Shown: in pieces, positions 1 through 36,109 of the stretch
Layout of the letters: each line of letters begins with the position of its first letter
Position numbering within the stretch: the stretch's first letter is position 1
Source of the DNA: an uncultured Verrucomicrobiota bacterium
GTDB lineage: Bacteria > Verrucomicrobiota > Verrucomicrobiia > Opitutales > Opitutaceae
Direction of reading: 5' to 3'
DNA: 36,109 nucleotides
Assembly (NCBI GenBank): GCA_903876795.1
Contig: CAIRBK010000054.1
Span: 1 to 36,109 of the forward strand
Made by a program: the position numbers and the translations under genes
The notes under the pieces: model-generated
Seen by the model: the letters and a program-made list of their open reading frames with translations, nothing else
Database searches by the model: none
What the model was told of the DNA's origin: nothing

Positions 1-2
1 CC

Positions 3-995
3 CGCATCGCCGTCCGAACGATGCCGGTCGAGATCGACCTCGCCAGCGTCCGCACGCTCGCCGGTGACTACAACGACGCCGACCTCGGCGACGCCATCGA
101 GCCTGCCCTCCGCGAGATCGTGTCGGCCATGCGCGCCGCCATCGGCACCCGCAAGACCATCGTCTTCCTCCCGCTCATCCGCACGTCCCGCCGCTTCGTG
201 GAACTCTGCGAAGAGGCGGGCCTGACTGCCGCCCACATCGACGGCCAGAGCGAAGACCGCGCCGACATCCTCGCCCGCTTCGCCGCCGGTGAGTTTCAAA
301 TCCTCAGCAACTCCATGCTGCTAACCGAGGGCTTCGACGAGCCCTCCGTCGCGTGTGTCGTCTGTCTCCGCCCGACCAAGATCCGCGCCCTCTACGCCCA
401 GATCATCGGACGCGGCACGCGACTTCACCCCGGCAAGGAAAACCTCCTCGTCCTCGACTTCCTCTGGATGACCGGTCGCCACTCCCTTGTGCGCCCCGCG
501 CACTTGGTCGCGTCCACCCCCGAGATCGCCGACGCCATGATCGCCAAGGCCGCAGCGGCCTGCGACGAGGAGCACGACCTCCTTGCCGACGAGATCGACG
601 CCAAGGCGCAGCGCGAGGCCGCCCTCGCCGCCGAGCTGGCCGCGCACGCCAAGCGCGCGGCCCGCCAGCTCGATCCGGTCGAGTTCGCCCTGTCCCTGCA
701 CGAACTCGACCTCGCCGAATACGAGCCGACAATGCCCTGGCGCAGCCAACCCGCCTCGCCCAAGCAACTCGCCTTGATCGAGCGCAACGGACTCGACCCG
801 ACCGCCATCCGCGACAAAGGCCACGCCGCCGCGATCATCGACCGCATCCTCGCGCGGCGAAACCTCGGCCTCGCCACGCCCAAGCAAGTCGCGTGTCTCC
901 GCCGCAACGGACACCCACGCCCCGACCTCGTCACCTTCGACGAAGCCGGTGCCTGGATGAATGACCGCTTCGGCCAACAACGGAGGGCCGCCTAA
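3..995 (+). CDS. SF2 DEAD/DEAH-type helicase, C-terminal part (5' end cut by window)
   Basis: The frame is open to the left window edge, so the ATG at 21 is probably internal and the N-terminal ATPase half lies outside. What remains is a RecA-like helicase C domain: TIVFLPLIRTSRRFVE at about residues 46-61 counted from that ATG, then SNSMLLTEGFDEPSV (motif V region), then QIIGRGTRLHPGK (motif VI arginines). A basic and acidic alpha-rich linker follows. The end carries two short similar segments, SPKQLALIERNGLDP and TPKQVACLRRNGHP, which look like a duplicated small DNA-binding element. Such helicases are common in phage replication modules, and the RepA-like ATPase gene starts two bases after the stop. 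Substrate is unknown. Confidence 0.8.
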   Translation, partial: RIAVRTMPVEIDLASVRTLAGDYNDADLGDAIEPALREIVSAMRAAIGTRKTIVFLPLIRTSRRFVELCEEAGLTAAHIDGQSEDRADILARFAAGEFQILSNSMLLTEGFDEPSVACVVCLRPTKIRALYAQIIGRGTRLHPGKENLLVLDFLWMTGRHSLVRPAHLVASTPEIADAMIAKAAAACDEEHDLLADEIDAKAQREAALAAELAAHAKRAARQLDPVEFALSLHELDLAEYEPTMPWRSQPASPKQLALIERNGLDPTAIRDKGHAAAIIDRILARRNLGLATPKQVACLRRNGHPRPDLVTFDEAGAWMNDRFGQQRRAA

Positions 996-996
996 C

Positions 997-2922
997 ATGC
1001 CACTGCGCTACACCTCGCCCTCCGATTGCGCCGGGCCGCTCGACTTGATCGAGCGCGCCCGGCGCTACCTCGCCAAAATGCCGCCCGCCATTTCGGGGCA
1101 GCACGGCCACGACCAGACTTTCGCCGTAGCCTGCACGCTTGTGCAGGGCTTCGGCCTGTCCGTCGCCGAGGCCGCCCCTCTCTTCGCCGAGTATAACGCC
1201 CGTTGCTCGCCCCCGTGGTCGGAGCACGACCTCGCCCACAAACTCACCGACGCCGACCGCGCCGCGCCACCCACCGAAGGACGCGGCCACCTCGCCCGCT
1301 CCACCGGCCCCGCGTCTCCACGCCCTCACGCCTCCCCAGTGTCCACCATCGCTACACCGTCCACACCCATCCCCGACGCTTCCCAGTTCGAAACCTTCCT
1401 CCGCGCCTGCTTCGAGCCCGCCGACGTGCTCTCCATCGCGCCCGGCACGCTCCACCCCGAGTCCGAACGCGCCATCCCCGAACACGGCGGCATCAACTCC
1501 CTGTCCCGCGACGCTTGGCTTGAGCGGGCCGCCTCACGCGGCGGTATCGCCCGCGTCTTCTCCGCCCGCCACGGCCTGTTTATCCGCATCAACCCGGTGC
1601 GCTCCGGTGCTGACGGCACCGACGAGGACGTGACCACGCTCCGCCATGTCCTCATCGAGAGCGACGCCATCCCGAAGGCCGAGCAGGAGCGCCAGCTACG
1701 CGCGTCCGGCCTGCCTATCGCAGCCCTCATTGATTCGGCCGGCAACTCCGTCCACGCATGGGTGCGGATCGACGCCAAGACTCGCGAGGAATACCACGTC
1801 CGCCGCGAGAAAGTCTGGTCTGCCTTGCCCGGCTTCCAAATCGACAAGGCCAACAAGAACCCGTCCCGCTTCTCCCGTTGCCCCGGCGGACTGCGCGGCG
1901 AAGGCGTGCAACGCCTCCTCGCCGTCAACGTCGGCGCGGTATCTTTCGCCGACTGGGAAGCCACGCACGAGGACGCCCGCGACATCGTCGCCGCGTCCAC
2001 GTTCTGCGCCGAGGACGAGCCGGATCCGCCGCAGCTCATCGAGGGCATCCTGTTTCGGGGCGCGAAGATGATTATCGCCGGGCCGTCGAAGAGCCGGAAG
2101 ACCTGGAATCTCACCGACCTCGCCATCTCCGTCTCCCTCGGTCGCCCGTGGTGCGGCTTCACCACGCGCGCCTCCGCCGTCCTCTACGTCAACTTGGAGA
2201 TCGCCCGGTTCAGCTACCGCAAGCGCATCCGCTTCGTCTGCGCAGGCCGGGGTTTCACGCCCTCCGACCTCGCCCGCTTCCACGTCTGGAATCGTCGCGG
2301 CAAAGACAACGAGATCAGCCAGCTCTCCGCCCGCCTTCGCCGCCAGGCCGCGCGCGTCGGGGCCGACCTCATCATCATCGACCCGATCTACAAGACCTAC
2401 GGGGACAGGGAGGAGAACTCGAATACCGAGATGGCGCAGGTCTTGAACGAACTGGAGAAGCTCGCGCAGGACACCAGCGCCGCCGTCCTCATTGCCGCCC
2501 ACTTCCCGAAAGGGAATCTCACCGGTCGCGACGCCATCGACCGCGTGGCGGGGGCGTCAGTGTTCGGACGCGACCCCGACGCGCTCCTCATTATGACGCC
2601 ACACGAGCAGCCCGACGCCTTCACCGTCTCGCCCATCCTGCGCGACCTCCCGCCCCAACCCGAGTTCGTCATCCAGTGGACGGCGCAGCACTTCGAGCGC
2701 ATCGCCGCTGATCCGAAGTCTATCCAGGGCCGCGACAAGCCCGCGCACGAGAAGGCCGGGGGTTCCTACCTCATCGGCAGTCACCGCGCCCTGTTCTCCA
2801 ACATGCCGCCCGTGACCTACGACCGCGCCGCTTTCCATTACATGCGGAAGAGCGACCGGGGGATCATCGTCTTCGATTCTAACCTCAAAAAGTGGAGGGG
2901 CTGTGACCATGTCGTCGCCTGA
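997..2922 (+). CDS. RepA/primase-like replication protein with AAA ATPase domain
   Basis: 641 residues from the ATG at 997, chosen because a GGAGG stands about 10 bases upstream. The ATG at 961 would overlap the helicase and lacks such a site. The N-terminus resembles a PriCT-type primase helical domain (HDQTFAVACTLVQGFGLS). The middle part (about residues 175-320) resembles RepB-like primase, with HVLIESDAIPKAEQ and NKNPSRFSRCPGG. The C-terminal half is a RecA-like ATPase (AAA_25/RepA type) with Walker A GPSKSRKT at 362-369 and Walker B LIIIDP at 458-463, then an AAHFPKGN sensor-like segment. It probably primes or unwinds DNA at the element's origin. The repeat array just downstream fits a cis-acting origin. 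Confidence 0.85.
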   Translation: MPLRYTSPSDCAGPLDLIERARRYLAKMPPAISGQHGHDQTFAVACTLVQGFGLSVAEAAPLFAEYNARCSPPWSEHDLAHKLTDADRAAPPTEGRGHLARSTGPASPRPHASPVSTIATPSTPIPDASQFETFLRACFEPADVLSIAPGTLHPESERAIPEHGGINSLSRDAWLERAASRGGIARVFSARHGLFIRINPVRSGADGTDEDVTTLRHVLIESDAIPKAEQERQLRASGLPIAALIDSAGNSVHAWVRIDAKTREEYHVRREKVWSALPGFQIDKANKNPSRFSRCPGGLRGEGVQRLLAVNVGAVSFADWEATHEDARDIVAASTFCAEDEPDPPQLIEGILFRGAKMIIAGPSKSRKTWNLTDLAISVSLGRPWCGFTTRASAVLYVNLEIARFSYRKRIRFVCAGRGFTPSDLARFHVWNRRGKDNEISQLSARLRRQAARVGADLIIIDPIYKTYGDREENSNTEMAQVLNELEKLAQDTSAAVLIAAHFPKGNLTGRDAIDRVAGASVFGRDPDALLIMTPHEQPDAFTVSPILRDLPPQPEFVIQWTAQHFERIAADPKSIQGRDKPAHEKAGGSYLIGSHRALFSNMPPVTYDRAAFHYMRKSDRGIIVFDSNLKKWRGCDHVVA

Positions 2923-3133
2923 TTTTTCATTCCCGTATCCCGCCCTGTGTCCCGCTCGGTATCCCGCCTGTGTCCCGCCCCCTAGCACCCGGGACACACA
3001 CCCGGGATCTAGACCGGGACATATCCCGGGCTCTATTCTTCTAAAGAAGAAGGGGGAGAGCATCGCTATCGCTCTCCCCACTTCTTTCGGTGGGACACAC
3101 AAACCGCGCCGCGTCGCAGGAGGTGCCCGATGA
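2909..3133 (+). CDS. Small ORF encoded across the repeat array
   Basis: 74 codons from ATG 2909, preceded by GGAGGGG at 2894-2900 and overlapping the end of the RepA-like gene. Its stop overlaps the next start as ATGA at 3130, so it is translationally well placed. The product is Pro/Arg-rich and low in complexity because the DNA repeats set its sequence (PYPALCPARYPACVPP). I recognise no domain. It may be a real small protein, a leader that couples translation to the nuclease gene, or an accident of the repeats. Confidence 0.4.
   Translation: MSSPDFSFPYPALCPARYPACVPPPSTRDTHPGSRPGHIPGSILLKKKGESIAIALPTSFGGTHKPRRVAGGAR
2935..3098. repeat. Iteron-like array of TRTCCCG boxes, candidate replication origin
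   Basis: Seen: boxes T(A/G)TCCCG start at 2936, 2948, 2960 and 2971 on the plus strand, spaced 12, 12 and 11 bases and alternating TAT and TGT. Inverted boxes CGGGAYM start at 2990, 3003 and 3015. Another forward box lies at 3022-3028, and a further inverted GGGACA at 3092-3097. Spacing close to one helical turn in an array next to a RepA-like gene is how replication-initiator binding sites (iterons) usually look. Function as an origin is inference. Confidence 0.55.
3043..3087 (+). promoter_or_regulatory. Long hairpin upstream of nuclease gene
   Basis: An inner perfect 9-bp stem, GGGGAGAGC at 3053-3061 with GCTCTCCCC at 3071-3079, encloses a 9-base loop. An outer 7-bp stem, AAAGAAG at 3043-3049 with CTTCTTT at 3081-3087, extends it after a short internal loop. 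No clear T-run follows directly, so it is weak as a terminator. It sits between the iteron-like array and the nuclease start and could be part of the origin or a translational control element. Confidence 0.5.
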
Positions 3134-3513
3134 ACTCCCGCGAAAAAGGAAAGCGCGGCGAGCGTCGTTGGCGTGACGTGCTCCGCGATGCCGGATTCCA
3201 GAAGGCCCATCGCGGCGTCCAGTATTCCGGCGGCGCGGACTCGCCCGACGTCGCCTGTCCCGAGTTGCCGGGGATTCACTTCGAGGTGAAGGCCGTCGAG
3301 GCGCTGAACATCTGGCGCGCGATGGCCCAGTCCATCACCGACGCCGGGGCCCAGAAGATTCCCGTCGTCGCCCACACCCGCAATCGCTCCGGCTGGCTCG
3401 TCACCATGCGTGCCGAGGACTGGCTCGCCCTCATCCGCCAGTCCGACCACGTCGCGCCGCCCGAGGCCGGGGTCATTGTCGATCCACCCACTACCGAGGA
3501 GGCCACCCCATGA
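3130..3513 (+). CDS. Holliday-junction-resolvase-like PD-(D/E)xK nuclease
   Basis: 127 residues with AGGAGGTG just upstream of ATG 3130. The residues fit an Hjc/VRR-like nuclease core: E11 in the first helix (GKRGERRW), a glycine-rich turn with D40 (SGGADSPD), and the E52-V-K54 pair of FEVKAVE. That E...D...ExK set is the metal site of this fold. The length matches archaeal-type resolvases. In phages such enzymes cut branched DNA before packaging or during recombination. The start and stop overlap neighbouring genes as ATGA, so it belongs to the replication transcript. Confidence 0.7.
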   Translation: MNSREKGKRGERRWRDVLRDAGFQKAHRGVQYSGGADSPDVACPELPGIHFEVKAVEALNIWRAMAQSITDAGAQKIPVVAHTRNRSGWLVTMRAEDWLALIRQSDHVAPPEAGVIVDPPTTEEATP

Positions 3514-4082
3514 GCACCTACGCCGACCGCCAGGCCGAGCGCGACTCGGCTTACTCCACCGCCTACCGCGATTGGGTCGCCTCCCTACCTCCCGCCGAGC
3601 GCGCCCAGCTCGCGGCGGGGGGCTTCTCCGAGCCCGACGCCACCCGCCACACCTGCACCCGCCAGCACGACGACGCCACCCTCGACCGCACCGCCGCACC
3701 CGAGCCCACCCCCGACGACGTTGCCGAGTTGGCCGACGAACCCGCCCCCGTCTCGCCCTCCACTCCCGCCGACAACACCACCACCGCCGCCGATGTGCTC
3801 GCTTCGTTCTGTGCCCGCATTCGTTCCCACCCGAACCCGCTCCTTGCCTTCGACGCCGCCTGTTTCGCCTCCGGCCTGATGGACGTCGAAGGCCTCAGCG
3901 AGACCGCCCTCGCCAAGCGTCACCGCGTCACCCGCGCCGCCTTCTCCAAACTCGTCGTCGCATGGTCGGAGACCTTCGGCCTCCCGCCCTCGCGGGGGAT
4001 GCGTTCAAAACGCGCCCGCCACGCCTACCGCCAAGCCCGATTGACATCCCTCGCCCAACACCATGACCAAGCCCAAACCTAA
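3510..4082 (+). CDS. Phage-type protein with C-terminal helix-turn-helix
   Basis: 190 residues, with GAGGAGG upstream and the start overlapping the previous stop (ATGA). The N-terminal 100 residues are acidic and Pro/Thr-rich, probably disordered. The C-terminal part has a helix-turn-helix-like stretch (GLSETALAKRHRVTRAAFSK, about 129-148) followed by basic residues, so DNA binding is likely. I do not recognise a named family. It could be a small packaging-like or regulatory protein. The end overlaps the next gene by 20 bases. Confidence 0.55.
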   Translation: MSTYADRQAERDSAYSTAYRDWVASLPPAERAQLAAGGFSEPDATRHTCTRQHDDATLDRTAAPEPTPDDVAELADEPAPVSPSTPADNTTTAADVLASFCARIRSHPNPLLAFDAACFASGLMDVEGLSETALAKRHRVTRAAFSKLVVAWSETFGLPPSRGMRSKRARHAYRQARLTSLAQHHDQAQT

Positions 4083-4650
4083 GCTCGTCGCCCCCCTCGA
4101 AGTCCTCCCGCCCGACACCACCGCTCCCGACCCCCAGGGGGCTATGTTGAGCATCGACCTCTCCGCCTCGATCAACGCCGCCTTCGCCACCGCCCGCACC
4201 GCCGCCGATTCTGCCACCAACGAAGCCCGCGCCGCCATCACCGCCGCCGTGCAGTGCGGCGATCTCCTCACCCGCCAGAAAGCCAGCGTGCCCCACGGCA
4301 CTTGGCTCGATTGGCTCGCCGCCCATTGCCCCGACATCTCCGCCGAGACCGCGCGCCGCTACATGCGTCTCTCGAAACGGTCACAAGTGACCGATCTCAC
4401 CGACGCCACCTCCCTCCGCCAAGCCTACCTCGCCACGGGGGTTCTTCCCGAAGAACCCCCTCGCGACAACGGAACCCCCGACGCCAACGCCCCCGTCGTC
4501 ACCTTCACGCGGGGGCTTGATCAATTCCGCCGCTGGTTCCACCGCCGCACCGAGGACAAGCCCCTCGCCAAATGGACACCCGAAGCCCGCCGCCTCCTCC
4601 GCAACGAACTCGCCTGGTTCAAGAAGCTCCACGACGACCTCGCCGCCTGA
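4063..4650 (+). CDS. DUF3102-like phage protein
   Basis: 195 residues. The central part reads as a DUF3102-type domain: a helix ending in AAVQCGDLLTRQKASVPHG, then TWLDWLAAHCPDISAETARR, then YMRLSK (about residues 64-109). This family is found in phages and mobile elements and is thought to bind DNA, but its role is unknown. The gene contains the 16-bp palindrome at 4378-4393 in its coding sequence. It is the last gene before the 1.6-kb gene-free stretch. Confidence 0.6.
   Translation: MTKPKPKLVAPLEVLPPDTTAPDPQGAMLSIDLSASINAAFATARTAADSATNEARAAITAAVQCGDLLTRQKASVPHGTWLDWLAAHCPDISAETARRYMRLSKRSQVTDLTDATSLRQAYLATGVLPEEPPRDNGTPDANAPVVTFTRGLDQFRRWFHRRTEDKPLAKWTPEARRLLRNELAWFKKLHDDLAA
4378..4393. 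repeat. 16-bp palindrome, copy 1 (CGGTCACAAGTGACCG)
   Basis: CGGTCAC and GTGACCG surround a central AA inside the DUF3102-like gene. An almost identical palindrome with AT in the centre is the loop end of the capsid-gene terminator at 12239-12254. Two such long related palindromes 7.9 kb apart in one phage block suggest a recurring protein-binding site or a mobile short repeat. Confidence 0.6.
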
Positions 4651-6278
4651 CAACGCCCGCGCTCACTCCGTTCGCTTGGCGATCCCGCTCCCGCGCCTTC
4701 GCCACTCCCCCAACAACACGCCTCGCCGTCCTCCTCCGCCCGCTCCCGTTGGTCGCTACCCTCAACGCCTGCGGTCGCTCCGCTCCCTTGGCGAACGCGG
4801 CTAACGCGCTCCGTCGCCACGTTCTCGATAATTCGCCCGCAGACGGTGCCGCTCGGCCTCCCTCCATTCCGCTCCGCGCTACCGTTCCGCCTACGGTGCG
4901 CCGACTCCGCCCAGTCGGGGGCCGCAACGCCCTTCGCCCCTGCCGGCACGGATCTCGCCGAGCCGAGAACCGTGCCGTCTCGCTTCGCGAACGGGGCTGC
5001 GGTCGTCGCGGCTGATCCCCGACCCGGCGTCGCCGTCGCCCCTTCGGCTCCACGTCCGCACTCCGCTCCATTCCGGTCGCCCGACCGTCACCGACTGCTC
5101 GACTGTCCGGCTCACAACGCCCAAGGCCCCGAACCAATTCCAGCGCGGCGAGACGCCGTCACTCGGTTCCGCGCCCGCCAAGGCGGGTGCTCACCGAGCG
5201 CCGCCGACTCGCCGGGCCAACACGCAATCCGGCCGCCGCGCGCGCCCGTCGCGCTCAACGCGCGCCGGAAGCTCGCTCTGCCCGGCCTCAAACGCCGGTC
5301 GGCTTGATGCTCGCCGCGTTCAACGCGGCTCGAACGACGAGTGCGGTTCGTTCGCAAAGTTCACTCACGACCCAACGACCACGCGCGCCCGTAATGCGGA
5401 AAGCCCTCCGCTCGCCACCGGGCACGTCGCCCGCCCGCGTCGCTGGCAATCCGGGTTGGCCTTCGTCACGGCGAGGCGCTGGCACTGCGACGGCGTTCCT
5501 TCGTTCACGTCCGACGTCGTGTCCCGCGTCCATCGTCCGAGTCTTGTCGGCCAACCCTCCTCGTCCCGCGCCACCGTCAGGCGACCTGCTTTCCCCTGCG
5601 CGCACTACTTACCTTATGCCCAATATGCCCTCCTTCGGAGCGAGTCCGGCACCCTGTCAGGGCACCCGCCCGGAGGCATTTTTGACATAAGGTGGAGTAG
5701 TGCGCTCGGGCCGGCAGCGAGCTTCGGGCGTCACCAGTCCGCGCGCGCGATCCAATTCCACTGCGGCTTCGCCGCGCCTCAACGAAGATTCTAGCGGCGC
5801 TTCGCGCAATGAATAGGTTCCCCCGCGCCCGCCCTGGCCGTCCGTATTCGGTGCCTTGTCCCCGATGCTACCTCGCTCACAAGCCATCGTCTGTTCTGCC
5901 GTCGCCACGCGCCCCCATCGTTCTCTCGCTTCGCTCGTTCACTGGGGAGCTTCCCCCCGCCACCCAAGCAGGGCGGTGGCCCCGCCCGTCCCGCCCGGCC
6001 TAGCTTCGCTGGCCGGCGGCGGGCTTGCGCGCCTCTGGCGCGCTGCTTCGCCCTGGCACCCGCGCGCTCCGCGCAGACCCAGCGGGCGCCGGGCTCCGCC
6101 TCCGTCGGGCCGGGCGCGCCGAGCCGCGCGTCGGCCCTCCTGAGCCTCGGCGGCGGCAAGGATGCCGCCCTCTCGTTGCGGCGGGCTAACGCCCGTCGCT
6201 GCAAACCGAACCGTTCACGCGCGTTTTAAGTCATCGCCAAATCCGCCCCCGCGCGTGCGTTGACACCCCGCAACGGCG
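4651..6278. other. 1.6-kb gene-free, hairpin-dense region between replication and packaging genes
   Basis: I find no convincing gene here: possible ORFs are Arg/Pro/Ala-rich and have no family signature. Strong local inverted repeats are seen one after another: 4881-4897, 4901-4918 (CCGACT/AGTCGG), 4944-4977 (CGGCACGG/CCGTGCCG with an inner TCTCG/CGAGA stem), 5074-5087 (CGGTCG/CGACCG), 5162-5197 (CTCGGT/ACCGAG around CCCGCC/GGCGGG), 5313-5327 (CCGCG/CGCGG) and 5600-5705. Many more short GC stems lie between 5930 and 6210. This could be a large structured RNA, a DNA structure used in replication or packaging, or an accumulation of short palindromic repeats. Confidence 0.6.
5600..5705. repeat. 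Nested 106-nt inverted-repeat structure
   Basis: The outer arms at 5600-5618 and 5686-5705 pair over 18 bp (10 bp GCGCACTACT, a small bulge, then 8 bp ACCTTATG). Inside, ATGCCCTCC at 5625-5633 pairs with GGAGGCAT at 5672-5679 with one bulged C. Two small hairpins fill the centre: CGGA/TCCG at 5636-5648 and CCCTG/CAGGG around 5652-5662. The layout predicts a three-way-junction fold. It may be a structured RNA domain or a small non-autonomous mobile repeat. I see no target-site duplication. Confidence 0.65.
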
Positions 6279-6806
6279 ATGCCCATCGCCGTCCCGAAAG
6301 CCGACAAGGTCGGGCGCAGCTCCAAGTTCAGCCGCGCCCTGTTCGACCGCGTCCTCGCGGCGATCCGTGACGGCGCGCCGTCCCTGAACGCCATCGAGAC
6401 GCAGGGCATCGACCAATCCACGTTCTACCGGCACTTGCAGCGCCAACCAGACCTCGTGCCGTTGCTCCAAGCCGCCCAGCTCGAACGCGACCGCGTGCGG
6501 AACGCGTCTCGCATCGAGGAGGCCGAGCAGGAGTTGAAGCGGCGCGGCATCGACGGCTGGACGGAGCCCGTTTTCGACGCGAAAGGACAGATGTGCGGCG
6601 AGCGCCGCCGCTACTCCGACGCCTGTCTGATTTTCTTCCTCAAGGCCCACAAGCCCGAGCTTTACCGCGACCAGCCCACCACCGTCGTCGCCACTCAGGT
6701 CAACATCACGCCCGAGAAGGAGAAGGACATCATGCGCGAATGGCGCTCCCGCCTCGGTGCGACGGAAGCCCCGGCACCGGCCACGACCACGCCGCCCGCG
6801 CCATGA
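6279..6806 (+). CDS. Phage terminase small subunit
   Basis: 175 residues. The N-terminal half has a helix-turn-helix-like region (SLNAIETQGIDQSTFYRHLQ, about residues 35-54) that would recognise the packaging site. A long charged helical part follows (ASRIEEAEQELKRRGIDGW), then a segment typical of small terminases, LIFFLKAHKPELYRD (about 118-132), needed for oligomer and large-subunit contact. The start is a plain ATG without a strong Shine-Dalgarno. The stop overlaps the large-subunit start (ATGA at 6803). It binds DNA and hands it to the packaging motor. Confidence 0.8.
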   Translation: MPIAVPKADKVGRSSKFSRALFDRVLAAIRDGAPSLNAIETQGIDQSTFYRHLQRQPDLVPLLQAAQLERDRVRNASRIEEAEQELKRRGIDGWTEPVFDAKGQMCGERRRYSDACLIFFLKAHKPELYRDQPTTVVATQVNITPEKEKDIMREWRSRLGATEAPAPATTTPPAP

Positions 6807-8200
6807 GTGCCGCCCGCAAGAAATTCGCCACGCCCGAGCGTCGTCTAGCGGTCACTCCGCTCGACCTGCTTTTGCCCTACCAACGCGCGTGGGTGCAGGA
6901 CGCCGCGCGCTTCAAAATCTGGCTCAAGTCTCGTCAGATCGGCGGATCGCTTGCCGCGTCCTTCGAGGTCGTCGCCGACGCCATCGAGACCGGCGGCGAC
7001 TGGGTAATCTTGAGCGCAGGCGAACGGCAGGCGCTGGAGTTCATGGACAAGGTGAATCGTGCCGCGTCGATCTTTTGCGATGCCGTCAGCTACTCGTCCG
7101 GTCGCGAATACCGGCCCGAAATCCAGAAGTCCCAACTCCGGTTTCCCAACGGTGCGCGCGTCCTTGCGCTCCCCGCCAATCCGTCCACGGCACGCGGCTA
7201 TTCCGCCAACCTCGTCCTCGACGAATTCGCTTTCCATGAGAACCCCGAGGAGATTTGGCGCGCGGTTTATCCGATCATTTCCAACCCACTGCGGGGCGCG
7301 CTGAAACTCCGCGTCATCTCCACGCCCGCCGGGCGGAACAACAAATACTTCGATCTCTGGGAGCACGCGCCCGCGTTCTCCCGCCACAAGACCAGCGTTT
7401 ACGATGCGGTCGCCCAAGGTCTTGCGCTCAACATCGACGAACTCCGCGCCAACCTCGCCGACCCGGATGGCTGGGCACAGGAGTTCGAGTGTCAGTTCAT
7501 GGAGCACTCGTCCCAGGTGTTCTCCGCCGAACTGGTCAAGGGCTGTGAAAGTGAAGACGCCACCCTAGATCCGCCGGGGGAGCTTTTCTCAACCATGCTC
7601 CGTCCGCGTCCGGCCTTGTTCGTCGGCATCGACGTTGGCCGCAAACGCGACCTCACCGTCGCCTGGACGCTTGAGCGAATCCACGGCGGCCAACTCGTCA
7701 CCCGCGAGGTGCTGGTTCTCGACCGCGTGCCGTTCCCGCAGCAAGAGGCCATCCTCGCCCCGCGCGTCATGGCCGCCGCCTTCACCGCCATCGACGCGAC
7801 CGGCATCGGCGGCCCGGTGAGTGAACACCTCGCCGCCGCCTTGGATGAAACCCGCTTTGAGGGCGTCACCTTCACCGGCGACCGCAAACGCGAGCTGTTC
7901 GAGCGGCTCAAGAAGACCATGCAGGCCCGCGCCGTCGCGCTGCCCGCCGCCGCCGTCATCCGTGACGACCTCGGCAGCATGCAACGCATCGTCAGCCCCG
8001 GCGGCACCATCCGCTACGCCGCCGCGCGCACCGCCGACGGTCACGCCGACCGTTCCACCGCGCTCGCCCTCTCGATCCACGCCGCCCAGCGCAACCCGTC
8101 CGCCGGGTGCGGAGCGTTCGCCGCCGAGCGTGTTCCCACCGGCCTAAACGTCCGCCATCGCCCCGCGCTCACCCGCTACCGCGGCGCGTGGGCGCGATGA
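6803..8200 (+). CDS. Terminase large subunit, Mu gp28-like
   Basis: 465 residues from ATG 6803, which overlaps the previous stop. A longer upstream frame is not used because it lies inside the small-subunit gene. ATPase: Walker A-like SRQIGGS at 43-49, Walker B LVLDE at 137-141, coupling motif STPAG at 173-177. Nuclease domain: GIDVGRKRD with the first metal-binding Asp at 277, and a further acidic site in AIDATGIGGP. The protein drives DNA into the prohead and cuts the concatemer. The order terminase, DUF935 portal, I protease, capsid is that of Mu-like head modules. Confidence 0.88.
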   Translation: MSAARKKFATPERRLAVTPLDLLLPYQRAWVQDAARFKIWLKSRQIGGSLAASFEVVADAIETGGDWVILSAGERQALEFMDKVNRAASIFCDAVSYSSGREYRPEIQKSQLRFPNGARVLALPANPSTARGYSANLVLDEFAFHENPEEIWRAVYPIISNPLRGALKLRVISTPAGRNNKYFDLWEHAPAFSRHKTSVYDAVAQGLALNIDELRANLADPDGWAQEFECQFMEHSSQVFSAELVKGCESEDATLDPPGELFSTMLRPRPALFVGIDVGRKRDLTVAWTLERIHGGQLVTREVLVLDRVPFPQQEAILAPRVMAAAFTAIDATGIGGPVSEHLAAALDETRFEGVTFTGDRKRELFERLKKTMQARAVALPAAAVIRDDLGSMQRIVSPGGTIRYAAARTADGHADRSTALALSIHAAQRNPSAGCGAFAAERVPTGLNVRHRPALTRYRGAWAR

Positions 8201-8215
8201 CACGGAGGCCCGAGC

Positions 8216-9841
8216 ATGTCTGATTCACCGACTCCCCAAAAACTCGCCGCGCCCGTCATCCGTCCATCCAACCGCGACTACGAGCCACAGCTTTTCGGTC
8301 GCTCGCTTTCGCCCGACACGGTCGGCGCGTTGCTCGACGCCGGCGCCCGTGGCGACCTCGCCGCGCAGAGCGATCTTTTCAACCTGATGGAGGACACTTG
8401 GCCGCGCCTCCGCGCCAACCTTCAGAAAATAAAGAACGCCATCCGCAAGCTGCCGCTGAACGTGCAGCCCTTCACCCCTAAGAACGGAAAACCCTCCGCG
8501 TCCGCACAGGAAAAAGCCGCCTTCGTCGAGTCCGCGCTCCACTTGCAACGCGGCTACGTGGACACCACGCGCGCCCCGCTCGGCTCCGCCGTTTACGAAC
8601 TCATGGACGCGGTTGCGCGAGGCCTGTCTGTCGTCGAGATCGACTGGACGACCGACACCACCGGTTTCGTCGTCCCGGTCGGCTTCCGCCGCGTCCCGTC
8701 GCGTTACCTCGGCATCAACACCGACGGCACGCTCGCGCTCCGTCTCGATCCCGCCGCGCTCTCCGCGCTCACGCCGTTCGCCAAACACCCCGGCAAATTC
8801 CTCACCGGCATTTTTCAATCCAAGTCCGGTACGCTCGGCGAGGCCGCGCAGCTCCGCGCCCTCGCTCCTCTCTGGCTCGGTCACATGCTCGGTTGGGAAT
8901 GGCTTGTTCAGAAGGCCGAACTTTTCGGCACGCCCTTGCGTTGGGCCAACTACCCGACCACCGCCACCCAGGCCGAGATCGACGCCATCACCGCCGCTCT
9001 CCGCAACATGGGCACCGCCTCGTGGGGTGCGTTTCCGCAGGGAACGAATCTGCAAATCATCCAAGGCACCACGCCCGGCGTCGCAGGCCCCAACGATCCG
9101 AGCGAGCGCCTCATGGGCATCGCCGACCGCGCGTGCGACATCATGCTTCTCGGCCAGAACCTCTCCGTTGAACACAACGGCCAGGGCAGCCGCGCCGCCA
9201 GCGAGGTTCACCGCGAGGTCGAGCTGGATCTCTTCGAGACCTACGCCGAGTTCATCGTCGCCATCCTCAACGACCAGCTCATCCCGCATTTGATCGCGCT
9301 CAACTGGGGCAGCGCGGAGGAAATCCCCTTCGTTGAGGTCGAGATTTCGCGCCCCGGTCGCGAGCAGGACATGGCCTCCCGCGACAAAACCCTCTTCGTC
9401 GAAATGGGCCTGCCGGTGTCGCTCCAATACCTGTATGAACGTCATAAAGTGCCGACCCCCGAGGCGGGCGAGGCGCTTTTCACACCCGCCAAACCCGTCA
9501 CGCAGGCCGTGCCGACGGAACAGAAACCAGCCCCCGCCGACGCTAAGGCGTGCGCGTGCGGTTGTGGCGTCCCAATCGACGCCACCAGCGAATCATCCGC
9601 CGAACTCTCCGCGCGCCAAGCCGCCGCGCAGGCCGCGTTTCCGCAACAGGTCGCCGAAGCCAACGCCGCCGACGAATACCTCGTCTGGGATGCGACCCTC
9701 GACAACCGCACAACACCCCTTTGCCAAGGTCGGCACGGTCGCCGCTGGGGTGACGGTTGGCTTTCGCCGCCGCCCGCGCATTTCAACTGCCGCAGCGTTT
9801 TGATCCGCGTGCCCAAAGCTAGCTACCAGTCGCCGGATTGA
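8216..9841 (+). CDS. DUF935 (Mu gp29-like) portal protein with MuF-like C-terminal tail
   Basis: 541 residues, with GGAGG before the ATG. Residues 20-400 are a DUF935 portal: LRANLQKIKNAIRKLPLNVQ near the start, a GRS-type turn, and the stem/wing part with MGIADRACDIMLLGQNLSVE and GQGSRAASEVHREVELDL. After a Pro/Ala-rich linker and an odd Cys cluster (ACACGCG), the last 80 residues read DEYLVWDATLDNRTTPLCQG and PPPAHFNCRS, the signature of the MuF/SPP1 gp7 head-morphogenesis domain. In Mu the MuF domain sits in its own gene (gp30), so this looks like a portal-MuF fusion with most of MuF shortened. Confidence 0.85.
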   Translation: MSDSPTPQKLAAPVIRPSNRDYEPQLFGRSLSPDTVGALLDAGARGDLAAQSDLFNLMEDTWPRLRANLQKIKNAIRKLPLNVQPFTPKNGKPSASAQEKAAFVESALHLQRGYVDTTRAPLGSAVYELMDAVARGLSVVEIDWTTDTTGFVVPVGFRRVPSRYLGINTDGTLALRLDPAALSALTPFAKHPGKFLTGIFQSKSGTLGEAAQLRALAPLWLGHMLGWEWLVQKAELFGTPLRWANYPTTATQAEIDAITAALRNMGTASWGAFPQGTNLQIIQGTTPGVAGPNDPSERLMGIADRACDIMLLGQNLSVEHNGQGSRAASEVHREVELDLFETYAEFIVAILNDQLIPHLIALNWGSAEEIPFVEVEISRPGREQDMASRDKTLFVEMGLPVSLQYLYERHKVPTPEAGEALFTPAKPVTQAVPTEQKPAPADAKACACGCGVPIDATSESSAELSARQAAAQAAFPQQVAEANAADEYLVWDATLDNRTTPLCQGRHGRRWGDGWLSPPPAHFNCRSVLIRVPKASYQSPD

Positions 9842-9856
9842 CACGGCGGCAGCGGC

Positions 9857-10846
9857 ATGACCCAGCCGCTCCACGCCGCCTTTTCCAACGCCCTCGCCGA
9901 GGGCTCCACGCTCCCCGCCGACATCCAATACATGCCGCCCGGTCGGCATCGCATCCGCGCCTCCCAAGGCGGTAAGCCCGTCTCCGTCGAGGTCGCCGTC
10001 AGCGCCGCCACCGCCGCCGTTCTCCAAACTTTTCTCGCGGCCAAAATGACCGCCGCAGCCGAGGGCCGCGAAGATCGGCCCTTCTTCGATTTCAATCACG
10101 AAGACCGCGAGGCCTCTGCCTGGCCCACCGATTTTTACTGGGCCGGTGACGATCCGCAGACCGGCGGCGTCCGCGCCCGTCTCGAATGGTCGGACGCCGG
10201 TAAACGCGCCGTCGAAGGCCGCACCTTCCGGCGCTTTTCCCCGACCTTCCATCTCGACGCTTCCGGCCACGTCACCGGCTCCGAGATCAATATGGGCGGC
10301 CTCGTCAATCGTGCCGCCTTCAAGCGCATCGCCCCGCTCTTCGCCGCCGCTCCCGTTGACACCGCGACCGAGCCGATGCCCATGCAAACTCTCATCTCCA
10401 CCCTTCGCTCGCTCTCGCTAGTCGAGGCGTCCGCCACCGAGGAGGCCGACCTCGTCACGCAGGTCTCGCGCTCCGTCGGTTCGCTCAAATCCGAAATCAC
10501 CGACCTCAAATCGACTCTCGCGACGCAGGCCCGCCAACGCGCCGAGTCGCTGGTTGATGCCGCCGTCCGCGCCGGTCGCCTCCCCGCAAAGGACACCGAC
10601 GCGCGCGGCTTCTGGGTCGATGCGCTCCTCCGCGACGAGGCCAAGGCCGTGAAGGCGCTCGACGCCCTCACCGTCAATCCCGTGCTCGCCCGCCTCACCC
10701 CCGGCCACGAGGACGCCGCCAATCCCGCGAACCTCATCACGCGGCAGGAGCAAAAGCTCGCCGCCGTCCGCGCCGCCCACCCGAGCGCGGATTTCCAGAC
10801 CATCTACGCCAAGGCCAAAGCCGAGGCTCCCGAACTCTTCCGCTAA
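9857..10846 (+). CDS. Mu I-like head protease/scaffold
   Basis: 329 residues. The N-terminal 200 residues fit phage Mu protein I: a FFDFNHEDR segment with the conserved His at 81, then AWPTDFYW, then a strand-rich part ending RRFSPTFHLD and an asparagine-glycine-rich loop. The C-terminal 120 residues are a charged helical region (SLKSEITDLKSTLATQARQR), the usual internal scaffold. Such proteins shape the prohead and then cut the scaffold and capsid. It sits between portal and decoration/capsid genes, as expected. Confidence 0.78.
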   Translation: MTQPLHAAFSNALAEGSTLPADIQYMPPGRHRIRASQGGKPVSVEVAVSAATAAVLQTFLAAKMTAAAEGREDRPFFDFNHEDREASAWPTDFYWAGDDPQTGGVRARLEWSDAGKRAVEGRTFRRFSPTFHLDASGHVTGSEINMGGLVNRAAFKRIAPLFAAAPVDTATEPMPMQTLISTLRSLSLVEASATEEADLVTQVSRSVGSLKSEITDLKSTLATQARQRAESLVDAAVRAGRLPAKDTDARGFWVDALLRDEAKAVKALDALTVNPVLARLTPGHEDAANPANLITRQEQKLAAVRAAHPSADFQTIYAKAKAEAPELFR

Positions 10847-10867
10847 CCGCCCTCCCGCATCCTTCCC

Positions 10868-11263
10868 ATGAAGACCTCTCTCGCCCGCACCAACGCCATT
10901 CTGCCTTTCGAGGCCAGCGCCGATCTCACCGGTTTCGTCGGCCGCTTTGTCGTTCTTTTCCTCGGTAAAGTCGCTCTCGTTACGCTTCTCCCCGTCAAGC
11001 CCCTCGGCATTCTTCTCACCGACGGTAAGGCCGGTGATCGAGTCACCGTCGCCATCGGCGCGGGCGGCATCGCCGGCACCGTCCGCGTGAAGCTCGCCGC
11101 CGCCGTCACCGCACCCGGCACCTACCTTCAGCTCACCGCCGATGGTCGCGTCATCCCAGACGCAGGCACGGGCTCGCGCACTCTCGTTGCGCAGGCCCTC
11201 GAAACCGGAGCCATCGATGAACTCATCGAGGCCGTCCTCATCGCCCCGCAATCCCTCACCTAA
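10868..11263 (+). CDS. Small capsid-decoration-like protein
   Basis: 131 residues, strand-rich and glycine/alanine/valine-rich (GDRVTVAIGAGGIAGTVRVK; GTYLQLTADGRVI). This is the pattern of small head-stabilising proteins (for example DUF2190-like) found directly before major capsid genes. No catalytic motif is visible. The assignment relies on position and fold style and not on clear signature residues. Confidence 0.55.
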   Translation: MKTSLARTNAILPFEASADLTGFVGRFVVLFLGKVALVTLLPVKPLGILLTDGKAGDRVTVAIGAGGIAGTVRVKLAAAVTAPGTYLQLTADGRVIPDAGTGSRTLVAQALETGAIDELIEAVLIAPQSLT

Positions 11264-11297
11264 GCCGCCCGCCCTTTAGCCCTCAGCCCACACGCCC

Positions 11298-12200
11298 ATG
11301 TCTTCCACGAAATACAACGTCACCCTCACCAACTACGCGCGCGGCCTCGCTCAGGACATCTCCGCCACGCTCGCCAACTTCCTCGCACCCGAGGTGGTTG
11401 TTCCCGCCGCCACCGGCCAATACAAGAGCTTCGACGACAAGAATACGTTCCAAGTCATCGACACCTCCCGCGCTGTCGGCGGCCCCGCCAAGCGCCTTGA
11501 GTTCGCCGCCAGCGATCCGACTTACAACTGTCTCCCGCAGGCCCTCGAAATCGCCATCGACGACCATGAGCGCGACGAGGCCGGTCAGAACGATCCGCTC
11601 CGCCTGGAGGAGGCCAAGACGCAGACCCTCGTCTCGTCCGCCGTCACCTCTCACGAGGCCAAGGTCTTCGCTGCGCTCACCGCGCTCGCCGCCGCGACCA
11701 ACATTACCCTCGCGAGCGACGATCCCATTGCAAAGATTGACGAGCAGATCGAGGCGCTCGCCACCGACACCGGCCGTATGCCCAACCGCCTCGTCATCGG
11801 CCTGCCTCTCTGGAACAAGCTCCGCAACAACGCCAAGGTCATCGCCCGCTTCCCCGGCGCGGCGTCCGTCGGCGTCAGCATGGCGCAGTTCTCTTCGCTC
11901 CTCCTCAATCCGAGCATCGACATCCGCGTCGGCATCCTCGCGAAAGACACCGCCAAGCTCGGCGCGGCAAAGGCCAACGTGAACATCATCGGTCAACAGC
12001 TCGTAGTCTTCCACGCCAACGCCAGCCCCACGCTCTACGATCCGAGCTTCATGAAAACGTTCCGCCTCCGCCGTGGCGGCGTGGACGTCGTCCGCACCTA
12101 CCGCGACGACTCAGCCCGCTCCGACATCCTCGCGGTCGATTGGTCGGAAGACATCCGCGTCACGTCCTCCGTCTGCGCCCGCAAGGTCACCGCCTCGTAA
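11298..12200 (+). CDS. Major capsid protein, HK97-fold type
   Basis: 300 residues, followed by a strong terminator as expected for a highly expressed gene. Hallmarks: an N-terminal region with SATLANFLAPEVVVPAATGQ, a long helix with ALEIAIDDHERDEAGQNDPL, a central spine helix (EEAKTQTLVSSAVTSHEAKVF), and a strand-rich end with RRGGVDVVRTYRDDSARSD, similar to gpE-type capsid proteins. Its place after the decoration-like gene supports the call. It forms the icosahedral shell. Confidence 0.82.
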   Translation: MSSTKYNVTLTNYARGLAQDISATLANFLAPEVVVPAATGQYKSFDDKNTFQVIDTSRAVGGPAKRLEFAASDPTYNCLPQALEIAIDDHERDEAGQNDPLRLEEAKTQTLVSSAVTSHEAKVFAALTALAAATNITLASDDPIAKIDEQIEALATDTGRMPNRLVIGLPLWNKLRNNAKVIARFPGAASVGVSMAQFSSLLLNPSIDIRVGILAKDTAKLGAAKANVNIIGQQLVVFHANASPTLYDPSFMKTFRLRRGGVDVVRTYRDDSARSDILAVDWSEDIRVTSSVCARKVTAS

Positions 12201-12230
12201 GCCGTCGCCGCTACCTCGCAAAGCCAACCA

Positions 12231-12265
12231 CGGGCGGCCGGTCACATGTGACCGCCGCCCGTTTT
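12231..12265 (+). terminator. Strong intrinsic terminator after capsid gene
   Basis: CGGGCGG at 12231-12237 pairs with CCGCCCG at 12255-12261, and the inner CGGTCAC/GTGACCG palindrome (12239-12254) completes a long GC-rich hairpin with one bulge. TTTT follows at 12262-12265. It ends the head transcript 30 bases after the capsid stop. Confidence 0.85.
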
Positions 12266-12312
12266 CATGTCCGTCCCTCCGGTTTCAAGTCTCAGCCCTC
12301 ATCCTTCCTCCG

Positions 12313-12507
12313 ATGCTCTCCACCATCCTCTCCGTCCTCCGCGACCCCGTCCCATACCGGGGCGGCATCGGCATCTTCGCCATCGTCACCCTCGAACGCC
12401 TCAACGCCTTCGTCGGCCTCATGGTCGGCATCGCGAGCTTGGTTTACCTTTGCCTCCGCATCCGCCGCGAATACCTCAACCGCCACCGCCCGCCGTCCAG
12501 CGAGTAG
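12313..12507 (+). CDS. Tiny membrane protein, holin-like
   Basis: 64 residues from ATG 12313. One or two hydrophobic stretches are visible (GIGIFAIVTLE and AFVGLMVGIASLVYLCL), ending in a basic tail RIRREYLNRHRPP. Size and charge distribution fit a small phage holin or another lysis-linked membrane protein, but there is no signature sequence. It follows the capsid terminator and so needs its own promoter or read-through. Confidence 0.5.
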   Translation: MLSTILSVLRDPVPYRGGIGIFAIVTLERLNAFVGLMVGIASLVYLCLRIRREYLNRHRPPSSE

Positions 12508-12541
12508 GGCGGGGGCATCGTTGACACCGGTCATCCTGCGT

Positions 12542-12736
12542 ATGAACGCCAAAACCATCCGCATCCTGTCCTTCCTCGGTAAGACCGCCGGTCTTGTCCT
12601 CACCGTCGCCGGCCCTTTTTCCGGCACGCCCATTGGCCTCACGGTCTTCGCCGTCTCGTCCTTCCTCAAAGACGCCGTGAACCGCATGGGCGACCTCGCC
12701 GACGACGGCAAACCCAACGACTCCTTCAAGACCTGA
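12542..12736 (+). CDS. Tiny hydrophobic protein, holin-like
   Basis: 64 residues. The N-terminal half is hydrophobic (ILSFLGKTAGLVLTVAGPFS, GLTVFAVSSFL), followed by a short acidic tail. It lies 34 bases after the other tiny membrane gene and may form a pair with it. There is no endolysin gene nearby to confirm a lysis role. Confidence 0.45.
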   Translation: MNAKTIRILSFLGKTAGLVLTVAGPFSGTPIGLTVFAVSSFLKDAVNRMGDLADDGKPNDSFKT

Positions 12737-12763
12737 CCGCGCACCGTTCCATCTGCCTCGTTC

Positions 12764-12795
12764 AGCCCCGGCCGCACCCGCGCCGGGGCTTTTTG
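12764..12795 (+). terminator. Intrinsic terminator closing the phage block
   Basis: AGCCCCGGC at 12764-12772 and GCCGGGGCT at 12782-12790 form a perfect 9-bp stem, followed by TTTT. It separates the plus-strand head block from the convergent defence operon, whose last stop is at 12797. Confidence 0.88.
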
Positions 12796-12796
12796 T

Positions 12797-15700
12797 TTAT
12801 CCGATTAATGCCTTAAACTCCGCGCGCGTCAGGTTTACTCCATCGGCCAAGACTAGCTCTTTCGGGAAACACGGTGCGCCCATCGACCACAGCTCCAAAC
12901 TATCGGCGTGATCATCGAAATACTCCGCCCGGGTCGTTACTCGCACTAGACTCGTTTGCCCGGGCGCGAGGTAGCTGAACTCTCCGACCCCCAGAGGCTT
13001 TGCGGTGATTCCGCCGGGCAATAGATCAGCCCGCGCCGCGATTTTTTCCAAATCATCCAAGGTGAGCGTGGGTTCGGGCTGCGGGGGTTCTTCGAGATCG
13101 GCATCGACGAAGCCGTCGAGATCGAAGCCAGCCGACTCCGCCAACGCTGCCGCCTGCTCTAGGTCGCCGACGACTCCGGCCCGCGCATCCTTGTTGGCGC
13201 CCTTACCCGCCAACACCGTTTGCGCGATCACACCCGGCAGCTTTGCGAGGATCGGCTGAAGGCGACCGACCACGCTGGTGAACAGGTTGATGCGTTTGCG
13301 CAGCGCGAGGTAAACATCCGCCTCGACCGTGTCCTGGTAGTGCAGGTTCACGATGCGGATGATCGGGTGTTTCTGGCCGAGACGGTCAATGCGGCCGATA
13401 CGTTGCTCCACCCGCATCGGATTCCACGGCATATCGTAGTTCACCAGCGAGCCACAGAATTGAAAATTGATACCCTCCGCCGCCGCATCGGTGCAGAGCA
13501 GCACGTCGGCTTTTCCCTCGCGGAAATGGCGCTTGGCGACTTCGCGCGAAACCGCCCGCCAGGTGCCGTCCTTCTCACGGATTTCACCACCACGCCCCGA
13601 GAAACACATGACGCGCAAATCCGGCTCATCGGCCAGGCGCACACGGAGAAAATCCATCGTATCGGTGTATTGGGTGAACACCATCGCCTGCGCAAAACCC
13701 GCCGCCCGCAGCGCGCGCAGTTCTTTCGCGAGCGTTTCGGCCTTCGAGTCCGGAGGCAGCTTGCGGATGTCGGCCAACAGATCCGCGATGGTGTCGCGTT
13801 CCTCTTGGGCCATCGCCTCCCGGTCGAGTTGTTCGGCTTCGTCCGCCGAGACTTGTTCGCCTCCGAGTTCCAGCTCTTGTTGCTCCGTGTCTTCCGCCCA
13901 TTGGCCGGGTGCCCCCGTCGGCGCGCCACGCATGGACGCGAGCCGGTTTTCCAAAGTGCCTGCGAGTGCGGCGAAGCTACTGGCGAGACGCCGCCGATAG
14001 ATCGTCATGATGAAACCCACCGCATTCTTCTCTTTCGCTGCCGCACGATTATAGACGTCGGCAATGTAGATTTCTACTCGCTTGTAGATTGAGTCCTCGG
14101 CGGGCGAAAGTGGGATGAAGCGGTCTTCCACATCACGCGTCGCAATCGGCGTCGAGAGCTTGCCCGCCGCATGGTAGCGAGGCAGCAGTTCGCGCGTGTG
14201 CCGCGAGATCAATCGACCGACCGGCGACCACGCGCGGATGATCTTAAGCGCGATTGCCCGATGATGGGTTTCCAACTGCCGCCGCAGAATCGTCGAGGGA
14301 TCGCGCAGCGCCTTGAGGATTTTTCGCGCCGCCAGTCCGCTCGTTACTCCCAGCCGCTTCACCTCGTCTTCGGTGATCGCTCCAAAGGCCCGCTCCGATG
14401 CTTGGAAAAGCTGCGTCAGCGATTCCAGCGTGTCTTGCGAAGGAGCGGCTTCCTCTACGGCCTCGGTGAAGCGCAGGAAAGCGCCCTCCGTCCACTCCGC
14501 CGGCATCCGAAGCAACGAGAGCAGATCCCACACCTCCACCGGATGCACCTGCATCGGCGTCGCCGTGAGCAGCACCAGCCCTTGCGTGCGTTGTTCCAAC
14601 CCGCGCAACAGTCGTAGGAGCGAGTTGGGGCGGTTCTCGTTGGTCGCCCCCGGAGCTTTACGGCGCGCGTGATGGGCCTCGTCCACGATCACGAGATCCC
14701 ACGGCTGCGCTTGTTCCAGTAGCTCGGGCTGACGCTCCGAACGGCGCATCAGATGGCTCGATGCGATGACAACCGGCTCTTTGTGCCAGTCGGCCCGGCT
14801 CACCTCGCGCTCGTCCCCCGCCGGTCGTGCCGGGGTCGGCATCCACGAGAGTTTTTCGCCGTCATAAAGCGGCCAGTTGAGGTTAAATTTTTCCCGCAGT
14901 TCCACCTGCCACTGTCGGCACACGTTGGCCGGCGCTAGGATGAGGATGCGTTTCGCCTTCTCCGCCAACCACGCTTGCCGAAGGAGCAAGCCCGCTTGAA
15001 TCGTCTTACCTAAACCAACCTCGTCGGCGATCAACAGGCGCGGGGGCCATTGCTGATAAAGTCGCTTAAACGCCCGCACTTGATGCGGCCACGGCGTCAC
15101 GTTGGCGGTGGCCTCGCCTACGCGCTCGCCGCCGTAGGGCAGCTTGGCCGCGTGGCGAATGTAACTCCACACCGCTCGGCGGTTATCCACCAGTTCCGGT
15201 TCGGGTGCGAGCGGCACCGGCTCGACGTCGGGCAGCAGGTTGATCGGCGTCGCCGGGGGCCAACCCTCACGCGAGGCCTTGAGGCGCGCAGGCTCATCGT
15301 TCGAGGGCAGGAAGCGCAGTAAATCCGCGCGTGCGGCTTCGGGCACGTCAAGCGTGACCACATGCGGCGACTCGCCATCCCAGAGGCGGCGAAAGTTGAT
15401 GTCTTCCTCCTCCACACGTTCGAGGGCGTCCTCGTTTCGCCACGAGCAAAAGATATTCAGGCTTTCCCAGTTCTTCGTCCAACCGGCCGCCGTCTCATTG
15501 AGGCTGCCGTTAAAGGCCAGACGGTCTCCGGTCTTGTCTTCGACGATGCCTGATTTTTCGTGAAACAGCCCCTCGGCTGGCACCGGACGCCGCCGCTCAT
15601 CGCAGGGCACGGCCACCTTCACTTCGAGGATTTGCTGAGCCACCATCCACGCGAGCAGTTCGAGGGCTTCGACTTCGCGCTGATTGCCTGGCTTGAGCGG

Positions 15701-15991
15701 ATAGCGCAGCAGGTGGGATTTTACTTGGTCGCGAATCTCCGCGCCGTGGGTGATCGCATCGACCTCGGCTTTTTCGAGTGTGCAGCCGACGAGCAGGCGC
15801 ACCCGCCCGCTGTTTCGCACGAGGCCTTCGATGCCGCGCGCCGCCAGCGACAAGGCACGGGCGTTAAAATACCCCGTCAGCCGGTCATATCGCACCGCGC
15901 ATTCCAGCGCCGGGACGTAAAGCAGATCCACCAGATCGCCGTGATCGGGCGTGTATTTCAGCTTCCACTTTCGGTCGCGCAGAAGGCTCAT
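12797..15991 (-). CDS. Phospholipase-D nuclease / SNF2-type helicase fusion
   Basis: 1064 residues. The N-terminal 200 residues form a PLD-type nuclease-like domain with FHEKSG (H144, K146) and NGSLNE (G162, S163, N165), i.e. one HKD half-site. The helicase follows: motif I DEVGLGKT at 323-330, motif II DEAH at 437-440, LLTATPMQ (III), MVFTQYTDTMDFL, and CTDAAAEGINFQ through EQRIGRIDRLGQ (V-VI). It probably translocates on DNA and may cut it. The ATG overlaps the KAP gene stop, making it the last gene of the operon. PLD-SNF2 proteins paired with DUF1156 methylases are typical of defence islands. Confidence 0.88.
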   Translation of the reverse strand: MSLLRDRKWKLKYTPDHGDLVDLLYVPALECAVRYDRLTGYFNARALSLAARGIEGLVRNSGRVRLLVGCTLEKAEVDAITHGAEIRDQVKSHLLRYPLKPGNQREVEALELLAWMVAQQILEVKVAVPCDERRRPVPAEGLFHEKSGIVEDKTGDRLAFNGSLNETAAGWTKNWESLNIFCSWRNEDALERVEEEDINFRRLWDGESPHVVTLDVPEAARADLLRFLPSNDEPARLKASREGWPPATPINLLPDVEPVPLAPEPELVDNRRAVWSYIRHAAKLPYGGERVGEATANVTPWPHQVRAFKRLYQQWPPRLLIADEVGLGKTIQAGLLLRQAWLAEKAKRILILAPANVCRQWQVELREKFNLNWPLYDGEKLSWMPTPARPAGDEREVSRADWHKEPVVIASSHLMRRSERQPELLEQAQPWDLVIVDEAHHARRKAPGATNENRPNSLLRLLRGLEQRTQGLVLLTATPMQVHPVEVWDLLSLLRMPAEWTEGAFLRFTEAVEEAAPSQDTLESLTQLFQASERAFGAITEDEVKRLGVTSGLAARKILKALRDPSTILRRQLETHHRAIALKIIRAWSPVGRLISRHTRELLPRYHAAGKLSTPIATRDVEDRFIPLSPAEDSIYKRVEIYIADVYNRAAAKEKNAVGFIMTIYRRRLASSFAALAGTLENRLASMRGAPTGAPGQWAEDTEQQELELGGEQVSADEAEQLDREAMAQEERDTIADLLADIRKLPPDSKAETLAKELRALRAAGFAQAMVFTQYTDTMDFLRVRLADEPDLRVMCFSGRGGEIREKDGTWRAVSREVAKRHFREGKADVLLCTDAAAEGINFQFCGSLVNYDMPWNPMRVEQRIGRIDRLGQKHPIIRIVNLHYQDTVEADVYLALRKRINLFTSVVGRLQPILAKLPGVIAQTVLAGKGANKDARAGVVGDLEQAAALAESAGFDLDGFVDADLEEPPQPEPTLTLDDLEKIAARADLLPGGITAKPLGVGEFSYLAPGQTSLVRVTTRAEYFDDHADSLELWSMGAPCFPKELVLADGVNLTRAEFKALIG

Positions 15992-18279
15992 ATGCGATGT
16001 ATGTCGGGCGTTTCGATTATATTGCCTGCATCATTTACCGTCACAGCAACGACCTCCTTATCGGCAAGGCTCTCTGGACTCGATGCAGCAACGCCGAGCA
16101 GCTTCCCGACAACAACTTTTTCGACCTCGGTTGTCGCGCCTTCGCTCGCCGCTTTCGCCAAAGGCGGCAGATCGACCAGTTTGAGCAGACTGCCAACCGG
16201 GATTTTAAACGTATGCAAACCGCCGGAAACGGTTTCGCTTAGCATTCCCATAAGCAGGGCGCATGCAACTTTGCCGTCTTCGATCGCGTCCGCGATCCAT
16301 GCCTTCAATTGCGCCCCATCGCCGTTCCGCTGATAAAAGCCTAAGGCGGCACGGATGAAGGGAGTCTTCCAAATTGATTTGGCTTCAAATGCTTGTCTCA
16401 AGCGTTCCATCAATACGGCGATTGCCCTTTCGTTTACGGAACGCGGCGTGGCACCCATTTGATCGCCATGACTACGGTTATCCGCATCAAAACAGCACAC
16501 AAGAAGAAGCGGCCCGTTGATGGCGTTCGTGTCCGTAACTGCGGATAGATACGCGGTGCATCGTTGGTCGCCGTTGTCGATTCCGAGTATCAAGTCCTTG
16601 GCTAGAAAGATAAAGTTTCTCAGCCCATCCGACTTAAATTCACCTTCAGATACGAGGCCCTCTGGCAACTCGTCCGAGAGATCCATGATTGCGCCAACAA
16701 CGAGCTGAATTTGCGCCAGTGTGAAGTTTGGCCGGTGAGCCCTGCACCGCGACATTAGGTCGTGATAAAATCCACTCACCAGCGCCTCGCGAAACGCCGC
16801 CACACATTCACCTCGCGACGTAGCCCGCAAGAATTTCGCCATGAACGCCGCTGGCACCTGATCGCTCTCATACTGAAGATCGAAGTAACGATGGAAGTGC
16901 TGGTAAGAGCACACGCGCAAATCCCGCGACCACTCGCCGTCGCCATGACTGCCATGCCGCCCTTTTATCTGCGGAAAGAGTCCATTCAGCAGCTCGGTAA
17001 GTCTGCGTTTCTGACGTTCCGTTAATTCGCGCTTCTCAATCAAATTATCCACCGAGAGCGCGAACTCGTTTTTGCTCTCCTTATCGTCATACAAGAGCTC
17101 GAGAAGGATGTTTCGATCCCTTCGGAAAACATCCTGTATTTCCTGATAAGCACCGGGGTCGAAAATCCGGAGTGTCTCGACCAACACTAAGTCGGTCTCG
17201 TTCACCTCCAAGTGGCCATCACGGATATGGCCGTCAAAGGTGAAATCGAACACACTCAGAAAGCGTTTAATATCGCGCGGGGTTGTGAAGAACGGGCACA
17301 CCGCGTCATCGAATAGCTGTTCCCAACGGTCTCGCCGCGTAGTGTTCCACTCGTAGATCGCCCGGCTCCAGGTTTTCCGAATCCCCTCCTTGAGGAGCTT
17401 TTGTATCTGGTGCTGCGGCGGGGTTGGAACATCCAGCTCGACTTGCACGATCTTTCTTAGAAATGCCGCGCCTTTATCCCCGGTCATTTCATCCAGAGCC
17501 TTCGCGACCACGTCGCGTTGGTAGAGGAGTAAATACACGACATTGGGCAGATCGGCGTTGGCCTTTATCAACTGCATCAGCATCTGCACCTGGCTGCGGG
17601 AAAGCCGGTCGATATCGTCGATCACAATCACAAGCGGTGTTGCTTGCGTAGTGAGAGTTGCCGCGATGTCTCCCCGCACTTCTTCGAGGCTCTTACCCTC
17701 CTGATTTTCGTGCGCGTCGGCGGCGTTGTTCGCCAGCTCCTCAACGGCTGCGGCACCTTCTTCGACCGCCGCGCCAACCACTGCGGTAATTGCCACGGTG
17801 CCGCCAACGACCGGATTGGCCAAGGTCGCTGGCACAGTGAGACCGGCCGCGCCCGTTTTTCCCCACTTCGCAAGATTCTTGGTTACCCCAAAAAAGCGTC
17901 CGAGCCCACGCCAAGCCGTTGCTAAACCCTTGGCTCGTTCGCCTGGATTCTCGCGATCTAAGCTCGCAGCGATCTCCCCGAAAAACGCATCGAAGAGCAT
18001 CTGCTGGCCTTCCCATTGCCAGGGGTTAAAATGGGCGATCATTGGGGCCGCCTTGTCCGGGGGCGTATCTGCGCGAAGATAGTGGAGGATGAAATGCGCG
18101 AGAGTGGTTTTCCCGCTGCCCCAATCCCCGCTCAAGCTGACGACCAGGCTATCCCCGGTCTTTCGCCACGTCCCGATGTCACGGGCGATTCGTTTGGCGA
18201 AATCACTTCGCCCGAACAAATCGTCACCCGGTGACTTCAATGCCTTGTCGGCATTGTATCGGTGCGGCGCGTCGCTCAT
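15988..18279 (-). CDS. KAP-family P-loop NTPase
   Basis: 763 residues from ATG 18279, which overlaps the methylase stop as ATGA. A longer frame reaching to 19119 is only an antisense shadow of the methylase gene. Walker A GDWGSGKT lies at 51-58, the KAP-typical FNPWQW at 84-89, and Walker B IVIDDIDRL at 218-226. Between them a hydrophobic stretch (about 144-180) may enter the membrane, as in many KAP proteins. The C-terminal 450 residues are helical with no domain I know. KAP NTPases are often membrane-linked and occur in several anti-phage systems. The base composition looks lower in GC than neighbouring genes. Confidence 0.85.
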   Translation of the reverse strand: MSDAPHRYNADKALKSPGDDLFGRSDFAKRIARDIGTWRKTGDSLVVSLSGDWGSGKTTLAHFILHYLRADTPPDKAAPMIAHFNPWQWEGQQMLFDAFFGEIAASLDRENPGERAKGLATAWRGLGRFFGVTKNLAKWGKTGAAGLTVPATLANPVVGGTVAITAVVGAAVEEGAAAVEELANNAADAHENQEGKSLEEVRGDIAATLTTQATPLVIVIDDIDRLSRSQVQMLMQLIKANADLPNVVYLLLYQRDVVAKALDEMTGDKGAAFLRKIVQVELDVPTPPQHQIQKLLKEGIRKTWSRAIYEWNTTRRDRWEQLFDDAVCPFFTTPRDIKRFLSVFDFTFDGHIRDGHLEVNETDLVLVETLRIFDPGAYQEIQDVFRRDRNILLELLYDDKESKNEFALSVDNLIEKRELTERQKRRLTELLNGLFPQIKGRHGSHGDGEWSRDLRVCSYQHFHRYFDLQYESDQVPAAFMAKFLRATSRGECVAAFREALVSGFYHDLMSRCRAHRPNFTLAQIQLVVGAIMDLSDELPEGLVSEGEFKSDGLRNFIFLAKDLILGIDNGDQRCTAYLSAVTDTNAINGPLLLVCCFDADNRSHGDQMGATPRSVNERAIAVLMERLRQAFEAKSIWKTPFIRAALGFYQRNGDGAQLKAWIADAIEDGKVACALLMGMLSETVSGGLHTFKIPVGSLLKLVDLPPLAKAASEGATTEVEKVVVGKLLGVAASSPESLADKEVVAVTVNDAGNIIETPDIHRI

Positions 18280-21269
18280 GCACCTTCCTTGGCCTGTTCG
18301 GCGTTCCAGAGTTCGAGCTGTTTCGGGGCCTCCACGCGTTCGGAGAATGCGAGGCGGCGGAGTTTTTCCAAGGCCTCGAAATCGCTCGCGGCTCCCTCGC
18401 AGGCGTCGAGCACGTCGGGGGCACCGAAGGCGCGGCTCACCGGCAGCACTTCGAGCACCGCCAACAGCGCGGCAGCGAAGCCGGGGTCTTGGACGACTCC
18501 CGCCTTTTCGAGCAGCTCGCGGCCGGCGTCGAGCGTGCGGGTGCGGGCTTGGTGCGCGGCGTGGTGCAGGGCGTCGATCATGCCTTGCGAACCATCGGGC
18601 GCGCCGAGGGCGTGTTTGGCCGCGCGTTGCGTGCTGTCCCAGAGAATGAGGTCGCTGCCCTTCTTCTCGGCGAGGTGGCCCACGATGTCGGCATCGAGGT
18701 CCACGCCGACGGCGCGGGCGAGGCGGAGCGCTTCGTCGTAGGGGAAGACCGGGGCTTGAAACGCATCCCACGCCAGCACGAACCACGCAGTGCGGCCATC
18801 GAGTTCGGCCTGGGCTTTTTTGTGGGTGAGCTGTTCGAGTCGCCAGCTCTTCACCTCGCGGCGGGCGGCATTGAGCGCGTCCTCCGGCGTGACTTCGTAG
18901 GGGTCGCGTTCTTCCGGGAATAGTTCTTTTTGCGCCCGGCGTTTGGCCTTGGGTTCGGGCTTGGGCGTGCCGCGCTTGAGCGGCCAGTGGCGGGAAAACT
19001 CCTCCAGCGCTGGGCCGAAGCAGGCGAGATACAAATCCACGCCCCGGATGCCGCCCGCTTGGAACTCGGCCACACGCTTGCGCACGGCGGCGGCGACCAG
19101 CGGCTCCACGTCTTCCCAATAGCGCGTCTCGGCGTTGGCGTCCACGGCGGCGCGGGGGCGGCAGGCGAGGAAGATCGTCGAGTTGGCGGCGGCCTTGTCT
19201 TTGATGTGCAGGCTACCCTCGGCCTCGGTATTGATCGGCCAGGAGGCGGTGATGACGAAGCCAGCCTGCATGAGACCCTGGGTGAGCGCATCCCACGCGC
19301 CGGTGGCCTTGTGGGTAAACATCAGCGTCATGATGCCCTCGGGCTTCAACACCCGGCGGCACTCCTCAAAAATGCGGGCCATGCGCTCCTGATAATCACG
19401 CCCGGCGAGGGCCTTTGCGCCCTTCTGGTCGCGGAACTTGGCTGGGTTGGCGACGGCCTCGTTTTCCTTGTCGGTGAGCTGGCGGCGGAAGAGTTCGGGG
19501 AAAACGAGCCCGGCGGTGCGCTTGAGCCAGACGTAGAAAAAGTCGCTCAGCTCCGCATACATCACGTTGTCGTAATACGGCGGATCCATCACCACGACAT
19601 CCACCGAGCCATCGGCGAGGTGATCGAGCGCATCGCCCGATTTATTCGTGACGGTGATCGGCGGCGGCGTCCACGGTGCCGCCGGAGCCAGCGGAAGTTC
19701 GGTTTCCAACGACAAACCGAGTTCAGCTTGAGGCTTGGTGACCGGGGCCCCGATGCGGGCGGATGCGGGCTGAATCAGCTCAACCAGCTCCGTCATGCAT
19801 TTGGCCGTCTGCTCGATAGCCCAGTCGTAATCCACACCTTTTACCAGTGGCGACATCTCAGCGTAAGACCATTTGAACGCAAAATCATGACGATCAAATG
19901 TGTTAACCATTACCTCACGATTACTATGCCAGCGCGTCATTCGTGAGTTATAGTCGCGAAGCTTGTCTAGCGCGGAACAGAGATAGCAAAGCGCAGCGCG
20001 ATAAACATCAGCCGACCCTGTGGTCGGAATTGGATCTAGAAGTAACTCACGAATCGTTTCCCCGCTTGTGCCATGAACAAGAACCTGGCGCGGAGAGAAA
20101 ATATCGAGCCATTTTAACATGCCGTATCTGCGCGGTTCGTCGGTTTTATGCCCGACAGGAATTTCCTCATTAGGAACAACGTCCATTGCCTCCCATTCTG
20201 GCATTTTTTCGCTTAAAAAATCCGAGATTTCCTTGGCGTTGTTGTCTGAGCAAACCGGAGCGCGATAACCTCGCACCCACTTCACACGTTCCTTGCCGGT
20301 TTTCGTTAAGACAATGGTGCGACGCTTGAAAACAACGGCGTAGAGTTGCTCCCCCATCAGCCCTGCCTGTGCCTGCTTCTTGATCTCATCCCCTTCGACT
20401 ACACGGCCGCAGTCAGTAAAGGGGCACGAGGCATCTCCATCTGCGATAGTGCCGCCGGAGTGGTCGTCGAGCTGCTGAACAATTTCAAACTCGCACACAC
20501 GTTCCGACACCACCTTCGAGCAGTTAGGCTTCAAGCGAACGCCCGTGCCATCGGGAGCGAGACGCCAATTGGGCGAAAGCGGCACCACGCCTTCACAATA
20601 CGGACACCGCACCGTGCGCGCCCAAATGAAATTTGTTGGAATACAGTCCTTCTCCGGTTCCGCCGGGAAGAACTTTTTCAACCGCTCTTCGCGGCGTTTC
20701 ACAAACTCCGCCGCCAAGCGATTAAACTCGTAAACCACGGCCATGCCATACTTCGCCGGCCATTCGTAAGTGGCTTTTTGGATAAACGCAGCAACCGGGT
20801 TTAGGTCGTTGCCGACCGTGGCAAGGCCGAGGCGGAGCGCTTCCAACGGAACGGAGCCGCCACCGCCTGTTGGGTCGAGCGCGTTGAGTGAACTCGGATC
20901 AACGCCTATCTGTTCACGGAACCACGCCTTCTCCGTTTCCGTCGGAGTGTATTTAAAGGCCCGCTCGTAGGAGTAGGCATCGCCCTCAAACCGCACGCCG
21001 GTGCGCTTGGCTTGGTCAATCTTGCGGCGACTTGCCACCGGGTCGCCATGCACGCCCAGCGCACGCATGAACTTCTTATGGTCGGCGTCGGCAGGAAGGA
21101 GCGAAGCGAGGATCGCCGCCCGCGAAGCGACGAGGGGACGCCGTGCCCACCAGACGTGGAGCCGATTGGGCGCGGGAAACGGCGTCATCGGCGTGCGCTC
21201 GCGCAAGCTCTCGATACCAATCTCCGTGATCGGCAACCAACGTTCAATCAGGCGGGGGGAGGAAGACAT
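18276..21269 (-). CDS. DUF1156 adenine-specific DNA methylase with zinc ribbon
   Basis: 997 residues. The N-terminal DUF1156 motif RLIERWLPITEIGIES is followed by NRLHVWWARRPL. SAM-binding motif: DPTGGGGS at 132-139. Zinc ribbon: C222/C225 (RCPYCEG) and C282/C287 (SCPFTDCG). Catalytic motif IV: DPPYYD at 562-567, the N6-adenine/N4-cytosine type. The C-terminal 300 residues are helical and charged. It should mark host DNA as self. The start lies six bases after the protease stop. The middle third looks poorer in GC than both ends, which could reflect exchange of the target-recognition part. Confidence 0.88.
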   Translation of the reverse strand: MSSSPRLIERWLPITEIGIESLRERTPMTPFPAPNRLHVWWARRPLVASRAAILASLLPADADHKKFMRALGVHGDPVASRRKIDQAKRTGVRFEGDAYSYERAFKYTPTETEKAWFREQIGVDPSSLNALDPTGGGGSVPLEALRLGLATVGNDLNPVAAFIQKATYEWPAKYGMAVVYEFNRLAAEFVKRREERLKKFFPAEPEKDCIPTNFIWARTVRCPYCEGVVPLSPNWRLAPDGTGVRLKPNCSKVVSERVCEFEIVQQLDDHSGGTIADGDASCPFTDCGRVVEGDEIKKQAQAGLMGEQLYAVVFKRRTIVLTKTGKERVKWVRGYRAPVCSDNNAKEISDFLSEKMPEWEAMDVVPNEEIPVGHKTDEPRRYGMLKWLDIFSPRQVLVHGTSGETIRELLLDPIPTTGSADVYRAALCYLCSALDKLRDYNSRMTRWHSNREVMVNTFDRHDFAFKWSYAEMSPLVKGVDYDWAIEQTAKCMTELVELIQPASARIGAPVTKPQAELGLSLETELPLAPAAPWTPPPITVTNKSGDALDHLADGSVDVVVMDPPYYDNVMYAELSDFFYVWLKRTAGLVFPELFRRQLTDKENEAVANPAKFRDQKGAKALAGRDYQERMARIFEECRRVLKPEGIMTLMFTHKATGAWDALTQGLMQAGFVITASWPINTEAEGSLHIKDKAAANSTIFLACRPRAAVDANAETRYWEDVEPLVAAAVRKRVAEFQAGGIRGVDLYLACFGPALEEFSRHWPLKRGTPKPEPKAKRRAQKELFPEERDPYEVTPEDALNAARREVKSWRLEQLTHKKAQAELDGRTAWFVLAWDAFQAPVFPYDEALRLARAVGVDLDADIVGHLAEKKGSDLILWDSTQRAAKHALGAPDGSQGMIDALHHAAHQARTRTLDAGRELLEKAGVVQDPGFAAALLAVLEVLPVSRAFGAPDVLDACEGAASDFEALEKLRRLAFSERVEAPKQLELWNAEQAKEGA

Positions 21270-21275
21270 GCGGAA

Positions 21276-22121
21276 TTAAAGAGTTGAGGACAGGGCAACC
21301 GGTTCACGTTGGACAACGCGAACGTCGGGCGTCTCAGGGATGAACGGTGAAAGCTCGGGGAAGCGCCTGCGAATACCTTCGAGCGCGGCAGTAATGCGGA
21401 CAGCTAGGAACGATTGCGGGTGCTCGGGCGGCAATTCCATGCACAGACCGACCAACTCCACCGGCACGTCTTGGCCGAGTTCGCGTCTGCGAACGCCCTT
21501 GAACACCCCGCCTCCGCTCAGGCCGTTGAGAATCGGGGCCAGCGGGCGATCTTGATGCACGTTACCCGTTTCATCGCGCATGGGCGCACCATCCATGACG
21601 ATGCCGACGTGGGAATACGGCATCACGCCGACCCGATGATAATCAGCCTCAGCATAGGAGCGTGCCGTGATTTTCTGAATCTGTGGGCGCAGCATCCCTT
21701 TCCCGCGCGGTTCGGCATCACGCAGCGGGTAGCCCATGAAGGTGTAGTGCGTGTCGTGCGAAGCCTCCACGCCAAGCGCCACGGCCTCGACCGGCCAGAA
21801 GGCGAATTGAGCACGAAACCCGGCGGCGGTGGCATCGTCGAGCCGGAGAAACGTCACGTCCACCCGGTCGCGTTCACGGCCACCGGTGGCGGGCATCCGG
21901 CTGACGCTACCCGTGCCCGCGAAGGGCTGAAGGTCACCATTCAGCACCGACAACAACGATGTCCGCCCCGTCGTCGGATCGTCGAGATGATCGAGCACGT
22001 GGGCACAGGTGAGGAGAAAATGCGCCGGCCCCACCGCCAGCAAAACCCCCGACCCAATCGGCACCGGCCACGACTTGTCGTCGAGTCGGTAGAGCGGGCA
22101 GATGGAGGAGGAGGGAGACAT
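21276..22121 (-). CDS. Trypsin-like serine protease
   Basis: 281 residues. The chymotrypsin-fold triad can be placed: H41 in LLTCAHVLD, D88 in RVDVTFLRL and S202 in LNGLSGGGVF. The spacing and the GxSGG-type serine motif are as in active enzymes. No signal peptide is visible, so it should act in the cytoplasm. The gene lies 9 bases after the NYN gene and 6 bases before the methylase gene, so it is an integral part of the operon. By analogy to other defence proteases it may cut a partner or a cellular target once infection is sensed. That is inference. Confidence 0.82.
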   Translation of the reverse strand: MSPSSSICPLYRLDDKSWPVPIGSGVLLAVGPAHFLLTCAHVLDHLDDPTTGRTSLLSVLNGDLQPFAGTGSVSRMPATGGRERDRVDVTFLRLDDATAAGFRAQFAFWPVEAVALGVEASHDTHYTFMGYPLRDAEPRGKGMLRPQIQKITARSYAEADYHRVGVMPYSHVGIVMDGAPMRDETGNVHQDRPLAPILNGLSGGGVFKGVRRRELGQDVPVELVGLCMELPPEHPQSFLAVRITAALEGIRRRFPELSPFIPETPDVRVVQREPVALSSTL

Positions 22122-22130
22122 GCGGTCGGT

Positions 22131-22775
22131 TTACCACGAAGCGGGTTTATGAAACGCGCCCTGCGCATCAGTCAGGGTCGGCGCGAATTGCGACGCGACC
22201 AAGTGCGCCCAAGTGATGCCGTTTTGGTAAAACGACACGGCGTGTTGTAGGCCGGCGCTCTTTCGTGGCGGCCGACAGTTCGGGCCGGAAATACGCTGGG
22301 GATTCAGCACGCCGATAGGCTTCTTGATCTCGTCGCGCACCATACGAATCGGCGTCACCAAGTCGGAATCACCGGAGATCACGATGGCGCAATCGTAGCG
22401 GCCTCGAAACCCGTCGAGAAGCAGGTGGGAGGCGAGGTTTACGTCGGAGCCTTTCTCCTCGGTCTTGAAAACCTCAATAGTGTTGGGCGGCGGCGTCACC
22501 ACGGCGGCGCGGACTTTGCGGGTGCGAAAATCTCCCTCGATGATTTCCAGGTCGGGCAGAGTCTTGAGCGCCCGCCAATACATCGCTTGCCGGACGGGCT
22601 GATCGAGGTTGCCCGGCAGAGGCGAAACGCGGGCGGTAAAATACTTGGTGGCGACGATCTGGTTGCGCGGGAAGGTTCGTGCAATCAACGCCAGCGGATT
22701 TACCCAGCGCAACGGAGTGCTTTTGACCGCGCTGTAATAAAAATTGAAGCCGTCGATGTAGAGAATGGTCTTCAT
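22131..22775 (-). CDS. NYN-domain (PIN-like) nuclease
   Basis: 214 residues, with GGAGG about 10 bases before ATG 22775. The acidic triad of the NYN/LabA family is visible: D8 in LYIDGFN, D111 in EKGSDVNLA, and D136/D138 in VISGDSDL. The hallmark SGDSDLVTPIRMVRD segment is complete. NYN proteins are metal-dependent RNases or DNases. It heads the tightly packed second half of the operon, directly behind a terminator-like hairpin. It is probably an effector or RNA-processing part of the system. Confidence 0.83.
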   Translation of the reverse strand: MKTILYIDGFNFYYSAVKSTPLRWVNPLALIARTFPRNQIVATKYFTARVSPLPGNLDQPVRQAMYWRALKTLPDLEIIEGDFRTRKVRAAVVTPPPNTIEVFKTEEKGSDVNLASHLLLDGFRGRYDCAIVISGDSDLVTPIRMVRDEIKKPIGVLNPQRISGPNCRPPRKSAGLQHAVSFYQNGITWAHLVASQFAPTLTDAQGAFHKPASW

Positions 22776-22805
22776 CGCGCCGACCTCCGCTCGATCTCTC
22801 CAAGG

Positions 22806-22843
22806 CTAAAAAATGCAAGGGCGACCCCCGAAGAGGTCGCCCC
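22806..22843 (-). terminator. Terminator-like hairpin inside the defence operon
   Basis: On the minus strand GGGCGACC (22842-22835) pairs with GGTCGCCC (22826-22819), and TTGCATTTTTT follows at 22818-22808. It stands in the 177-base gap between the small unknown gene and the NYN gene, only about 30 bases before the NYN start. That is too close for a full promoter after it. It probably attenuates transcription of the downstream genes. Confidence 0.65.
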
Positions 22844-22952
22844 GCGTCCTGCCGTCGAAACGGACAAGAGAGATGTGGGGCAAACAAAATGAATGGGGGA
22901 GGCGGTCGTCAACCTGTAAAGACGGGTAAAAGCCAAGATAAGATGCATGTCC

Positions 22953-23483
22953 TTAAGCATGAGTCGGTTTCTTTTTGGGTTTCGGCTCCGTAAAGAGCAG
23001 ACGCAGGGCGGCACCAACGCGGCGATAGCGCGCACGGTGCAGCGTCATGCCCAGCCAGTAAGACGACTCTTCTCGCCCCATCTGCTCGATGCCTTCGACG
23101 ACAGCGCGCAGGTTGTCGCGGCTGCTCATCGGGGCGAGCACGCGGAAGAGAAGCGCGAGGGTGAGCGCGTGGTCTTCGGGCAGTGCCCAGCCATCGCGAT
23201 GCCCCGGCAAGGGGCGCGTGCCCACGATGCGTTCGGCAGGCAGGCCGGCGGCCTTGAGTCGACGGGCGACGCGACTCTCGATAAACTCCAGATTTCGCCC
23301 GCGCAGACCAGCGATGCGGGTCGCAGTGCGCAGGTGGGGCGTGGCGGGCGACGGTAGTTGCCACACTTCCAGCTCGGGGTCACCCGGGCCGTGGAAGGCG
23401 GCGCGCACTTCGTAGCGAGGCAGAGCAAGCGAGGGGTCAACGGGTTCGCGGCGGCGGGGCGGCAGGGGTTTTTTCGGAGGCAT
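22953..23483 (-). CDS. Small protein of unknown function in defence operon
   Basis: 176 residues. The basic Pro-rich start (MPPKKPLPPRRREP) is followed by a strand-rich part and a helical core (RNLEFIESRVARRLKAAGL; ALTLALLFRVLAPMSSRDNL; GIEQMGREESSYWLGMTLHR). It resembles the short proteins that accompany DUF499/DUF1156 systems (DUF3780- or DUF7680-like), but I cannot decide which from sequence alone. The start lies 24 bases after the ATPase gene. Confidence 0.6.
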   Translation of the reverse strand: MPPKKPLPPRRREPVDPSLALPRYEVRAAFHGPGDPELEVWQLPSPATPHLRTATRIAGLRGRNLEFIESRVARRLKAAGLPAERIVGTRPLPGHRDGWALPEDHALTLALLFRVLAPMSSRDNLRAVVEGIEQMGREESSYWLGMTLHRARYRRVGAALRLLFTEPKPKKKPTHA

Positions 23484-23507
23484 CGCGGAGGCTGTTGGGG
23501 TTGAGGC

Positions 23508-26500
23508 TTAGCCTTGCGCGGTGGCGGCGACGTAGGCGGCGCCGCTGGCAAATTTGCCGAGACGTTCGGCGAGTTTTTCCGGGGCATCCCCGGCGAGCGA
23601 CAGGAGCGGGTCAAAAATCAGCTCAAAGGTCGCATCGACGTTGCGCTCTTTCTTGGCGGCGGCGGCGGCATTGAGCTGGGGCACGAGGAAATCCTTCACC
23701 GGCAAGGCATCGTCGGGCGAACCCCGGAAGGTGAGTTCCATCTCGCCGCCGCTGGCGGTTTCGTAGGCTCCGGAGAGCGTGACGGTCTTCTTGCAGTTTT
23801 TCTCCGCGTTGAGCGAGCCGAGCATCTTGAAGGCGTCGGTGGCGTCGAACAGGCGCAGCGAGAGCACCTTGATTTCGGTGAGCTTGGCCTTGCGGCACTT
23901 TTCCCAGAGTTCGCCCAAGGCTTGTTTCAGCGGCCCCTCGGCCGTGACGGCACCGGGTGGCGGCGGAGTCGGCTCGGCTACGCCCGAGGCCCCGCCACCA
24001 GTCAACGCACTGGCTCCACCGCCGACCGAAAGAGGTTGGCCGGATGAACCGGAGCCCGTCCCTGCGCCGACCGGCGACGCACCCGGCGCGACACTGGCAC
24101 CTGCACCGACAGGCGTGGCGGCGGCGGGCGCGGGGCGTGGCCACATGCCCTTCTCTTTCGCGAACTGAATGGTGAATACGAACGAGTTTTCGTCGATCTT
24201 CACGCTCGGCAGCGGATCGCCGGGGCCGCACAGCAAGTCGCCGCTGCGGTAAACGTAATCGCCTTGGTTGATACCTTGGTTGATAGCACGGATCAGGACG
24301 TTGTCGCTGGAATGGATCGAGAGAGCTGGATCTTTGCGAAACTCGTCGCGGAGGGCGGCGGTGGAAATCTGGCCTTTTTTCAGCGGTGTGCGGTCGCGGA
24401 TATAGCCGGGTGATTCGGGCGCATCCTCGGCGAGGCGGAGCTTTTGGTTGGCGTTGTCGCGCAGGGCGCGGATGACCTGCTGCTGGCCGGTGCCGGGGCG
24501 CTCGGACGCGGAGTGAATATCAATCGCGGCGTGGTTAAGATCGACCGGACTGCCTGCGAGACGTTGACTCGAGGGATAAAAAACGTGGCGGTAGGCCTGC
24601 TGAATGACCATCGCGACTTCGAGGTCGGACTTGGTTTCGAGTTCGCGCACCTTGGCTTGCTGGTGCTCGGCGAGTTCCTGAATACGTCCGGGCTTGATGA
24701 GTTCGCGCAGGGCGAGACGGCGCATCATGGCGCGGCGCATCTCTTCGAGTCGGGTCTCATCAGCGGTCAAGAAAACGAGGTGATTGCGCAGGATGCGCAG
24801 GCTGCTGCCGTCGGAACCGCGGCGGTCAAAAATGCGGGCGATCAAATCCGGCACCGCCTCCACCGTAGCACCGACGGTGAGAGCTTCGTGAGAGAGCAAA
24901 ACGAGGCGGGGGCGGCCGTCGCCAGCATCGTCGGCCACGTCCCACGGGCCGGCCGGGAACGGCACAAGTTCAAATATCGCCCCAGTCACCGACCCGGCGA
25001 AAATGGTGCGGATACGGTCGCGGAGTTCTTCTCGCGCCGTGGCCTTGTCCACGTGCTCTTCCTCGCGACGCACGATCTGAGTGAGGTTGGCCTCGGCGAG
25101 AAACCGAAGGGGAACGCCGGGACGGTCATCGAGGTAGGCCGAGAGAGATTGGAACTGCTTGCGGGCGTCTTCGACAAACCCGAGGTCGAGGGTGGGCGAG
25201 AGCGCGGAGAAACGCAGCCGCTCGGCGGTGATACCCTTGAGCTGTTCGTTGAAGGCAAGCGTGTGCAGGAAGATCGTGCGGGCGACGTAGGTGCAATACG
25301 GAGCGAGTCCCTTGTAAGCCTTGGTGTCGATCTGCTGCGCGAGCGGCGGCGTGCCGGTGCCTCCGGCGATGTCGTGACTGACGGCGGGCTTGAACTCGCT
25401 GCGGCCGAGCTTGGTGAAAATTTCGTCGCGGATGGCAGACATCCCAAGATCGACGTGGTGAACATGGATCGCGGTGGCGTCGTCCGGCTTGGTCGCCCAC
25501 AGTTGCTGCACGGTGCGGGCGAGCAGGCGCAACATGCCGCGCACGCGTTGGAAATTGGCCAGGGTGGCGGTCTTGGTGGTGAGTGTTTCCAGAAGCTCCG
25601 GGTGGAGCGGGTAGCTGGCCTGAAATGCCTTGAGCGTTTCCGGGTGGTTGGACTCTGCCGGAATGGAGTCCTTGTGCTGCTGCCACGCGGCGCGATAGGC
25701 CTCGATCACCGGACCGGCGGCGGCGGTGTCGATGCGCTCGAACAAGCGACGCAGGATCACCTGCACGGTCTCGTCATCCTCGGTAGGATTGAGGAGCGTG
25801 GCCTTGCGTGCCGAGATGCTTTCCGCCTCGGCCATGCGGTCGGAGATGAATTGGTTTTCGCCCGAGTAGGCGTCGCCCGCTTTGCCGTCCTTTCCGATGG
25901 CGAGGGTGTAAACGAGCGCGACATGCGGGTTGCTCTCAACGGCTTTGAAGAGCGACGTGAGGAACGCACTCAACTGATCACGCGCGCCGGGAATGTTGGC
26001 GACCTTGCGCAGGTAGATCGAAAGCTCGTCGAGCAGGATGAGGCTGGGCTCTTGGCCGAAAAGTTCGGCAATGGTTTCCGCACCGGGGGCTGTGTGCGAC
26101 TCGTCGCTCTTGCGCAGGCGCTCGTAACCCACCTTGCCCGCGAGCGCGTAGGCGATCTCGCCCCACGGCGTGAACGCGAGCACGCCCTCGCCCATCGCGC
26201 GACCGTTGGCCGGGTCGGCGTTTTCACCGTCAAACGCGGCAATCCGCACCTTGCCAGAGGGGATGAGTTTCGACTCAAGGAACTCGCCCGAGTTCTTCAC
26301 CCCTGGCATCCCGGCGGCGACGTGGGTGAGCGCGATAAGACTGTGGGTTTTGCCGCCGCCGTAGGAGGTATCGAGGCGGAAGATGGCAGCGGAGGATTCA
26401 CCCTTGCCGGTGAGTCGCCCCATGACTTGGCGCAGTAGATTTTTGAGACCGGCGGTCGGATAAGTGTTCGCGAAAAACCGCGCGGGCACCTGGTAATCCT

Positions 26501-26615
26501 CGTGCGCCACGCCGCGAATTACTTTGGCAAGATCGGCGGCGAAATCGGCTTCGGCGATGGTGCCGTTGAGAACGTCGGCGCGAGGGGTGCAGGAGTAGAA
26601 AATGGTGGTCGTCAT
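23508..26615 (-). CDS. DUF499 AAA-type ATPase
   Basis: 1035 residues. The N-terminal domain holds Walker A YGGGKT at 85-90 (within FRLDTSYGGGKTHSLIAL) and Walker B LILLDEL at 192-198, the pattern of DUF499/COG1483 ATPases. A long helical middle follows. A Gly/Ser/Pro/Ala-rich linker is encoded at about 23950-24130, and a C-terminal globular part of about 130 residues ends at the stop. This family is repeatedly linked with DUF1156 methylases and SNF2 helicases in defence islands and probably powers or senses the complex. Confidence 0.87.
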   Translation of the reverse strand: MTTTIFYSCTPRADVLNGTIAEADFAADLAKVIRGVAHEDYQVPARFFANTYPTAGLKNLLRQVMGRLTGKGESSAAIFRLDTSYGGGKTHSLIALTHVAAGMPGVKNSGEFLESKLIPSGKVRIAAFDGENADPANGRAMGEGVLAFTPWGEIAYALAGKVGYERLRKSDESHTAPGAETIAELFGQEPSLILLDELSIYLRKVANIPGARDQLSAFLTSLFKAVESNPHVALVYTLAIGKDGKAGDAYSGENQFISDRMAEAESISARKATLLNPTEDDETVQVILRRLFERIDTAAAGPVIEAYRAAWQQHKDSIPAESNHPETLKAFQASYPLHPELLETLTTKTATLANFQRVRGMLRLLARTVQQLWATKPDDATAIHVHHVDLGMSAIRDEIFTKLGRSEFKPAVSHDIAGGTGTPPLAQQIDTKAYKGLAPYCTYVARTIFLHTLAFNEQLKGITAERLRFSALSPTLDLGFVEDARKQFQSLSAYLDDRPGVPLRFLAEANLTQIVRREEEHVDKATAREELRDRIRTIFAGSVTGAIFELVPFPAGPWDVADDAGDGRPRLVLLSHEALTVGATVEAVPDLIARIFDRRGSDGSSLRILRNHLVFLTADETRLEEMRRAMMRRLALRELIKPGRIQELAEHQQAKVRELETKSDLEVAMVIQQAYRHVFYPSSQRLAGSPVDLNHAAIDIHSASERPGTGQQQVIRALRDNANQKLRLAEDAPESPGYIRDRTPLKKGQISTAALRDEFRKDPALSIHSSDNVLIRAINQGINQGDYVYRSGDLLCGPGDPLPSVKIDENSFVFTIQFAKEKGMWPRPAPAAATPVGAGASVAPGASPVGAGTGSGSSGQPLSVGGGASALTGGGASGVAEPTPPPPGAVTAEGPLKQALGELWEKCRKAKLTEIKVLSLRLFDATDAFKMLGSLNAEKNCKKTVTLSGAYETASGGEMELTFRGSPDDALPVKDFLVPQLNAAAAAKKERNVDATFELIFDPLLSLAGDAPEKLAERLGKFASGAAYVAATAQG

Positions 26616-26669
26616 CTATTCGCGAATAAAAGGCATGAGTTTGTCCGAATGGCCCGAGCCTACAAGGTA

Positions 26670-27197
26670 TTATGCGTTTAGGTTATTAGCAGGTTCGTCA
26701 GGTGCGTCTAAGTCGGTCGCACCAATTTCGACCATACGTTCAGCCAAGGTATTCCAGTTAGCCGTTCCGATTTTTTTCTTTTGCTGCTCGAGCGCGAGAT
26801 ACGGATTCAAGATCACGGCATAGTGAAACTTCCCTTTGGAGCCTGCTGCAAATTTCACGAAGCCGAGTCGCTCCAATATGCCGAGGCGGGTGGTGAAAGT
26901 GTTCACGGCTTTCTGACCGGTGAAACCAGCATCCGCAGCTACTTCGGCCATCTTTGGCCCTAAAATGACGAATGGATCGTCCCATGCCCTACACCATAAT
27001 GCGAGGTAGGTCGCACTCAGAGGCTTACCATTGGATAGCGCATCCATGATGACATGGATTGTCGGGAGCGCGCGAGGTATCGTCGTGAATCCGTTTTGAG
27101 TGTGCCGTGACCACAACTGTCCGTCAGCGATTTGCGGGAAAATCTTTTTCCGTTGTGCTACAGTCTTTGCGTTGAGTTTTTTTTGTTTGGGGGTCAT
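26670..27197 (-). CDS. Winged-helix-like protein, first gene of defence operon
   Basis: 175 residues. A basic N-terminus (MTPKQKKLNAKTVAQRKKI) is followed by a conserved-looking part (SRHTQNGFTTIPRALPTIHV). A winged-helix-like segment with AEVAADAGFTGQKAVNTFTT, helices and a GSKGKFHYAVIL hairpin comes next. I have seen this kind of protein on phages and plasmids but know no function. It is 54 bases upstream of the ATPase gene and next to operator-like inverted repeats, so it could control the operon. Confidence 0.6.
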   Translation of the reverse strand: MTPKQKKLNAKTVAQRKKIFPQIADGQLWSRHTQNGFTTIPRALPTIHVIMDALSNGKPLSATYLALWCRAWDDPFVILGPKMAEVAADAGFTGQKAVNTFTTRLGILERLGFVKFAAGSKGKFHYAVILNPYLALEQQKKKIGTANWNTLAERMVEIGATDLDAPDEPANNLNA

Positions 27198-27249
27198 GTT
27201 AAAAAAATTGGCGGGCTGCGGTTTGGACCCATAGCCCTACGCTAGAAAT

Positions 27250-27313
27250 TTTCACCCTGGCAGGTGGGTGAAAGGGGGATTCGTTTGGACCGAGTTCCCC
27301 TTTCACCTTTTCC
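27250..27313. promoter_or_regulatory. Operator-like inverted repeats upstream of defence operon
   Basis: In the AT-richer 360-base gap 27198-27557 the word TTTCACC recurs three times in alternating direction: TTTCACCC at 27250-27257, GGGTGAAA at 27266-27273 and CCCCTTTCACC at 27297-27307. The last pairs perfectly over 11 bp with GGTGAAAGGGG at 27267-27277. TTTT follows at 27308. It lies 53 bases upstream of the first operon gene and fits a repressor operator; in the plus direction it could also terminate transcription. The rest of the gap shows no convincing gene. Confidence 0.5.
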
Positions 27314-27557
27314 TTGGCGATGGCAAAACAATGCCAGATTACATGGAGAAAGGCACGGATTCTTACGACGTTTCTAATGAAGGAAATATAGGCTACCAGT
27401 GCGGAAGCATGGCAATTACTCTGTCTTTTCGCGCGAAAATATTCAATCTAAGACGATATTCAGCGTAAAATCACGAGCGAGAACAATGTATTCTTATGTT
27501 TTCCTTGTTTTCCTTTCCTCATAGTTTTCCTGTTATCAATTTTCCACCACCCCAGAT

Positions 27558-27616
27558 GCTCGCCTAAGGCTCGAATTCTTCGTGCGTGGCCGTGCCCAGA
27601 GGGTGCCTTTAGGGTA
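27558..27616. repeat. 59-bp direct repeat, left copy
   Basis: Matches 30844-30902 in all but two positions (third and fourth bases after GCTCGC). It begins GCTCGCC and ends TTTAGGGTA. It follows the AT-rich gap upstream of the defence operon and precedes a hairpin-rich, gene-free 255-base stretch (27617-27871). It is a candidate attachment or transposon end. Confidence 0.85.
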
Positions 27617-27871
27617 GCACCTGCGACGGCTGGCGGTCTCCGCGCTGCGCACTCCGCCCGTCCACGCCTCTAGGTATTGCTCGCTGGCGGGCGCTGGCGG
27701 CTACGCCGTCCCACGTCCCGTCCCGCTGCGCTCCACCTTGCGCAGCCGGTGCTTCCCGTCGGCATCCCTCGGGGGCGGCCGTTTTTTCGGTTTGGCCATC
27801 TGAGGGCTCCGCGTAGCGCGGCCCGCTACTCCCATCCGCGCCCTCGTTGGGGCGCACTCCTCCGACATCCC

Positions 27872-28321
27872 ATGCGTGACATCTCCCGTGATCCTACACC
27901 TCAGCCCGGCGACCAGATCCACCAGCCCGGACATCCTTTTGATGGTTTCACCGTCATCAGCGTTTACACCCGCGCCCAGGCCATCGCCGACGGCGTCCTT
28001 GCCGACGCCTCCACCGGCGACCTCGCGCCGATCTCCGCGCAGCACTTCCCCTGCGTTCACGTCGCCATGACGGCGGCGGTCTTCGCCCTGATCGAGCAGG
28101 CGGTCGCGAGCCCGAAGCACGCGCACGACTGCCGCGGCGTCTGGCATGACATCCTCCACATGTCCCGCGCCTGCCCCGTCCGCGTCTGGCAGGGTGGGCG
28201 CCTGTTCCGCGTCATTATCACCGGCACCGGCCGGAAGCGTCTGCACACCTTGAAGGCAATTTCCCACCCCGACGAGACCGGCCGCCCCTGCCTCACGATC
28301 ATGCTCCCCGACGAGGATTGA
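27872..28321 (+). CDS. DUF6573-like protein
   Basis: 149 residues from ATG 27872. The segment FTVISVYTRAQAIADGVLAD (about 26-45) is typical of DUF6573 proteins, followed by a middle with VHVAMTAAVFALIEQAV and GVWHDILHMSR. This family is common on plasmids and integrative elements and has no known function. A clear terminator follows at 28334-28366, so it is probably a single-gene unit. Confidence 0.7.
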   Translation: MRDISRDPTPQPGDQIHQPGHPFDGFTVISVYTRAQAIADGVLADASTGDLAPISAQHFPCVHVAMTAAVFALIEQAVASPKHAHDCRGVWHDILHMSRACPVRVWQGGRLFRVIITGTGRKRLHTLKAISHPDETGRPCLTIMLPDED

Positions 28322-28333
28322 TCGACACCAGCC

Positions 28334-28366
28334 AGCCCCGCCGCCACCGTGTGCGCGGGGCTTTTT
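28334..28366 (+). terminator. Intrinsic terminator after DUF6573-like gene
   Basis: AGCCCCGC at 28334-28341 and GCGGGGCT at 28355-28362 form an 8-bp stem, followed by TTTT. Confidence 0.85.
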
Positions 28367-28457
28367 CCTGCCCAAATTATTTGCCACGGATTTGTCAGCG
28401 GAGACGTTTTCTGCTTCACTTCCCCAGTATTTCGCTCACTCTAACTCTCGTTCTAAA

Positions 28458-28988
28458 CTACTTAACCACAACATAAAGCACACTAAACGAAGGCTTTCTG
28501 TTGTTTGCCCGAGGGCGGTTCGAATCCCCCCCTCTCCGCCAGTTTTCGGTTGTGACAGACGACGCCAAATCGGCGCAAACCAGCTCAGGCAGCGAGCTTG
28601 CAGGCAGTTCCTCAAAAACCTCAACCGTGCCAATCTTTGCCCGCTTTTGACCGGAAAAGACTACCGTTTGTGAAGCCAGTTGTGAAGATGGTTTTGGGGC
28701 GTCCTCCCTCTGGGGAAGCGGCTCTGCGTCAGTCCACGCCAATTCTGTGACCGCTTCAAAGGTCGGAAGGCACGTAACATCCGTATAAATGTTCGCCGTT
28801 AGCCGTGGGTCGCTGTGGCGCATCAGTTCTTGCGCTAGGCGCTGCGAGACACCGCTGGATGCCAGCTTGGTGGCAAAGGTATAGCGCAGGGCGTGAAAAT
28901 CGATCCTGCGCCCCATAGCGTCGATCCTGGGGATGCCTGCGGCCTCAAGGTCAGCACGCATGTAGCGCGAAATAATCGCTGTGTGGGT
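28458..28988 (-). pseudogene. Tyrosine integrase, C-terminal remnant
   Basis: About 175 residues of a tyrosine recombinase catalytic end: FHALRYTFAT (HxLR), LMRHSDPRLTANIYTDV (second active-site His and the nucleophile Tyr), then a tail that reads across the tRNA-Ser 3' end (WRRGGDSNRP is the antisense of it). Upstream, past about 28988, the frame no longer resembles an integrase and instead lies antisense to the RES toxin gene. The N-terminal half and most of the catalytic domain are therefore missing, and the gene cannot be functional on its own. It shows that a site-specific element with a tRNA-Ser target once sat here. Confidence 0.75.
28507..28541 (+). other. tRNA-Ser 3'-end segment, probable attachment site
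   Basis: The T-arm (GGTTCGAATCC), the 3' acceptor strand CTCTCCGCC and the final A resemble the end of a bacterial tRNA-Ser. No 5' half of a tRNA is present to the left. It lies inside the 3' end of the integrase remnant, the usual place of an att site for tRNA-targeting integrases. Confidence 0.7.
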
Positions 28989-29579
28989 GTGCTTGAAGAC
29001 GCGGACGGAGTTGACCTCCGCGCGATCCTCGCGGCGCACCCCGAGTGGCTGTCCCCATGGAGCGGGCACTTTTTTCGGTTTCAAACCATCCAGTTCCCCG
29101 CCGCCAAAGACATCCTTTCCGGCACCGGTGCCAAACAACGAGGCGGGCGCTGGAATCCCCCCGGTCTTGCCGCACTCTACGGCAGCACGACCGACACCGC
29201 CGCCTTGGAAGAGGCCAAGGCCAACGACCGGTACTACGGCCTCGAAACCAAGACGCCCCGTCTCGTCATCGCCATCCAGGCCAAGGTCGGCAAAATGCTC
29301 GATCTCACTTCCCCCGGCATCCGCCGTCAGCTCGGCATCACTCTTGCCGAACTCTCCGGCGAGGATTGGCGCAAGCTCCTTCAGTCCGGCCAGGAAAGCC
29401 TGTCTCAGGCCCTCGGACGCGCCGCCGCGTCCACCGGCGCTTCCGGCCTCCTCGTTCGCTCCGCCGCCGTGCGCCAAGCCCGTAACGTCATCCTGTTCCC
29501 GCCTCTCAGCGGTTCCGACCGCCTGACGATCATCGAGGGCGATGCTCTCGCCCGCCTCACCGCCGGAAAGAAACCTTGA
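28983..29579 (+). CDS. RES-domain toxin
   Basis: About 198 residues from GTG 28983. A longer frame begins at ATG 28893, but its first 30 codons lie on the integrase remnant and are unlikely to be native. The RES core is clear: GHFFRFQ, GGRWNPPGLAALYGSTTDTAALEE (conserved Arg of the NAD-binding site plus the S/T region), and late ASGLLVRSAAVRQARNVILF. RES toxins break down NAD+ and stop growth. The antitoxin gene follows 34 bases downstream, which is the reverse of the usual antitoxin-first order. The 5' end may be rebuilt by the nearby junction. Confidence 0.75.
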   Translation: MGVLEDADGVDLRAILAAHPEWLSPWSGHFFRFQTIQFPAAKDILSGTGAKQRGGRWNPPGLAALYGSTTDTAALEEAKANDRYYGLETKTPRLVIAIQAKVGKMLDLTSPGIRRQLGITLAELSGEDWRKLLQSGQESLSQALGRAAASTGASGLLVRSAAVRQARNVILFPPLSGSDRLTIIEGDALARLTAGKKP

Positions 29580-29613
29580 AATCTGCAAAAATGCAGGTTT
29601 TAGTGCAGGCACA

Positions 29614-30027
29614 ATGAGCACGCTTACCCGACGCACTAAGACAGTCAAAGCACCCAAGGCCGCTCTTGTCGCCTTCCGCTTCAAGCACCGTGGCGCGACG
29701 GACTACGCCGGCTTGCTCAAAACCTACCGCGCCGAGTTCCACGTAACGCAAGCGCAGCTCGTCCGCCTCACTGGCTTCTCGCCCCGCTCGGTCGCCAAGT
29801 GGAGCCAGGGTGACACGCCTTCGCCCAAGCAGGAAAAAGCCTTGGTTGAGATGGATCGCTTGTTCGACGGCCTCGCCCGCGTGATCGAGCCGGCGCAAGT
29901 CGGCCGCTGGCTCACGCACCCCAATCCCGCCTTCGACGGTTCGACGCCTTTGCAGGTGGTGGAGCGCGGCGAACTGGATCGCATTTGGCGTATGCTCTAC
30001 GACCTCGAATCCGGCCAGCCGGGTTGA
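29614..30027 (+). CDS. Xre/MbcA/ParS-type antitoxin
   Basis: 137 residues from ATG 29614. The N-terminal half has a helix-turn-helix (FHVTQAQLVRLTGFSPRSVA, about 45-64). The C-terminal half carries the toxin-binding domain with WLTHPNPAFDGSTPLQVV and LDRIWRMLYDLESG, the MbcA/ParS (DUF2384) signature. It should neutralise the RES toxin and repress the pair. Short TGCAGG repeats just upstream could be the operator. Confidence 0.78.
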   Translation: MSTLTRRTKTVKAPKAALVAFRFKHRGATDYAGLLKTYRAEFHVTQAQLVRLTGFSPRSVAKWSQGDTPSPKQEKALVEMDRLFDGLARVIEPAQVGRWLTHPNPAFDGSTPLQVVERGELDRIWRMLYDLESGQPG

Positions 30028-30854
30028 GTGCCGTCAGCATATCGCCGGAAAGCTTGCACCCCATCACCCAAAGCGATCAGCCCTGCTGTCGGCTTTGTGG
30101 CCAGAACAGGCCACTATGCCGATCCCACATCTATCCCAAGTTTACCTTCAAACGCATGAAGGCCGCCGATGGAACCTTTATGCGCTTCGAGGGCAGTAGG
30201 CGCGGCTGGCTTCCGCGTCCGCTCCAAGATGATTGCGTGGAGCACCTGCTCTGCGGCGACTGCGAACACCGACTTCACAAATGTGAAAATTCTGTCGCTC
30301 GGTTTCTGGCTGGGGGGCTTTTAGATAACCTCGTCCCAGCCCACGGAAAGCATTACACGTTCGTCAATCTGCCCGATTACACGACGGTTAAGCTCTACCT
30401 GTTATCATTGCTATGGCGCTGTCATGCAGCGCGTGCGCCAGCGTTTCGCTTCGTTGATCTCGGCCCAAAGCACGACGCTCGTTTGCGTGAGATGCTTCTC
30501 ACTGCTGACCCCGGAGAACCATGGGAATACGGCTGCTTCATTTCCACGGTTCATCTGAATCTCGAAGATGGTAAATTCGACCGCCCTCCTATCGGTTTCA
30601 TGCCGGAGGCGATGAGGTTCGAAGGCGAGCATGGCCTTCATATCGTGAGAATGGTGATCGATGGTATCGTGCTTCATTTTGTTGTCGGTAGCCCTGAGCG
30701 CATGAAGGCATGGCGCGGAAGCCCGATGTTTCCTCAACGGGATGGGCGCACGGTCGTAGGAGTGGATGACGGCATGAACATGCCCTTTTTTCGTGATCAG
30801 CTCAGATATGTTTTCGAGTCCGAAAACCCGGTCTGGGATCGACGCTCGCCGTAG
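30024..30854 (+). CDS. HNH-like zinc-finger protein
   Basis: About 276 residues if the TTG at 30024, overlapping the antitoxin stop, is the start; ATG 29985 would overlap more. The N-terminal part has CCRLCGQNRPLCRSHIYPKF and then HLLCGDCEHRLHKCENSVA, a CxxC...H...CxxC arrangement of HNH-type metal sites. The rest is strand-rich with no domain I recognise. Similar proteins act as nucleases or DNA-binding factors in defence regions. Its last codons lie inside the right-hand 59-bp repeat. Confidence 0.6.
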   Translation: MSAVSISPESLHPITQSDQPCCRLCGQNRPLCRSHIYPKFTFKRMKAADGTFMRFEGSRRGWLPRPLQDDCVEHLLCGDCEHRLHKCENSVARFLAGGLLDNLVPAHGKHYTFVNLPDYTTVKLYLLSLLWRCHAARAPAFRFVDLGPKHDARLREMLLTADPGEPWEYGCFISTVHLNLEDGKFDRPPIGFMPEAMRFEGEHGLHIVRMVIDGIVLHFVVGSPERMKAWRGSPMFPQRDGRTVVGVDDGMNMPFFRDQLRYVFESENPVWDRRSP

Positions 30855-30902
30855 GCTCGAATTCTTCGTGCGTGGCCGTGCCCAGAGGGTGCCTTTAGGG
30901 TA
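30844..30902. repeat. 59-bp direct repeat, right copy (mobile region edge)
   Basis: Partner of 27558-27616 with two mismatches. Directly after its final base the chromosomal methyltransferase fragment begins, so the repeat end coincides with a breakpoint. The spacing between copies is 3286 bases. Confidence 0.85.
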
Positions 30903-30982
30903 CGCTGCGCGAGCAGGCGGCGAATGCCGAACCGGACCAATCAGTCGGGGAGCAGGTTCTTTTCGAGGAGGGTGTCGATCAT
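30903..30982 (-). pseudogene. Interrupted methyltransferase gene, 5' end only
   Basis: Read on the minus strand from ATG 30982: MIDTLLEKNLLPD, stop, LVRFGIRRLLAQR, then the mobile element. The stretch resembles the start of SAM-dependent methyltransferases of the cyclopropane-synthase type, where a Trp is expected at the stop (TGA for TGG). It lies 56 bases downstream of the cyclopropane-synthase gene in the same direction. The gene is broken by the insertion, and the rest should lie beyond the left end of the element. Confidence 0.6.
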
Positions 30983-31038
30983 GTCGGAAAATGGGCGGTC
31001 AGCAAAGGCGGGGGCGGAGAAAGCGGGCGGACGGAGGC

Positions 31039-32358
31039 TCAGAAGGAGACGTTGTTGGCGCGGGTATGAAGGGTCTGGACGACCGAGATGTTACGCATGG
31101 CGAAGGCGGCCTCGCAGTAGCAGAGGTAGTAGCGCCATTTTCGGAGGAAGCGCTCGTCGAAACCGCCGAGGGCCAGGATCTGCTCGCGCTTGGCCTCGAA
31201 GGTTTCGCGCCAGAGGCGAAGGGTGCGGCCATAGTCTTGCCCAAAATCTTCGAGGCGGTGGAGGGTGAGGCCACCGGCGCGGGCGAGTTGTTGGTTGACG
31301 CGGTTGAGCGAGAGCAGGAGCGAGCCGGGGAAGATGTGCTTTTGGATGAAATCCACGCCGCGGCGGAGTTCGGCGTAGCGGTCGTCTGGGCAGGTGATGA
31401 ATTGGAGGGCGAGGAGCCCGTCGGGCTTGAGGCGGGCGGCGAGGGTGTCGCAGTAAACGGGGAGGTAGCGGTGGCCGAGCGCTTCCATCATTTCTATGGA
31501 GACGATCTTGTCGTAGGTGCCGGAGTGGTCGCGATAGTCTTCGCAGAGGACTTCGACGCGGCCGGCGAGTCCGGCGGCGGCGACGAGGCGGCGGGCCAGA
31601 TCGTATTGCTGCCGCGAGATGGTGAGGGTGGTGACGCGACAGCCATAGGTGGAGGCGGCGTGGATGCTGAAGCCTCCCCAGCCGGTGCCGATTTCGAGCA
31701 GGTGATCGGAGGGCTTCAGGCGCAGGGAGCGGCAGAGGGCGTCGTTTTTCTCGCGCTGGGCCGCCTCGAGCGGCAGGTCGGGGGAGTGGGCGGGCCAGCG
31801 GGCGCTGGAATACATCATCGCGGGGTCGAGCCAGAGCCGGAAGAACTCGTTGGAGAGGTCGTAGTGCTCGGCGATGTTGCGCCGGGCGGTGGCGCGGGAG
31901 TTGGGACGCAGGAGGTGGCCGAGGCGGTTGGCGAGGCGGAGGATGTTGAGAAACAAGTCGCGGCCCGATTTCTGGGCGGAGCCCGACAGGGTGGGCGCGT
32001 GCTCGACGTTGAGGATGAACCAGGCGATCAGGCTGACGAGGTCGTGGGTTTCCCAATCGCAGTCGAGGTAGGACTCGGCGAAACCAATGTCACCCCCGAG
32101 GATGCATTTCCGGAAGAAATCAGGGTTGAGCACCCGGATGTTCGCGCTGGTGGAAAGGTCCTGTGGACGGGCAAGCAAGCCGTCGGCGCGGGATCCGAAT
32201 TCCACATGGTCGCCCTCGGGGAGATCCAGGCGAAGGTGGCCGAGAGGCAGTCTCCCCAGTGCGCGCAGGACAAGACGGCGAGAGAGCGGGCCGGTGTATC
32301 CTCTGAAGGCAGAGACTGCGGCGGGCGAGGCGCAGGCGAATGATGTTTGGCAGGGCAT
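31039..32358 (-). CDS. cfa: Cyclopropane-fatty-acyl-phospholipid synthase family protein
   Basis: 439 residues. Family features: EHYDLSNEFF at 164-173, SAM-binding LEIGTGWGG at 221-229, a VSIEMMEALGH segment, and an IFPGS segment before a helical end (RKWRYYLCYCEAAF). It transfers a methyl or methylene group from S-adenosylmethionine to unsaturated phospholipid chains at the membrane. It follows the lipocalin gene by 17 bases. Confidence 0.88.
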   Translation of the reverse strand: MPCQTSFACASPAAVSAFRGYTGPLSRRLVLRALGRLPLGHLRLDLPEGDHVEFGSRADGLLARPQDLSTSANIRVLNPDFFRKCILGGDIGFAESYLDCDWETHDLVSLIAWFILNVEHAPTLSGSAQKSGRDLFLNILRLANRLGHLLRPNSRATARRNIAEHYDLSNEFFRLWLDPAMMYSSARWPAHSPDLPLEAAQREKNDALCRSLRLKPSDHLLEIGTGWGGFSIHAASTYGCRVTTLTISRQQYDLARRLVAAAGLAGRVEVLCEDYRDHSGTYDKIVSIEMMEALGHRYLPVYCDTLAARLKPDGLLALQFITCPDDRYAELRRGVDFIQKHIFPGSLLLSLNRVNQQLARAGGLTLHRLEDFGQDYGRTLRLWRETFEAKREQILALGGFDERFLRKWRYYLCYCEAAFAMRNISVVQTLHTRANNVSF

Positions 32359-32375
32359 GGTGCGAAGGGCTGAGG

Positions 32376-32954
32376 TCAGCGCTGCGGGACGCGTCGCAGT
32401 TTCGAGACGTCGTGCCCGGTCTCGGCGAGTAGCGCGACCAGTTCTTGGTAGCGGGTCTCGGGCAGGGTCTTGGTGCGAGCCATGATCCAGGCATAGTCGC
32501 GGCCGGGCACCCCGATGATGGTAGTCTCATAGTTGTCTTCCAAATACACGATGAGGTAGGCGGCCTTGAAGGGCCACACGAAGCGCATGCGCCACTCGGC
32601 GTTGGTCTCGCGGTTGTGCACGAAGCCGCGCGGACGGTAGGTTTTCAGCGGTCCGTCGAAGCCTCCCTTGTTGAAGGTGTAGGTGGTGGGAATGGTGCCG
32701 TCTTCGGCGAGGCGGTAGGTCTCCACTCCGTTGTAGGCCTCTTTTTCGATAAAGGTAGGGATGTGGGCGATGACATACCAATCGCCCATGAAGCGTTCGA
32801 GTTCGACGGGGCGGTCTATCGCTTTCAGGGGTTCGCGCCGGGCGCCCGAAGCGCCTTGGGGTGAAGTTGTCTGGCAACCGGCGAGCAGGGCTGCGAATAG
32901 CAGCGCGAAAGCAGGGCGCACAAAGATGAGGCGAAGCGAGTCAGTGGTTTTCAT
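32376..32954 (-). CDS. Lipocalin-family lipoprotein (Blc-like)
   Basis: 192 residues from ATG 32954 (a longer frame upstream is antisense to the DUF1295 gene). A signal peptide with the lipobox LLAGC precedes the lipid-anchored Cys. The lipocalin motif MGDWYVIAHIP follows, and later YLIVYLEDNYETTIIGVPGR and a YAWIMART strand fit Blc-type proteins. It probably carries lipids or fatty acids at the outer membrane. Confidence 0.85.
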   Translation of the reverse strand: MKTTDSLRLIFVRPAFALLFAALLAGCQTTSPQGASGARREPLKAIDRPVELERFMGDWYVIAHIPTFIEKEAYNGVETYRLAEDGTIPTTYTFNKGGFDGPLKTYRPRGFVHNRETNAEWRMRFVWPFKAAYLIVYLEDNYETTIIGVPGRDYAWIMARTKTLPETRYQELVALLAETGHDVSKLRRVPQR

Positions 32955-33757
32955 GGTGTTTGAAGATCGGGCAGTCGGCGCGGCGGCAGGGGAATGAACG
33001 CGCTGGTGGTTTGTTGGTAGCGCACATAGGCGGCGCCTTTGCTGCGGACGGTCTGTTGCTCGGTGAGGGGTATGCCGGTCACCCGGAGCAGAAGATAGAG
33101 GATCGCGGCGGGTGCGATCAGCCCGAGCCAGCCCCACGGCGCGGCGAGAGCGAACAACCCGTAGCTCGCCCAGACGAGCCACTCGAAAAAATAGTTGGGA
33201 TGACGGCTGTAGCGCCAGAGGCCGCGAGTGCAGACCTGGCCGCGCGAGCCTGGGTCGCGCTTGAACGCGGCGAGTTGCGCATCGGCCAGCGCCTCACCAA
33301 GCACGGCGACGCACCACAGCCCGACGGCGAACCACTCGATGGGGGCGAGGCCGGGACGAGGGTTGGCGGCGATGAGCAGGAAGGGCAGACCGAGGATGAT
33401 GACGGACGCGGCTTGTTGCTGGAAAAACACCGACATGCGCCGCTCGACTTCGCCGGACCACCGTTTGCGCATGGCCCCGTATCGGGCGTCCTCGGCGGGG
33501 TGGTGTTTGGCCAGGCGTTGCAACAGGTGTGTGCCGAGTCGCAGGCTCCATACGCCCACCAAAAGGGCGAGCACTCCGCGTCGGAGGGGCCAGCCTTGGC
33601 CGACCAGCGCGTAGAACCCCGCGAGCACTCCGAAGGCATAGGACCAGACGACGTCGACGAAACCGTAGTTGTCCAGCCGACGGCAGACGCGAAAAGCGAG
33701 AGCGAAAAGCGCCGCCAGCGAGACGAGCGCGAGAATGATTTGGAGGTAGATGCTCAT
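32951..33757 (-). CDS. DUF1295 membrane protein (steroid-reductase-like)
   Basis: 268 residues with six or so membrane segments. The C-terminal block has RYSRHPNYFFEWLVW and later TEQQTVRSKGAAYVRYQQTT, hallmarks of DUF1295 proteins of the isoprenylcysteine-methyltransferase/steroid-reductase fold. The start overlaps the DUF2062 stop, and its own stop overlaps the lipocalin start (ATGA). It probably modifies lipids together with the synthase. Confidence 0.85.
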   Translation of the reverse strand: MSIYLQIILALVSLAALFALAFRVCRRLDNYGFVDVVWSYAFGVLAGFYALVGQGWPLRRGVLALLVGVWSLRLGTHLLQRLAKHHPAEDARYGAMRKRWSGEVERRMSVFFQQQAASVIILGLPFLLIAANPRPGLAPIEWFAVGLWCVAVLGEALADAQLAAFKRDPGSRGQVCTRGLWRYSRHPNYFFEWLVWASYGLFALAAPWGWLGLIAPAAILYLLLRVTGIPLTEQQTVRSKGAAYVRYQQTTSAFIPLPPRRLPDLQTP

Positions 33758-34287
33758 GATGGGATGGTTGCGACCGGAGCGCGGGCTGCGAAGCGCCGCA
33801 TGATCGGGCGGAAAAAGAAATAGATCGTCGCCAGAAGCAGGGGCGAGGTAAGCGCCCAGGCGGTGAAGGCGTGCACGCCAGCCCAACCGAAACGTTGCAG
33901 AAACTCGCCGAACGACAGGTCGGCGAAGGCCCGCACCATTTCAACGATACTAAAGCGATCTGCCTCGGGGGCGCGCCAGAGCACTTCGCCAATACGCACA
34001 TAGACGAGAATCATGACCACATGCAGCGGGCCGAGGACCTGGTTGAGGGTTTGGAGCACGGGCTGGTTCATCCGCAGCCATAGTCCGACCCCGAGATTCA
34101 AGGCGGCGGTGGTGCCAAGGAAGGGAAACATCGAGCACACGGTGCCGACGGCGAGGGTGGCGGAGAGTTTGTCGGGCGTGACGCCTTGGGCGAGCAGGGC
34201 GAGCAGCGGTTGGACGACGCGCCTGCGCCAGAACGGGGGGCGCGGCGCGGTGTCCGGCGGATTGGTTGATGGCGGGGCGGTAATCAC
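33754..34287 (-). CDS. DUF2062 membrane protein
   Basis: 177 residues. A signature region VTPDKLSATLAVGTVCSMFP is followed by hydrophobic stretches and an ALTSPLLLATIYFFFRP membrane segment. This is typical of DUF2062 proteins, whose function is unknown. It overlaps both neighbours by four bases and belongs to the lipid operon. Confidence 0.8.
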   Translation of the reverse strand: MITAPPSTNPPDTAPRPPFWRRRVVQPLLALLAQGVTPDKLSATLAVGTVCSMFPFLGTTAALNLGVGLWLRMNQPVLQTLNQVLGPLHVVMILVYVRIGEVLWRAPEADRFSIVEMVRAFADLSFGEFLQRFGWAGVHAFTAWALTSPLLLATIYFFFRPIMRRFAARAPVATIPS

Positions 34288-34706
34288 AAGGAGGGGAAGA
34301 GCAGGTTTTTCGCGCCGAGGAGGTAGACCAGCACGCCCACGCCAACGAACGCGGCGGGCCAGCGCAGGCCACCATCGCGGCGGGTGGCGAAAACCTCCGT
34401 GAGTTCGCCGTCGGCCCTGATGCGGAACAGCTCGCGGAGCAGATAGGCGGCCATCGCAAAGTTACCCCAGAGGGCGATGGCCACGGCCCAGAGAACGCGG
34501 GCGGCGGTGCGCTTCTCCTTCCACGCCACCCAGACGAAGAAGGTCAGAAAGGCAAAGTAGGCATCAAGGAGGGTGACCTGAAACCACGGGTTCAAATAGA
34601 CTTCGGGAGGGATGTCGAAGAGGGCCTGCGCAAGGCTGGCCCGGAGGGTGCCCCAGCTCATGGCCAGGAGGATGAAAACGAAGAGAGCGCGAAGAAAGAT
34701 GATCAT
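34284..34706 (-). CDS. DUF1475-like membrane protein
   Basis: 140 residues with about four membrane stretches. The line TLLDAYFAFLTFFVWVAW and then ALWGNFAMAAYLLRELFRI resembles DUF1475. No function is known. The stop overlaps the DUF2062 start. Confidence 0.65.
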   Translation of the reverse strand: MIIFLRALFVFILLAMSWGTLRASLAQALFDIPPEVYLNPWFQVTLLDAYFAFLTFFVWVAWKEKRTAARVLWAVAIALWGNFAMAAYLLRELFRIRADGELTEVFATRRDGGLRWPAAFVGVGVLVYLLGAKNLLFPSL

Positions 34707-34777
34707 GGTTGGACGAGCACTCGGGTATTGGGCGGATCGGTTGGTTGTTATTCGATAGGGGATGGCGAGGCGCAGCT

Positions 34778-35347
34778 TCAGCGGCCTAGCAAAGTGTCCC
34801 GCAGGGAGGGGCTGATGGGGTCATCGCCCAGCCAGATGCGGAAGTAAGCGGCGGCAAAGTCGTGCCCGGGGATGATGACGAGCGAAGCGCCATTGAGCCG
34901 CAGAGTGGTGCCTCGGGTAGGCACATAAGTGAGCGTGTAGCTGTCACCGGCTTCGACGTCGCGGTAGGTGCGATTGATCAGGTCGAGTCGTTCTCGCAAG
35001 GCGGCGCGGGTGGCGGCATCGACGTTCCGGGCGAGGAGCGCATCGCCGCCCTTCACGATCTCGGCGGCGGTGAAGGCTCGATGGTAGCCGAGGTGCAGGC
35101 GGGTCGGCATATCGGCAAAGATGCGACCGGAAGACTCGCCCGCGCCGAGATGGAGGGCGGCATCGTAAACCTTGAGCACGGACTTCCAACGGAACGTCTT
35201 GGCCCCGGTCTGCTGGAAAAGCACTCCGTCTTCCTCAAGCAAAACAGGCGTCGGAACCGGTCGGGCGGCGTGCAAGGGCGACACGGCAAGCAGCGCACCG
35301 AGGGCGGCGAAGAATACACAAAAACGGCGGGCGAGAAAATGCGGCAT
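34778..35347 (-). CDS. Chalcone-isomerase-like exported protein
   Basis: 189 residues from ATG 35347, chosen because a clear signal peptide (RRFCVFFAALGALLAVSPLHA) begins there; ATG 35398 would add 17 polar residues. The mature part has LKVYDAALHLG, PTRLHLGYHRAFTA and a late GHDFAAAYFRIWLGDDPIS, the pattern of bacterial chalcone-isomerase-like proteins that bind fatty acids. It is the first gene of the lipid operon. Confidence 0.8.
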   Translation of the reverse strand: MPHFLARRFCVFFAALGALLAVSPLHAARPVPTPVLLEEDGVLFQQTGAKTFRWKSVLKVYDAALHLGAGESSGRIFADMPTRLHLGYHRAFTAAEIVKGGDALLARNVDAATRAALRERLDLINRTYRDVEAGDSYTLTYVPTRGTTLRLNGASLVIIPGHDFAAAYFRIWLGDDPISPSLRDTLLGR

Positions 35348-35618
35348 GGGAGCGATGATGGTGTTAACGTTTATCGGAGGTGTGTATTTCCCCGCCAATT
35401 TAACAGCGCCTCCGTTAAGCAGATGTTAAGCCACCGTCAGTTTGGTGTTATAAACGCACTACACCGCTGCGACGCGCCTCCTCCGCGAGCGCCTTCTATT
35501 GCGCACCACGCTCGAATCCTCCCCCAAAAGGAGGACTTTCATCCCCTCCACAACAACGATGCGCTCCCGCACCCGTATCGATAGTCTCCATCATGCGCTT
35601 AAAACGCACCCTCTAGCT

Positions 35619-36109
35619 ATGCGCTCTCACGGCTTTTTTCTCGCGCTACCCGCCTGCGGGCCGGCGCTGACCATCGCCGCTCCGAGAGATCCGCGCCCGC
35701 CGCCCCCATCCTTTACGACACGCTCTACAAGGGCCCGAAACTCGACCGCGAGCAGCAGCTCGTTTCCTCGCGCCACTTCATGCGCGAGATGAATCGCCTC
35801 GGCGTCACCAGCACCCTCGATTGCGGCGGCGGTTACCAAAACTGGCCCGAGGACTATGAAATCATCCGGGAACTCGACCGACGCGGCGAGATGACGATGC
35901 GCATCGGCTTCTCCACGTTCATCCAGCGCCACGGCAAAGAATACGAGGACTTCACCGCCTGGATCGAACGCTACAAAGTGGACGACGGCTCGCCCTTCTT
36001 CCGCCTCCTCGGCGGCGGCGAGATGATCGTCCGCTCCATCTACGACTTCGAGGTCTGGGGACTCGCCCAACCGATCTACGGCGAGAAGGAGGAAAAGGAT
36101 TTCGAGCGC
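35619..36109 (+). pseudogene. YtcJ-type amidohydrolase, damaged 5' part, cut by window end
   Basis: From 35702 the frame reads APILYDTLYKGPKL, then HFMREMNRLGVTSTLDCGGG and later FRLLGGGEMI, like the middle of YtcJ-type metal-dependent hydrolases. That frame has a stop at 35600 and no good start. A signal-peptide-like start (ATG 35619, MRSHGFFLALPACG) lies in another frame. The usual first 200 or so residues with the HxH metal site are missing, so the gene has probably lost an internal stretch and shifted frame. Confidence 0.5.

Follow-up and report, generated by a model that had tools for sequence, protein, structure and literature searches.

The window, i.e. the whole stretch of DNA analysed here, is 36,109 nucleotides in length and represents one contig of a 3.57-Mb genome from an uncultured Verrucomicrobiota bacterium of the Opitutaceae. 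Within its first 12 kb, the plus strand encodes a helicase, a primase, a RusA-like resolvase, an unknown gene and a DUF3102 gene ahead of a gap, which is followed on the same strand by terS, terL, a Mu-type portal, a protease, a scaffold-like gene and the major capsid gene. The gap (4651-6278) is exactly the interval between the stop of the DUF3102 gene and the start of terS and is thus placed between replication genes and packaging genes, with terminase, portal and capsid genes as neighbours typical of a phage or prophage setting. No tRNA genes were found in the window, and neither a sigma-70-type promoter nor an intrinsic terminator pattern was detected in 4400-6600 on either strand. A conserved core, hereafter the element, occupies the gap except for flanks at approximately 4651-4744 and 6257-6278 (Table 1).

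Table 1. Features of the gap and its adjoining genes, in window coordinates; alignments A4 (far group) and A5 (near group) are described in the text.
Feature	Position	Strand	Basis and remarks
DUF3102 gene	4063-4650	+	Pfam PF11300, E=1e-6; replication side, its end marks the start of the gap
Partial second copy of the element's 3'-terminal motif, in the variable flank	4650-4696	-	Nucleotide-profile match
Conserved core, proposed structured noncoding RNA	4745-6256	-	RNA 5' toward 6256, 3' toward 4745; ends approximate; A5, covariation
Arm of ~260 bases with nested helices, including hairpin 4972-5005	4867-5126	-	A5 helices 21-23
Long hairpin, ~20 bp plus 7-bp upper stem	5174-5242	-	A5 helices 18 and 19
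Domain of ~310 bases closed by long-range helix 5725-5714 / 5424-5413	5413-5725	-	Contains TTATG hairpin 5708-5603
Best supported hairpin domain, UUAUG/CAUAA stem within a longer covarying stem	5603-5708	-	A4 counts; match of the far-only model
Hairpin near the RNA 5' part	6053-6097	-	A5 helix 4: double-sided change in 4 of 7 pairs
terS-proximal block with motif AAAACGCGCGT (minus strand)	6217-6256	unassigned	Alike in near and far alignments
terS, terminase small subunit	6279-6806	+	phrog_4044, E=1.9e-20; just past the RNA 5' side
terL, terminase large subunit	6803-8200	+	Terminase_6N (Pfam), E=1.2e-19, matched on the longer ORF 6593-8200; start set at ATG 6803

Distribution and position of the element

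Relatives were gathered mostly by a terminase anchor from IMG/VR, named genome contigs and further genomes; two loci counted as distinct if the first 200 bases of their TerL matches differed, and a TerL match had to span at least 100 residues to be included. Among 35 distinct loci with a TerL at least 54% identical and at least 1.5 kb of upstream DNA, profile searches (above 40 bits) identified the element in 31, the remaining four being L045, in which the TerL match is truncated, L254, L202 and L247. The element was present in none of 64 loci having a less similar TerL and enough upstream DNA, as judged by profiles that were built from this TerL clade and would miss very divergent copies, and a GC-rich block before the terminase was absent in 11 of 16 loci examined in which TerL is 44-54% identical. 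Nine further loci with a TerL at least 54% identical have shorter upstream DNA, and seven of these contain the element, which is absent in L037 (1280 bases upstream) and L097. The closest terminase relatives with named records come from IMCC26134, Opitutaceae, Opitutae, Puniceicoccaceae and uncultured Verrucomicrobia, all of them Verrucomicrobiota, as well as one record titled Akkermansia muciniphila (L041). The L041 terminase is 90% identical to that of the window, and the genome matching this record (G238) is classified in the same family as the window, which suggests that the title may be wrong. The element is kept by related mobile elements of Verrucomicrobiota and was seen only in Verrucomicrobiota genomes and in viral contigs with related terminases.

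The position of the element is steady as well. It lies no more than 273 bases before terS and in the same orientation in 40 of the 42 loci holding both, these 42 being part of a list of 49 loci compiled once the profile searches had been run. The stretch matched in L161 is found 2.95 kb from terS and is inverted, while the element of L200 is split, most of it being located 2.7 kb from terS with other ORFs between; both arrangements favour a unit working on its own. The terS-proximal block of L200 remains beside terS, and L037, which lacks the remaining element, retains a match of 36-38 bases close to terS, from which we consider that the block at 6217-6256 is perhaps a separate promoter or leader element. 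For G002a, terS was not found within 13.9 kb on that side of the element. An additional ~0.8-1.1 kb of DNA separates DUF3102 from the element, on the RNA 3' side, in L010, L012, L013 (G002) and L023.

The sequences fall into two groups, termed near (22 sequences in alignment A5) and far (16 sequences assembled), the latter consisting of marine-type viral contigs together with Opitutae or Puniceicoccaceae genomes. Many far pairs are 65-88% identical over stretches of up to ~1.3 kb (97% for L094 versus L095), whereas the near and far groups have only short collinear blocks in common. Many far elements are also richer in GC than their surroundings, most strikingly that of L162 (65-68% versus 39-52% for its contig). 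Inside the element of a marine relative (L094:4208-4368), we observed a tandem repeat of an ~85-base unit in 1.9 copies; part of the RNA may therefore grow by unit duplication. Within the order, far DNA was matched in 9 of 372 genomes, some by short pieces only. A phylum-level scan with the far hairpin model, which missed even the window's own genome and says little about near-type elements or about rarity outside the clade, matched 1 of 387 genomes (G063, E=2e-4 for one genome), and this match was set aside as chance given its unrelated surroundings. Phage records yielded no DNA match to the window element or to a far element, and plasmid records yielded none to the window element.

Across seven loci, the identity of the element correlates with that of TerL at r 0.36, TerS at 0.58, DUF3102 at 0.59, the portal at 0.78 and the primase at 0.96. 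Element identity tracks TerL no better than other genes, and co-inheritance with the terminase genes found no support. Element pieces without a terminase gene nearby were found in G000:C85, G013 and G311. The first of these is a lone 65-base piece, 89% identical, located elsewhere in the window's genome (G000:C85:26495-26559, equivalent to L018:2496-2560).

Coding capacity, compensatory changes and strand

A preliminary description had reported the gap to be free of credible genes, and the comparison with relatives confirmed that no tested frame behaves as a conserved protein. Stops are present in all six frames of all 18 long near sequences, including the window, and only 46 of 387 indel runs in pairwise comparisons of the element are multiples of three. 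In five stretches of the element, substitutions were spread nearly evenly over codon positions; for the longest of these, 4730-5690, which was read in the same frame as the longest run without stops (4832-5791 on the plus strand), the counts were 830/717/782, versus 317/180/1007 for terS. On these three observations, a protein-coding reading was rejected.

The same description had drawn attention to strong successive stems. Those it named at 4944-4977, 5162-5197 and 5600-5705 overlap the consensus-fold helices 4972-5005, 5174-5242 and 5603-5708, whereas hairpin density alone is mostly within chance. As a single-sequence statistic, hairpins are mostly unremarkable for DNA of ~70% GC, and z-scores of 250-base segments scatter about zero. 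Among six such segments of 4750-6249, 5500-5749 alone is clearly below shuffles (z -3.5 plus, -2.3 minus). The coding segment 4250-4499 is about equally low (-3.1, -2.8), which makes single-sequence folding weak as evidence. Hence, it is the comparison with relatives, rather than stem density, for which we count the observation as real.

That comparison, which had been proposed as a check, found the region conserved and compensatory changes present. For the far hairpin, which matches window 5603-5708, alignment A4 (13 sequences) has 93.9% of cells paired and exhibits double-sided change in 12 of 29 pairs (25 cells), a count reached by 0 of 500 shuffles and by no slid version of the structure, the latter yielding at most 6 pairs. 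Alignment A5, which contains the 22 near sequences and whose structure was derived from the same sequences that were used for its counts, exhibits double-sided change in 40 of 206 pairs (195 cells), again with 0 of 500 shuffles reaching this value and at most 10 pairs in slid versions; the count of further pair types in A5 was not above shuffles (363/500). Some of the A5 support comes from long-range pairing, as helix 12 (5725-5714 / 5424-5413) has double-sided change in 4 of 10 pairs with 92.5% of cells paired. For helices 18 and 19, the corresponding values are 8 of 27 pairs and 92-95%, and for helices 21-23, 9 of 46 pairs and 94-99%. The region of the latter (4867-5126) also exhibits a weak self match on the reverse strand.

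Shared descent was taken into account with a home-made tree-based null, in which substitutions are redistributed along the tree and the result is then refolded (16 simulations for the element). The far group has 68 double-change pairs versus a null mean of 37.8 and maximum of 48, and the near group has 78 versus a mean of 47.9 and maximum of 59. With the structure of A4 held fixed, 8 of 2000 simulations reached the double-change pair count and none reached the cell count. The terS-terL control, run with 12 simulations on both strands of 20 near and 12 far loci, yielded 20-32 pairs versus null means of 52-69 and is therefore below its null. Folding energy was unspecific in this test and was dropped as evidence, because terS-terL also scores z -2.8 to -11.8. 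In an unrestricted pair-by-pair test against the tree-based null, with no given structure and with few sequences from few lineages, no pair was found at E<0.05. The element thus combines conserved secondary structure, compensatory changes and the lack of a protein, as in a large structured noncoding RNA, with single pairs being insignificant unless a structure is given.

Further evidence for a shared hairpin came from a covariance model built from the 13 far hairpins alone, which matches the minus strand of the window at the homologous place, 5595-5710 (E=4.4e-4; E-values are rough). The search covered 57 loci, including 8 near loci, and among these 8 the model matched five on the RNA strand below 1e-3 and two at 0.012 and 0.091, with one unmatched. 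All counts for the hairpin were taken from the far-only A4, since in A3, the hairpin alignment that combines both groups, the near stems are one column out of register. Partial near sequences (L029, L035, L031, L036 and G008) were left out of the consensus folding and of the strand comparison in which G-U pairs are forbidden, G311 of the far set was left out of the latter as well, and the far alignments omit L161 and L162 because no anchor motif could be located in them.

Several of these comparisons also bear upon the strand. Read on the minus strand, mismatches in the far hairpin comprise 36 G-U versus 5 A-C cells, and 25 versus 1 in the main stem. When G-U pairs are forbidden during folding, the minus-strand exceptions are G-U over A-C by 72 versus 22 (far) and 110 versus 50 (near). 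The excess of G-U over A-C assigns the proposed RNA to the minus strand, where it is antisense with respect to the packaging genes. A DNA hairpin would favour neither type of mismatch, so the excess also favours RNA over a DNA structure, which the preliminary description had offered as the alternative and which we consequently disfavour. Consensus folding is better on the minus strand as well (-254 versus -202 for far, -874 versus -756 for near), an advantage that is partly one of composition because the minus strand is G-richer. Double changes on the plus strand likewise exceed their null (51 versus 27.0 and 67 versus 45.9), which means that the tree-based test does not choose the strand, and in the window the far-hairpin model prefers minus only slightly (26.5 versus 23.9 bits, plus E 2.2e-3).

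Known RNAs and competing explanations

The suggested comparison with Rfam returned no family above threshold. Nothing was found at gathering score in the whole window with Rfam 15; in 4500-6400, three chance-level rows appeared at E<=5 (Xoo2, Pseudomon-groES and Acido-1, E 1.2-3.4), and at E<=1 the relatives L128, L129 and L162 contained only a sub-threshold serC leader, located outside of the element. The GOLLD, ROOL and OLE models were not among the Rfam rows for the window and were not found in these three relatives. The phi29 pRNA, for which Rfam presumably includes a model, was absent from the rows for the window and for 4500-6400. As a phage-coded RNA tied to DNA packaging, the phi29 pRNA would be a comparable case if a packaging role is right for the element, although the pRNA is small and the element is ~1.5 kb.

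The preliminary description had also suggested an RNA of the GOLLD or ROOL sort. In kind, the predicted RNA is like both, but it is a member of neither, as their Rfam models are unmatched. According to PMC12286853, GOLLD is large, highly structured, of unknown function and borne by phages and prophages, just as is proposed here; it is often found near tRNA islands, whereas the window lacks tRNA genes, and many GOLLD RNAs exceed 800 bases, compared with the ~1.5 kb of the element. Unlike GOLLD, the element sits between replication and packaging genes, and it was seen only in genomes of Verrucomicrobiota and in viral contigs whose terminases are related. The same paper describes ROOL as a large ornate RNA of phages and prophages for which no protein partner has been identified. 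Relative to ROOL (env-120 is 659 nt; PMC12286853), the element is more than twice the length, has another gene neighbourhood and is unmatched in Rfam. Giant phage RNAs form few known families, and what GOLLD and ROOL do is described in PMC12286853 as poorly understood. In the open-licence literature, mostly at the level of titles and abstracts, no RNA of this sort was found described for phages of Verrucomicrobiota; PMC4642752 concerns a lytic Verrucomicrobia phage.

Based upon the conservation, the compensatory changes, the lack of coding and the unmatched Rfam search, the earlier suggestion of an unreported large RNA is supported, and neither of the two results that had been named as counting against it, a lack of conservation or covariation in relatives and a conserved protein in one of the frames, was obtained. 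In our estimation, there is a probability of roughly 70% that the gap encodes a separate gene for a structured noncoding RNA of ~1.4-1.5 kb, carried on the minus strand, where it diverges from the packaging operon and is antisense to it. The element most likely represents a new family of large structured RNA beside viral DNA packaging genes.

Several other explanations can be weighed against a separate RNA gene. The element could be a cis-acting regulatory RNA, i.e. a very long antisense or leader that controls expression of terS and the late operon, as would accord with its end lying so close to terS in nearly all loci holding both and with the persistence of the terS-proximal block where the rest has moved (L200) or is missing (L037). 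However, the structured strand is opposite to terS and the matched part of L161 is both distant and inverted. Furthermore, leaders need far less than 1.4 kb of structure, and we regard cis regulation as unlikely. The adjacency to terS, where pac sites are often found, and the location between replication and packaging genes would equally suit hairpins acting at the level of DNA, whether as a pac or cos packaging site, a replication origin or a recombination hot spot. Such hairpins do not predict an excess of G-U over A-C among the helix mismatches of one strand (36 versus 5), and both the size of ~1.5 kb and the ability of the matched part to be distant and inverted add to the difficulty, which leaves a DNA structure quite improbable.

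A neutral or decayed GC-rich sequence, such as a dead gene or repeats conserved only through recent descent, would account for the many indels tolerated in the element, for the pieces without a nearby terminase gene (G000:C85, G013 and G311) and for the repeat array of L094, but not for compensatory changes that exceed both shuffles and the tree-based null while the terminase genes fall below theirs, nor for a hairpin that is common to the near and far groups. Consequently, we consider decay very improbable. Lastly, since the large structured RNAs that are conserved in mobile elements frequently belong to the catalytic or retroelement type, a group I or II intron, a retron or a nuclease guide RNA could be envisaged in place of a GOLLD-like RNA. 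In this case, however, no such family is among the Rfam matches for the window, for 4500-6400 or for the three relatives, and the nameable neighbours in the window are replication, terminase and head genes, such that this explanation has hardly any probability in our view.

If the element is indeed a separate RNA gene, several suggestions can be made regarding its functionality. The RNA would be transcribed from a promoter near the terS start upon induction of the mobile element, would fold as a compact multidomain molecule and would act in trans, rather than as a terS leader. Its most likely role, which we propose only tentatively and by analogy, would be in packaging of DNA or assembly of heads, where it may act as a particle or scaffold similar to the oligomeric RNAs GOLLD and ROOL. 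This role is favoured because, within one terminase clade, the element adjoins the genes for terminase and head proteins and is unseen beside less similar terminases, whereas the correlations of element identity leave a special link to packaging unsupported. Should the proposal of a separate gene be correct, the element would constitute an RNA family larger than GOLLD and ROOL with a steady terminase neighbourhood.

The mobile elements that carry the proposed RNA

In the window, the left end of the carrier is cut by the contig, while defence genes extend from the capsid gene to 26.6 kb, the limit of the scan. This defence island lies on the minus strand at 12797-26615, directly after the capsid gene, and encodes a PLD/SNF2 helicase, a PifA-like KAP NTPase, a DUF1156 methylase (HmaB-like), a HEC-09-like protein and a DUF499 ATPase (HmaC-like). 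The complete genome of IMCC26134 contains two copies of the element, so that the contribution of such RNAs to a phage could be studied by deletion in a named strain. The island of copy 1 starts at a tRNA-Glu with an integrase and has the same replication, terminase and head genes, followed by an Ssp defence system (SspA, B, C, D, F, G and H). Repeats of the tRNA-Glu end are found ~37 kb away (25 bases) and ~61 kb away (32 bases, L278:10484), neither of which is a whole tRNA gene; the right end is ambiguous. From the tRNA-Glu to the 25-base repeat, the island spans L264:1804 to L277:7011. Among the ORFs scanned, which extend as far as the 25-base repeat and include all but four of 72-85 aa, none matched a tail family. 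In this one case, the carrier is likely a tail-less, capsid-bearing integrative island with defence cargo.

These features are reminiscent of capsid-forming PICIs and other tail-less satellites, since the IMCC26134 island has an integrase, replication, terminase and head genes, Ssp defence cargo, a repeat of the tRNA-Glu end and, among the ORFs scanned, no tail family. Unlike capsid-forming PICIs, it is found in another phylum and is composed of other gene families, including a Mu-type portal. To judge from its gene content, the island looks like a capsid-forming satellite in Verrucomicrobiota. If the carriers are satellites, the element would in addition represent a large RNA borne by a tail-less element. 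It is even conceivable, by analogy with GOLLD and ROOL, that a giant self-assembling RNA, larger than GOLLD and antisense to the packaging genes, forms a particle that helps to build or fill the head of a tail-borrowing satellite, a scenario that we regard as rather doubtful. Beside the capsid gene of copy 2 of IMCC26134 (L262:787-10060), we observed a different defence cargo, comprising an HmaB-like methylase, a PLD helicase and PDC-M04A/B.
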